NCBI RefSeq assembly: GCF_037975245.1
Contig: NC_092572.1
Coordinates: 20,944,489-21,008,488 of the forward strand
DNA: 64,000 nucleotides
Direction: 5' to 3'
DNA from: Apostichopus japonicus
Taxonomy: Eukaryota > Echinodermata > Holothuroidea > Aspidochirotida > Stichopodidae
Under the pieces are notes generated by a model, which made no database searches, was not told the origin of the DNA, and was given only the letters and a program-made list of their open reading frames with translations. Below are positions 1 to 64,000 of this stretch, piece by piece (position 1 is the stretch's first letter; every line of letters begins with the position of its first letter). The position numbers and the translations under genes are program-made.

Positions 1-419
1 AATGAAAAATTGATTCAATTGATTAAAACTAGTGTGTCACATGAAGCCCTTCTACTACTCTCCCTGTTTGACATGTAGGTTTTAATATGTGTATGTATGT
101 ATTAGATTCTATTTTGAAGATGCACAATCTCTTTTTCATATCAAGATATTCTTCAACTGTTGTAATGTGTTTTTATCTGTGTGCAAATCATAAACTTTAG
201 GCCTTCTGTCATTTGCATGCTCGCTTCTGCTGGGATTGATGTTAGATTTGTACAATTTAACTGCTTATGAAGGAAGGGGAGGTGATTTCACAGACCAAGT
301 ATAGTATCTCTATGGCATCAACTGATATTCTGACAGTGTGCTAACATGATTCATATATATAGATATGTTATTGTACAGAGTGTGTATATGTTAACAACTG
401 CATGGTAATCTGTTCACAG

Positions 420-588
420 AGCCTACGATCCAGCAGAATACGAGAACCTCCCTGTGAGTTCTGAGATCAAAGAGCTGTTCCAATACATAACTCGTTACAC
501 ACCTCAGACAATTGAGCTGGAATATAAACTGAAGCCCTTTATTCCGGACTATATTCCTGCTGTCGGTGACATTGATGCATTTATCAAG
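420..588 (+). CDS. IFT46: IFT46 exon (intraflagellar transport protein 46), first of four in window
   Basis: This exon encodes 56 complete codons plus one leading base, with the core stretch beginning SSEIKELFQYITRYTPQTIE, which I recognise as the conserved central domain of IFT46. IFT46 is a core IFT-B subunit that carries cargo such as axonemal dynein into cilia. The exon is bounded by an acceptor TTCACAG (ending 419) and a donor AAG|GTAACT at 589, and it ends on a codon boundary after ...DAFIK. Upstream exons lie outside the window. Sequence match is seen; the ciliary role is family knowledge. Confidence 0.95.
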
Positions 589-667
589 GTAACTTCAATC
601 GGATACTTGGTATTATTGAGAGCTAGATGTGATGTGTGCAAGCAAGAAAAAGATTCACAAACTTGTG

Positions 668-1857
668 TGTACTACATGCGCCCTAACTAGAGTATACTAC
701 TGGTGTGTACTTACATGCGCCCCTAACTAGAGTAAAATACTGGTGTGTACTTACGTGCGCACTAACTAGAGTAAATTACTGGTGTGTACTTACATGCGCC
801 CTAACTAGAGTAAATTACTGGTGTGTACTTACATGCGGCCTAACTAGAGTATAATACTGGTGTGTACTTACATGCGCCCTAACTAGAGTATAGTACTGGT
901 GTGTACTTACGTGCGGCCTAACTAGAGTATAATACTGGTGTGTACTTACATGCGGCCTAACTAGAGTATAATACTGGTGTGTACTTACATACGGCCTAAC
1001 TAGAGTATATTACTGGTGTGTACTTACATGCGCCCTAACTAGAGTATAATACTGGTATGTACTAACATGTGGCCTAACTAGAGTATAATACAGGTGTATA
1101 CTAACATGTGGCCTAACTAGAGTTTAACACTGGTGTGTACTTACATGGGCCCTAACTAGGTTAATACTGGTGTGTACTTACATGCGGCCTAACTAGGGTA
1201 TAATATTGGTGTGTACGCACATGGGCCCTAACTAGAGTATAATAGTGGTATGTACTTACATGGGCCCTAACTAGAGTATAATACTGGTGTGTACTTACAT
1301 GTGCCCTAACTAGAGTATATTACTGGTGTGTACTTACATGCGCCCTAACTAGAATATAATACTGGTATGTACTTACATGTGCCCCTTACTAGAGTAAAAT
1401 ACTGGTGTGCACTTACATGCGGCCTAACTAGAGTATAATACTGGTGTGTACTTAAGTACACACTAACTAGAGTAAAATACTGGTGTGCACTTACATGTGC
1501 CCTAACTAGAGTTAATTACTGGTGTGCACTTACATGCGGCCTAACTAGAGTGTAATACTGGTGTGTACTTATATGCGTCCTAACTAGAGTAAATTACTGG
1601 TGGGTACTTACATGCGCCCTAACTAGAGTATAATACTGGTGTGTACTTACATGCGGCCTAACTAGATTATAATACTGGTGTGTACTTACATGCGCCCTAA
1701 CTAGAGTAAATTACTGGTGTGCACTTACATGCGCCCTAACTAGAGTATAATACTGCTGTGTACTTACATGCAGCCTAACTAGATTATAATACTGGTGGGT
1801 ACTTACATGGGCCCTAACTAGAGTATAATACTGGTATGTACTTACATACTTACATAA
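668..1857. repeat. 39-bp minisatellite, about 30 copies, in an IFT46 intron
   Basis: The intron between the first two visible exons is largely a tandem array of a 39-bp unit beginning TACTGGTGTGTACTTACATG and ending with CTAACTAGAGTATAA-like sequence. Copies differ by a few substitutions (GCGCCC, GCGGCC or GGGCCC in the middle) and rare 1-3 bp indels. The short open frames across it are by-products of the repeat. Confidence 0.95.
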
Positions 1858-1952
1858 CACTGTGATCATACTATATCTTTAAGACCTATTGCATAAAGTG
1901 CATATCAAATGATATATATGTGATGTCAGAATCCCTACTCATTTGCAAACAG

Positions 1953-2200
1953 ATCAACAGACCTGACGGCCAAGGCGATTCCCTGGGTTTGACCGTCCTA
2001 GATGAGCCCTGTGCCAAACAGTCTGACCCGACAGTCCTAGATCTTCAGCTGCGTGCAATCTCAAAGCAGACAACATCCAAAGCAATGCAGGTCCGAAGTA
2101 TAGAGAATGCCAGCAAACAACCAAAACTGATCAACAACTGGGTGGAGAGTATAAGCGAATTGCACAGAAGTAAACCTCCACCCACTGTGCATTATACCAA
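1953..2200 (+). CDS. IFT46: IFT46 exon, second in window
   Basis: It encodes INRPDG...LTVLDEPCAKQSDPTVL...WVESISELHRSKPP...HYTK, the conserved continuation of IFT46. The acceptor is TTTGCAAACAG (ending 1952), phase 0 with the preceding exon. The donor is ACCAA|GTAGGT, leaving two bases that pair with the first base of the next exon to make a Lys codon. A TAG just after the donor would end the frame if unspliced, which supports the splice site. Confidence 0.95.
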
Positions 2201-2269
2201 GTAGGTATTTTAAGGCTGTAATTCTGTAATAACTTACTTTAAACATCTGCCCTTATACAACACCTTCTT

Positions 2270-2640
2270 ATATTCCAGCCATTTGATTGGTCAATTGCTC
2301 GTCGATTGCATGCAAAATCCGCTCTATTGCACTCTGTGAAATAGAACCATGTGTTATACTTTTTTGATAGCACTTTTTTCAATGGTAAGAGAACAGAGAA
2401 ACCTGTCTGTTCAAAACAATCTGGTTGCATGAGTGCATTTTTCATCCAATTATATCCAAATTTGAAGGTGTTGTATAAAACAAATAATGAATGGTTTCCA
2501 TTCGTGCAATAATGCAAATATTTCATTCGTTGAAAGATGTAATTGTTCCATTCAACTCTTCTTCTTCTGTGCCTCGTTAAATGGAACATTCCATCTTTCA
2601 ACTCATGAAATATTTGCACTATTGCACTCATAACCATTCA
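2270..2640. repeat. Foldback/MITE-like element in IFT46 intron
   Basis: About 50-bp arms at 2503-2555 and 2575-2635 are imperfect reverse complements (GCAAATATTTCATTCGTTGAA against TTCAACTCATGAAATATTTGC) separated by a short spacer rich in CTTCTTCT. Upstream, CTCTATTGCACTCTGTGAAAT looks like a related end. No target-site duplication was identified, so the outer limits are approximate. Confidence 0.5.
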
Positions 2641-2880
2641 TGTTTGATTAGCATTTTTGCAACGAGTTAAAATACATAAATTTGATATTAATAAAATGGT
2701 AACAAATGAAAATGAGCTATCATCATAGAAGTGACATATGTATGATGATATTTGATTACCAAGTTTGTTGGGCCTTGCCATGGGGCATGGTTCAGCTTGC
2801 CATTTCCATTTGCTTTATCAAATTGTGCACTCATGTTGCACAAACTATACATGATGTACTGTATGGTATGCATCAGTTGA

Positions 2881-2964
2881 AAACCACTTTGCCACTTACC
2901 TGATACCTAAACCACTTTGCCACTTACCTGATACCTAAACCACTTTGCCACTTACCTGATACCT
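2881..2964. repeat. 28-bp direct repeat, three copies
   Basis: Three consecutive near-identical copies of a 28-bp unit starting AAACCACTTTGCCACTTACC begin at 2881, 2909 and 2937, all within the IFT46 intron. Confidence 0.95.
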
Positions 2965-3095
2965 GACAAAACTTTTGAGCATAACAATAATTCTTGGTTT
3001 TGATGTTCAAAGGGTAGAATGGCACATACTTTGAATTATAGTGTAGTCCTGTGCTTGTTGCCATAAACCTACCTGTTTGTATGTGTCATTTTTAG

Positions 3096-3309
3096 AACGA
3101 TGCCAGATATCGACACCCTGATGCAGGAATGGCCAGGAGAGTTTGAAGATCTCCTGAACAAGATTGGGATCCCCTCTGCTGACATTGATTGTACCTTAGA
3201 TCAGTACGTGGAGATGATATGTGCTGTCCTGGACATACCAATCTACCAAAGCAAGATTCAAGCTCTTCATGTTCTCTTCACCTTGTATTCAGAGTTTAAA
3301 AATTCACAG
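3096..3309 (+). CDS. IFT46: IFT46 exon, third in window
   Basis: It encodes TMPDIDTLMQEWPGEFEDLL followed by ...IDCTLDQYVEMICAVLDIPIYQSK...LFTLYSEFKNSQ, the well-conserved C-terminal half of IFT46. The acceptor is CATTTTTAG and the donor CAG|GTAAGT. The first base completes the Lys codon split across the intron, and the exon ends on a codon boundary. Confidence 0.95.
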
Positions 3310-3639
3310 GTAAGTAATGACCTCTTGATGCAGAATATTTAAATGAATTGTGATAAGTGATACGTCAACTGTATGGCTCTTGCCGTGACACAATCAGTAA
3401 GCTTGAGGTCTGTTGTGGTAAGGCGAGTACAATTTGGAATTACTAATTGGTGGTTGCCTGAAAATGTTGAAAGTGATAAGTAAGTGTTGTAGGCAGCACG
3501 GTTGGTGCTTTTGTTGCAGAAATGACTGCAGACATCTATTTATAAATTCACTTCTAAGGAAACTGGCAGTCTAAATTGTAAGAGGCTTCATTGACTTAGT
3601 ATATAGTTACTAATCACATTAGGGCTAATATTTTCTTTC

Positions 3640-4390
3640 AATTTGTGAGGTGCTGCATGTGGGGAGTAATGTTTACTGATATGTGCAGTGCTGTGTGTGA
3701 GGACTTATGTTTGTTTTTGATTTATGATGTACTCCAATTGGGGGGGGGGGGGGTGTATCCTTTTGATTTGTGAGGTGCTGCATGTGAGGACTAATGCATC
3801 CATTTGATATGTGATATATATACTGCATATGAGAACTAATGTATTCTTTTGATTTGTGAGGTGCTGTAAGTGAGGACTTGTATCATTTTGATTGGGGGGG
3901 GGGGGGGGGGTGTGTAATGTACCCTTTGGATTGGTGAGGAGCTGCATGTGAGGATTTGTTTCCTATGGATTTGTGTGGTGCTGCATATGAGGACTAATGC
4001 ATTCTTTTGATTTGTGAGGTGCTGTAAGTGGGGACTTATGTATCCTTTTGATTTGTGAGGTGCTCCAATTGGAGGGGGGCGGTGTAATGTATCCTTTGGA
4101 TTGGTGAGGTGCTGCATATGAGGACTAATGCATTTCGATTTGTAAGGTGCTTCATGTGAGTACTAATGTATTCATTTGATTTGTGATGTACTGCATATGA
4201 GGACTAATGTAATCTTTGCTGCAAGTGGGGACTAATGTATCGGTTTGATTTGTGAGGTACTGCATGTGGGGCTCATGTTTCCTGATTTTTGTGGTGCTGT
4301 GAGTGGGGTCCTTTCCTTTGATTTTTGAGTTGATGCTTGTGAGGACTGTTTCCTTTTGATTTGTGAGGTGCTGCATGTGAATGTGTTTGA
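3640..4390. repeat. Degenerate roughly 40-bp tandem repeat with poly-G tracts
   Basis: The last IFT46 intron holds many decayed copies of a unit like TTTGATTTGTGAGGTGCTGC followed by ATGTGAGGACTAATGTATCC. Two uninterrupted poly-G runs (about 14 and 17 bases, near 3740 and 3894) sit inside the array. Minus-strand frames here with runs of HLQHLTNQK-like peptides are repeat by-products, not genes. Confidence 0.85.
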
Positions 4391-4804
4391 TACCTTGTGT
4401 GAACCTCACTTTTCTGTTCATTTTTATGCTGAACATCGTGAAATTATTTTAGCAAAATCACTGTTATTTTACTGCAAAACATAATCGCTAGCCTGTACCT
4501 ACCACAAATTTCGATTTTGACTTACCGTGATGTTGGAATATGATGCTACAAAATAACATCAATCTTTTGTTCTCTTTGCACATGATGGAGTAGTCTTCGA
4601 CTCTGTTGAATCAGTGTTTGAATTGGGCTTGAATGTGGTGAATAATACTAGCAGAATACTCTGGAATGTAGAGAGTGATACATATATGTTGATACACAGC
4701 AGAAGTGGAGTGTTATCATGAGTTTACCTTTGTACGATGTGGGAACACTGGATACAGTAATTGCTAAAAGGTATTAACACCTTTCTTCTTTACACTTGTT
4801 TCAG

Positions 4805-4930
4805 TACTTTAAAACATTAGCTGAAGAAAATAAACTGGACAACAAGCTGAAGTTGGGATCTGAAGGAGAAACAGGGGAAGGCAGTGCAGTAGGTGGCCAG
4901 GAAGATGAAGAAAATAGTGTAGTGTTTTAA
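4805..4930 (+). CDS. IFT46: IFT46 terminal coding exon with stop codon
   Basis: After the acceptor TTGTTTCAG (ending 4804) the frame reads YFKTLAEENKLDNKLKLGSE, then an acidic low-complexity tail ending NSVVF and TAA. It joins in phase 0 to the third exon (...FKNSQ|YFKTLAE). A variable acidic tail is usual for IFT46. The four exons contribute about 252 residues, the conserved C-terminal two thirds of the protein. Confidence 0.92.
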   Translation, partial: YFKTLAEENKLDNKLKLGSEGETGEGSAVGGQEDEENSVVF

Positions 4931-5810
4931 GAAGCCGGAAGACAAACTTTGGAGAAAGAAAAAAAAACATAGAATGCTTTGAGCGATAGGTAAATTAATG
5001 TGAAGACACATTACCATGTGAATTAAGTTAATAAGAGTATAATGATGTTATGTCAGGGACAGTAGCCATACAAGTATACTGTATAATGGAAGAAAAGTTC
5101 AGTGTATGGTAGTATTCAGTAACTTGTTCATATGTTCAGTTTATGCTTGTGATTTGTAATATGTACATAATTTTCTGTAAAGCATTCAACTAGAATTGAA
5201 ACAGTCCCCATTAACTGTAGTTCTACAGCAATTTGTAAGGCATGCAATAATTATGGGATATTTCACTTGCTTAGTCATGATTGAAAATTGGTACCTGTGT
5301 TATTGCTGGCATTAACTAATCAAACTTTGGTGGAATCAGTTAGTTGGAAGGCTAAAACTAAAACAATGTCAGATGGATCGTCATTAACGGCAACCTAAAA
5401 GAACAATTCTACTTTTACCATTGCAAAATTACCGTCTATGTCCACTTATTCATAATGATATATGTGATATGTGATATATATTCATATATATGTGATATAT
5501 ATTCACAACGATATATGTGATATGTATTCATATGTGATATATATGTGATATATATTCATAATGATATGTGATATATATTCATATATGTGATATATATTCA
5601 TAATGATATATGTGATATATATTCATATATGTGATATATATTCATAATGATATATGTGGTTCTTTTGGTATTCATAGATTTGAAAAGAAATGTAAACAAA
5701 ATGTGTCATACTGAAAGTTTAGGTTATATTCTTGTGATTGTGACATGGTTTAGGAAATTTCTTCTTGTTGGATTTGTGAAATAATCCAGAAAATAAAGTA
5801 CAGGATGAAT
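4931..5810 (+). promoter_or_regulatory. IFT46: IFT46 3' UTR with candidate poly(A) signal (AATAAA at 5792-5797)
   Basis: There is no further coding sequence after the IFT46 stop. An AATAAA hexamer lies about 860 bases downstream in an A/T-rich context. An AT-rich tandem array (GTGATATATATTCATAATGATA-like) occupies about 5451-5655 within this UTR or flank. The cleavage site itself cannot be seen. Confidence 0.5.
5451..5655. repeat. AT-rich tandem repeat
   Basis: Irregular copies of ATATATGTGATATATATTC with ATAATG spacers run for about 200 bases. Confidence 0.9.
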
Positions 5811-7329
5811 TTGGGCAGGATTTGATATTGTCATATTCTGTACAACATTGTAAACCTGTCATTTTAAGGCCATCAAAGTCTTTGTTTTACCATGTAGTTG
5901 TGTTGCAACTGAGGAACTGGCCTAATAGTCTACATATTAAACAGGATAGTCCAGCCACTTGAATTATAGTCTTATGAAAATACAATTGGGAGCAATGTTT
6001 TTGGATGGTCAGCATATCAAACTGAATTTTGTTCACATAGTCATCCCTTCATCTTTAGTGAGAACATTGCATGATCTTGGAAGGTAGATCTTACCTTTTA
6101 TTTATATTTATGTATATATGCAAATAAGAAATAGACAACTAAGCAAAGAACTTAATGACTAGGGTACTATTGGAATTCCCTTCATCTGTTCCTGTGGTTG
6201 CTTTTTACATTTTATTCATTTACAAAAGCATGATCCTTATAAAAAGAGGCTAATGGTGTTTAACAAGTCTACCACCATGTGAATACTTGTGTATAGTGTA
6301 GTCACTTGTAAATGATCAACCAATTTTGAATTTTTGGGCTATGATATATTTCCACTAAGAATATCCCTTTCACAAAAGTGACTCATTATCTCTGCATTTG
6401 CAGGACAATTGCACTGATTGCTTTGTATGGATCTTGAAAAGCTTTGGGTCTGGTAGTAACCAGTTGTATAAACCTAATATCAGTAATGCCAGGAAAAGTT
6501 ACTACTCTAGAAATTTGTGACAAAATTGAAACAGTGTATTTGTGGAGATTCTAAACCGAGAAATTTCTGTGTTTTGAGATGGATGATTTGGGGGGGGGGG
6601 GGGGTGGGTATATGCACGGTACATTGCAGTTTGAAGTTTAAACATGTACGACCATTAATTTGACCTATTATCATATTTGGGGTCAATATTTCTGGCTTGT
6701 CTAGCATTATCACCTTGATGTTGTACTATTCTTTCATGTTTTTTGGAAAAAGCAAAAACTGAAACATTCGGATTCAAATATTCTTGCAATTTTTTATTGT
6801 GTTTTACTGTGACTGAGAAAAAATCTACAAATTGTTTGATCTGGAGGAATTTCCCTTCATGAACCTTCTTCCTTGGTGAATAGTCAAAGAAGTTACAAGA
6901 GCAAGGACTAGACCCCCACCACCACGATAACTGTCCTCTACAAGAAGGATGAAGTGATAGCATGCAGATGAGTGAAGTTGTAAGCCAAAAAAAACAAAGG
7001 GGTGGAACAATGCAGAAGCGAGTTTTGCCCTTGTCAAATTTTCAGATAATTTCAATGCTAGCATGACCTCTGGCTCAAATGAATGGCAGTAAAACTTAGT
7101 CTTGGCCCGAAAAGTGGGGAAGTGGGTTTTCGGAAGCAGAGAAGTTCATATAAATTGATCCAAAGAGGCAGCTCGAGATGCGCCCACCCCAGCAAATGAA
7201 TCAGTGAAAGGTCCTGAGGACTTCGTACTCATTGATGGATCCAAGATCACTCTACCACCTGGGATTAGTCTGCAAGGAATGGACAGGCCCAACAAGCTAA
7301 CAAGATTGCCCTTTCTCCGTCGGTGATTT
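5811..7329. other. No gene recognised
   Basis: Only short open frames on both strands, a 15-base poly-G tract at 6590-6604, and ordinary A/T-rich sequence. The last 150 bases may be eroded upstream sequence of the gypsy fragment, since VLIDGSKITLPPGISLQG-like codons appear near 7228-7280, but I cannot assign a domain. Confidence 0.5.
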
Positions 7330-9124
7330 TGATCTTGGTTGCTGTGACAGTATTCCCCACACCATTCAAGTTAGTGATGACACAACGATTCGACTTCCTT
7401 ATAGAAGGGTTTCCCCAACACAGGTAGCCGAGGTGAAGACACTCCTTAACGATATGCTAGAGAAGAATATTATCAGGAAATCCTCCAGTCCCTATGCCAG
7501 TTCGATTGTACTTGTTAAGAAGAAGTCTGGGACCTTCAGATTGTGTATCGACTACCGCCAACTAAACGCTGTCACAGTCAAAGATTCGTTCCCACTACCG
7601 AGAATTGAAGAGACTCTTGAGGCTTTGGGAGGAGCCAAATCTAGCACGCTGGATTTTTCCCATGGGTATTTCCAAGTGGCTATGGAAGAATCCGCCATAG
7701 AAAAGAAAGCGTTTCGAGTTCCATGGGGTCTCAATGAGTTCACTCGCATGCCCCAGGGGCTATGTAATAGCCCGAGTACTTTTCAGCGCATAATGGAACA
7801 CATCTTTGGGGACATGAACATGACACAGCTGATTCTTTACTTAGACGACATACTGGTTTTTTTCCACCGATATAGACTCGCACTTGCAGAGGCTGGATAC
7901 CGTTTTCAAACGACTTACACAGAATGGTCTGAAACTGAAGGGAGAGAAGGGAGAGATCTGGTTGGTCTCCAGGCAGTGAGATTGAGCCGTGTACTCCAGA
8001 GATCAAAGGATGGCTAAAGGAATTTCCAAAGTTCCTGGAAGAAAATGGTATCTTGTATAGAGTGACTCCTGGCACAGATGGAAAATGTAAGCAGCTGTTA
8101 GTGCCAAGACGTATGCATATGAAGCTGTTAGAATCTGCTCACGATGATTGGGGACATCAGGGCATTGGCAAGACCCTCTCTATCCTTAAGGCACGCTGCT
8201 TCAGGCCAGATCAGGACAAAGATGTTACAAAGTATGTGAAAAATTGCTTCACCTGTACAGTTACGAAAGCCCCTACTCCGAAGGTTCATACACCACGTCG
8301 CCATCTACTTGCGTTCCGTCCATTTGACTTAGTGGCCATTGATTTTTGAAACTTGATGTTGGGAAAGGTGGTTACGAGGATGTGCTGGTCATCACAGACG
8401 CCTTCACAAAGTTTGCTCAGGCTATACCTTGCCGCAACCAGACCACACCTGTTGTGGCCAAAGCGTTATGAGAGAAGTGGTTTTCCCATAATGGAGTTCC
8501 ACTAAGATTACACTCCGACCGAGGTCGCAACTTCGAGAGTAATCTCATCAAAGAGTTGTGTAAACTCTACGGTATAACCAAGACCCGTACCACACCATAC
8601 TACCCTCAAGGAAATGGGCAAACCGAAAGGTTTCATAGGACCCTCTGTGGAATGATCCGATCCCTAGATCCAAAGAAGAGGAGAAACTGGCCTGAATTAC
8701 TAACCCACATTGTATTTGTCTATAATTGCACCTCACATAGAGTGACAGGTTTGTCACCATTCAAAATGCTATTTGGCTGTGATCCTTACACTCCCTTGGA
8801 CCAACTACTTAGCAACACTAAGGAAGACTGGAATGAGGATTTCGTGCAGCGACAAGCAGAAGCAATACAGGAAGCTCATAGAGTGGCAATGGAGCGTATG
8901 GAATCATTGCACAACAAGGTGAGAGAGAAACACAATCGACTACCTCTCAGTGATCCAGTCGAAGTTGGAAGCAGGGTACTACTCAAAAGATGCGCTTTTA
9001 AAGGCCGCCATAAGTTAGAAGACCAATTCAACCGAGATCCCTATGTCGTAGTACACATGAACCCGACAGGTGATGTCTATACAATAGGACCACTCTTTGG
9101 AGGTGCACTCCAGACTGTCTCTTA
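7330..9124 (+). pseudogene. Ty3/gypsy pol remnant (RT, integrase zinc finger, integrase core)
   Basis: The reverse transcriptase begins near 7430 with EKNIIRKSSSPYASSIVLVK and continues through CIDYRQLN and MPQGLCNSPSTFQ to the catalytic YLDD. It breaks off near 7860, with most of the thumb and RNase H missing. An integrase HHCC finger follows at 8053-8349 (HDDWGHQG...NCFTCT). The core then has a frameshift and TGA near 8347, a second in-frame TGA near 8465-8470, and the D and E residues in HSDRGRNFE and GNGQTERFH. A C-terminal DNA-binding-like tail runs to about 9120. No LTR flanks it. Clearly non-functional. Confidence 0.88.
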
Positions 9125-10542
9125 GTGTTAGATCCTCGGAACGATGAACAGGAAATTATACAGCTGGAAGAACATGGTAACAGTGACTGTAAAATCGTGG
9201 AAGTCATCTTACAGAACGCGCTCTACTGTCCGAGCTATCCCAAGAGCATATTCTCTGTGAAGTCTGCGACAGCGAATGGAGTCGAGTTGATGTTCAACAA
9301 GGACCGAAGCTGGATGGAGAAAGACGGGATGGTCTTCAACATCGACTTGAAGATGGGCTGTACTATCTTCAAGTAGGTGAGGAAACGGAACAAATGAACT
9401 TGTCCATAGATCATTGGCACAAAGTCATGGGACACTGTAACCACATAATCAGACTCAAAGATGTTGTGATCGGAATGAAAATTGAGAAACAATCACAAGG
9501 GGAGGATGTATCATGCAATGTATGTGTTGAAGGGAAGTTTGTAAACACCCGAAACAGGGAGTCAGACAAGAGAGCAAATAGCCCATTGGAATTAGTACAC
9601 ACCAACTTGTGTGGGCCGATAAACCCCATTGCAAAAGATGGATTCAAGTATGCCATGTCATTTACCGACGATTACTCAGGTTTGGTATTTGTTTATTTTC
9701 TCAGATCCAAGAGCGACTCCGTAACTGCCTTCAGCCAGTTTCTGGCTGACTGTTCCCCAATTGGGCGGGTTAGGCGTCTCCGTTGTGATAACGGCGGAGA
9801 ATTCACTGGCAAAGAATTCACGTCACTCCTGAGAGAAAAAGGTATCAAACAAGAATTTTTATCACCAGAATCACCTCATCAAAATGGTACTGCAGAAAGG
9901 TACTGGCGCACACTTTTTGAGATGGCTAGGTGTCTCCTGCTGGAGGCTGACCTCCCCAATCACTTATGGACCATGCTGTCAAAACAGCAGCATACATCAG
10001 GAATCGGTGTTTCAACAGTAGGGTACAGAAAACGTCATATGAAGCATTTACAGGAATCAGAACAAATGTGGGAAACATGCATATCTTTAGATCACTTTGC
10101 TATGCATACACCCATGACACAAAGAAACTTGACCCAAAAGCCAAACAAGGTGTATTTGTTGGTTATGACACTAAAAGTCCAGCCTACCTAGTGTTCTACC
10201 CTGATGCTGATAAAGTACAGAGAGTAAGGCTCATTAAGATTGTCTCCAAACCAACCAGCAATCAGGAAACACAGACACGTACCACAAGATCTTGTCAATG
10301 AAGATGAAGTTCCCATCAGGGAACGGGCTGCGGCCACAAATATAGGCCAGTCTGGCCACTCTGGTGGTGCAATTGAAGGAAGGTCAGAGGATCACTGCCA
10401 ATCCTCAGGTCAGAACCAAACTGAACTTGGAGAAGTAGAAGAAAACCAACAGGCACCAGATGTTCAGAATGAAACTGATCAATCCAAAACGTACCCTCAG
10501 AGGAAGAGGGCACCACCCAAATACCTAGAAGACTACAAAACT
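9125..10542 (+). pseudogene. Ty1/copia (GalEa-like) pol remnant: pre-integrase and integrase
   Basis: Starting abruptly after the gypsy fragment, the sequence encodes the end of a copia protease/pre-integrase region (ALYCPSYPKSIFSVKSA). A frameshift near 9370 precedes the integrase zinc finger (HWHKVMGHC...CNVC). The integrase core runs from about 9590 (HTNLCGPINPIAKDGFKYAM) through RCDNGGEFTG and SPHQNGTAERYWR. Further frameshifts at about 9960 and 10240 precede the post-integrase region ending in PPKYLEDY. No RT or RNase H follows. It resembles the larger copia at 40945-56680 at the protein level (IFSVKSA against IFSVQAA). Non-functional. Confidence 0.88.
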
Positions 10543-10548
10543 AAACGA

Positions 10549-10625
10549 ATAATAATTCGTAATTACGACTTAATAATCCGTTACTACGAATTATTAATTC
10601 GTACTTACAAAATAATAATTCAGCT
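10549..10625 (+). repeat. 21-bp palindromic AT repeat, copy A
   Basis: About three and a half units of a 21-bp repeat such as TCGTAATTACGACTTAATAAT. The unit is itself partly palindromic (TAATTCG/CGAATTA). It starts exactly where copia homology ends. A matching copy on the opposite strand lies at 17340-17447. Confidence 0.85.
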
Positions 10626-11759
10626 TTTGGTAAAAGCAAACTTGCTTAATCAGTAATCAGCCTGCTAATATCGGTCGATGCATTGTGTTTATCGAGCGAG
10701 AATCCTGATTTTCCTGAATTTGGACAAGTAATTGCCTGCCATAAGCATGCTTCTACAAACCCCCAAAGATTGAGTGCTGAGAACTTCTTGCACGTGCACC
10801 CTGACCAGATTGCTATCCGTCTACTGTACTGTACCAAAGACTTAATTCACATCTCATACATCGTCTCGGGCCTCTTTGCCGTTTGACCCCTTCGATGCTT
10901 CGAGTATGGCAACGAAGTTTTATAATGACTGAAGTCGATGTACTAACGATTGTTGTTCCAATTTTTTTACTGTCAGTGGAGGCAGTTGTGCTACAGTAGA
11001 AGTGAGCTACATTGCAACTGTGTTAGGCTAGGCCCATAGTGCCTTACATGCCTAGGCCTAAAAAGTAAGGCTACCATAGAGCCGATCTTTAGTATGTAAG
11101 GGCTAGCTGTAGCATAAGTTTACCTAAGAAGGCTAAATCTCACTTCTTGCAATCTCACAATTTGCAATGACAGTGATGTTAGCCAAATCTGAAAGGTCAT
11201 CTTCCACCAAGGATTCCTGTGACCTACAGTAAAATTTGGACCAATGTATCAAATTTAAATGAAGTTACACATATGAACCATTCCCGTGGAAAGTCTGGAA
11301 TTACCATAAGTAAGTAACATTTCCCTATTGGGAGTTAACAAATCCCCATGGGATTTGATACATTCTGATGGGAAAAGGATAATTCCCAATGGTAATTGTT
11401 ACTTGCTTATAGGGAAGTGGTAATTTCCCATGGGATTTGTTAACTTCTCATGGGATTTCATACTGTTTCATCACAAATTGCTTCAGTTCAGCTGTTGGTA
11501 CTATACTCACTTGGTTACCAGATTTCTTCCAGCTGATTGAAGACATGAATTATCTTCCAGGTTCTTATTGTAGGCCCAGTGGCTGTGGTACCACTTTCTG
11601 CTGTTAATACAAGAGATAGGACTTGCAAAGCTTTTTAACTGAAATATTGTTTAGTTGTACACTGAAGGAATACTTCTTAGGTGACTATTTGTACTTTACA
11701 CAGATCCCAACCCATGTTTTCATGTGTATGTCATTTATGTAAGTTTCATTTTTCAACAG
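10626..11759. other. No gene recognised; imperfect hairpin sequence at 11280-11470
   Basis: No convincing coding region. Between 11280 and 11470 the words CCCATGGGATTTG, GTTAACAAATCC and TTCCCTAT/ATAGGGAA recur in both orientations, giving an imperfect foldback that may be a decayed MITE. No TSD seen. Confidence 0.4.
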
Positions 11760-11762
11760 CAG

Positions 11763-11847
11763 CTGTAAATCATGGGAGAGACTGCGAGCATTTATGCTAA
11801 ACAGGGGTATCGATGAGAATTGTGTCAAGAAGCTTGTAAATGAGAAG
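11763..11847 (+). CDS. SAM-like exon of the HECT-like gene
   Basis: Between the acceptor TTTCAACAGCAG and the donor AAG|GTGTGT the frame reads SWERLRAFMLNRGIDENCVK and ends KLVNEK. This fits the first helices of the SAM-like module that precedes HECT-like domains in a large uncharacterised family known from fish and marine invertebrates. It joins in phase 0 to the exon at 13235 (LDEDIIALMKENELTSIIPA), which completes the module. Any earlier exon was not recognised. Confidence 0.6.
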
Positions 11848-13234
11848 GTGTGTAGTAATACATATTTATTTTATGTATTTTGTTCGGAGTTTGTTATACA
11901 TCGATCATGTTTTAGGCAAGTATAAAATTGAGAAATAAATGGAACACAAAGGGCAGCTCTCAGTAGGCTTAAAGCATGGAAACATTTCATGTGCCTAGAT
12001 TTTGATTCCTTGCCAAAGGCAAAAACGATCTGTGCAAGGTGAAGGTGCTGTGCACCATGCACTAAACTCTCATGCACTAAACTCTGAATTCTTTGTAAGC
12101 ATGATCTTTAAAGAATGGAGCTTAAAACTCCATATGAATGTAGTCCTTGATCGGTAGATAATTTTTCATGGTTTGTATGGAGGTTAAAGCATTAAGGGTC
12201 AACTGAACTTAAAGTCTGTAAACTTTGTTCAGGTGATATCTCACCAGATATGGTGCTTGGGGTTCAAATGTGGTATGTAGGTTGCAGAAAATCCCTGCTG
12301 TTTTTCATCTGAGGTCAACTAGATCGTAACAATCAATGTTGTTTCACTAAAAGAGGTGAAAGTTGCTTTGATCTTCAGCCTTCTATTTCAACTGTAAGTG
12401 CACATCAGTCATTACAGCATGACAATTGTTCATCAATGAACCTTTTGGTCAACAAGACAGAATGGTAAATCTTGCATTGTATTCAAAGTTGCATCTCACA
12501 TTGGCAAGGAATTACAAAGTCATTTTAATATCTCGTCAAAGGTCAGGAAACAGCTTCCAAAAATTCCCTAGCAATGAAGGGTCAACAGGAATTGAGCTAG
12601 TGGTAGCCAATGGATGTTCATAGCTTGACTGGTGAACAATAATTGTATGAGTTTATTCAAAACATCAGTAGTACCACAGTTTGCATAGGATTGTTCATAC
12701 TGGAAGTCTGCAACTCTGCCTATGTTACCATCTTCCCTGCCTATAGCAAATACCAAGTACAAACTCCCTGCAAGGGTTGGTGGTGTATTATAGAATCCTC
12801 AGCCAGTGCGAGCCATTAAATGAAGAAAAAATATGCCCAACACCAACTTACTGTAACCTAACATATTTCTTCAACAGTGACTGACTTTTGCACTTACATC
12901 TACTCCCTTAACAGTTTGATACTCAAAATTATTAATTACTCTAACAGACATTACCCGCCCATCTATTGCACTTGATCAGTCAATCCTGTACGCTCAAGTC
13001 AGTTTGGCATTGCTGGTGCTCAAGTTCCTCAGTTGCATAGAAAAGTGATGAAAATGCATGGATTTCTTAATTTGGTTTATCAACCCTTGAAAGACAGCTA
13101 CCATGATAAATGTCATAAAACTCTTTAACATTGATTTGTACTTGTTGAGTGTCCTCATGAAAGATTGATATTTCTGTGTTAGGAAAATTTATAAGTGTAA
13201 AAGTACCTTGTTTTTTGTTTGTTTTTTAACACAG
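11848..13234 (+). other. Intron of the SAM/HECT-like gene; no other gene seen
   Basis: Flanked by GTGTGT and TTTTTTAACACAG splice signals. Contains only short shadow frames. Confidence 0.5.
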
Positions 13235-15473
13235 CTTGATGAAGACATCATTGCCCTCATGAAAGAAAATGAGCTGACTTCAATAATCCCTGCAATGGGG
13301 GGGACAGATATGCTGTCATCAAGTTTTGTCAAGAAATAGCAAATGACAAGCCAGCAACATCAGGATTGTCTATTAATCGAGGAACAGGTAATCTGCTCAG
13401 TAAACTAAGGGCTAAACTGAAGCTAAAGCAAAACAGAGAGGAGAGTGATGGAAGTTCACCAGATGAAGACATACAAACAGATCGTGGTAAGCGACTGATA
13501 GGGAACAAAAAGGCATCAAAGGGGAAGCGAAAGATCCAACTTGGTTGGATTGATTTCAACTTCAAGGAGGATGAATATAAACAAGTTAGAATACAAAATG
13601 GAGGTGGAACAAGGCAAGTACGTGTAGACAGAAATGCTAAACAGGATGATATTCTTGAAATAGCCAAGGGCCTCTTTTTCCCTAACGGAAAGTCACCTCG
13701 AGGTAAGCTTTCAGATTTTACCCTCAGCTTGACAGATTTTCGCCGTTTATCTAGGGCTGCCTTTTTTGGACGGTGGTGTGCTGGGGAAGGGTGTTTTGTT
13801 TCGCTGCGTGCTGGTCGTCCTTTTGTAGTTTTTTAATATTTCAGTGGGGGGTTGGGCGTTTTGTCTCTGCAGGTCGGTGAGCGTATGTACTTTTTTTGGC
13901 TCGCTTGACCTGAGGTTTGTTTGTAAGAATGGGATGGTTTGGTAGTGCCGTTTGGCCGTGACGTTTTGTATCCCGTATGACGGGTCACGTAAAAAGCACC
14001 CTCAGCTTGACAGATATCAGCATGCAGGAGGTAGGAAAGGACATGACAATTGGTGAAATGTATGATGCTTTCAAAGTTCCAATGCTCAGGTGCTACATTT
14101 CAACTAAGATGAAAAGATTATCAATTGCCAAATAGTTTGATGCATTTGATGATGACATCTTAACGGTAAGCTCTGAAGAGGAATTTCCAAGCATTGGATG
14201 TGAAGTGGAAGTAAAGACAAGTTCTCCTGAACCTCAGGATGGTTCCATAGATGATCATTTCAACTGGGAACTTGCACCATTGGAAAATACTTCTGCATGT
14301 GCATCTCAAAATACTTCCAATGAGCTCCTTGATTGTGCTTCTGAAAATAGAGATTGTGATACATGTAATGTACACACTATTCCAGATGTGCACAGTGACA
14401 CTACATCAGGTACACCAACTGTACAGTTTGGGCAAGTGAATGACAGAGAAGTGCTTAACATTACGGAAGAAGAAACTTGCAAATTAAGAGATGAACTTGT
14501 TGTCCTTGTGCGAAGGTCTAATGTGGTTGATGACATGGTGAATGCTTTTAGTGAATCCTCAGTATTGGACAAAGAGCTTAAGGTGCGTATGATTCTTCCA
14601 AATGGTGATGTTGAGAGAGGGGAAGGAGATGGTGTCTACAGAGATGCACTGTCAGAATTTTGGGCTTCATGTACTAAATGTACCACAGGCAACACATACA
14701 AAGTGCCATTCATACGTCATGACTATGGAAAAGAGAAGTGGGAGGCCATTGGAAGGATTCTACTGAAAGGCTGGGACGATTTGAAGTACCTACCACTCAT
14801 GCTTGCTTCAATATTTATGGAGCACTGCATATATGGAAAGAGGGAGTCAGATTTACTGCACTCATTCATGAAGTTTGTATCAGATTATGAAAGAGATATG
14901 TTTGAAAAGTCATTGGTAGAGTTCCCTGAAGACACTGAGGATCTTCTTGATGTCTTGTAAGAGTATGACTGCAAACGACTGCCAACTCATGCAAATTTCA
15001 AGTACCTACTTCAATTGATTGCCCACAAGGAACTGATTCAGCGACCTATGTTTGTAACAAACTGCTGGAGGCCATTATTCAAGCCCATCAGAGCAGCAGT
15101 ACTTCAAAGTGAGTTTCTTGACATGTATGAGAACCTCATACCAACACCCAAAACAGTTCTAAAGATCATATCTTTCCCTGAAAATCTCACAGCACCCCAG
15201 TACAGTGTACACAGCTTTCTGAAGAAGTATATAAGATCTTTGAACCCAGACAAGCTTGGACTCTTTCTAAGGTTCTGTACAGGGTCTGACATTCTTTGCT
15301 GTAAGCAGATCAGGGTAAGATTTACTAAGCTGGAGGGATTTACACGTCGTCCAGTAGGACATACATGTGGGTGCATTCTTGGTCTGCCTGAGACATATGC
15401 ATGTTACATTCACCTTAAGAATGAGTTTGATGTCATTCTTGCTAGTGATGTGTGGATAATGGATCTGGTTTAA
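13235..15473 (+). pseudogene. HECT-like E3 ligase family pseudogene (SAM-like end, central domain, HECT-like C-lobe)
   Basis: One long former exon. It starts with the second half of a SAM-like module (13235-13345). A basic linker and a conserved block (QLGWIDFNF...NGGGTRQVRV, then KGLFFPNGKS) follow, then an acidic linker, and from about 14560 a HECT-like region (RMILPNGDVERGEGDGVYRD...). The C-lobe-like end contains LRFCTGSDILCC and RRPVGHTCGC, where the Cys in HTCGC matches the position of a HECT catalytic cysteine by inference. Damage: a frameshift in a G run near 13297-13304, a Tx1-like insertion at 13738-13997, an in-frame TAG at 14133-14135 and an in-frame TAA at 14958-14960. Removing the insertion plus one TSD restores the frame exactly. 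Active members would be ubiquitin ligases; this copy is dead. Confidence 0.75.
13738..13997 (+). mobile_element. 5'-truncated Tx1-like LINE 3' end, 18-bp TSD
   Basis: The insert begins with the last codons of the LINE ORF2 (FRRLSRAAFFGRWCAGEGCF) and carries its 3' UTR to GGTCACGTAAAAAGC. It is flanked by a perfect 18-bp duplication, ACCCTCAGCTTGACAGAT, at 13720-13737 and 13998-14015. The same 3' end is present in the full-length element at 26031-31143. The ORF2 tail is fused in frame to the host gene by chance. Confidence 0.95.
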
Positions 15474-16360
15474 GCGCCCACCTTACCTTGCTTTTGGGGA
15501 TCAAACTATTGGTAACACTATTGTATACAATTATTTTTTGTTTAAATAAGTACAGTTACAACTATAAGTTTAAGTTTTTCAAGTTATATGCCAAGAGGCA
15601 GAGCCAGCACCTTGTAATGATGATGGTTTTCATCCAGATGGTACCATTATACAAGAGTATTTGGTTTCGTCAGCCACAGAACGGTGAGATGCTTCCATCC
15701 ATGCAGCAAATCAGTTGATATCGCGTTTTGTTTCAAAGTTCACTTAAAAAAGTTTTAAGGTTTAAAAGTTTTATGTTCCTTTTATTGTTTCTCAAAAAAT
15801 TTCCAAAAAACTCAGATATGGTAAGACACATATAATACTTGAAATAAAAACTTGTTGGTGATGATATGCAGAGGTAGTGTTACTTTCATTGTTACAAAAT
15901 GATATGGTAAAACTATGTTTATTGTTATGGTCATATACACAGTTTTATTACTTTATGGTTCCTACAAGTTGAGTTAACCTGTCAAGTTTTTGTTGTCATT
16001 ACTGTTTCTCAGCAAATATGCAAATAATTCAGATGCACTACTTTGAAACACTGTAATATGAAGAAAAAGTTAGTGAAGTTTTTATATATTCAAGTGCAAG
16101 TTGCCACCAGGGTATATGCAGGACAAATAAAGACACTGGTGAAATGGGTTCTCGCCTTCTTATTCAAAGCATAAATGCTTTCGGAGGATACACTGATATA
16201 TGTTTCTGTCGTGATTCAACAAAGCTGCCCGAAGTTGAAGCTATTAACACTGTTTACCTGTCATTCAAGACTAAATGTAATAAACTGTTGGAAACAGTTT
16301 ATGCCAATTGTTTCATGTTTTCTTGGATACCTTGTTGGTTCTGTCCGTGTCATGAAGTCA
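15474..16360. other. Flank of HECT-like pseudogene; candidate poly(A) signals; no gene
   Basis: AATAAA hexamers occur near 15842 and 16125 and could have served the pseudogene. The 76-codon frame at 16144-16374 on the + strand resembles nothing I know. Confidence 0.35.
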
Positions 16361-17216
16361 TCAACGGACCCTGAGCAAGTTTCTGATAGCTTCCCTTAGG
16401 TACAGATACACAGCTTCCTGGGGGCTAGTTGGTGGCAGCCAGTTTCGCTCATTCATGAGAACACAACAAAGCTCGAAAACCTCTTGAGAACATGGGAAAT
16501 CATCTTCAAATCGACACTCTTCTCGACAAACTTCCAATTCATCTGGTTCGACATGGTGCATTCGTGGTGCAAAATACATCATTGTTGGCCTACCGAATGG
16601 TCCTGGGTGTAACCTTGACCTACTGATGCGATGAGTATTCCATTCCAAGACTGTATTATCCAATTCTTCCTGTGTAGAGGTAAAATATTACATTGGTAAC
16701 ATGTAATGGTAACATATATTGCATTCAGTAGGTAAGAGAACATTTCTAAAGTTGGTTGAAAGCTTGTGCTAAAACTCAACATTTGATGTCTGTACTACTT
16801 ATTTTCCTACAGTATGTTTGCCTGCCTGTTCTTGACATAACTGGTACGGGGGGGGGGGGGGGGGACAACACAACATATCTGTAAAGGTCACAGCTGCCTG
16901 CATGTCCTGACTGCTATTGACCGAGCTAGGTTATTCTGTTATAATAGAACACTTTATATGAAACTAACCTGAATGGTATTCGAAAAGCAAAACTGAATTA
17001 AATCTTTATCTAAGTAACTTCCGTCGAAAGCTGTTTCCACGTTTTATGATGAAACCAGCGGTATCCATGGAGCTTACCAGATCGTTCGAGTTCATTGTAC
17101 ATATATATAGCTACATCGAGAAGATCACTGTGGTTTTTCCGTCGGAAAAGTCCTTCATTGCCCATCAATCTTTTCAGGTGCCGTTTGCTCAGAGTAATGT
17201 TGTCTAATTCAAATAG
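16361..17216 (-). pseudogene. Integrase-core transposase-like pseudogene, core deleted
   Basis: Two minus-strand pieces of one protein type. The N-terminal piece (about 17216-17010) reads TLSKRHLKRLMGNEGLFRRK...LERSGKLHGYRWFHHKTW, a helix-turn-helix-type lead-in. The C-terminal piece (16669-16361), after an acceptor CTACACAG, reads EELDNTVLEWNTHRISRSRL, then GRPTMMYF and ECRFEDDFPC. I recognise these as the two ends of a multicopy integrase-like (DDE) family common in fish and marine invertebrates. The catalytic middle is absent between 17010 and 16670. Family name uncertain; IS3EU-type is possible. Confidence 0.6.
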
Positions 17217-17339
17217 AGCAGTGCATTTCGTTATTTGTTAGACCCAAACGAAAGTAATAGTGAATTCGCTTCAAACGTTTTGCCTCCATTGTCACTGAAA
17301 AGCTATCCAGCAGAACCAAAGCAAACGTATGCATTAAAC

Positions 17340-17447
17340 CTACGACTAATTTGTAATAACTGATTATTATTTCGTAACTACGAATTATTAATTCGTAATA
17401 ACGGATTATTAATTCGTAATTACGAATATAAAATATTCTTTTGTTTG
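17340..17447 (-). repeat. 21-bp palindromic AT repeat, copy B
   Basis: The reverse complement aligns with the repeat at 10549-10625 over about 70 bases with few differences. The unit resembles TCGTAATTACGAATTAATAAT. On the minus strand it translates as RNYELIIRYYELIIRSYEII, a 7-residue repeat. Confidence 0.85.
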
Positions 17448-19124
17448 GCACTAATGGTATTTCGTAGTTTTGCTTAGGCTTGCTTAGAACTATTTCGTGC
17501 TATTGCATAGTATCTCCAGGAGAGTTATTGTTTTTGTGACTTAGATTAGCTTTGGTTGATTGGATGTGATTGATATTGCAGTCAGTATTTTATTTTTCTG
17601 GGACATTTTTGTATAACAATTTATTCAAGTGTTTGTGGAGGCCTCCTCCTACTCTTAGAAAATTGTTTTGCTGGATTGGCAGGTTCATTTCTTGCCCATA
17701 GTTATTGTTATTTTACAATTGTTTTGGGAGTTAAACTTAAGGATTTTGTATTTACATTCGTTGTTATTTGCCAGATTAACTTCATCGAGGGCGATGATGT
17801 GAATCGGGGGGAACCTGTAGCAAAGTGAAATATTGCCGTTTTGTTATGAGCGTTACCCCCTCTAAGGGATGTGATATGTAAATGTGCACCTCTAAGAACA
17901 TCCAGGTTTCTAGAGCATGAGCCTCATGGGAAATTAGTGTCATTGTTTTTATATATTTTTGACCGTAATTTACCTCTTTTTGAATAGTATTTCCGTATGT
18001 GTTGGATTGTACTTGTGTAACTTTCCGAGTTCCATCATTTCGGGCGTTATTTCTGATAGTTTGATCAGTTTATCAATTTTTGAGTCTTGGTTGTTGAGAT
18101 GAGCATGCTTTCACTGGTTCCTTTGTTCGCTTCGACCATCGTATTTTCGATAGAGAAGACGCACACTGGTTGAGACGAGAATATAATTACAATTTGCGAT
18201 GTAAATTAACTTAGTTTTACTGATTGATAAGGGTTTGGCGGATTGATGAACCTAACAGGTTACCTGTGCTGACTTGATGCTGGATGAGTTACTGACCGAT
18301 TAATTTCTGGGCCGAGGCTGTTTTACCTGTAATAAAGATTGATTACGGCAACACTTGAACTTCTGTCTGCTAGTTTGTTTTCGAGCTAGGATCCCAAAAC
18401 TATCGCGAAACATCTCGCCCCGTTTTATATCACACAATTTGGTGTGGGTCAAGACTTCATTTAAGGTCACCAGGGGTCATATATTGAAAACCTTGTAAAC
18501 ACTATATTCACACATATTTTGCATGTGGCTTCCCATTGTGTGTTCAATGTCTCAATGTGTGTTTGCCAAATTTTAACTTCGACCTTTCCAGCTTACTGCC
18601 CAAAAAGCTCAGTAAATATAACTGTTCTATGTAATTTTCATATTAATATCCATTATTTTTTGATATTTATCTGTCGTTAAATATTAGGAGCTGAATAAAA
18701 TTCGCCAGAATTTTTATCCAGTCCATAGAGTCTACAAAATTCAATGAAACTTTGCAAGCCCCGCCCAACAGATCGGGCGGCAATCAAATCTCTGTTTTGT
18801 TTGAAATTCCATGAAACCCACCTGGTCAGAATGCATTTAGAATAAGAAACATTGAATCTGCTTCGGAAGTTTTTTTTCCCCCGAAATTCATCAGCAAACA
18901 CATATTGAGACTTTAATGAGTACAAGAAAGTGTTTTTGGTGGAGGTCATTTTGGGGTCATCAATGGTCAAACTCTGTTAAGCCTTTTAATCACAAATGTT
19001 GTAAATATGGTCATTTGGGGTCAGCAGAGTCCGAATGTGAAAGTATCAAAAGTACTATATTTGAGAACGTTACCTTTAAAAGAGACGATGTATGCTTGGA
19101 ATATTATCCACATTTTGGTATAGG
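17448..19124. other. No gene; weak LTR-like segment at about 17817-18436
   Basis: A polypurine-like AATCGGGGGGAACC precedes TGTAGCAAAGTG at 17817, and the segment could end at ATATCACACA (18436), with AATAAAG at about 18332. No second copy, TSD or coding sequence backs it, so an LTR call is weak. Sequence at 18440-19120 is featureless apart from GGTCA-rich words. Confidence 0.25.
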
Positions 19125-20085
19125 TGTAAGATGGTCAGCTCTTACATAAAGTTTTCTTTTGTTCCATAGTTTTACTTGTTTATTAGTTCACTGTACAGTG
19201 TGTGTATTTGTATGTTGCTTGTGGTGGTAAAAGGAGGGGGGATTAAGATTTCTCCTTCTGGGTTGCTAATTAAGCAACTATCTTTATTCTTCCTGGAAAT
19301 TAGCCCTCACAGGAAATGGGGTCTGAGTATACTCTATATATTATAGGAACAAAGGAGTTTTATGAGGGTATAGGGAGTCAGGCAGTTGGCCATAAGTATT
19401 AGAGCAAGACAGTTGTAAAAGAGAAGAAATATAGTTTTAATGCTGGATAGTTTGGTTTAAACCTTAATTTACAAGTTCAATTTACTATATAGTCCTTATG
19501 ATTTTATGGAAGGAGTGATATTCTACAGACAGTCTGGGACAATATTTACTATAAAGAATATTATTTACTTAGAGGATATTATTTTACCATAAAGAATATT
19601 CCGGGACACCATTTGTTATAACTGACATTATTTTACCAAGGATATACACATTATTTTACTGGAGGATAGCCTGGGACTTCATTGCTTATTAATTAAAGGA
19701 TACTATTTTGTTGGGATCAGACATTCATTATACCATTTATCTGTTCAACTCTATACTGAAGTCTTGGAATATCTGATGTCGTGGAAGACCTGTATCTGAT
19801 GTCACCAGCACGCCAACTCACCAGAACACCTTTATAAATTAAGTGTATTTACTTTACTTTTGGGTGCGCACCTCACTACTGTAAGTTGTTTTATTTAATT
19901 CTTTGACTGGGCCCAGATCAGCTGTACTGTATATTGTTTGTTGTTCATAATTATATTTTAATTTGATCCAAACCAGTTGAGTTTTATATTTTTTATGTGT
20001 CTTGCTCTGTGTTTGGTCTTCACACCAAACCCAGAGTTCTCTGATCAAGAAAAACACTTATTTTTCAGTGGCAAACACCCTTACA
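19125..20085. mobile_element. Candidate solo LTR with 4-5 bp TSD
   Basis: A 961-bp segment begins TGTAAGATGG and ends ACACCCTTACA, so its tips TGTAAG and CTTACA are inverted repeats, as in LTRs. TAGG occurs directly on both sides (19121-19124 and 20086-20089), extendable to ATAGG if the terminal A is shared. No coding capacity. No second copy in the window to confirm. Confidence 0.5.
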
Positions 20086-21453
20086 TAGGTGTAAGCTCAG
20101 GTAAGGTTTGCAAAAGTCACTGCACTCCATCTGCGGTATGAACTTCAGTCAGGGTTAGCTTGCTGCATATGCAATGTATAGAAAGGGAAGTAACTGCTGA
20201 GAGGGATTTCCCCTGCAGAACTTTCCCCTCTGGTTTCATGGAGTCACTCCAAGGTTAATGTATGTCGTCCAGTTACCGAGTTGTTGACAATTCATAATCA
20301 TGGACGTTAAATATGAATCTAAGAGACGGTCAGCTGGCGGATTTCATAAACCAATGATGGCTTCTTCGTGAGTTTCTGGATACAGGAGGATCTAAAATAC
20401 AAGCATTTTCCTTGTTCCAGATTTGCTTCTTTTGTTTATTGTTTTATTCATACAAAAAAAATTCTTGCGGAGGACTCTATGCGATGGTGATTGTATGTGT
20501 GACAACTAATTTTCTTCAAAAACGAATGTGCGCCTGAGTCTATAATTTTTTTTAAAACTTTTCTTAAGCTACTCTTTACCTACATTCCTATGAACAAACT
20601 TGAGTGTTCCGGTGCCCACACTAGGAGTAATAGCCGTCCAAAGTTGACCCAATGTTAAAGGTTATCGTACGTACGTACATACCGATTCCTCACACTAATC
20701 GTTTCATTATCTGCTGAAGGTGCTAAGATGACTTAATCATAAGAAGATTTCCATGATGATCGTGATCAGTATCGTAAAATTGGATGTTTATCAACGTTAT
20801 ATTTATGTGAAGCCCAGGGCCTAACGATCAACAATTCGTTCTTTTTGTTTTAACCCGTTAACTGGCGAACGTATAACGTAGCAGCGACTAGACTGAGTTA
20901 GACCCAGACTAACGCTAAAACAATGTAGCCTATGTTCTGCTGGTGCAACTCAGTGGTAAGTGGTATAGGCACATGTAGCTGGATATATATTAGCCTAAAC
21001 AAAGTCTCAGCCAGCAAAGGATACGACGTAGTAGGCTAGCTGGCTACACTGTTGCGGCATAACATGGAAGTCGATAGAGGTTTGTGTGCTAGCTTTACTT
21101 TTAGTATAGGCTTGGTATTAACCAATACGGGGAACCGATTCAGTATTCATAATCAGTATTCATGTATGTAATAATTTTGTAATGGTGCAGGTTAAAAGCC
21201 CTCTACATACATGTCCATGGCAGAGCTATCATTCAAAAAGAAATCATAAGGGTACAGAATGACGAAGTAACAATCAAATTTATTGGTTTTTTAAGGAAAA
21301 GTCGCCCAGGAAAGAACCTGGAAACGAAAACCAAACCACCAAACGACCGATCCGCTCTCAACCCCACCCCCTCTCTCTCCCTCACAGGGACTGTGAATTG
21401 CATGGCTCAAGCAGACCAGCGATATGTGGGCCTAGCTGGTTCAAGTGCACGGC
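20086..21453. other. No gene recognised
   Basis: Only short random frames. Several TAGGCCTA-type words and pyrimidine runs (CCCCACCCCCTCTCTCTCCC near 21362). Confidence 0.5.
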
Positions 21454-21841
21454 TATGGAACGCCAAAACGGACATTATTCAATAACTTTCTATGTAGCTT
21501 TTAACCTCTACAGTAGTAAATTTGTGTCACATAATGAGAAAACCAATTGGGCAGTTTTTCAGCCAACAGAAAGGTCACCATTTCGGACAAGAATCATATT
21601 GTCTTTATTATGCAGTTTTCACCGCATAACGACTTCAAGAAAAATCGTAGTCATTAATGCAGCAATATTTACAGACAAATAATGATCCCGAAAAAAATTA
21701 TGCGGCAATGTTATTGTCAATTAAGCACTAACGTAAATCTTACTCATCATGCGGCAGTCTTTACTGCAGCATAACAGCTTGTGTTAACGTACTCGTTATT
21801 CGGCAACAGTTACTGAATAATGTCCGCTTTGGCGTTCCATA
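21454..21841. mobile_element. 388-bp MITE with TATGG termini and 6-bp TSD
   Basis: Terminal inverted repeats TATGGAACGCCAAAACGGAC and its near-perfect complement extend about 33 bases (one A/G and one A/G change). The target duplication CACGGC is at 21448-21453 and 21842-21847. Internally, ATGCGGCA and TTTACTGC words recur in both orientations. The termini resemble those of the large inverted-repeat element at 24363-40905, which also has a 6-bp TSD. Confidence 0.9.
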
Positions 21842-21847
21842 CACGGC

Positions 21848-22626
21848 GAATTAATTGTTATCCTTATATTGCCAATACACAAACAGGAGCAGTGTACACT
21901 TCATAGATCATTATGGCGACAGGAAGGAGGGGGAGACTACTGAGCAACATTCTTTACCAGGGTTGGATATGATACAGCTGTCGTATGGATAGGACAAGCA
22001 ATTTTAGCATCCAGCACAGCTTTGCAGTATTAAGTCTTTTCACATGGATTCTTTAACATGAGAAGGGAATTTCTTTCATTTGTAATCATTTTTCTCGTCT
22101 ATATATCTACAACACCCCTAATATCAACTACACTGTAAAAAAAAAATCCACACAAGTGCGTATTTTTATTTAACTTCAGAAATTTCTTATCTGTCATTTG
22201 AGCATAGCCAGATGAGTACGCTTTTCTCTATCACAGTGAATTGTAGAAGTTAGCACATCTTTTTGGATTTACCAGACTCGTGACTAATTTTATTGGTATT
22301 GAGATACTGAACAACAACAACGCTTCAGTTTACCTGTCGCTGTAAGTTCCCGTCACTCCGAATGGTAAACATATTAAAATGTTATGAAGGTACTCTGACG
22401 CTATGTATTTCGGAAATTCAACAACAATACATTAGTGTTAAGATGTATGACCTAAAGGCATCCGTAGTTTTCTCCTTGCTTGGCAGAGGATGAACAACTG
22501 CCCATAATAACAATCCAGTGACCTTTGACCTGGGTCTATTGCTCATCCTTGTTTGGATGCATCACATGGTCACAAAAGACACTATTGTTTTAATTTGGTT
22601 TATTTAGGGAAGAGCAGGTCAAGACC
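21848..22626. other. No gene recognised
   Basis: A/T-rich sequence without usable frames, upstream of the gypsy-type LTR candidate. Confidence 0.5.
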
Positions 22627-22803
22627 TGTTGGGGAGGAGAGGTTGGGAAGAACAAGGGAGAGATTTAGGTTAGTGAATTACTCTGGTAGAAGGTGGACTA
22701 CAGCTAAACTACAGATGTAGCTTTCCGCTATAATTGATGTCTATTTCTATTTTTGTGTGTGAATTGTGCATATTCAAACAGTGTTCCTGGTGGGAACATG
22801 ACA
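22627..22803 (+). mobile_element. Candidate 5' LTR of a gypsy-type element
   Basis: A 177-bp segment begins TGTTGGGGAGG and ends GGGAACATGACA. It is followed with no gap by TGGTGGCAGCGGTGGGA, which has the TGG start expected of a primer-binding site pairing with a tRNA 3' end. A gag gene follows 0.7 kb downstream. No 3' LTR is visible to confirm the limits. Confidence 0.45.
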
Positions 22804-22820
22804 TGGTGGCAGCGGTGGGA
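22804..22820 (+). other. Candidate primer-binding site
   Basis: TGGTGGCAGCGGTGGGA directly follows the candidate LTR. The tRNA partner was not identified. Confidence 0.4.
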
Positions 22821-23487
22821 TTTACAGCCAGGGACCTTACTGATAAGAGTATCTGGTAAAGCCGAATGGCACCTTCATCGTCGAATTGTGGTGCACTTTA
22901 ATGGAACAGTGGAGATCGATAAAACATTGCAGACATGGACAAATCACCAAGAAATCTTCGATTATTACACAGTCATTTTTTGAAATGACTGGTGTTAACT
23001 TTTGTAGTACAGTATGTGAGACGTGAGACTTTCGTTTTATGAACGTGATCACAACGGTGAAGAGGAGATCATTTAATGTCATGCTTGTGACGCAATCTAC
23101 ATATGAAACACGAGAAAAGAATCTTTGTCTAGCTTTATGTTGTACGTTGGAATATTGGTCGTCTTTGGAAGTTTTGGTCGTGATTGCGTGTTTCGTACTG
23201 GTGTATGGCTAACGTGATGTCGAGGACATTATTGTGCAGGGTTTATTAGCTTTGGCTTTTTAGATACCGGAGTGTGAGGCTCCTTTCTGGTGTGGCTGGT
23301 AGTCGACGGCAAACTAGCTGAGGGTTTATCTGTGGAATTTGAAGTGTCTGGCAGACTCGGTGTACTGGAAGACTGAGAGGCTCATCATATAAGCGGAAGA
23401 GTGAGTACCCTTCCCCTTGAGTGTATATGAAGCAGAAATAAGGCAATATATTAAGTCATGCACTGTATTTCCTTTTCATAAATTAAG

Positions 23488-24329
23488 ATGGCCAGTAGAG
23501 GTAATTCTGGTAGCAGCAATGGTCCGTTAACGAGATCGCAAGTAATGAGGAGGTACAAGAGGGGGCACCCCGAGAATGCTTTCACGTCCTTTGGGGTTGA
23601 TGAGGATCAGGGAACCAGCCAATCAAAAAATTTCATGCAGGAACTGCTCAGATGCCCTCATGAAATTGCCGGCGCTGACATGAACAAGATCAGCGCAGAG
23701 AGCTGAATGCACGTATATCAGCTTTAGAGGGCGGGACACCGATAAGAGACCCCCTTTAAGTTAGATATACCCCGTTTTAGTGACCGGGACAACGTGGATA
23801 TTTCTTTGAGGGCATTTGAACTCCTCATGATTGCCAATAACATACAAGAGAATTCGTGGGCATGCCACATTGCGCCTCGTTTAACTGGGAAGACTAGAGA
23901 AGCATACACCTCTTTACCTGTAGGAAAGTATAGTTATAGTGAACTAAAGCGTGCGATATTGGCAAAATGTCAGCTCAGTGCTGAGGCTGATAGGCAGAAA
24001 TTTAGGAATTCTGTTAAAGAGAATAACGAATCCTTTGAAGAGTGGGGTGTCCGGCTGAAAAGCGTTCTTGAGAGATGGCTTCACACAGCAGGTGTTGAGT
24101 CCGGGAATCCCCTCATTTCCAGGAATTAATCCTAACAGAGCAAGCTCTGGAAAAAATGAGTTGGGTATTTGGTTAAGGGAGAAACAGCCAGAGGGTTTGT
24201 CGGAACTTACAAAACTTGCAGATGAGTATGTATTTGTTAGAGGAATTAAGCATAGTGGTCCATCTCAGAGTAGAAATAGATGTAACCAAAAGGCTTTAAA
24301 ATCAAATCAAGAGTCAACAAGGACATGAG
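23488..24329 (+). pseudogene. Gypsy-type gag remnant (SCAN-like capsid)
   Basis: A start ATGGCCAGTAGAGG lies in a reasonable context. The first 72 codons end at a TGA (23704), after which homology continues in another frame. The region 23790-24130 reads AFELLMIANNIQENSWACHI, RLTGKTREAYTSLP and FEEWGVRLKSVLERW, and after a second frameshift at about 24115 IWLREKQPEGLSELTKLADE. This is the capsid-type gag found in Ty3/gypsy elements of fish and invertebrates. It is cut off at 24329, where copia LTR sequence begins. No zinc knuckle, protease or pol remains. Confidence 0.75.
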
Positions 24330-24362
24330 CATTTGTAAGCTTATTATATATTTTCCCCCATC
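24330..24362 (+). mobile_element. Copia 5' LTR, left fragment (truncated)
   Basis: CATTTGTAAGCTTATTATAT and the following CCCCCATC match positions inside the intact 3' LTR (about 56962-56994). The first part of the LTR is missing, and the join to the gypsy gag is abrupt. The fragment ends with the 6-bp CCCATC target duplication of the inverted-repeat element that splits this LTR. Confidence 0.85.
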
Positions 24363-24439
24363 TATGGCGCGAGAAAGCGGAATGTATTATGTACAACAAT
24401 ATATATGCTTTACTTGCAAAATACATACATGGTTTACTT

Positions 24440-24603
24440 TTACATTTAAGACATATTTATATATATTCTCCAAGAAAAAATATATTCTCTAACACGAAAA
24501 CATTTATAATATATATTCTCTAAAAGAGAAATATATTTTTTCTTTCAATATATATATATACATACATATATACATATATATAAATATATACATACATATA
24601 TAC

Positions 24604-24645
<42 letters not shown>
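24440..24645. repeat. AT palindromic array, left arm
   Basis: Units of ATATATTCTC and GAGAAATATATT with runs of (AT)n and ATACAT; ends in (TA)n just before the Penelope-like element. Confidence 0.85.
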
Positions 24646-24722
24646 AACACCAACAACCCTATAATCCCCGGTAACCCAGACGAGGAACCTATATATTCAT
24701 GGAGCATAACTTGAAATTATCC

Positions 24723-24766
24723 GTTGTCTGACGATCGCTAAAACGCGTGAAACTCCGAGTTACAAC
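24723..24766 (+). ncRNA. Hammerhead-ribozyme-like motif, 5' copy (Penelope-like element)
   Basis: The core CTGACGA (24728-24734) fits CUGANGA. After a short helix II segment (TCGCTAAAACGCGT) comes GAAA (24749-24752). Stem III would be C-G and A-U pairs closing loop TCCGA, followed by GTT with cleavage predicted after 24761. Stem I pairs GTTGT (24723-24727) with ACAAC (24762-24766). Minimal hammerheads with very short helix III are known in Penelope-like elements. Weak point: helix II is only three pairs and has a U-U at its base. Confidence 0.6.
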
Positions 24767-24925
24767 TACTAGTGTTACACTAGTCTCAACTAGTATCAAC
24801 ACATATTCCGCTCTGTCCACTAGACATAGAGCACACTGCGCCAAGATAGACGCCAACCAACCAACTCTACCTACGCTCCTGACGAGTCAGTCGAGCACTC
24901 TCGCCTATCTGCAATAGATGGAACA

Positions 24926-26030
24926 ATGGAACAGCCGAACCAAGTTAGCTTCAACTACTCCATGAAGACCATCCCTATTCCAGCTGCCAACACCTACAAG
25001 AAGAAACTCATCGAAAAAGTCGAAAACTTCATCAAACGTATGAGATGGAAAGCGTCCTTCTTCCTAAAAACATGCAATAAGAACGAAGAAGAAGTCGAGG
25101 ATGACGAGGACCACCCAGCCCATACGGAGAATTTCGGATTCAAAAGCAAGAAGTGCCCACCGCAAATTGAAGAACTGAAGCTGTTCGAGCACGACTTGCT
25201 CCGTATGATTGAGAACGTGAAGTTCAAAAAAGTCACCAACCAATTCCAAGACAAACAGGATCAAGAAATCTACCAAACTGCTCATCCCGGCCGACAAAAC
25301 CAGAAACCTGTACGAGACAGACACCCGACTACACGGAAAACTCCTCAGGCAACACATCACTAAGAATTACCAGACGACCTCCATGGCATCTGTCAACAGA
25401 ATCAACGCCGAAGCCAGAACCATAGCCGAGAAACTTGGGATCGACAACCGCATGGAATCGATGGCCACCAAGCAAGCTTTCATCACCCTGAAAGACCACA
25501 AAGGCAACTTCGAAAACAACCTCCTATGCAGGCTCATCAACCCGGCAAAGAGCGAAACAGGCCTCATAAGCAAGGTCATCCTAGACAGAATAAACAACGC
25601 CATAAGAACCGCCACGAAAGTCAACCAATGGAGGAACACGTCATCCGTCATCGAATGTTTCAAGAACATACCAGACAAACAGAAATACACCTTCATCAGC
25701 TTCGACATCGTTGAATTCTACCCCTCCATAAGAAAAAGCCTGCTGGAAAAAGCCTTAACTATGGCCAAAGAACACACCCACATCTCCAACCATGACATAC
25801 AGATCATAATGCACTCCAGGAAGTCACTCCTATTCGACAACGGTACACCTTGGATGAAGAAAGGACACAACGACCTCTTTGATGTCACCATGGGCAGCTA
25901 CGATGGGGTCGAGGTATGCGAGCTCGTAGGACTCTACATCCTAAACACACTAGCAACAGATTATGGAAAGGAATACATCGGGCTATACAGGGACGACGGT
26001 CTAGCAGCCTTCAAAAACACCAACGGAAGT
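24926..26030 (+). pseudogene. Penelope-like element ORF, part 1 (N-terminal region and reverse transcriptase fingers/palm)
   Basis: The N-terminal part has KKKLIEKVENFIKRMRWKAS. A frameshift near 25255 leads into KLLIPADKTRNLYE, a PLE-type lead-in. RT motifs follow: ITLKDHKGNF, motif A FISFDIVEFYPSI, and a motif C-like GLYRDDGLA near 25980-26008. The open frame stops at 26030 because a Tx1-like LINE was inserted. The protein resumes at 31144. The YRDD catalytic box differs from the YVDD usual in Penelope proteins. Assignment rests on the RT plus GIY-YIG architecture and the hammerhead motifs; the clade is not determined. Confidence 0.7.
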
Positions 26031-26187
26031 GCTTTTTACGTGACCCGTCATACGGGATACAAAACGTCACAGCCAAACGGCACTACCAAACCATCCCATG
26101 CTTACAAACGAACCTCAGGTCAAGCGAGCCAAAAAAGTACATATGCTCACCGACCTGCAGAGACAAAACGCCCAACCCCCCACTGAA

Positions 26188-26375
26188 CTTGAAAACTGTA
26201 CGTTTTTGAATGTTTCAGTGGGGGGGGGGGGGTTGGGCGTTTTGTCTCTGCAGGTCGGCGGGCGCATGTTTTTTTGGCTCGCTAGACCTTAGTTTCGTTT
26301 GTCAGAATGGGATGGTTCGGTAGTGCCGTTTGGCCGTGACGTTTTGTATCCCGCATGGCGGGTCACGTAAAAAGC
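26188..26375 (+). mobile_element. Short Tx1-like 3' fragment nested in the LINE 3' UTR, 13-bp TSD
   Basis: A 188-bp, 5'-truncated copy of the same family in the opposite orientation, ending CACGTAAAAAGC. It is flanked by ACCCCCCACTGAA at 26175-26187 and 26376-26388. It contains a 14-base G run. The family therefore inserted into its own kind. Confidence 0.92.
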
Positions 26376-26391
26376 ACCCCCCACTGAAATA

Positions 26392-29300
26392 TTAAAAAAC
26401 TACAAAAGGACGACCAGCACGCAGCGAAACAAAACACCCTTCCCCAGCACACCAGCGTCCAAAAAAGGCAGCCCTAGATAAACGGCGAAAATCGCCTTCG
26501 ACCTGAAGGCGAATGTCAGACTTCACCGCCTCCAGGACTGCCTGCCAACTGGCAAATTTCCCCCTAAAAACAACATCACATCTATTCCTCCAAATAAGTT
26601 TTTTTACGACAGAAGAAACATAAAGAATACGCTGCGACACAGCAACGGAACAAACTGGAGGATCTAATCCATATAAAACAAAACCCTGTCCTACCGACCA
26701 GGAACGGTCTCCCGTTAAACGGTCGGTCCAGGACTGAAACCACTCCCACAAGTTCAAAACAAAGGGGCAATGCCAAAAAACATGGGCAGTACTCTCTAAG
26801 CTGTCACAGCCGGTCCTCGGGCACAGTCCATCACCCAATCGCCAGTGATACCTTTTCAGATTGGTCACCAAGGCACCGTGTGCAATTCTCCATGCAAGAT
26901 CACGGAGCCTGCAACCATTCAGTCTTGAATGCACCGAACGCCATACTTCGACAGGATGACGTCCCTGTACAAAAATTGCATTCAAGGCCCTATCCCGCAA
27001 GGAACTGAGAACGAGGGCCGGCCGTGACAGGTCAACAGGGGGTAACTCAATAAGAGCGGAGCAAATGACACGCACCACTCTGCTTGGTGTGCTACTATGC
27101 GGTTCTCTGTTGCTAAACAGCGCCGGAACCCATCGACGCAAGTGCAACCCGCCCCAAAAACGTACAAAATATGAACAAGGCAACCCTGGGTCAGTTACCG
27201 CTACAAACAATTGCTTAAATAACAAACAAGTTAACTTACTTCCCAGATGAACCACCCCTAGCCCCCCTTCTCCAGTTTTTGGTACAATATCGCCCTCTTG
27301 ACCAGCTCTGTACCACCAGACCATATTAATTAAAAAACCGCCCTCTCCAACCGCACCAGGACGCGACGCGGAATTGGGTACACCGCGCCCGGGTACCACA
27401 AGATGGGCAAAACGAAACGATTAATAACGGTGACTTTCCCCAAGATCGAAAGCCAGCGGGTGCCAAAGGTTTCGAGTCTGCTCTCAAATACCTCAGCCCT
27501 CTCGCTCCAGGTGACATCACAAGGTGCATCGTAGCCGAACCATATACCATTAATTTTGATATTCTGATCCGACCACGACGCATCGAATGGTAAGTCTCTG
27601 TATCTCCAGCTACCAAGACGAAGGCCCTTTGTCTTTTCTGGATTCAACTTCGCCCCGGTAGCTCTCTCAAAAATAGATAAATCCTGCGAGAGTGCGCGAA
27701 AGGAGCCGAGACTCGAAACAACACATGTCACGTCATCTGCATATTGAGCGCATTTCACTTTGGCACCCCCTGGCACAACGAATGGAACAAGTCTGGAGTC
27801 CCTTTCCAAAAGACGAGAGAGGGACTCGCTAAACAAAATATAAAGTAATGGAGACAGAGGGCACCCCTGGCGCACCCCCCCCCCCCCCCTCTACGTTAAA
27901 ACCCTCCGAACAAAACCCATTTACGATAACAGAACTGAAACTTTCCTGATACAAAACAGAAATCCATTTACGAAAAACCGGGTGCAACTGAAACGTCTCC
28001 AATACATTCATTAAAAAACCGCGATCCACCATGTCAAAGGCCTTCTGCTGGTCCAGAGACACCAATGCACATGGCAGATCACGCTCAATAACAAAGTCGG
28101 TCAAGTCGCGCATCAACCACAAGTTCTGCTGGATGCAATGACCCTTCACTGCACAAGTCTGGAGATCACCCACAAGATGCGGCATAGCCAGTGCAAGGCG
28201 GTTGCACAAAGCCTTAGCCAGCAACTTGTAGTCCACATTTAACAAGGTGATCGGACGCTTGTTACGGGGATCCAAGGGGTCCCCAGACTTGGGCAGCAAA
28301 GTAATCATGCCCAGACGTTGACTTTGGTTTAACAGTCCGTTTTGGAAGGCGTCCTCGAAGACGGCTCTGATGTCGGGTCCTATTATTGCCCAGAAGGTTC
28401 GGTAGAACTCCCTCGGAAGCCCGTCCGAACCCGGGGACTTGCCATTCTTCATCTTCGAAAGCGCCTTCTAAAGCTCAACAGTGGTTATTTCGCCCCCCAA
28501 AATATCATTGACATCGTGGGGAACGGTTTTTGAGATTCCCCTCAATAAATCAGCCTGTGCCGACAAGTCGACATTGCCACGCGTAAACAAACTCGAATAG
28601 TACTCTTTATATACGCGGACAATGCCGTGAGGGTCACTAACCACGGTCCCATCAGTAGCGCGTACAGACGGGACGCGTCTGTCACCTGCCGATGAGCTAA
28701 CGGACTGGTAAAACCTCAGTGAAGGGCGCTCCTCGGCTTCCACCGCTTCGACACGGGCCCTGACGCGGGCACCGTGGTACTTTTCATCGAGATAAGTCTG
28801 CAAAGCGATGACAGCCAAAGGGTCGCCAAACTTCACCTCCGCGCACAGCTTCGAGAATTTTTCTCTTCGACGCCGTGCGCGGGTCACGCAATACTGAATT
28901 GCGTAGTGTTTGATGCGCAACTTGACCTCATCCCACCATTGGGATGTAGAAGCAAAGGCCGGCTTCAATGTTTGCCATCCTTTGTACCTGGTCTCGAAAC
29001 CCTGGCGGAACTCTGCCTCGCCAAGAATCCGACAGTTAAGCTTCCATAGGCCCCGCCCGATGGGGAAAATGGAAGGCAAAACAAAACGTGCTACTACAGT
29101 GTCATGGTCAGAGAGCGGACAGCTGAGCGTCTCGCAACCCGAAAATGTAAAACTTACGGGCGCATACACTCGATCTATCCTGGAGGCATCTTCTCCGTTA
29201 GGCCTCACCCACGTATACACCGTACTACACGGGTGCATATGCCTCCAGACATCGGCTAAAAGGTGTGCCGAAGTGAATCTGTCCAATTCTGTGATCCCAG

Positions 29301-29808
29301 CGTCGGGACTTGCAGCCACAGAAGTTCCGAGTCTGTCAAGACCCGAGTCTGGGACACAGTTAAAGTCTCCGACCATGACACACGGCGCACTACCAGGAAC
29401 AAAGGAAGGCAGCGTGTTAAAAAAATCTCGTCTAGCAGAAGGCCGATTGGGAGCATACACATTGCAAATGGCGATGTTACCCTGTGGATACTTGAATAGA
29501 ATGCAAACCAATCGGCCCTCGTGATCCGTCTCCACCCTAGTGGCACAACCCGCCTGACGAGCTGACAGAAGGATGACAGTGCCACAGGATGAAGACGAAC
29601 CAAACGAAGCATGCAGCTCACCACCCCACTCATAAGCCCATAGAGGGACATCTTCTTCCAAAATATGTGTTTCTTGCAGGCAAACGCAGTCGACCTCCAT
29701 TGATTTACAATATTGGAAAATGCGACTGCGCTTGCGATGATCCCTCATGCCATTCACGTTCAAAGTGGCAACTGAAAGTGTATGGGCCATGAGAGGGCAG
29801 TGGGGCAA
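26392..29808 (-). pseudogene. Tx1-like LINE ORF2 (endonuclease, reverse transcriptase, zinc finger)
   Basis: Residues from 29808: an APE endonuclease with LNVNGMRDH, CLQETH, VMVGDFNCV and the C-terminal LSDHDTV box. An in-frame TAG at 28470-28468 interrupts it just before KMKNGKSPGSDGLP. RT follows with PITLLNVDYKLLAKAL, LDQQKAFDMVD and, after a frameshift in a 15-base C run (27875-27889), GCPLSPLLY and the catalytic YADD. A further frameshift near 27330 leads to the C-terminal zf-RVT-like finger (CPRTGCDSLESTAHVFWHCP). It ends ...GRPFVVF at 26392. Would encode target-primed reverse transcription if intact. Confidence 0.88.
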
Positions 29809-29810
29809 AA

Positions 29811-30901
29811 CTACGCCGACGACGATTCCGTAAGCTTCAAGCGCGCCCTAGACAACATATCGTCGTCCGAGTCGTCACTTGAAGCCGACCTTTTAAGAGA
29901 GGGTTCCCCCATTTCGTCGTACCAGCTCGTCCCAGTGGCACGTTTCGGCTCGCTGATCACCGATTCACCGGAGTCGCTGTCAGACAGAACCTCCGGAGAA
30001 TCGATGACCACCGATTCTCCGTCAGACAAAGCCTCCGGATCTGGCGATACCGGCGGCGGACTGGGGACGGAACTGGACGAGTTGATGGGGAAGCTGGTGG
30101 AGACTTTCTCGGTGCGGGCACGGGGTTGGGGTCTGCAACGACGGGGGAGGGTGAACCAGGTGCAGGGGAGGGTAAAATCCCACCAGATTCCCCCTCCTCT
30201 CGTGAAGTAGTAGGTGCGTCGGAACTTGACTTACCCCCACTCTTAGTCCTAGAGACATAAGAGGAGGGACAAGCTCGAAAGACATGTCCCTCCTTCCCAC
30301 ATAGTGAGCACACAACCTCGTTTGGGCAAGCGGTGCTATCATGCCCAAGACGAAGGCAGCGCCCACATTTCTTGTTTGGGCAGCCCTTGGCTTCGTGCCC
30401 GGTCTCCCCACACCTGAAGCAGGTACGGGGCTGACCGGGATACCGCACGTGGGCTTTATGCCCTGCTATAAACAGGAAGGAGGGAATGTCCTGTTTCAGG
30501 TCGATCCGAACCTGTCGGTGCCCGTTCAACACCCCAGGGGCTTGTGCATAGGAGCACATTTTGGCAGCCTTGACAGCCCCGAACCGACCCAAAACCGTTA
30601 CGACAAGTTCCTGCCGCACCTCTTGTCCTACGTGGATGATAGTTACCCATACGGATCGCTCGTATGGAGTAACTGTCATCCCCTCGACGTTACTCAGCAA
30701 CGTGACACCTTTCTGACGGGCCACGTCACTGGTAAAACGTAAATCGTACGTATTACGACCCTGGAGAGCTTGCAAAGCATCAACCTCTCCAGGCACAACA
30801 ACACCCTTGCTCTTCAAAATACTAAAAACTTGCACCGGTGGAACAGCTTGTTCACCGGTGAACGACAACTTAACTATCCGAGAATCACGGCGCGATGCCA
30901 T
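29811..30901 (-). pseudogene. Tx1-like LINE ORF1 with three CCHC zinc knuckles
   Basis: Start chosen at MASRRDSRIVKLSF (30901), because the frame upstream looks like untranslated sequence. An RRM-like middle precedes three knuckles: CFRCGETGHEAKGC, CGRCLRLGHDSTAC and CSLCGKEGHVFRAC. These are typical of Tx1/L1-like ORF1 nucleic acid chaperones. A Pro/Ser-rich tail follows. The frame then runs off to a stop at 29957, but an acidic Ser/Asp-rich continuation (ALSDGESVVIDSPEVLSDS) lies in another frame to 29811, so a frameshift lies near 30040-30060. ORF2 begins 3 bases after this end. Confidence 0.8.
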
Positions 30902-31143
30902 GATACCGAAGGTGGCTAGGCCACAGGGGAGTAACACAAAACAAACAAAAGACAGGATAGTGAAACAACAAACGATATACGATATACGAACTGAGGAAAA
31001 CACACGAACACAAGCTATCACACCCGCCTGGCGGGAAGTATAGCACAGCACAGTACAATAACAGCTGTAACAGATGAAGAGCGAGAGCGAAAACACGTCC
31101 GCACTCCACGAAAGCCAAAAGCCAACTGAGTGGTATTTCTTCG
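30902..31143 (-). promoter_or_regulatory. Presumed 5' UTR/internal promoter region of the Tx1-like LINE
   Basis: No coding similarity between the ORF1 start and the resumed Penelope-like frame. LINE 5' UTRs carry internal promoters; none can be identified here by motif. Confidence 0.35.
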
Positions 31144-31712
31144 ATGACAGACCGAATAAGGAAACACCTGATCAGCTTATTTAAAGAACTGGGGCTCAAC
31201 ATCACCATCGACTGCAACCTGAAGATCACAAACTTCCTCGACGTAACCCTCAACCTCAACACCGGAAAATACTACCCTTACAGGAAGCCCAACGATCACG
31301 TAGTGTACATCCACAGAAAATCCAACCACCCACCTAACACCACCAGGTCCCTACCAGCCTCAATCAGCAGACGCATCTCCGCCATCTCCCACGACGAGGA
31401 GATCTTTATAAAAGCCGTACCAGCCTACGAGGAAGCTCTCAAGTCAAGTAACTACACCGAGGGTCTCTCATACATCGCCCATCAACCAACACAAGATTTT
31501 CAACAGAAACACCGTGAAAGTCAGTTACAGTTGCATGCCCAACATCATCAAAGGACACAACAAACGTATAGCAACCACCCATACAACGAATGAAAAGGAA
31601 TCTTGCAACTGCCGAAAAAAAGGACACATGCCCACTACATGGAAACTGCCAGGCATCAAACATTATATACAAGGCTGAAGTGAAAACCACCGACAACTGC
31701 ATGACATACATA
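31144..31712 (+). pseudogene. Penelope-like element ORF, part 2 (RT thumb and Cys-rich linker)
   Basis: Resumes after the LINE with MTDRIRKHLISLFKELGLNI and CNLKITNFLDVTLNLNTGKY, then YPYRKPN and SISRRISAIS. A deletion and frameshift near 31490 remove part of the linker. The frame then reads NTVKVSYSCMPNI and a Cys-rich CNCRKKGTCPLHGNC. It stops at M-T-Y-I (31701-31712), the first half of a GIY-YIG motif, where a 3.76-kb DNA element is inserted. Confidence 0.7.
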
Positions 31713-31726
31713 CACTTAAATTGGTT

Positions 31727-32065
31727 CACCGACTAACATAACGTTAGTCCATCTGGTGCCTCTCCCGACTAACATAGCCGTAGTCAGTTGCTATACCGAC
31801 TAATTTATTTCTTAGTCGGTCATCTTAGTCCGTCAGCTTAGTCGATTAACAATTTCTTAGTCGTTAAATGTATATTAGTCAGTAACATTAGTTGGTGACA
31901 TTAGTCGGTCTTTACCGACTAATTAATATGAGCCACCGACTAGTTTATAGCAGGTTTTACATTAGTCAGGATGGTGCCTCTCCCGACTAACCTTTCTTAG
32001 TCGGTATCGACTGACTAGAATCACTGAAAGAATTAAACCCGACTAGTTTCACTGACTAGCATCAC
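31727..32065. repeat. Left subterminal repeat array (CCGACTAA/TTAGTCGG)
   Basis: About 18-20 copies of a 7-9 base motif (CGACTAA, TTAGTCGG, TTAGTCCG, GACTAG) in both orientations within 340 bases, spaced mostly 10-25 bases apart. Arrays like this are transposase-binding sites in CACTA and hAT transposons. Confidence 0.85.
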
Positions 32066-32697
32066 TGAAAGAAAAGAGAGCAGAAGAAACACAAATAATG
32101 TGTACGTTGGCAGTATTTATTTCTGATAAAACTTCTGATGTCTACAAAGGCTGACTTTCGACAGATTGAGAAGAAGTCACTGTAAACAAAAATCTGAAAA
32201 TATGATTTTATTCCAACAAAGTTAAGACAAGTTAAAGGATCAAACATGAATCGCAAAAGTATAGCACTGCACAATAATGCAAAGTTGAATCTTGGGCAAG
32301 GGTTCCTCACGACTGTCGTTTTAAAGTGGTACCCCAAATCGACACCAGTTAAGTCTTCACGAACAAAGAGTGTTTCTCTTAACTACAAATGGCCTCCCAC
32401 ATGTCTTCAGGAAGCCAAAATCTGCACCATTATTGACCTGTGAACAGAAAATATGATATACGTGTAAGCACAGATACAGAAATAGCACATGCCACATGAT
32501 AACTCACATTATCATAAACATACATTTACATTAAAATTTTATAACATATTGGGAGGTATACATTTAAATCTAGGTCCTTCAAATTATAAGCCAGGAATAG
32601 CAGCTTTACGAAATAATTATTAGCTTTGCACAGCATAACACCAAGTTATTTTTCAAAGCTTAATAATTATGTTAATCATGTTAATAATGATCCCAAT

Positions 32698-33297
32698 AGA
32701 CCGGGAGCCCAGAGGGTTTGGTTAGCTGGGAACCAGACGACTGGCAAACCGACTGTGGTGGTTGTGGCTGGGAGAGCAATTTGCCCATCCTTACATATGA
32801 AGTGATACCTATCAGTTTCCTGTAGGTTTCAACTGGTCAAATCATGAGCTCACCTAGGTCAATGGGGGATGGGCATATTGGAGGTCTACTGGCAGGGGTA
32901 CCCCACCAATAAAAATGACTGGCAATGACCATCCCTTGTATCTGAAGTCCTAACCAACATTTTCCAGTAGGTTTCAAGTGGTTACCTCATGAGCTGACCT
33001 AGGTCAGCCGTGAGGGGTCAATTGTTGTTCACTGGCAGGGGTACCCCACCACCAATAATTACTGGCGATGGCCATTTGTTGCTCTTGGGGCCATACCTGA
33101 CACATTGTTCTTACTTTGATGTGGTTACCATCTAGGTTAGCTATTAGGTGACTTGAAAATAGCTCTCCCAGCCACATCCACCACAGTCGGTTTGCCAGTC
33201 GTCAGGTTTCATACACAGGAATGTATTGTGAACATTGTGATGTACAAGGTAATTGGTTACCTTCCCAGCTAACCAAACCCTCTGGACTCCCGCTCTA
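32698..33297. mobile_element. 0.6-kb nested element with long inverted repeats
   Basis: The left arm CGGGAGCCCAGAGGGTTTGG through GGCTGGGAGAGC is matched in inverse on the right (GCTCTCCCAGCC...CCCTCTGGACTCCCG). The right arm carries an extra block of about 65 bases between the TTAGCTGGGAA and GACGACTGGC segments. The interior has a roughly 145-base unit repeated about twice (CTGGCAGGGGTACCCCACCA). No TSD was resolved. Confidence 0.75.
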
Positions 33298-35217
33298 CAG
33301 AAAATTTGACCAAACTTATGAAGCTTGCACGTTAATGATATACTAGACTGTTTTTATTTTTTTAAACAGGTTATGAAAAGTATCTTTAATATCGTTAAAC
33401 AGTTGGGTACAATAGTTAAACTCACTTTTCCATCTTTTTTCTCTATGGTACTTGTTCCTTTGCTTTTTGGACTCTTGGATAAACTCTTTTGTTCTGCGAA
33501 GGGTGCCAATATATCATCTTAAAACATGTCTTTAAGCCATATATAACACAGTTCTCCTCTTCTGTTGTTGCCTCCACACTGGTGTCGTACATCACATGAA
33601 ACCTCACCCTTTACTTAGATATTTGGCTTTTCAATTCCTGCTGGAAAAAAGAAACAGCAAAGTATTCATCATTTGAAAAAAAAATTAAATGAAGTTATCA
33701 CCACAAAGTTATGTGAGATTTGCTTCCACTATAGTCTCAAAAAACAATCCCAAAGTTTGAAGCAGACTGTATAAAGCTGAAAATTTGAACGAGAGTGTCA
33801 TCACCATTGCAACCAGAATCATATGCCCAGAATACAGAGATAATAACACATGTGCTAAATCTTTGTTTGTTTTTATGATCTTTAAAAATATAAAATTTTT
33901 AGAAACAGAAATGCACTGAGCCAACTTATTTATAGGCCTAATCGTTTTTAGGTGTTATTTTGCTTGCTCACATAACAAGCCTGTTTAGACCTAGGCTAGA
34001 GGAGAATCAGTACTTTGTTACACTAAGTTTGTCTTTCGGTCGTTTTGATTTAGTCTTACTAGTAGTACTAAAGTACACAATGGACCGGCGAAGACTAGAG
34101 AATACCCAGAGTTTTAGCAACTGCGTTAAACTGTATCATCTGATCTATTATTTACGTCAATGAGTTTCATTCAATCTAGGATCAAAAAGAGAAACTAATT
34201 AATCTTAACCTTTAAACTTTGCTACTAAACAGATATGCTTGAATTACAAATAAATGTCAAAAAAACATCATAATCTACGAATCGATGCATATACATATAC
34301 ATAAACAGAATAATTTGAATTCGCGCAAGTGAACCCTGCATTACATTGGACAGAAAACAACGTGCAATTAGACCAAACTAAACATACTAAATTTTCCGTT
34401 ACTTCTACATAAAATATCAATACAAATACAACAACTTACTCTTTTGGCAGTATACTAAAAGCACATGTTCTAATAACTTCAGACTATCGAGCTTTCCTGA
34501 GAAAAAACGGTTAATACTTCTTACAGTAAACAAGTCGACCGTGAAGGAATGTCGCAATTGTTTCCTGGGCGTCACCGGAAATTAAATACTAAAAAATGAT
34601 AAATGAAAAGGTTAAATAGAACTGAAGCGTGCATCCTGACTGCTCGCAACATATAATACCGTTGACTAGCCAACATAATGTGTTCAGCCTACTGTGACTG
34701 TACGTTTGAAGGTCTAGCCTTGCTTATTCAATATCACAAAGCCTACCCATTTAGATTCACATGGTAAATTACAGGAAATCTTTACCAAATGAGTGTAGAC
34801 TTCAAATATACTATTGAGACTTATAGTTCCAGCATTTGTTTGGGAATAAATTAGAAGATTATGTGCCACTGTTCAATCTAGCCCAATACACACATAACAC
34901 ATTGTTAATTGGTGTTTAGAATGCACACTTTAGTGTTGAGAATGCACTGCAGTACCCAGTAGAAGCCTATAGGCTACTCACTGTCATTGCACTTGTGTAT
35001 TGCGAAACGCCAGCGTGACAACGGTAGCGTTACACTAACCATAATACAGTACTAGTGCCAGTGGCGTAACAATTAACTTTAATTTTACCTTCAAGTTAAA
35101 GGAATAACAGGTAGGCCGATGATGGCAGTTAATACCTCCATTCTTGTCCAAGTCCAGCAAGCTGCCGTTGCCTCTCGGTTTCCAAATTGAAGTGAATCGA
35201 AGTGGGTTAAAATACAT

Positions 35218-35468
35218 TAGTCCGTCGACACCGACTAAGCTACGATTATGGCGTAAATCGGGTGTCCGTATCGTTCTTAGTCCATGGGTTAAAATACCTT
35301 AGTCCGTCGCCACCGACTAAGCTGCGATTATATTTTCCTAAGTCAGTGTAAACTGACTAAGAAGCAGCGATGAAACGAAGATTTTTGCTAGTCCGTGTGC
35401 ATTGACTAACGTTACAGATTAATTTAACGTCAGTCCGTGGTAATATTGACTAGTTTATTTGTTCAGTG
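35218..35468. repeat. Right subterminal repeat array
   Basis: Six to eight paired motifs such as TTAGTCCGTCGACACCGACTAAG and CTAAGTCAG...CTGACTAAG (short inverted pairs) mirror the left array. Confidence 0.8.
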
Positions 35469-35470
35469 TA

Positions 35471-35780
35471 GGCCTAACGGAACCCCCCTTCAAGCTCAGA
35501 TATGGTAATCACAAGATGTCGTTCAACCACGAAAAACACCAAAACGCAACAGAACTCTCAAAGCACATCTGGCATCTGAAACAGAACAACCAGCCATTCA
35601 CTATCAATTGGTCGATCGCCAGCAGAGCCAAAGCCTACAACAACGAGTCGAAGCGGTGCAACCTGTCTCACTGAAAAACTCATCATCATCAACGCAGACA
35701 AACGGACCCTCCTGTACAAACGCCCAGAGCTCATATCGAAGTGCCGCCACGAAAACAAGTTCTACATAAACAACTACAGT
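35471..35780 (+). pseudogene. Penelope-like element ORF, part 3 (GIY-YIG endonuclease end)
   Basis: GLTEPPFKLRYGNHKMSFNH continues the GIY-YIG domain, with the expected Arg and His. ATELSKHIWHLK and SRAKAYNNESKRCNL follow. A 2-base loss near 35665 shifts the frame, and the tail resumes as LTEKLIIINADKRTLL...RHENKFYINNYS. GIY-YIG placed C-terminal to the RT is the usual order in endonuclease-bearing Penelope-like elements; the enzyme would nick target DNA. Confidence 0.7.
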
Positions 35781-35924
35781 CCAACCACCAAACACAGTCA
35801 AGGGAACCACACACAACTAAGGAGTGAACACCGAAGAAAGTTCCTTCCACCTACATCTTTTTCCAGACCACCAACCACATTTCTTTCTGCTGTGTTCGAG
35901 TGCAGATTTTTCAACTTGCTCACC

Positions 35925-36522
35925 ATGGCTTCTACTTCACTACCACCGACTTCACCCTCAACATCTAGAATGGAGGAAGATGGCTTTACGATAGTCACCA
36001 AACGAAAGAAGCCCTGCCAAAACTCAAACCCAGCCAGACAAGATCCGACGTCAATACCAGATGGAAGATCACTCTCCAGCGGCTGTCATCACCAACCTTC
36101 CTGACTCACTTCGAACTCCACAAACCTTCGCCAGATACATCGAACAGGAATTCCCGACAGTCTCCTTCACTGGGATACAGACCACAATCAAGAAAGACAT
36201 CATCATCGGCGCCACCAACATCACTTCACAGTCCACGCTCCTGAAATCATGGCAACCAACAGAAGGCCGTACACCAATCGCCAGACTACCGGTCTCCACA
36301 ACTCCAGTTCAGAGAAAACCAGAAGTCATCGTGACTCGCATATCTGAAACAACCGCTACAGACTCTTCCTCCCCTAAACATGCTAACTCTTCCTCCCCTA
36401 AACATGCTAACTCTTCCTCCCCTAAACATGCAAACACCTCACCTCCACCAACTCCCACAAGAAACATTAAATGGCGGCCACAAACAGAAACTCTACCATC
36501 CACCAACATGGAAAACAGATAA
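35925..36522 (+). pseudogene. LINE ORF1-like, frameshifted
   Basis: MASTSLPPTSPSTSRMEEDG and a basic stretch are followed, after a frameshift near 36060, by VITNLPDSLRTPQTFARYIE, which looks like an RNA-binding (RRM-like) fold. A three-copy 24-bp repeat at 36364-36435 encodes SSSPKHAN repeats. No zinc knuckle is visible. Confidence 0.55.
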
Positions 36523-36539
36523 AGCTGAAGAAATGGATG

Positions 36540-36955
36540 AACTATGTATCTACTGTAGTCCTACCAAGGCCTTCCCACACCAATTTCTTAACGACATCAG
36601 CAATTCCACAAAGCACATCATCATTACCGGAGACCTCAACGCCAAACACACAACATTAGGGTGTCGCTCCACCAACCTTGCAGGAAAACAGCTCATCAAC
36701 TTACTTTCAACCAACAACCTCATTTGCCTCAACACCGGTGAACCTACAAGGTACCCATCTACAGATTACGGAACCCCCGAACAACTGGACTACTTTCTCA
36801 TCTCTACCAACATCTATCAACTGTTCCACACCCTCAACACCGGTAAAGACCTCGGATCGGACCATTTTCCAGTCATCCTCCAACTTAACACCACAACCAA
36901 GAAAACCGTTTTACAGCCCAGACCGAATTACAAGGAAGCAGATATAAAATACTAA
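36540..36955 (+). pseudogene. LINE ORF2: APE-type endonuclease, C-terminal half
   Basis: HIIITGDLNAKHTTLGCRST contains the GDLNAKH box, and the domain ends ...TGKDLGSDHFPVILQL with the SDH catalytic box. The first half of the nuclease is missing between 36522 and 36550, so this is an internal deletion. Confidence 0.75.
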
Positions 36956-38971
36956 AAATTACAAGAACATCACAACTATACAACAAATCGACAATGCAGC
37001 GGAAGGAATTACTAAAGTTATCACTGACGCCAACACAATTGCAGTTCCCGCACATCCGCCAGTCAGAAGATTTCAACTCCCAAGACATATCATACACCTC
37101 ATCAAACAACGGAGACAACTTCGGAAAGCGTTCCAGCGTACCAAGAATGCAGACATCAAGGCAAAACACAACAACATGAAGAAGAAAATCACGGAACTCA
37201 TCCGCAAGCACAAAGAAGATCAGTACAACAACAGAAGTAAACAACTCTCCAACAACAAAGATGCCAAAGATTTCTGGAAGACAGTCAACAAAATTTTCAA
37301 CGTCAAATCGAAGCACAGGAATATCCCCACTCTTAACTACGAGGGTCACGCTGCAACAACAGACAAAGAAAAAGCATAAACCATCAGGAACTACTTCAGC
37401 ACAGTCCACTCGATTCCGGATAAACCACAATACAAAAAAACATCCACAAACTAGCCCACTTCATCAAACGAGGATACCACTCCACCTACCATCCACAAGA
37501 AGATGTTTCAGAAGAAGAAGACCAAGGACATGAAGAATACACCCAAGAAATAACACCTGATGACATCCGCAATATACTTAAACATGCATCCAACAAATCT
37601 CCAGGCAGGGATGGTATCCAGTACCTGCACCTTAAAGCAGCTCCACCGATACTCCTCGAAGCACTCAGCATGATATACACAGCCTCATTCAAGATCGGAC
37701 ACATTCCAAAAATCTGGAAGTCAGCCACCACCATCGTAATTCCAAAACCAGGCAAAGACCACAAACATCCAGGCAGCTACAGACCGATCAGCCTCCTTCC
37801 AGTCCTTGGGAAATGCCTAGAAAAAATCATTGCCAGACGCCTCTACAAGTTCATCGAAGGTTACAACATCATCCCAGACAGCCAGGCAGGATTTCGTCGT
37901 CATAGAAGCACAACAGATCAACTATTCCACTTCCTACAACACACTTCAACCCATAGAACCAAAGGTCACCACACCATTGCTGCTTTCTTCGATGCAGAAA
38001 AGGCCTTCGACAGAATGTGGCACGAAGGGCTCTTACTGAAACTCAGGAAATACAACTTACCGACCAAACTTACAAGATGGATCGCCAGTTTCCTGTCACA
38101 CCGAACTTCAAAATAGGATCATCGTTCTCTTCACCACTACACATCACCACCGGAACCCCTCAAGGCAGCACAATCAGCCCAATCCTCTACATCATGTACG
38201 TCGGAGACATCCCACAACCGGAAAACCGCTTCACACAGATCTCCCAATACGCAGACGATATCGCCATCTGGACCAGCCACATCAATCCGGTTAGGACAGA
38301 AGAATACTTACAGCAGTATATCAACCGTATCAACCAATGGTGCCATGATTGGAGATTAGAACTAAACCCGAAGAAATCACAGATACTCTACATCGCCAAA
38401 CAGACTTAGAAGACAGCCGTATCTCACACTCAACAACGCCATAATACCAGTCACCAACCAAGTGCGTTTCTTAGGAATACATATCGACAGAGGGCTAACA
38501 CTTGAATACCAACATCGCCTCACCCACAGAAAAGTTAAACAACGTGTTAGACTACTCTTCAGAATCGCCGGAACTACAGATAACCCTCTTGCATCACCAA
38601 GTACAACTATGAAGATCTATACGATGATGATTAGACCACTCATCGAATATGCAGCACCAGCCATGGCTCACATCACCACAAACAACATTGAACAACTCGA
38701 AGCCACACAACGCAGAGCATGCAGAATAGCCTACCACATGTCACAGGACACAGACAGTGAAACAATAACAGCCATCGCCGACATTCCATCAGTCATCGAA
38801 AGATTAAACCAACTAAGGGATAAATTCCTAGACAGAGTCGCAGCTCCTACACACCACCTACACCAATTCACCAAGAATCAACTGAAACAAACACCGTTCG
38901 TCCTGGATGCAAGCCCACTCACAGGCCTGGATCTTGAAATTTGGGACCCCCAACTCTCAGAAGACATTTAA
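36956..38971 (+). pseudogene. LINE ORF2: linker and reverse transcriptase
   Basis: From about 37500 the frame carries ITPDDIRNILKHASNKSPGR, SYRPISLLPVLGKCLEKI and motif A FFDAEKAFDRMWH. After a frameshift near 38100 comes GTPQGSTISPILY and the catalytic YADD. A second frameshift near 38405 leads to VRFLGIHIDRGL and the thumb ...PLIEYAAPAMAHI, ending at 38971. This order and these motifs fit the Jockey/CR1 group. Non-functional. Confidence 0.8.
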
Positions 38972-39183
38972 TTCCATCTCAGAAACCAGCCAAGTACATC
39001 ACCTTCAAATTGTATCATCTGTGACGTCCGTCCGTACCATCCAAAGAACCAACCACCCCGTTCATGTATCTTTCCTCCTTGTCAGCTTCCAGAAATATTT
39101 CTCCGACCCGGCCCACAAAGTTCATATTTTCCATAATCTCAAAATTTTCAGTTCTCTCAAACCTTGGAGTCTAATTTTTACCG

Positions 39184-39205
39184 GCCAGGGGCTTTCGCCC
39201 TTGGC
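39184..39205 (+). other. 3' terminal RNA hairpin candidate
   Basis: GCCAGGGGC-TTTC-GCCCTTGGC forms nine pairs (one G-U) with a four-base loop near the 3' end of the Jockey/CR1-like LINE, where such hairpins commonly serve as RT recognition sites. It could also function as an RNA 3' end of the Penelope-like element. Confidence 0.5.
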
Positions 39206-39267
39206 TTGCTGAAGCACCTTGCGGTGGAAACAGCGTAATACTAGACATAAGTAAGCTTGAAACTATC

Positions 39268-39313
39268 AGTTGTCTGACGATGGCTAAAACGCGTGAAACT
39301 CCGAGTTATAACT
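39268..39313 (+). ncRNA. Hammerhead-ribozyme-like motif, 3' copy (Penelope-like element)
   Basis: Same layout as the 5' copy: stem I AGTTGT (39268-39273) with ATAACT (39308-39313), core CTGACGA (39274-39280), GAAA (39295-39298), loop TCCGA and GTT. Compared with the 5' copy, one stem I pair changed from G-C to G-U and helix II lost a pair (C to G), so this copy is probably weaker. The roughly 65-base direct repeat at both ends is the terminal repeat of the element. Confidence 0.55.
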
Positions 39314-39324
39314 ACTAGTGTTCC

Positions 39325-39625
39325 ATATATATATATATTATCTAAGAGAAAAAATATATATATTCTGTAAGAGAAAATATATATATATTCTCTAAGAGAA
39401 AAAAATATACATATTTTCTAAGAGAAAATATATATATATTCTGTAAAAGAAAAAAATATATATATTCTGTAAGAGAAAAAAAAAATATATTCTGTAAGAG
39501 AAAAAAATATATTCTCTAGGAGAAGAAATATATATATTTTCTAAGACTAAAAATATATATATTCTCTAAGAGAAAAATATATATATTCTCTAAAAGACAA
39601 ACATATATATATATTCTAACAAAAT
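39325..39625. repeat. AT palindromic array, right arm inner part
   Basis: About a dozen units of ATATATATTCTCTAAGAGAA, each with a small CTCTAAGAG palindrome. Confidence 0.9.
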
Positions 39626-40089
39626 ATACAATTGAGTGAAACGCGCCCTGCACCACTGACGTAACAGTTTACATGCCTTACAGATTTCAATCGGCACTTG
39701 CGGTAGATCGCAGGAAATTTGAGCTGTGCAAATGAATTTCACACGTTCGTTTCCTTTGCAAGGTTTGGCAAACTGCTTACGTAACACACCGACTAACGTT
39801 CCAAACTAATAACCTTGAAATGTAAAGAAGTGAGCAGTTACTGTTAAGCCGGCTAGTTACGGTACAGAAGGCTTCGCTGTCGATCGTATCGTCGTACAAT
39901 CGGGGAGTTGTTATAGAATAATCCCTGGTACTATCATGTGCAATGTGATATCGCAAACCCACTAACTATGAACTGCATTAAGATTCTCAGCAAACATGTG
40001 CGTTTTATGAATGACCAGTGTAATGAACAGGCTGGTCACTGCTGAAGTTACTGAACAACTTAACAAACATCTTAGTCAGCACTTACAGA

Positions 40090-40800
40090 GCTCTGTACTT
40101 TGTACAGCATATATATTTTTTCGCACAGAATATATTTTTCGTACAGAATATATTTTTCGCACAGAATAGGTCTTGAATGTTAGAGAATATATATATTTTC
40201 TTTACACACAATAAAAATATATTTTTGCACAGAATATAATTTTTGCTGTAGAATATATATATTTTCTGTCTCAGAATTTATATATTTTGTTAGAGAAAAA
40301 TATTTTTCTGTCAGAGAATATATGTTTTGGTACTTTGTACAGCATATATATATTTTTCGACCAGAATATATTTTTTCGCACAGAATAGAATTTTGTTGTT
40401 AGAGAATATATATATTTTCCGTACACACAGCAAAAAAAAAATTTTTTGCACAGAATATAATTTTTCCTGTACAATATATATATATATATATATTTTTCTG
40501 TCTCAGAATTTATATATTTTGTTAGAGAAAAATATTTTTCTGTCAGAGAATATATATGTTTTGGTACTTTGTACAGCATATATATATTTTTCGACCAGAA
40601 TATATTTTCTTCGCACAGAATAGAATTTTGTCGTATATATATATATACATATACACATATACATATACACATATATACACATATATACATATATCTATAT
40701 ATACATATATATTGAAACAAAATATATACTTTCTCTTAGAGAATATATATTTATATTATCAATGTTTTTGTGTTAGAGAATATATTTTTTCGGAGAATAT
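40090..40800. repeat. AT-rich arrays, right arm outer part
   Basis: A duplicated block of about 230 bases (TTTTGGTACTTTGTACAGCATATATATATTTTTCGACC, at about 40325 and 40558) and (TA)n/(CATATA)n microsatellite. Long low-complexity frames on both strands here are artefacts. Confidence 0.85.
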
Positions 40801-40911
40801 ATATAAGTATGTGTAAAATGTATTTTTGAAGTAAACCATGTATGTATTTTGCAAGTAAAGCATATATATTGTTGTACATAATATATTCCGCTTTCTCGCG
40901 CCATACCCATC

Positions 40912-40944
40912 ATGACCGAACCCGCCGATCCTCCGTCGACAACA
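40912..40944 (+). mobile_element. Copia 5' LTR, right fragment
   Basis: ATGACCGAACCCGCCGATCC through GTCGACAACA matches the end of the 3' LTR (56995-57027) with a few substitutions, and it ends CA as LTRs do. Together with 24330-24362 it makes one split LTR. Confidence 0.88.
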
Positions 40945-40958
40945 GGTTATGGGCCCAG
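40945..40958 (+). other. Copia primer-binding site for initiator tRNA-Met anticodon arm
   Basis: GGTTATGGGCCCAG begins immediately after the LTR. It is complementary to CTGGGCCCATAACC, the anticodon stem-loop of eukaryotic initiator tRNA-Met. Copia-type elements are known to prime from an internal (half-tRNA) site like this. Confidence 0.88.
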
Positions 40959-41359
40959 GAGGGGATTCCATGGAAGTTACGGAAGACTTATTTTCGATGG
41001 GGATGAACGTAAATATGAGCAATGAACGTAAATATGAGCAATGGGAAGTTAAATTTCTCGGATATATGCGGTTGCAGGGACTAAAGCAAACCCTCGTGAC
41101 TACGGATGTTAACAACGTGGAAACGATCAAAAATGAAGAAGCCTTTGCGGAATTAATACAATTCCTGGACGATAAGAGTCTTTCTCTTGTTATGAGAGAC
41201 GCTCTGGATAACGGGAGAGGAGAGGAGAGGAGAGGAGAAACAAGTCTAAGTTTAACAGTTACAACAATAACAATCAGTTGTGGTGTAGCAATTGTCGTAG
41301 CTCCACACTCAGTGACAATGCCTGTCGTCGTAAAGACAAAGCCGGTAAAGATAAAGTGA
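40949..41359 (+). pseudogene. Copia gag remnant
   Basis: GalEa-like gag: ERKYEQWEVKFLGYMRLQGL, then AFAELIQFLDDKSLSLVMRD. A 19-bp tandem duplication near 41008-41045 (AACGTAAATATGAGCAATG twice) shifts the frame. Most of the capsid after ALDNGR is deleted and replaced by a GAGAGGAGAGG run (about 41214-41238). A zinc knuckle follows as WCSNCRSST...C with the His lost. Confidence 0.8.
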
Positions 41360-42204
41360 GTCAGATTTCTGATACTACTGAGGACGACCACACATTTTCA
41401 TTCAAGGTTAGTGTATCATGTGACACGGATGCAGGTCATGAAAGAACTGATATGTTGTTGGTTGATTGTGGTGCGACTTCGTATATCATTACTGATGAAT
41501 CCCAGTTGGTCTCGTTTGATGAGTCCTTTCGACCTGAAAACCACTTTGTCGAGTTGGCTGATGGAACAAGGTCTAATAAAGCAGCCTTAAAGAGAGGAGA
41601 CGCCAATGTGTCAATCGTCGATGTTAATGGGAGGCGTATTACCGCTTCATTGAAGGATGCCTTATACATACCATCGTATCCGCAGAACATTTTCTCGGTA
41701 CAGGCTGCGACCAAAAGGGGTGCTACTGTTACATTCCAGCCAGACCATGCAGAGATAATTTATAAGACTGGTGTCCGGTTTGATATTGAGAAGCATGGTA
41801 GACTATACTATCTTAATACATATGGTAACTCTAATTCAGACTCAGTTAATTATGCACGTGATCTGAAAGGTTGGCATGAGATATTAGGCCACTGTAATTA
41901 TGATGACATATTGAATCTAGAGAATGTAGTGAATGGTATGAAGGTAACAAACATCACTGATAAACCGAGTGATTGTAATACTTGTGTAATGGGCAAAACA
42001 ACACAAGGAAGGAGTAGAAAACCTAATGCTCGCTCAGGTGTCCCATTGGGCCTAGCTCATACTGATCTGGCTGGACCGATAGATCTAATCTCTAAGCAGG
42101 GCTTTAGATATGCTATTGCGTTCACTGATGACTATTCAGGGGCTGTGTTTGTTTATTTTATTGAGAGTAAGAGGGATGGCTGCAACAGAGAAGTTTCTTG
42201 CTGA
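41278..42204 (+). pseudogene. Copia pol part 1: protease, pre-integrase, integrase start
   Basis: Contains the aspartic protease box LLVDCGATSYIIT, then DALYIPSYPQNIFSVQAATK. The pre-integrase finger GWHEILGHCNYDDI...CNTCVMGK and the start of the integrase core HTDLAGPIDLISKQGFRYAI follow. A frameshift near 42170 ends the frame. Very similar in layout to the remnant at 9125-10542. Confidence 0.88.
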
Positions 42205-43318
42205 TTCTGCTCCATTTGGAAATGTGAAACGTATGAGGTCAGAGAATGGTACTGAATTTACTTCAGAGGGGTTTAAGAAACTCCTAAGAAAGAATCACAA
42301 CAGGCGTCTAAAACAGACACCATATTTTGCCCTGACAGGCCGAATGCCAAATTTGTCTAATATGAGAGTATTCGGATCTGAATGCTGTGCATACAGGCAG
42401 AATAAAGGGAAGTTAGACCCCAGATGTTCCAAGGGTATTTTTGTTGGATATGATAGGGGTAGTCCAGCATACTTGGTATACTTCCCAGCAACAGGGAAAG
42501 TCGGTAAATACAGAGTTGTTAAATTTCCCACGAAGAGTGCTACTGAACAACAGACCCAAACAGATGCTGTGTTCAATGATGACGATTACATGTTCATGCG
42601 TCGTAATGAAGGTCTTAATAGTCCACCCGATGATGGTAGATCAAAAGATAATTCCAAATTGGGGGGTACCAGTACAAGGGAAGAAACTAGTACTGATGAT
42701 AGTCCAAATGTAAGGTATTCTAAGAGGGAAAGAAAATCCCCAGCCTACCTAACTGACTATGTTACTGATGTGGGGGGAGATGATCAGGTATTGACTAACA
42801 TTGATTATTGTTATAGAGTAAATGCCTTTCCTGAAACCTACAAAGAGGCAATTGAATCACCAGATTCTGAGTCATGGAAAACAGCCATGAAAGAAGAAAT
42901 GAGTTCTCTGAAAGAGAATGATACTTTTACCCTAACCACTTTACCTGAAGGTCGAAATGCAGTGCGGGGTCGTTGGGTGTACACGATTAAAGAGGGTTAT
43001 GACAATTCCAAAACTTACAAAGCTAGGTATGTGGTTAAAGGTTATAGTCAAGTAAAAGGTAATGATTATCAGGAAACTTTTTCCCCAACTGCAAATCATA
43101 CGTCTGTGCGTGTTTTGATGCAAATAGCAGCACAGTATAATATGATTTTGCACCAAATGGATGTGAAGACTGCGTACCTTAATGCACCAATTGATTGCGA
43201 AATACATATGGAACAAGTTGAAGGTTTTGAAATTCCCTCCCAATGTGAAGAGAAGTTGGTGTGTAAAATGAACAAATCCCTATATGGATTAAAGCAATCC
43301 GGTAGAAAACTGGAATAG
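42110..43318 (+). pseudogene. Copia pol part 2: integrase remainder and reverse transcriptase start
   Basis: Integrase resumes as KRMRSENGTEFTSEGFKKLL. An internal deletion of roughly 60 residues removes the catalytic Glu region, joining to RLKQTPYFALTGRMPNLSNM. A linker, then RT: SWKTAMKEEMSSLKENDTF, GRWVYTIK, KARYVVKGYSQ and HQMDVKTAYLNAPIDCEIHM. It ends in a stop at 43316-43318 just after SLYGLKQSGRK through a 1-base shift. Confidence 0.88.
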
Positions 43319-43800
43319 TGTATTACACACTTTCCTACTTGAAAACGACTTTGTGCAGAGTTCAGTTGATCATTGTGTGTACATAAAACAAGATGAGAGT
43401 TAAATGACTGTAATACTTATCTGGGTAGATGACTTGATTATTGCAGCAAGCAATGAACAAGTAAGCAAGCAATGAATGAGTATGTCATGTCAAACAGATG
43501 TTGAAAGCTAGATTTAAAGTGAAAGATCTAGGTAAACTGTCCTATTTCTTGGGTATTGATTTTGAACAAAATAATGGAGTTGTCACAATGAGTCAGAACA
43601 AATATTTGTGCAAAGTGCTCGAAAGGTATCAAATGTCTGATTGTAAGCCAAGGTCCACTCCTTCTGAGCAAAAGATTGAGGGTAATGGTAAAGATCTAGC
43701 TGATCCCAGAAGATATCGTGAAGTTGTGGGAAGCCTCATATATGCTATGGTGTGTACCAGACCAGATATTTGCTGGACCATTACCAAATTGTCACAGTAT
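43319..43800 (+). pseudogene. Copia pol part 3: RT catalytic end up to the insertion
   Basis: Continues in shifting frames with DHCVYIKQDE, the catalytic box ILIWVDDLIIAA near 43420, and, from 43498, KARFKVKDLGKLSYFLGIDF and LADPRRYREVVGSLIYAM. Homology stops at KLSQY (codon TAT, 43798-43800), where the 12.3-kb DNA transposon begins. It continues at 56099. Confidence 0.88.
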
Positions 43801-43813
43801 CCCCTCTACAAAT

Positions 43814-44110
43814 TTAAGTGTGCTAGTTGCACGCAGCTTATGCGCCGAGAGCGAACATACAACAACGTTCGTAACTGGCGCACAAAAGTAAGCAACCTGC
43901 GCACAACCCACGCGCTCCAAGGGAAGCGTGCGTTTCGTCTTAGCGCGCGCACACTAAGACGGAGCGCGCGCATGCCATCTTAGCAGGCGCACGCTTCGTA
44001 TTAGCGTGCACGTGCTTCGTCTTTGCGCGTGCGCGCTTGATCTTAGCGCGCCAGTTCTTGGTTAAGCGTGCAAAGAGGACTTAAATACTTTTGCTGACTT
44101 CTGAAGCAAA
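43814..44110. repeat. Left GC-rich subterminal repeats
   Basis: About 300 bases with repeated GCGCGC, AAGCGTGC, CTTAGCGCG and GCGCAC words in both orientations, in sharp contrast to the A/T-rich surroundings. Probable transposase-binding region. Confidence 0.75.
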
Positions 44111-45209
44111 CAATTTGGACTTTGAAAAAATTGCTTATATGTCTTTGTGCGCGAGTAGTTCTTGGACTTGAACCATGTGGTAGACTTGTGTAAGGTGGTG
44201 CGGTGCGCATACAAACTTCTGGGTCAGTTTCATGGGAACCCGAAGGCCCTTAAGGGTTCTTGAAACAATTGTGTAGGGTATATTGAACAGTATTTAAAAG
44301 CATGAGAAATGTTACAGTACAATTAGGAACGCAGGCTTTCAGTGAAATGTTACTTCAAATGATCTTCAATGAAATCAAGATGCTTGTGCACCTTGGGGAA
44401 TAGGAGGAAAACAGGGCAATATTTTTCAGAGCCTGACAAACAATTTCTAATATAAGTTAACAACACCTTTAGAAATAAGACACCTCATGACAAAGAACAT
44501 GTTGTGAAATGAAATTTATTTACACTCATCATACAGTACATGTAAGTAATGTATCACATGCTAACAAATAGAAAGAATATCAAAATTGAGGGAGAAACCC
44601 ATCTTTTGTTCATAAGCCAAAATAAGTATGACACATGTAATGTCAATTGTGAATTCATGGTTAAAACCAGTAAGGGTTTTCCTTGCACTACACCACTAAC
44701 TTGAGGCTTATGCTCCATTGTTGATAAAGAACTACAATTTGGAATTTACTGTAATTACGTATATCAAGTACTACCACACCTCTTTCTCCACTCAATCCCC
44801 CAGCCTCAAAATGTATACCAATTCCTTTTGCCCTAATATGAGCAGAAAGCTGAATATATACACAGCATTTATTCATGTCTCACAATGATTTCCTAAAGAA
44901 AACTAAACATTAAAATTGGTAACCTGAAGGCACTCATTTTAATTTGAGGTACAACCCTGAGTATTAGTCTACCAGCAAAAGATATTATTCCACCCTTTAG
45001 TCACTCTCTAGTAAATTTGGAGCTTGTGCAATGAAAGACTCTTCTGGATTTTCAAACTGCATGAAAATACATAGCTCAGCAATATACTTTACAGGTATGA
45101 TATGAAAAAAAATCATCACCTTGATTTTTAACCATCAAAAGATGGTCTAATTTTAATGTTGTTCTGCAATTTGCAGCAATGCTGTCAGCCACAGAGTTCA
45201 TGTGCTTTA
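44111..45209. other. 3' side of the transposase gene; no certain exon
   Basis: AATAAA on the minus strand near 44516-44524 could end the transposase transcript. A minus-strand frame at about 45094-45001 (IAELCIFMQFENPEESFIAQ, then a stop) and another at 44876-44688 may be terminal exons but show no recognised domain. Confidence 0.35.
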
Positions 45210-48009
45210 TCACAGCAAGATAATCTGAAGAAAAATACATTTCGCAGAGCAACTGCAGCATTTCGTACATTTTAAAAAGTACTTTATCTGCCCAAAAAAT
45301 GTAACTCCCTCTTTAAGATATCTTACAGTATATGAATTTCTTTTGGTCACAAGTTTGTAATCACTGCTGTAAAGTAACATGTCATTCAGCTGAAGACGAA
45401 AAAATTTGTAAAAAAGCTGTGGTTTATAACCAATACATTCAACTATCAATGGCAACAGATCTGACTCAGGGTTACATTGCAAAAGACGACCAACCACTGA
45501 AATGAAGCCATCTATCACCTCTGTCCTTGAGGCAGGTTTTTTCTTAACAGATAGTTTTTTAACATACTTCAATGTATCTGCCCCAACAGACACATTTTGC
45601 AATAACTCTGGAACCTTCAGCAAAGAACACAAATTATTTGCTATTTTCAAATGTGGCTTTTTTGTGCCCTGCACCATGTGCAATAATTTCCCATTGATAT
45701 CTTCATATGCAAAGCATGAATACACCCACAGTGGACCAAGATTTCTCACTACACCTGGAAGATGGAGAAGCCCATGAACCACAGAAAGGCAGTACCGGAC
45801 TCCATATAATGTCCCAAACAAGTAACAAAAGTGGATAAGTAAACTTTCACAGTATTTAATATCATTGACAGAAATACTGTCACTATTCAAAATGACAACT
45901 GCCTCTACTAGTAATGCATAATGCTCAAAAATATGTCATTCATTAATCTTTAATACTCCTTGGAATTCGGGAAATGAAATGTGGAGGCTTTATCTTGGTA
46001 AGTCGCATATCAATATTTTCAAGCAGAACTGTGTGCATATAATCAATAGCCATTCCATCAGCAAGATTCATACCAAATGAACTTAGAAAAGTAGGCCCTT
46101 TGATGCCATTAATGGGCTTTTTCATTTGCATGGTATGCACTTTCATAGCATCACGCAACATTTTTTCATGAGACCGTTTAGGACAGGAGGATTAGTCATG
46201 CAAAAAGGATATGTCCACACCGAGCCTTTTCCTGTTGATGTTGAACAGCCTTTTTGTAAGCAATGAGAACACCCAAAAGCACCATTAAACTGCACCATAT
46301 TTAACATTACAGCTCTTGCAGGAAGGTCACATGTACCGCAGAGAACCACAGCTTTAACTATGATAATTTCCTTTTTGTCCTGAGCATAAACTTCTACACC
46401 ATCTTGAAGTTCTTTAATGGAAGCAAGGAATGGCTTCAGAAAAGTGCCCACAGCCGGTTTTGAACCAAGCCACAATCCAGCGTAAATCAAATTCTCTTTT
46501 AGGAACCGTCGTTTATGCGGCAACTCATTGATTGAAAAAAAAAGGCCAAAGGCTGACCTTTGATGATTTGAAGATGGGACATCCATCTGTATACCACATA
46601 AGAGATATGTTTCTTGGTTCATGTAAAAGTTTTCCGGGAGCAAAAAGACGTTTGTACTGCTCTCCATCATAAATATCCTGAATATTGTCACTGTTTTTCT
46701 TCTTTCTGTTGAATCTATGCTGCATGTCATTATAAAATCCCTGCCTTTTCATTAAGGTGCAAATTTGATTAACAATCGGTATTTCTATAAAGTAGGATAT
46801 TCCACTGTTCTCCGAGACATCACTGCTGCATACTGGGTACCTATCATTATCAGAGGAGCTAAGTAAATAATTACAAAAATTGCAGAACTTCAAAGGATTT
46901 TTTACAGTTCCATAAAATTTGTTAAATATATGAAGTGTTGTCTTGCAGATATTTGGCTTTTGGCAGTGCATTGAAATTAGCACAAGCAAATCAACCAGTG
47001 CAACACCAGTAATGCTATGGCTGCTTGAAAACATCAGAATCATCAACATACTTTCTGCCAAAGTTAGTGGAGCACCTTCATAAAGTGGTTCATCTTCTGC
47101 TTCATCATGGATAGGTGGGGATTCCTTGCAGTCAAACCAGTCATCTTCAAGGTCGAACTCCTCTACACTGAGTGGGTCACACCAGTCATCACTTTCATAA
47201 ATGCCTCCTACCTCTTTAATATTTGCCAGGTGGAGGTTATCATCATCCAGATCCCTGTGATGAGTACAGGAAAAAAAGTTATGGTTCAAATATAACCTGT
47301 TTATGTGTGAACAACTATGTTAGAGTACAGCCAAGAACCTTGCATTTTTTTTAGTGAACGGCAAGGAAACATGAGCTTCTTGCATGTTTCTACGATGAAA
47401 CATTTTTCCATGATTTAAGTGTACTTCTAAAAGTAAAGATGACTAGAAAAGTACATATAGAGGAAATCCCCAAACCCTTGACCAATTTGACAAAGCATCG
47501 CACCAACTTCAACTCTATTTTCTATTCTATTTCATTTGATCAAGGATTAAACTGCAACACTAACTAGCATCATACATGTCAAATTAACAACACTTGATAT
47601 ATTTCACCCAACCTGCCTGGACATATTAAAACCCACACAAGCTCTGATCAGTACCATATACAGTATCTTCATTATTGTTAAAGAAACCACATAAGCCCAG
47701 GTTGGTTAATAAAAAAATCCAGGCTGTTTGGGCAAATTGTATTTTGGGAATAAGACAGCTGGCCAGTTGGTCCTTACCTATTTCCCTTACGACTACTGTA
47801 TGTGAGTCTACCTAAAAAGTATCACTAATTTGAGAAGCCTAGGTATACTACAAGCCTAGGTCTTATTACCTTTTTATTCCATCCGTTGAGGAGCCATCAG
47901 ACAGAGGTAGGCCCAAGAAGTGGTCAGATTCGGAGAAATTCAGATTATTAGATCCTTGTTCCACAGTATGGATGCATTCAAGTTCAGATGACAAATTCTG
48001 AGTACCCAT
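45210..48009 (-). pseudogene. CACTA/Tnp2-like transposase gene, interrupted
   Basis: Exon 48009-47870 (MGTQNLSSELECIHTVEQGS...) joins, with matching phase across GTAATA/CATCACAG, to an exon from 47254 (DLDDDNLHLANIKEV...). The core has CNFCNYLL, then MWYTDGCPIFKSSKVSLWP, GLWLGSKPAVGTFLKPFL, CDLPARAVMLNMVQFNGAFG with CSHCLQKG, and NGIKGP...DYMHTVLLE. From 45890 the C-terminal part has CYLFGTLYGVRY, LHLPGVVRNLGPLWVYSCFA and HMVQGTKKPHLKIA. Damage: frameshift in a T9 run (46534-46542), a frameshift near 46180, and a deletion of about 30 residues near 45940. An intact version would cut and paste the element. Confidence 0.8.
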
Positions 48010-49486
48010 TTTATTCTCATTGAATTCAGGTTTTTAATGGGTTGTAAGGGAAGGTTGGCTAGGTTAAAATTGTTTGTTTGTTGCTTGGCCTATGTATTGC
48101 GTAATTTGGAGGCTAGTACTAGTAGCAGTAGTAGTACTACCATGGGCATCATGTTCAACTTCAACCTCCCTTGTTGAAACGAAGTCAACTTGCCCTGGCT
48201 GAATTTCACTTACTGTGAATTCATCATCTTCTAATTCAACTGTCCTAACACCTAAACTCGCTTTAATCTCCACTTGCTTGTCATACGCCACCGTGTGGTT
48301 TTCGAGACAGTTTGTTTTGATGCACTATTAATATCACTAGGCTTAGGCCTTGTTCGACAGCGTGACTGAACGTTAGGCTGACGTGTACACCACCGCTTAT
48401 AAGCTCTGTGGTCCTGCGTAGGCAAGTAAGGACTTGTTGGATCAACTTCCAGTAAGTGAGACATAAATATGAGGTGGTTTCGAAGTCACCATAACACAAC
48501 TGCGACAGTGAGTTCATCTGTGCAAAACCTACGAATGATCACCATTTCCCCCCTGATAAAACAACAGGCGGGCTCGGTAGTGCTGACGTTTAAAAATACT
48601 TTCACCGGATGGTCGCCGCGCTGTAATAGTTTACTAAGTATGTTAGATTAACGTTGGCAACTTGGAACTGTATACTTAGTTACTACTTGAGAACACTGCT
48701 CGTTAGTGTAGATCAGTGCTTGAGAATAGCACTAAACATATCCCGATAATGGTCAATTGTACGGAACAATGTACGATACAACTAAAATGCTTCCACATCG
48801 TGAAAAAGAATTTTCTTAAATACGCATCGTTAGATCCTGTTACCAATACAAGTTTTCAAAGATAAGCTCATGCGACTACTTTTGAACCGAATTACTGCTC
48901 TATAAACATTTTGACCCACCTTAACCGTGCTATTACCTGTTTTGACAGCTTACGTGATTCTTTCTCCTCCGTGGAAGCACTTTGCCAAACTATACATGTT
49001 GCGTAAGTCGATATATATGCAAATATTATGGACTGGTAGATACTAGCCAATCAGCGTAGAACAAACGATCATCGCGCTTTAATTTTGAACCCAAGTTAGA
49101 AGTACCGACGTTACAGTACGCTGTCAAGCAAGTTCTTGCCGAAAAGTCTATATCTTTCCCTTGACATCCACTGTAACTTATTTCAATCAGCCATTGCGAA
49201 AGTGTTTAAATTTCTTTTTTTATGCCTTGGTATTGATTCCGCTCAACTTTAATTAGGTTTCTAGCTCTTCCGTAGCCTAACCTACTAGCCTAACGTCCTT
49301 CAGTTCTACATCCTCGACTTTGTAAACCAGTTGTTCGCTTTCTTTGTATCGGCAGCAGGATATTTCGTTGCATTATCGTCAATATACATTCTTTGTCAAC
49401 CTGTTGGAGATTGCAGCTTTGCGAATTATCCAGGGAATTTTAACAATATCAAGACATTTATATTTGCAAGTTAGGGCCTTGATAAT
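48010..49486. promoter_or_regulatory. Divergent intergenic region between transposase and BEN genes
   Basis: About 1.5 kb separates the two gene starts on opposite strands. It has no long exon, though a minus-strand frame from 48464 (MSHLLEVDPTSPYLPTQDHR, with KTTRWRM) could be an alternative 5' exon of the transposase. No TATA or other motif stands out. Confidence 0.4.
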
Positions 49487-49535
49487 GGATGCGACTGCCT
49501 CGATGCTTTTGTCTCAGATGCAAACAATCCTAAAG

Positions 49536-49718
49536 TCGTTTCAACGAAACTCCAAACTGTTCGGCAAAGATGCCTTATTTACTGGGTTGACGATCGTTTA
49601 GTCAGCATCGAACCTATATCTTCAGTGGTTGAAAAAAATCAAGTGAAAGAAGGAGCTGTTTGTAAAATCAAGTGGAAAGGAAAGGGACCATATCTCGGAA
49701 AGCTTATCAAAATCAGTG
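49536..49718 (+). CDS. BEN-domain gene, 5' exon
   Basis: The useful frame reads RCLIYWVDDRLVSIEPISSV, then KEGAVCKIKWKGKGPYLGKL and ends AAA ATC AGT G at a GTGAGT donor (49719). This Trp/Lys-rich start is like the small N-terminal module of BEN-domain proteins of the BEND3/uncharacterised type (inference). An ATG at 49487 opens a different frame that stops at 49599, so either the true start is unclear or a frameshift lies near 49540. The single leftover base pairs with CT of the next exon to make Ala. Confidence 0.55.
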
Positions 49719-49946
49719 GTGAGTACTATTGCGATAGGCTTACAAGTAACATTAACTTAAAAGTAACACTAAATTTACAGCTTAGGCTAAGCAATTGTAG
49801 CTTAGGCTACCTTACTAATACTACAAGTACTACAGTAGTAACTATTTAAACTTAAAGCCTAGCCTATGCTGTACTGGCTCAAAATATGCCAGATATTCAA
49901 AAATGGTTAGCCTAGGCCTACCTGTGATCAAAATTCTTTATTGGCC

Positions 49947-50214
49947 GTGGCTATTCTTACGACTAGTCGTAACAATTATTTATAAACTATTCTTACGACA
50001 AAGGCGAATTCAAGCGCATTAAAGTAAATAAAGCAACTGCGCATGTAGTAGGGGTAACCCTTACTTTAACCCTAAACCCCAATCCTAATCCTAACACTAA
50101 CCGGATATTATTGTTACTCCTGGTCGTAAAAATAGTACTCCTGTCATAAAAAATAGCAACTGCGGATGCGTAATCGGAAATTATTATTACGAAGTCGTAA
50201 GAATTATAGCCACT
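49947..50214. mobile_element. MITE-like element in BEN-gene intron
   Basis: Ends GTGGCTATTCTTACGAC and GTCGTAAGAATTATAGCCAC are inverted repeats differing by two inserted bases. Further TCGTAA/TTACGA words lie inside, plus a degenerate CCCTAA-rich stretch at 50055-50102. TSD not resolved. Confidence 0.6.
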
Positions 50215-51328
50215 TTGTTCTTTATTTACCTCACTGGGACATTCAGTCATCTTCCCTAGTAAGAACTTCCAGGAAAGTACCTATATTGGTGCAGCTAATG
50301 AATCAATTTGTTACTCTGCGAATCTTTTAGACTTTACCGATATAAACCTTTAAAAGGCGCAATGGTTTTCTTTGGCGTCTATAGTATTAATATAAACTGC
50401 CCAGTGTCCAAAAAGAGCTAGCCCAATGTAGGCCCCATAACCAGTGCAGTTAATGCTGTTTCAACAAACTTTGCATGTAATCCAAAATCCACAAAAACAT
50501 AAACTTGTTCTGATGTAGGCCTAGGCTACACATAACACATTTGATAGCCTATAGCCCTCAACGCAGATGATTGGAAGGCTGCAAAATTGCAGAGCAATGG
50601 AATCAGTAAATAGGCTACTTTATATTTATGTTGGTTTCCTCTGACGTTACAAGTACAAGGAACTTAAGGAAGCCTAGGCCACATGCTTATTGGCGTCAAG
50701 AAATAAATTAAAAAGAATGTATACTTAGTTATGGAGTCATCATTTCGAAAGCATGGTCCTTCTTTACCAGGTCCAAACAAGACAAATGTTGGTATTGTAT
50801 GCATAAATATACAAAGCAAAGTAATTTTTCAGAAAGTTGCTCATTGTCTTGAAAAATCCTGTACGAATGTAAATTGATTAGCCTAGGTTTCCCTAGGAAC
50901 TTTGTGGTGTGTAAAAATTAAAACATTTCTGTGAATAGTGTTAATACGACAAATATGTCGACTGTACACTTTAAATATGTCACGCATCATTAATGTCCAT
51001 TAATTTATTTCTTGGTACTTTTCGAGTCTACAGTAGTTTAACTGTACTTCGTCCCTTTAATGCATGTCATACAGTCTATACAGTAACACCTACTGTATGA
51101 CATCAGTCTTCTCTGTACTTTTTCAATACAATAAATCATCCTGCCCTGCTCTTTTAAAACCCCAATCATTCCCCCCCCCCCTCCCCCCTTATGTCTGAAG
51201 CTGCATATAACCATACATGTACCATGTTTCTGTAATCCTATTGTTTAAAAAAATTTAGTAACTAGAGTTATTATACTATAGAGGTAAGCAACTGTGATCA
51301 TCATTGTTTTCTGTACAATCATTCACAG
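50215..51328. other. BEN-gene intron, no other feature
   Basis: No coding potential; a C-tract (51171-51187) and TAGGCCTA words only. Confidence 0.5.
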
Positions 51329-52012
51329 CTGACTCTAAAGTATTACGTGAAGAGCAGTTTAAACTTGAAGAGGCCCTCTTTAAAGTAACGGATCCCCAAA
51401 AAGGCCAATCATCTCCACGTCAGGATGAGGGTATAGCTTCTACGAAAGGGAGAAAGAGGACAAAGCCCAGGAAACTACTTGAGGCAACAGATGTGGAGGA
51501 AGAGGAAACGGCTGACAAAGCTTCACTGCCACCGCCCACGAAAAAAGCAAAGGAGACCAAGGCAAAGATGTCAAAACTTTCCGCCAAGGTTGATGCCCAG
51601 AGGGCTGTCTTTGAACAATATTTTAAGGAAAGCCCCACTTATACATCAACTTCCACAGGAGAACCTGAGCCTGCAACATATATTCCTATTCCAGAACCAA
51701 TTATTAACAACACTGACAATGCAATGCCTGCCCAGTTTACTTCATTCACAGCCCTACTGAATGATTCAGGAGATGAAGGAAACTGTCTTGAAGGAGCCTC
51801 ACGTGCTGTAGAAGTTCTTCACGATGATTCTAATCTGTTTAATGACTCTACAAACCTGGATGAAATTCATTTCTTGAGATAGGAAGTAGACAGACTTCTA
51901 TGGGTAATTGAAACAAATGACCAGGAAATTCAAGATTTGAGACAAAGGCTCAGTGAAGGTTGTGACTGCTACAACTCACCAGCACCAGAGAAGACAGTAA
52001 TGAATGAAATCA
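51329..52012 (+). pseudogene. BEN-domain gene, central exon with a nonsense codon
   Basis: From acceptor TCATTCACAG the frame reads ADSKVLREEQFKLEEALFKV. A basic stretch with NLS-like KGRKRTKPRK, an acidic patch, KKAKETKAKMSKLSAKV and a Pro/Thr-rich linker follow. An in-frame TAG at 51880-51882 lies just before EVDRLLWVIETNDQEIQDLR, a short coiled coil. The exon ends ATC A|GTAAGT. Phase matches both neighbouring exons. Confidence 0.65.
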
Positions 52013-52529
52013 GTAAGTTTATTTTAGCTGTTTTTGGACCAGAATATTATTTTTTTTCTGGCTATATTGTTACACCATATTATTATTTCCAGGACAAGGA
52101 CCGGTTTCCCTCTTTTCCTTTTTGTGAGAAAACCTTGTTTAATCTATTGGACTTCGCCTAGAAAAATGTAAATTTTAACCAACATTTCAGGTTTCAATTG
52201 GTACATACTATAGGTAATGATTGCTAATTGTCTCATTTACCCTCATGAATGGATATGATAGATAAATGAGTTCTTTTATAATCTCCTGTTCATTATATGT
52301 GACTCCAAGGAAGATTAAATTCCTCAGTGACCTGACAAAGACTTTGTCCTGTATGGTCACAGAGACTGCACCACCATTGATGACTACGCCACCATCGTTA
52401 ACTACGCCAGCATCGTTGACTACGCCATCATTTTCAACCATACCTGAAACGAGTACACTGGGGGCAACAACTAGTAGCTTCGTCACAGAAGTAGGGGACA
52501 CATCAATGTCATCATCACGATCTGGTGAT

Positions 52530-53562
52530 CATAGGCGTAGGAGGCGGGGGGGCTGGGGGGGGCTGCAGCCCGCCCAACCAATTATTTTTGTGAAAATTCG
52601 GGCAATATGCTGAGAATTTTTCGGGCACCTACTGGAAGAATAATAATTTGCAGTGTGTTTTTCACTTTTTTTTTGGTGAAAATTCGGCAATATGCTGAGA
52701 ATTTTTCGGGCACCTACTGGAAGAATAATAATTTGCAGTGTGTTTTTCACTTTTTTTTTGGTGAAAATTCGGCAATATGCTGAGAATTTTTCGGGCATCT
52801 ACTGAAACAATAATAATTTGAATGTGTTTTCAATTTTTTGGGTGAAAAATTTGGGCAATATGCTGCGAATTTTTCGGGCACCTACCAGTGGCGGAGCGTC
52901 CATACAGTCAGAGGGGCGGATGCCCCCCTGACGGACTCAAATGGACTACTGGCGCCCTTTTCAGCTTTTTACCACTTTCTACTTATTCGCGATTGACTTT
53001 TTTTATTGCGCTCTCAAATACCTATTGACATTTGTCACATTTTGTTGGTGCAATTTTCTGACAAATGGCGATGACACCTATTTATTCTTCGTTTATCTGC
53101 AAATAAGCTAGGCCTGGAAAGGGTCATTTCCGGCGATCTAGGGAGTACCTTTACTCAAAAATTTTTTCTACGCTCCGCGCCAACCGGTGGTGGCGCTCCG
53201 CTTAGATAGTGTCGAAAGCGCCCCTACAGACCATTCTCTCCCCCCTGGTCAATACCCTAGCTCCGCTACTGGCACCTACTGAAAGAAGAAGAATTTGCAA
53301 TGTGTTTTTCAATAGTTAAACTTATATTATTATCCTTATTGTTGTAACGAATTCCACAATAATTATAACCAATATGGAAGGCCGGTAATAACACGAAAAA
53401 TGATTTATATTATTGACATGTGATGTAATAAGCGATGAATGCCTATATATGATATGCACATTAACATGTGGAACGCGCGCGGAGCGCGCGAAAAATTTTG
53501 GTTATATTTTTCGGGCAAGTGGTTACAGCCCCCCCAAATCAAATGAGGCTCCTACGCCTATG
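52530..53562. mobile_element. hAT-type non-autonomous element in the BEN exon, 8-bp TSD
   Basis: Termini CATAGGCGTAGGAGGC and GCTCCTACGCCTATG are inverted repeats. CTGGTGAT is duplicated at 52522-52529 and 53563-53570. Inside are about four tandem copies of an 85-86 base unit (GTGAAAATTCGGCAATATGC...) from 52590 to 52880, and a second hAT-type element. Confidence 0.92.
52886..53271. mobile_element. Inner hAT-type MITE, 8-bp TSD
   Basis: Ends CAGTGGCGGAGC and GCTCCGCTACTG (one mismatch) are typical hAT tips. GCACCTAC is duplicated at 52878-52885 and 53272-53279. It sits inside a tandem-repeat unit of the outer element. 386 bp, non-coding. Confidence 0.92.
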
Positions 53563-53579
53563 CTGGTGATCAGGATGAG

Positions 53580-54291
53580 GTGTGTTCTTTTGTAGCTTTG
53601 TTTCTATTTTGAGCTGTGCAGTAACAAATTTGTCCTGCTTACAGTCCTAGCATATCAAAATAAAAGTGATCTATGAAAATACTTGAAATTCAACTGTAAG
53701 TGTATGAATCACCTTGGAAAGGCAAATCCTACCTTGTAAGTACAGGTACATATGAATAAGCAACAAAAGCTTGTGTCTTAATCAAAAAAAGAAAAATGTT
53801 TGTAAAAAACTTCAGGTAGAGATTGCACAACTCGTCCCAGCCTGTAATAATATCACAAAGTTTGCACACTGCAGGTTCTGGAAAGTCAGGGAAACTAAAA
53901 TAGGAATTTGAAGGTCTGGAAAGTCAGGGAATATGTATAATTTTTCCAAAGGTCATGGAAAGTCATGGAATCTTAAGAAACCATGTATTTTTTACCCTGA
54001 TATTCTCAATCTAAAATTTGTTTATAATGTAAAAAAAAACAGAAGTGGGAAAACAAAGACACATTGAAGAATATTTCATTTGAGGTCCTTGAAAGTCATG
54101 AAAAGTCATAGAAATTTTTGCTGTTGGAATGGGTACAAACTTTGTTTCAACTTCACATTTTTTGGAAGTCTTCCTGACAGCAACCCATTCGCCCCCCCCC
54201 CCCCCCCACTTTTCCATTCCCCTTACTAATGAAAACAAATTGACAGTGATAAATATTTAGTCATTTTCTACATTTCATTGTCTCTTTGCAG
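53580..54291. other. BEN-gene intron
   Basis: No gene. A set of GAAAGTCA(G/T)GGAA words (53877-54110) and a 16-base C run (54192-54207) are the only structure. Confidence 0.5.
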
Positions 54292-54526
54292 AAAGTTGAA
54301 TTAGTGAAAGGCACTGGTGTTTATGTCACTGTGCCAGAACAAACCAGTATTGCACCAAAAGGGAGAAAAGGTTTAGGTGTAATGTTGAGGAAAATTCTAG
54401 AAGTCCTCTTTTCCTTTGATGAGCTTCGTCGTGGCTGTGCTGTTGGAGGAAGACCAAAGGTTTGCAACAAGCAGTCTGTTGACGTGAGTGTTCCGCTTGA
54501 TCCCAAACGCTTGAGTGCAGCCAAAG
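54292..54526 (+). CDS. BEN domain, first part
   Basis: After acceptor TCTTTGCAG the frame reads KVELVKGTGVYVTVPEQTSI, then GVMLRKILEVLFSFDELRRG and VSVPLDPKRLSAAK, ending at a GTGAGT donor. This matches the BEN domain pattern: a start like VELVxGxGVYV, a helical LFxxxEL segment and LDPxRL. BEN domains bind DNA or chromatin and are found in NAC1, BEND proteins, Insensitive and some viral proteins. Here it lies inside a transposon next to its transposase. Confidence 0.78.
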
Positions 54527-54853
54527 GTGAGTTACTGTTAAAAGGTGTACTTTTTCTATTTATCAAGAAAAAAAAAGCTTGCAAAAGAGAGCATATATTT
54601 TAAGGTAGGTGTGTGCATCAAAAAAAGGAGTTGAGTGTTTCAAATTGTTTGCTGTTTGCATTCTACTTTGCATTTTGGTGATTGACAATTTATTAAAGGG
54701 ATATTTTGGTGGCATGCAATGTGCATTTACAGAAAAGACAAATTTATAAACCAGAAATTTTGTACCTACAGAAATTTTTTTTCAGTGCACAACTGACACT
54801 TTTTCATGTGTTAAATATTATTGACATCAATGTCTTGTGCTTTTGTCAAAAGA

Positions 54854-54972
54854 AGGGTCTGCCAGCACCGACAGAGACTGACATCAATGCCATAGTAAAC
54901 AGCAAGTGCGTCGCTGTTCGTCGTAGCTTCAAGCAGAAGTTTTCCAGTTTCACAGACAAGCGGCAGTAACAA
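54854..54972 (+). CDS. BEN domain, last exon with stop
   Basis: GLPAPTETDINAIVNSKCVA and VRRSFKQKFSSFTDKRQ end with TAA (ending about 54969). This matches the BEN C-terminal helices (xxIxxAIxxKC). The phase between this exon and the previous one is off by one base at the best acceptor, so a small indel or a different acceptor is likely. Confidence 0.65.
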
Positions 54973-55760
54973 TTCAAAACTTCCCTGGGGTTGGGTATAT
55001 TATGTATGCTAAACTTTATAGGTCACTTAAAACTTCCTTGTATGATAGGTACTCAACAACCTTTGCAACTCTATTTAGCCTTGCCATTTTTAAAATGCCT
55101 TTAAATCTTGAATTATTTCAATTATATTCTTAAGCTGCAACTGCACATTACCTAAACATCTCTCAGTATTCCATTTTCCCCTTTGCCATTTTTATACCTT
55201 GAAAACTTTTGGTAGTTTAGGTTACACCAAGCAATCCGAATCGAGTTATTTTAGTTAAAAATCAATGATTTCTTTCACCTGCCATTTTTCTGCTGCACAA
55301 TTAGATATTTTTTGATATTGCATCAACCTTTTTTATACTAACTATGATATCTTGCTAGTTTTTTATATTCATATTAATTAAACTGTTAACTAAAACAACA
55401 TTAGTTCATTACTCATACTGTAAAGTTGCATAGCACTGTTCACTTAATGAACAAAGTCTATGTTAACAGCTTTAAGCCTTGTTAGTTTGTCCAACCTGTA
55501 ATAAAAATATTAAATCACTCAATTGTATTAATATTCTATACGTCAACTGCCAATGCTTACACCCTAAACATTTCTACTTATCAGCAGTATTCTCACCAAA
55601 ATCTTTTCTTTTCATTAAAATACCTTTTAATATTAATCTGTGCACATGAGACATGTTGTCTCATTTTACTTCACAATACATTTTATTTTAGACATTTAAA
55701 TTGAAAAATTAGTTTTCTCTTTTCTGCTTTGGCACTAAATGTGCTTATATAGCTGCATGC
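54973..55760. other. 3' flank of BEN gene, no gene
   Basis: A/T-rich, no recognised feature. Confidence 0.5.
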
Positions 55761-55794
55761 ACCCTTTAGCTTCTTGTGTGCTTCAACAACAACA

Positions 55795-56083
55795 AACCGC
55801 AGCGCGCTCAAGTAGCTAGCAGAGCGCTCAAGAAGCGTGCATTGTTTCTATGCTTCTGGCGCTACAGTGCACAGCTTGCGTGCGGCACGCTACTTTTGTG
55901 TTTGCTAGCGTAAATTGTTTCAAATCGCACGCGATCCGTTTGCGTTTCACACGCTTAAAGCTGGACCGCGCGGCACGCTGTAGCGCGCAACTTTTGCTAG
56001 CGTACATAAAGTTTCAAATACCCCTCGATCCGTTTGCACTTCGCGCACTCTTCTAAAATCGCACGCGTGCAGACATGAGAAAT
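55795..56083. repeat. Right GC-rich subterminal repeats
   Basis: Repeats of AGCGCGCTCAAG, GGCACGCT, GATCCGTTTGC and CTAGCGTA words mirror the GC-rich left end of the 12.3-kb transposon. Confidence 0.75.
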
Positions 56084-56098
56084 ATTTGTAGAGGGGAT

Positions 56099-56680
56099 AT
56101 GTCAAAACCACTCGAAGAGCACTGGACGGCAGTCAAAGATGTTTTGAGATATTTGAAACGTACCCTAGATTATAGGTTGTGCTATAGAAAGTGTGAGGAT
56201 GGCTTGTCATTGATAGGTTACAGTGATGCTGACTGGGCCTCCTCCACTGATGATAGGCGTAGCATTAGTGGGTATTGCTTCAGTTTGACCAAATCTGGTC
56301 CTCTGATATCCTGGAAGTCCAAAAGGCAGCCCACTGTGGCCTTGTCATCGTGTGAAGCAGAGTACATTGCACTGGCAGCAACAGTACAGGAGAGTTTGTA
56401 TCTCACACAGTTGTTAAGTGATTTTAGAGAAGAGAGCCATGTAAAACCCACTCTAATTTTTGAGGACAATCAAGGCACAATTGCCTTATCAAAAGATCCA
56501 ATCAATCACCAAAGATCTAAACACATCGATATTCGTTATTATTTCATTCGTACTGAAGTTAATAGAGGAAAGACTATTATTCACTATTGTCCAACCGAGG
56601 ACATGATTGCAGATGTGATGACAAAACCCGCAACAAAGCTCAAATTAGAGAAGTTTGCAAAGTTCTTTTTCGGTGTGTAA
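56099..56680 (+). pseudogene. Copia pol part 4: RNase H
   Basis: Copia homology resumes with MSKPLEEHWTAVKDVLRYLK, then GYSDADWASSTDDRRSISGY, WKSKRQPTVALSSCEAEYIA and KHIDIRYYFIRTEV, the complete copia RNase H, ending at 56680. The D, E and D active-site positions (YSDADW, SSCEAEY and FEDNQG) are all present. This segment is open, but the element as a whole is dead. Confidence 0.92.
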
Positions 56681-56860
56681 ACATTCCTAATCATAAGCAT
56701 AATTCATAAGTGAACGTTTTAAAGATCATTACCAAGAAGTATTCAAAGTTGCTTTGATGATTATTCGCATCTTGACATTAAGCAAGTTATTTTAAGTGAT
56801 TAGTGTTAAATATTAAAGTTTTGTTTATGGTCAGGTGTGAAAACATTTTCTGTTTTGAGA

Positions 56861-56871
56861 TCAAGTGGGGG
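56861..56871 (+). other. Copia polypurine tract
   Basis: TCAAGTGGGGG directly precedes the TG start of the 3' LTR, the usual plus-strand primer position. Confidence 0.75.
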
Positions 56872-57027
56872 TGTTACAATGTGATCTCAATGTTGTGTCA
56901 TGTCCGGCGTCCAATACAGTTCAAAGAAGATGGCGACCAAGTTATAACTTCGTGTCCTGTTCATTTGTAAGCTTATTATATATTTCCCCCCATCATGACT
57001 GAACCCGCCGATTCTCCGCCGACAACA
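56872..57027 (+). mobile_element. Copia 3' LTR (156 bp, complete)
   Basis: Begins TGTTACAATGTG and ends CCGACAACA, so TGTT/AACA are inverted tips. Its second half matches both 5' LTR fragments. Such short LTRs fit GalEa-type copia elements. The right flank starts CTTAC; no left flank survives for TSD comparison. Confidence 0.9.
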
Positions 57028-57186
57028 CTTACTTTACAACCAACACACATGAATGGTAAATTTCTCTCTTTCGGTTAGTGAAAATAAATTATCACAAAAC
57101 AATATAATGTATTGTCCTGTTGATGCTTTTGTTACACTTTACAGGAAGCTTTTTACACGAAGGGAGCTACTGGTCGCCCAGCAAGT

Positions 57187-57381
57187 GCTTTTTACGAGAC
57201 CCGCCATGCGGGATACAAAACGTCACGGCCAAACGGCACTACCCAACCATCCCATTCTGACAAACGATACTCAGGTCAAGCGAGCCCAAAAAATACATAC
57301 GCCTACCGACCTGCAGAGACAAAACGCCGTACCACCCACCCACTCAAACCTTTAAAAAACCATAACAGGACGACCAGCACG
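57187..57381 (-). mobile_element. Tx1-like LINE 3' fragment
   Basis: The minus strand carries the same 3' UTR as the full LINE, ending CGTAAAAAGC at 57187, with the CCCGCATGGCGGG hairpin. Truncated within the end of ORF2. No clear TSD. Confidence 0.85.
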
Positions 57382-58071
57382 CTTTAATACAGAGTGTGCA
57401 TCATATATAGTTTAGATAAAATTTGCTACTGCTTGAATTGCGTTTTACAAATGATGAATGTCACAGGGAACATTTAATTTTTAGAAAAAGCAGCAGCCTT
57501 AATGGTCCATTTTGTTTTCCTTATATTCCATTAGTTCATAGGCTAAATGCAGCCGAAGGTTAATGCTAGGTCATTTCGATTAAAGGTAGTCCCTATTGGC
57601 ACGTTGCCAATGAAATAAATTCCAAACTTCTAAACGTCACAAGTTATAATGAGCCAGCTGGTTAGTTCTACAATAGGAATAAAGTAGGTCCAACTTGGTA
57701 GGGTATTGTTTATACACTCTAATAAAGGCCGGTTCAATTTTTTGAACCTTTTCCCGGTTCAGAATATTTCGAACCGATTCGGTTCATATTGACCCCGGTT
57801 CTGTTCATCCCTCAAGGATCATTTTCAAACCAGTTCAAACGTTTACGGTTCAATAACTCGTTTAGAGGTATGATTGGCTTGTTTATATCACGTGTATGCA
57901 GATGTTGGCCTGCAGCATATGTATGTGTCGCGTCGGTAGAATTTAACTGCATTTACGCGGCAACTGTATATCAGCCCTAACTTTAGACGACTGTATCACC
58001 CGCCGTTATCCTGTTTTTTCGTGTTCGTTCGGTGTTGTTGTAGCTTGTGTTTCTCCGAAATTTTGAAGTTC
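57382..58071. other. No gene; GGTTC/GAACC-rich patch and possible promoter
   Basis: Between 57725 and 57855 short GGTTC and GAACC words recur (CCCGGTTCAGAATATTTCGAACCGATTCGGTTC). The rest is the upstream region of the small SAM-type gene. Confidence 0.4.
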
Positions 58072-58135
58072 ATGGATTTCGTTGAAGAAAAACTTCGTGA
58101 GTGGGGCCTAGAGAGATTCCTGCCAGCCTTTCAAG
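58072..58135 (+). CDS. SAM-type gene, first exon
   Basis: ATG opens MDFVEEKLREWGLERFLPAF followed by Q and one leftover base before a GTAATT donor. This is the standard first exon of SAM-like modules that front many multicopy genes in fish and invertebrates. The second half of the module is at about 61486-61582. It resembles the SAM-like exons at 11763 and 13235. Confidence 0.65.
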
Positions 58136-58288
58136 GTAATTTTTTATAAACATTAGAGCGGCGCTAGGCCGAACGCCTAGCCTAACGTTGTTGCCGTACT
58201 TACTTGTTGCTGCAACAAGTGTAGGCTACACACAGTAAAGCACTTGAGTTGTAGGCCTAGCCTAACGTTACGTTAGGGCCTCCATTAA

Positions 58289-61227
58289 CCCTTTCCAGGC
58301 CAGCCCTAACATGTACAGTGTGCATTGGCTAGCCAGAGCACTTTTCAAATATTTTAATACTGTCAAACAGTTTCAGGAAATTATTTATAGAAAAAAATTG
58401 GTTGCTTGGATTCATTCGAGGTCTAGGCCTAGGCCTACATCATTTTTGAAGATAAAGACCTTGTCTTTCCATTTCTGGAGGTGAAAATGAGCTAGGCCTA
58501 GTAAATGATGTCACACCAATCCAAGATGGCCGCCGAAATTAAAAATGGTGGACAAAATTATACTGATGTTGCACTTAGCACCAGGGCTTTAGGTAGGATT
58601 GTGCTGGTACTGGCAGTGGTAGGGTGTGGTTTATGGAAAGCAGGGTGTTGCACTTGTTGAACGCTTTGCGCAATAGCGTGGGGTCAAGGGGCCCGCTTAG
58701 GGCCCCTTGTGGGGTCCAGGGGCGAAGCACCCTGGAAATGAAGCGATTTGGTGCACTTTACAGGCCTGAGATGGCGTTAAAATGTGCTCTGAAAGTGCAA
58801 TTTTTTGGGGAGCAATATTAGTTTTAGCAAGAAATAAGACATACTGTACATAAAATGAATAAAAGGTTTTAAAAGAAATTACCTTGTCTTAAATGTTGAC
58901 CTCTGTCAAAAATGTATGTATAGTAAATTATAGTACACTAGTACAGGTAAAGGCTTTGTCATGGCTTAAGATGTTAAAAAACAACTTTAAATAATAATGA
59001 ATCGTAACATATTTTTATGTAAACTGCAATTTTTTTATTTTGCTCTTTGCATTTTACTTGTCTCATAACTTATTAATTTATTAAAAGAAAATAAAACGTC
59101 GAGAAGAAACTCCACTATTTCCAATGCACCAATTCACATTCTTTAAAATATCATTGAGCCATGTCCGGTTGAAATTATAAAACCAGCAACAAAATCAATT
59201 TTTATCGCGCCCGTTGTCAGTTTGCACACCATAAACTGCGCGAAAGTAGTTTAAACCTACCACAGAAAATCTTTAATTATTTCACATAATTACAACACAG
59301 GTACATAAAGGTATTCAAACTGTACTACAAAAATTAAATTCAGTCAGCAAAACAGCCTGAATGAGTGAAGGTTAACCGTTTTTCGAAGTTAGGCTCCCAG
59401 TTTAGGCTAAGCATTTAGTACCCTATTGCTATCTTTGGGGCGGTAAAGTGCGCAAACTTACGTCGGTTGACAAGCAACAATAAAATTTCGTCCACCAACC
59501 TCTAATAAACTATCTATCGTTAAATCGACAGGTGGCTTGCTTGGCCTAGCCTGGGCCCTAGACCTACAAAAGGACGTAAAGTTATGCATTGCGCCATGAA
59601 AATAGCATCACCTAACCGGTACTTTCAGCCTACATACTTCGGTTAGAATGAGTTGTTCTAACCGCTCAGTGACCCCATCTTTTAGACATAAATTATACCA
59701 TACCTTAGTAAAAAAGTGAAGCATAGTCCGTTTCATTTTGCAAGCCTGCGTTCTGGACTTCTCGTTACGAAAAAAATGTCTCCGACTGACACTGTTCGAC
59801 TCGATAAAAATTCGGCCTATAGCTTGGCTTAGTAAATAATAGTACCATACCTTGCGAATTTTATGTGTTCCGTCCTGGAATCTCCCAGCGGATCTCTTAA
59901 CATTCCAATCCGCGAGGCCAGATGATTTATATACACAACTTTTAATTGGTTGCTGAAGTTGGTTTATCTCCGTACAAAAAAACCCATCCTAACCGGGGAA
60001 AAAAAACGAGCCACTCCAACTGGTGATGGGTGATATATACAGATTTGGACTGTGATCTATCATATGCAACAGTGTCTGTTTCTTGATCGAGGGAAACTAC
60101 ACACTATATCAACGGGGGTTAACTTCGTGTTGGTCGTCGAGCAAAAAATTTACATCGCCACTCGCGATTTTGTTTTTCATGGTACAGTTAGGCCTTGCCG
60201 TATGTTGTTGTATCCGGGACTCTTTGTATTTTTATTACGCACGTGGTAACATTTTTGAGAAATGTCACATCGCTCGACGCTCGGTGTATGAAGAATGTAC
60301 ATAGTTTTTCTGTGAATTCCATAATTTTGTGCAAGTAGTAACGGCAGCTGTGTTTTTTCGTTATTATATATTTATATATTTATTTTTGAACAACTCAATT
60401 TAGCACGGCTTGGTACAATATAGTAAGGCCGTGTTAGGGATTATAGGCCGTGTTTTTTGTTAGTTAGGCCGTGCCAAACACGGCCGCGCGTCCGGCTGCC
60501 TAAAGCCTTGCTTAGCACATTTATAGGCCTAACTGTAAGTGTTTGATTACCACGGGCCCCGGGGCCCTGTTGCCTGTTGGTCAACATTGGATCTCCTAGG
60601 CCCAGCCCTAATTTGCTCAGATCGTTCGTCATCACTGCTTTCAGACTCACCTGGTCCTCCCTGTGTCGCGTTTTCCTCTCCACCCTCCACATCGAAGCTA
60701 TCATCCCCAACTTTCCGTTTTTTCGCGGAACTGGTATGCACAAAACCTACACTAAAAACTACATCAGAATCTGATGAATTGTCGCCGGAATCATCTGATA
60801 AGGGTGTCCAAATCAAAGTTATTTTCGTCAAAGTTCTCTGATTCATCACCGCTAGGCTCGCTACTTCCACTTGAATCTCGCTCACTACTACTATTTTCCA
60901 TCATTCAATACCGTAAGATTGCCGAAACACATGGCCAAAGAACGTAACATGCGACCAAAGATTTCACTTCCGAGTTGAAGCAGGTTCTGGTTGAAGTCAG
61001 CAAGCATTTACAGCCTGACTGGTGCACTAGAGAGACTAGGTGTCAATGTATCCACTAATGCTGAAATTGTCTACTATCGCGCTATGGTGATTCTGTGCAA
61101 ATCGGATAAACTATCACAGAGCTATGGGAGGTAGAAGAGGAGCAAGTGGAAACACGTATTATTACGTATTTGGCTAGCAGCGGTAATATGAGTAGCCCAT
61201 ATTATTACGTAGTTGGCCTGGAAAGGG
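58289..61227. mobile_element. piggyBac-like element with TTAA target sites
   Basis: TTAA-CCCTTTCCAGGCCA at 58285-58302 and its exact inverse TGGCCTGGAAAGGG-TTAA at 61214-61231 give 14-bp TIRs and the TTAA duplication that define piggyBac elements. It lies in the intron of the SAM-type gene. It contains only an acidic N-terminal-like frame on the minus strand; the DDD transposase core is absent. Confidence 0.88.
60547..60905 (-). pseudogene. Acidic N-terminal fragment, possibly of piggyBac transposase
   Basis: From about 60903 a frame reads MENSSSERDSSGSSEPSGDE and stops. After a frameshift, SDDSGDNSSDSDVVF, KKRKVGDDSFDVEGGEE and ESSDDE follow. Acidic Ser/Asp-rich starts are usual in piggyBac transposases, and the position inside TTAA-flanked TIRs agrees. 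No catalytic part follows. Confidence 0.45.
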
Positions 61228-61485
61228 TTAACAAATGTGCGTAGGCGTACACAATCCTTTGGTTTTAATACGCATGAATGTACACATCAGGCCCATCCAG
61301 AGAATTGACTTCATTTTCAATCATGAATTTTCATTCTTTCTTATCTCTGACAATTTTTCAAATTACTGAAGTAGGCCTAGGGGCCTAAGTAAAAAAAAAG
61401 TTTTAGGCCTAGGCCTAGGGCCTAGGCTATAAGTATAACAAAAATTATATGGTCCCAATTTTGTTTGTTATGACCATTCTGCTAA

Positions 61486-61582
61486 AATATATCTCCTTGA
61501 AGATGAGATTGAATGCTTGAAGGAACTAATTCCTGCTGTTGGACCTCGATTAAAGTTAAAAAAGGAACTGAAGTTACTGAAG
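61486..61582 (+). CDS. SAM-type gene, second exon
   Basis: The frame reads LLEDEIECLKELIPAVGPRL followed by KLKKELKLLK and a GTTAGT donor at 61583. The LKELIPxxGPRLK signature is the end of the SAM-like module. The exon start is not certain, because no clean acceptor lies close upstream. After an acceptor TTGTTATAG (62099) the frame would add IMSATLETLFL and stop, giving a small SAM-only protein. Confidence 0.6.
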
Positions 61583-62211
61583 GTTAGTCTTTAGCCCCCT
61601 CACCATGATCATTTGTTATGGAGTGCTGATCATGGTTCACTGCACAGTAAATTATGCCTAACATCAGATTATGTTATGCTGCAAGCTTGACAATACATGG
61701 AATTTTTCTTCAAACCATAGAATTTCCTTGTGACCGATTTGAAACATTAAAAATATTACATATTTGGCCTAGTTACGTTAGGGGCTGTGTGAAACCTACA
61801 CCCCCCCCCCCCCAAAAAAACACTGTGAAATACCGGTATTGTACCCGATACCGGTATTGTATTGTCGGTAATACCGGTGCTCAAAATTCACAGTACCATC
61901 CAACCCTAATGTGATATTCCACCCGAACCTTCAATATTTTTAAGGCTACAGGTATACTTTAACAGACTGCAAACGTATGACAGAAAAAATGATGTTGTCA
62001 TCACCCACAATTTGAAACTTGCAAACAGGCCAAGAATACAGCTGACATGAGTCACAAAACATGAACTTAACAGTGTTCTGTTTTGTTTTCTTGTTATAGA
62101 TCATGTCAGCTACCCTGGAAACATTGTTCCTGTAGAATGCTTTTATCCCATTTATACTGTACTGTATGTGAACTTGATTTGTGACTTGTACTGACTTGTA
62201 TCTTGTTCAAT
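61583..62211. other. Intron and short spacer before the transposase-like ORF
   Basis: Contains a 13-base C run (61801-61813) and four ATACCGGTA-type palindromes (61829-61880). No coding region except the 12-codon tail described for the SAM-type gene. Confidence 0.45.
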
Positions 62212-64000
62212 ATGGGTTTCGTTTGCTCACAATGTGGAATTGTCATAAATGGGTCGCCAAAAGCATTGTTGTGGCATCTGCGAATTGCCCATCACCTAAT
62301 TAATGGGCATGTTTTCACCAAAAGCATCGCTTGTGGTCAAAATGGATGTGAAAGATCGTTTTCAGGACGGACTGCTGCCTTTCGCAAACATTTGGGCACT
62401 CACAACTATGACAACGATGATGTTCCTGTACACGTGCCGGTGCCAGCACCACCTGATGCTGATTTTGCAGATGTTCCCGCAGACAATTTGGATGCTGACC
62501 ACGATGAGGTTGAACCAGATGAGCCAGAAGGCGAGCTATGGGATGAATTGACTACAGAGGAAGTTGAAAACCGTGCAGCAATGCTTGTTGCAGGTTTACT
62601 AGCATCTAGTAGTACAGTACACTCCACTGTTACACAGGTTGTGGAACAAGCATCAGACTTGATTAATGACATGTCCTCTTTCATGATGCAGAGAGTGAAA
62701 CAATTTGCCACCACTGTAGGCATTCCCCATGATGACCAGCACTTGCAAGCCTTGTTGACAGATATTGATGGAGTTTCACATCCCTTCAGGAATGTTGGGA
62801 GCCAGTACAAGCAACGTAAATTTTTCCAAAACTGCAAAGCTTTTGTTGCTGCAGAAGAACTGCCCATGGGCGTGGCATATTATCCAGTGAACAATCCTTC
62901 AACTGGTAATGTACAGCAACATATGAAAACAGTCACCTTTCAGTACATCCCAATAAAGCCGCTCATGAAGATGATCCTGGAAGAGACCGATGTCCTCAAA
63001 ATATCATCTACCCACATGATGAGTGAAGATGGTCTCTTAAGGGACTTCCAGGATGGATCGTTCTGCCGTGAGAGTCCCCTGTTGTCATCTTCTGCCACCA
63101 TCAAACTGATTCTGTATGTGGATGACTTTGAGGTGTCCAACCCTCTTAGTCCAAAGGCTGGTATCCATAAACTGGGGGCAGTGTACTTCACAATTGCTAA
63201 TCTGCCACCAAAGTATAGATCAACATTGTCCAACATGTTGTTGCTCATGCTTTTCAACTCCGGTGATGCCAGTTTGTATGGATATGGTGCTGTGTTTGCT
63301 CAATTCATCCAAGATATCAATGAACTCATTGCTGATGGATTGCACATTGTGACAAACTTCTTTAATGGTAACGTGAAGATAGCAATAGGACAAATTGTTG
63401 GTGACAATTTGGGAATCCATTCACTATTTGGATTTGCAGGTGGTTTCACAGCTAACTATCTCTGTAGGGTGTGCAAGCTGCATCGGGATGCTATCAGGAC
63501 ATCTGTAAAAGAGCAACAGGGTCTTCTCAGGACCTTGGAGAACTATCAAGCTGATGTCGCCCAAGATGACTTACAGCAGACAGGAGTCAAGTCGCCATGT
63601 GCTCTAAATGACATCTCACATTTCCATGTTATAAACAGTCGTTCGCCAGACATCATGCATGATATCCTTGAAGGAGTTTGTCCACTAGAGTTGAAGTTAG
63701 TTTTACAACAACTGATCCACAAAGAACTCTTAACCTTGAATGAACTGAATGCAAGGGTCACTAGCTTTAATTATGGCATTCCTGATAAGCGCAACAAGCC
63801 AGTACCATTCACTGCGAATGCTCTTCGCTCTCCAGATGGGGCCCCAGGACAGAACGCAGCCCAGATGTGGTGCCTAATCCGTCATGTTGCAGTAATGCTT
63901 GGAGATCTTGTACCCGAAGGAGATGAGCATTGGGAATTGCTTTTGGCACTACTGGATTGCCTTGACATAATCTTCTCACCAATTATTAGCAATGGGGATA
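62212..64000 (+). CDS. Tnp2-like transposase with two N-terminal C2H2-like fingers, runs off the window
   Basis: An uninterrupted frame of at least 596 codons from ATG at 62212. N-terminus: CSQCGIVINGSPKALLWHLR-IAH and CGQNGCERSFSGRTAAFRKH-LGTH, both C2H2-like. An acidic linker and a helical segment follow. The core has ILYVDDFEVSNPLSPKAGIH, then IVGDNLGIHSLFGFAGGFTA with CRVCK, and SPDIMHDILEGVCPLEL. These parallel YTDG...KSSKVSLWP, CDLPAR...CSHC and DYMHTVLLE of the transposase at 45.2-48.0 kb, suggesting the same DDE fold. This family is common but usually unnamed in fish and marine invertebrates. Being open, this copy may be young or functional. Alternative: a domesticated host gene. Confidence 0.75.
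   Translation, partial: MGFVCSQCGIVINGSPKALLWHLRIAHHLINGHVFTKSIACGQNGCERSFSGRTAAFRKHLGTHNYDNDDVPVHVPVPAPPDADFADVPADNLDADHDEVEPDEPEGELWDELTTEEVENRAAMLVAGLLASSSTVHSTVTQVVEQASDLINDMSSFMMQRVKQFATTVGIPHDDQHLQALLTDIDGVSHPFRNVGSQYKQRKFFQNCKAFVAAEELPMGVAYYPVNNPSTGNVQQHMKTVTFQYIPIKPLMKMILEETDVLKISSTHMMSEDGLLRDFQDGSFCRESPLLSSSATIKLILYVDDFEVSNPLSPKAGIHKLGAVYFTIANLPPKYRSTLSNMLLLMLFNSGDASLYGYGAVFAQFIQDINELIADGLHIVTNFFNGNVKIAIGQIVGDNLGIHSLFGFAGGFTANYLCRVCKLHRDAIRTSVKEQQGLLRTLENYQADVAQDDLQQTGVKSPCALNDISHFHVINSRSPDIMHDILEGVCPLELKLVLQQLIHKELLTLNELNARVTSFNYGIPDKRNKPVPFTANALRSPDGAPGQNAAQMWCLIRHVAVMLGDLVPEGDEHWELLLALLDCLDIIFSPIISNGD

Follow-up and report, generated by a model that had tools for sequence, protein, structure and literature searches.

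A Tnp2-type transposon of Apostichopus japonicus pairs its transposase with a divergent BEN-domain gene

The window, a 64,000-nucleotide stretch of Apostichopus japonicus DNA, harbors at 43801-56096 a damaged copy of a Tnp2/CACTA-type transposon of about 11.3 kb, inserted in a copia-type retrotransposon (Table 1). The exact 13-bp terminal inverted repeats (TIRs) of the first-pass annotation were recovered between AT dinucleotides, and a scan of both strands of the window found their sequence only twice, at the two element ends. With the flanks joined over one AT, the copia frame (...TKLSQYMSKPLEEHW...) was open again. This copy looks dead. Its BEN gene displayed an in-frame TAG, a 13-nt deletion and two lost acceptors, its transposase gene several frame-breaking indels, and it held two inserts of 512 and 1,041 bp, the larger a Mutator-like non-autonomous element by its anatomy. 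The region around the element was rich in nested elements. Neither Rfam nor tRNA scanning gave a match in the window.

Table 1. Features of the transposon and of a related empty site, in window coordinates
Feature	Position	Strand	Remark
LINE copy	26501..27098		Empty site of the B25 element (on C17 near 25.0 Mb); not part of the window element
Target duplication AT, left copy	43799..43800		A single AT between the joined flanks restores the copia frame
Left TIR, 13 bp	43801..43813	+	CCCCTCTACAAAT; exact inverted copy at 56084-56096
Left subterminal GC-rich repeats	43930..44051		19-21-bp units, TCTTAGCGCGCACGCGCTTCG
Transposase exon 2	45000..47254	-	D, D, E residues and Transposase_21 core; several indels in window copy
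Transposase exon 1	47870..48464	-	Start codon to GT donor; frame-broken in window copy; mapped from intact C17 copy
BEN-gene exon 1	49485..49718	+	RCLIYWVDD...GKLIKIS, tentatively Tudor-like; 13-nt deletion in window copy
BEN-gene exon 2	51329..52012	+	By eye, charged and resembling a coiled coil; in-frame TAG in window copy
BEN-gene exon 3	52297..53579	+	Split by insert; acceptor TAG reads TAT in window copy
Insert, 1,041 bp	52533..53573		No counterpart in C17 copy; ~10-bp duplication CTGGTGATCA, inverted ends TAGGCGTAGGAG
BEN-gene exon 4	54292..54526	+	N-terminal two thirds of BEN domain
BEN-gene exon 5	54830..54969	+	C terminus of BEN, then stop codon; acceptor lost by deletion in window copy
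Right subterminal repeats	55799..56049		
Right TIR, 13 bp	56084..56096	-	ATTTGTAGAGGGG on + strand; exact inverted copy of left TIR
Target duplication AT, right copy	56097..56098		

The minus-strand Tnp2 transposase was upheld. The window fragment matched Transposase_21 with E 1.9e-6 and 27.7 bits, just below the cut-off of 28.6, and the homologous exon of the copy at C17:24242-35531 (the C17 copy) scored 43.7 bits, above it; in other families, C3 reached 37.4 bits and C11 26.2, the latter below the cut-off. The transposase of the C17 copy is intact and open over 1,010 amino acids, and an 820-aa transposase frame was also open in the C16 copy and in a second C17 copy. Three acidic residues, D240 (WYTDG), D327 (GTCDLPA) and E586 (SCF..E), which we take to be the catalytic triad, were invariant in three families (alignment A2).

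On the plus strand, the C17 copy encodes an intact companion of 516 aa in five GT-AG exons, all in phase, the splice model being drawn from the sequence of this one intact copy. The first-pass annotation had described four exons interlocking in phase; it had missed exon 3, exon 2 has no direct in-phase join to a BEN exon in the window copy, and the last exon, placed from 54854, starts near 54830. The companion is laid out as a Tudor-like domain (tentatively), a coiled-coil-like linker and a C-terminal BEN domain.

By Pfam alone, the BEN assignment of the window copy was weak. The cut-off of PF10523 (23.2 bits) was exceeded only in C11 (36.0) and B25 (27.1); the C17 copy of the window family stayed at 16.7 bits, outranked by RR_TM4-6 (18.3 bits, itself under its cut-off), and C3 at 14.1. 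Of the two profile matches anticipated by the first-pass annotation, Transposase_21 thus fell just short in the window and was positive in the C17 copy, and BEN was weak in a single-exon scan (E 0.078). Pfam scans gave no match for the BEN exons of the damaged window copy in joined form, nor for those of the A15 companion, and a local BEN profile matched the BEN exons of A15 (E 0.23) and B25 (E 0.14) weakly. Both window BEN exons together matched the BEN domain of NAC1 (NACC1) with E 9.4e-5, and a profile of three families (C17, C3 and C11) matched it over the whole domain (PDB 8yzs and 7bv9) with E 4.8e-14. Chance homology is ruled out by the NAC1 match over both exons and the agreement of the three-family profile, and the plus-strand BEN gene stands. 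NAC1 has a BTB domain; the companion differs from NAC1 in its Tudor-like exon, its coiled-coil-like linker and its place inside a transposon. The B25 companion presumably resembles vertebrate BEND5 in BEN exons, coiled coil and N-terminal part, and differs in lying inside an 11.6-kb element with TIRs, a target duplication and an empty site; by sequence, its BEN matched no BEN structure in the PDB. The predicted fold of BEN exon 4 of the window family was unusable (pLDDT 49).

The core block of exon 1 gave a predicted fold with pLDDT 81-89, from a model built on a 4-sequence alignment. Its top 17 Foldseek matches were JMJD2/KDM4 and RBBP1/ARID4 entries, 14 of them titled Tudor (best E 0.064); none of the 75 matches reached E 0.001 or better, and a Pfam scan of the companion found no Tudor match. 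The model tentatively suggests a Tudor-like domain, in which W38, W68 and Y74 are invariant. This first-exon domain was common to the companions of four of the six families.

The host genome (671.6 Mb) yielded five full-length copies of the window family, the window copy included, with target duplications AT, AA, CA, TA and AG. Transposase and BEN matches were divergent in all five, in the order that the first-pass annotation had proposed to look for in other copies, and no full-length copy without BEN was seen among them. A sixth copy, on C2, was internally deleted and had lost one end, keeping BEN exons 4-5 and a 3' part of the transposase. A divergent transposase match (out of 53 genome-wide) lay within 15 kb of 8 of the 14 window-type BEN matches; uniform placement gives this pairing a probability of 4.5e-23, an estimate that ignores the kinship of copies. 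Of the 53 transposase matches, 39 showed no divergent BEN match within 15 kb, many of these being fragments and the BEN searches reaching near relatives only.

The pairing recurred in five further families (C3, C11, A15, C1 and B25), with transposase identity down to about 38%; that of C1 is known from search matches. B25-type BEN matches were paired with a transposase at 6.1-6.5 kb in four of five cases at 95% identity or more, and two of four A15-type BEN matches lay 9.4-9.7 kb from a divergent transposase match. TIRs were found in C11 (CCCTTACAGAAAAG), A15 (CCCTTACC[CT]AACACGAATA) and B25 (CCCT[AG]GT[AG]GAAAT), and a search for a C3 TIR found none. All TIRs read begin with CCC (termini CCCCT or CCCT), a start used in choosing the ends of C11 and B25, the latter confirmed by its empty site. 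All eight elements with both ends read displayed a 2-bp duplication, the five of the window family along with C11 (TT), A15 (TA) and B25 (TA), matching flanks having helped to choose the ends of these last three. Empty sites were recovered for two elements, the window copy and B25. Constraint between C17 and C3 is suggested by a dN of 0.301 for BEN exon 4 and 0.365 for the transposase, with dS undefined, beyond the range of the method; in the close pair C11 and C16:26.28, constraint on BEN exon 4 was mild (w 0.43-0.54).

The transposase tree and the BEN types gave the same groups, window/C3/C11 and A15/C1. The B25 transposase fell outside the starred tree group of window, C3, C11, C1 and A15, and the B25 companion has a different type of BEN. 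Together with intermediate transposases for which no BEN was displayed, this would fit a pairing that arose more than once, a NAC1-like BEN joining one transposase branch and a BEND5-like BEN another. Such repeated origin is a serious contender at a little under even odds, as gene order, an exon-split BEN and a long linker are common to both companion types and the sampling comprises one genome. The distant transposases C7:2759347 and C11:3835198 gave no match to the local BEN profile at E 0.01 across their 10-kb loci; this absence is uninformative, because the BEN exons of A15 and B25, present in two of the four loci of that run, escaped it as well.

The element, a cut-and-paste transposon with two genes, falls in the animal branch of the CACTA/EnSpm (Tnp2) group. 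Plant CACTA elements have a 3-bp target duplication, against 2 bp in the elements of A. japonicus, which lack the CACTA termini and whose TIRs begin with CCC. Maize En/Spm, with repeats near its ends, likewise encodes a Tnp2 transposase together with a second protein, TnpA, on which the proposed role of the companion is modelled; to our knowledge, TnpA is not a BEN protein. Within CACTA, the window element belongs to the animal TRC branch. According to the passages of DeMarco et al. 2006 (PMC1636069) on SmTRC1 of Schistosoma mansoni and its relatives, these share with it Transposase_21, the CCC start of the TIRs, 2-bp duplications, introns and insertion into repeats. SmTRC1 measures about 4.7 kb with 54-bp TIRs, and its further products, which arise by alternative splicing, were reported to show no detectable conservation outside Transposase_21; those passages mention neither BEN nor Tudor, whereas the window element has a separate divergent companion gene. 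In the same source, alternative splicing of a single transcription unit yields both maize TnpA and TnpD, in contrast to the two divergent genes here. A literature search, with subscription papers and Repbase outside its scope, found no description of BEN with a CACTA/EnSpm element among the texts retrieved; in PMC5704228, the one paper found to combine 'BEN domain', 'transposon' and 'CACTA', the three occur in unrelated places.

Repeats confined to the ends were found in all four families examined, and were family-specific. Counted in the 700 bases at each end versus the rest of the element, AGCTTGCA occurred 13 versus 0 times in C11, TATTCGAA 27 versus 0 in A15, AACTGGGT 17 versus 0 in B25 and GCGCGC 11 versus 0 in the C17 copy, the repeats of the window family being less regular than those of the others (no 8-mer more than five times at the ends). 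By analogy with En/Spm, we give a probability of about 0.6 to the companion being a TnpA-like partner that would bind the ends, bridge them with the transposase and act on chromatin or the promoter. The BEN domain would recognize the family-specific repeats crowding both ends; companion and transposase would bring the two ends together, as TnpA does with TnpD in maize; and the Tudor-like and linker parts may act on chromatin or on the promoter of the element. The roles guessed in the first-pass annotation, binding of the subterminal repeats or managing of chromatin, would fit this anatomy.

A companion that acts chiefly on the chromatin or transcription of the element (against silencing, in promoter control or as a self-repressor), with no part in joining the ends, would accord with the Tudor-like first domain, and with the divergent orientation of the two genes, so that the promoter region may be common. 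Host BEN proteins, in the passages of PMC4574769 dealing with them, are repressors or predicted chromatin factors. This alternative is nevertheless unlikely, since repeats that differ between families and keep to both ends suit an end-binding factor. The two roles are also compatible: in the account given by PMC1636069, transposition requires maize TnpA, which also acts on the promoter.

Capture of the BEN gene from the host, to be carried along as a Pack-type passenger, is suggested by the other BEN-domain matches of the genome (27 by Pfam) and by the presumed likeness of the B25 BEN to vertebrate BEND5. It is improbable given one divergent order across all six families, the first-exon domain common to four of them, the dN of 0.30 with dS beyond range and the agreement of transposase and BEN groupings; a recent passenger is largely refuted by the presence of the gene in all five full-length copies and with five other families. 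Two unrelated elements, adjacent or nested, with TIRs by chance, might be imagined in a region of nested elements where the window copy itself holds two inserts, but this is refuted by copies with both TIRs and separate flanks that are colinear (one throughout, three more in the stretches compared) and by the empty sites of the window copy and B25.

If the companion is the TnpA-like partner proposed, animals would have their own equivalent of plant TnpA, assembled from domains known chiefly from chromatin regulators of the host. Where BEN proteins come from would become testable, with families differing in BEN and end repeats as natural protein-site pairs. The transposon would also be linked to a possible histone-reading domain, which bears on how elements cope with silencing. 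A wider reading, conceivable though doubtful, makes proteins of the Tudor-coiled-coil-BEN layout an ancient accessory of Tnp2 transposons in animals. Some BEN genes of hosts (BEND5-type, NAC1-type) and of viruses would then have such companions as ancestors, or have been exchanged with them. Viral contigs scanned with the transposase alignment gave 196 pattern matches, none confirmed. Under this wider reading, it was in recognizing transposon ends that BEN would have evolved its recognition of particular DNA motifs.

An exact inverted 13-bp pair, CCCCTCTACAAAT, occupied 43801-43813 and 56084-56096 and occurred nowhere else in the 64-kb window, bearing out the terminal inverted repeats (TIRs) of the first-pass annotation. 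The element was flanked by AT on both sides, and when the flanks were joined with a single AT a copia-type pol frame continued across the junction (...TKLSQYMSKPLEEHWTAVKDVLRYLKRT...), which establishes the ends as correct and the target duplication as 2 bp. The Tnp2 transposase lay on the minus strand, its frames broken, and the BEN gene (the companion) on the plus strand. Gene models were taken, from sequence alone, from C17:24242-35531, a copy on another contig with both genes open (11,290 bp). Over aligned bases the window copy was 97.6% identical to it, with two extra inserts (see table), the longer being by its anatomy a Mutator-like non-autonomous element. The predicted BEN product measured 516 aa, with every intron GT-AG and every junction in phase. 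The predicted transposase (1,010 aa, two exons) contained an 820-aa frame matching the Transposase_21 profile at 43.7 bits. The BEN exon chain first proposed for the window copy did not hold: it omitted exon 3, its final junction sat where the acceptor is lost, and exon 2, supposedly joining the BEN exon directly in phase, ran into a stop.

Location and termini of the window element, its copies and the related families (C numbers denote contigs of the host assembly)
Feature	Location	Identity	Inverted ends	Duplication	Length or remark
Copia-type frames split by the window element	window 41212-43800 and 56099-56680				
512-bp insert, BEN intron 1	window 50010-50521				missing from C17 copy
1,041-bp insert, BEN exon 3	window 52533-53573		TAGGCGTAGGAG	~10 bp, CTGGTGATCA	
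BEN-gene exons, C17:24242-35531	element positions 5945-6191, 7372-8055, 8360-8601, 9309-9543, 9878-10020				
Window copy	window 43801-56096			AT	
Full-length copy	C16:1.36 Mb			CA	
Full-length copy	C17:24242-35531			AA	
Full-length copy	C17:0.52 Mb			TA	
Full-length copy	C18:14.26 Mb			AG	
Family C3		to window probes: BEN 61%, transposase 63%			
Family C11		to window probes: BEN 45%, transposase 45%	CCCTTACAGAAAAG	TT	12,707 bp
Family A15	C17:15.31 Mb	transposase 38%	18/19 matching	TA	13,663 bp
Family C1	transposase C1:18494127 (-); A15-type BEN C1:18503810 (+)	transposase 44%; A15-type BEN 43%			known from search matches alone
Family B25	C17:25.0 Mb	transposase 41%	11/13	TA	11,642 bp

In the host assembly (671.6 Mb, 35 contigs) the window corresponds to C12:20944489-21008488. 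A COI gene opens contig C35 (16,099 bases) and translates well if AAA (10 codons) is taken as Asn, AGA (4) as Ser, ATA (11) as Ile and TGA (6) as Trp. This corresponds to NCBI code 9, which echinoderms and flatworms have in common; the protein has an echinoderm look, with conserved Asn and Ser at the positions concerned, and the chromosome number may point to a sea cucumber. Across the genome, the BEN exon probe gave 14 matches and the transposase core 53. Five full-length copies carried both TIRs, with one mismatch in the left TIR of the C18 copy; a sixth, on C2, was internally deleted and had lost its right end. A left-end DNA probe returned ten rows, made up of these six copies, one relative (80%) at C14:11472149 and some short fragments from C7 and C17. 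In the stretches compared with C17:24242-35531, the C16 copy was 99.8-100% identical, the C18 copy 98.0-98.5% and the C17:0.52 Mb copy 99.3-99.5%, falling to 98.9% at one end and 94% at the other; the family has therefore moved recently.

The divergent transposase-BEN pairing is general in this genome. Counted by script as a transposase match within 15 kb, it was found for 8 of the 14 window-type BEN matches in divergent order, the arrangement whose recurrence the first-pass annotation had proposed to check, and for 9 in any orientation (a transposase fragment lies near C16:26280688 in the other orientation). Five were unpaired (C16:11778809, C19:15253253, C17:15399148, C7:13341271 and C17:25568712). 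The chance of 8/14 under uniform placement was 4.5e-23, an optimistic figure because the copies are related; when matches were hand-grouped into nine families, 3 were paired (probability 1.7e-8). Conversely, by hand count, 14/53 transposase matches had a divergent BEN match within 15 kb, and the remaining 39 had none among the BEN matches of these searches. Contig C17 carried 23 of the 53, 20 of them within 15.3-25.5 Mb, suggesting a repeat-rich region or a special chromosome. We consider that transposase and companion form an evolved unit (probability about 0.97).

Pairing extended to further families (see table). B25 was inserted in a LINE, of which window 26501-27098 is an uninterrupted copy (96% identical, the sole gap being the 2-bp duplication); LINE frames at window 26392-30230 appeared by eye endonuclease-, RT- and CCHC-like. 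Of 58 matches to the B25 BEN, five reached at least 95% identity; four were paired at 6.1-6.5 kb, and the fifth (C17:22132791) had a transposase match about 22 kb off. The others, for the most part near 50% identity, are apparently members of a different repeat. About 50 matches (locus L080, most others of this search, and C3:12241947) formed a repeat carrying BEN-like pseudo-exons about 50% identical to the B25 BEN, most with one internal TAA, and the two copies compared shared 95-99% of nucleotides.

In the transposase tree (16 rows), the window family, C3 and C11 were joined (96/96), as were A15 and C1 (99/99). These five fell inside a starred group of seven, the other two rows being without demonstrated BEN partner, and B25 fell outside; BEN types formed the same groups. 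As 6 of 13 inner branches were open, the tree accommodates either one or two origins, and the partnership may have arisen once or twice. Between C17 and C3, dN was 0.301 (BEN exon 4) and 0.365 (transposase), with dS undefined, beyond the range of the method; the closer pair C11 and C16:26.28 gave a w of 0.43-0.54 over 76 codons, a mild constraint.

The BEN exons of C11 (36.0 bits) and B25 (27.1) exceeded the Pfam cut-off of 23.2 bits, while C17 (16.7) and C3 (14.1) remained under it; a profile of the C17, C3 and C11 domains matched NAC1 across the domain (E 4.8e-14). The A15 exons had no Pfam match, and their assignment draws on gene order, exon pattern, the C1 relative and a weak profile match (E 0.23). 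The genome also holds a separate repeat family with an uninterrupted BEN (loci L001, L002, L004, L006, L008 and others among the BEN matches), not of the companion type, several matches having equal scores and 119-aa frames; L006 also showed a reverse-transcriptase-like frame by eye.

The companion's first exon was common to C17, C3, A15 and C11 (invariant M1, C34, W38, S45, W68, Y74, I81, S82); the N-terminal exon of B25 differed. AlphaFold predicted a strand-rich core (block pLDDT 81-89, whole model 72.9). The top 17 Foldseek matches were JMJD2/KDM4 and RBBP1/ARID4 entries, 14 titled Tudor (TM 0.47-0.56, best E 0.064), and none of 75 matches reached E 0.001; the exon is tentatively Tudor-like. 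This domain had 65 genomic matches, about 50 of them in arrays (C12 14.8-17.3 Mb, C19 31.0-32.3 Mb, C20 0.3-1.4 Mb, C14, C11, C4, C21 and others), roughly 50-60% identical, mostly with 99-aa open frames and many spaced about 0.12-0.45 Mb, suggesting that the repeat unit is very large. At C7:13334240-13341501, a companion-type first-exon domain and a BEN exon lay 7 kb apart on the same strand, with no match to the transposase core within 15 kb; the locus may be what is left of an element or else a host gene with this domain layout.

Ends and middle were compared in the four families with ends read, and in all four the commonest end repeats occurred seldom or not at all in the middle. Counts at ends versus middle were 13 and 0 for AGCTTGCA in C11, 27 and 0 for TATTCGAA in A15 (palindrome TATTCGAATA, 13 and 0), 17 and 0 for AACTGGGT in B25, and 11 and 0 for GCGCGC in the window family, whose 8-mers reached only 5. 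Palindromes were prominent in the ends of the window family, C11 and A15, not B25, and would suit a dimeric binder. The B25 motif CCARYTGG (15 at ends, 0 in the middle) would fit the preference of Insensitive and BEND5 for sites resembling CCAATTGG.

By its CCC termini, 2-bp duplication and Transposase_21 domain, the element is a relative of the TRC-type animal CACTA elements, which share these features (PMC1636069). A literature search, with Repbase and subscription papers outside its scope, turned up no description of a companion with a BEN or Tudor domain. The Tudor-like exon suggests a possible chromatin role; that the companion is a methyl-lysine reader is less likely than not. By analogy, the companion probably binds the element ends. 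In maize, TnpA and TnpD are both required and TnpA acts on the promoter (PMC1636069); most likely, the companion would bind the end repeats and cooperate with the transposase, as TnpA does with TnpD.
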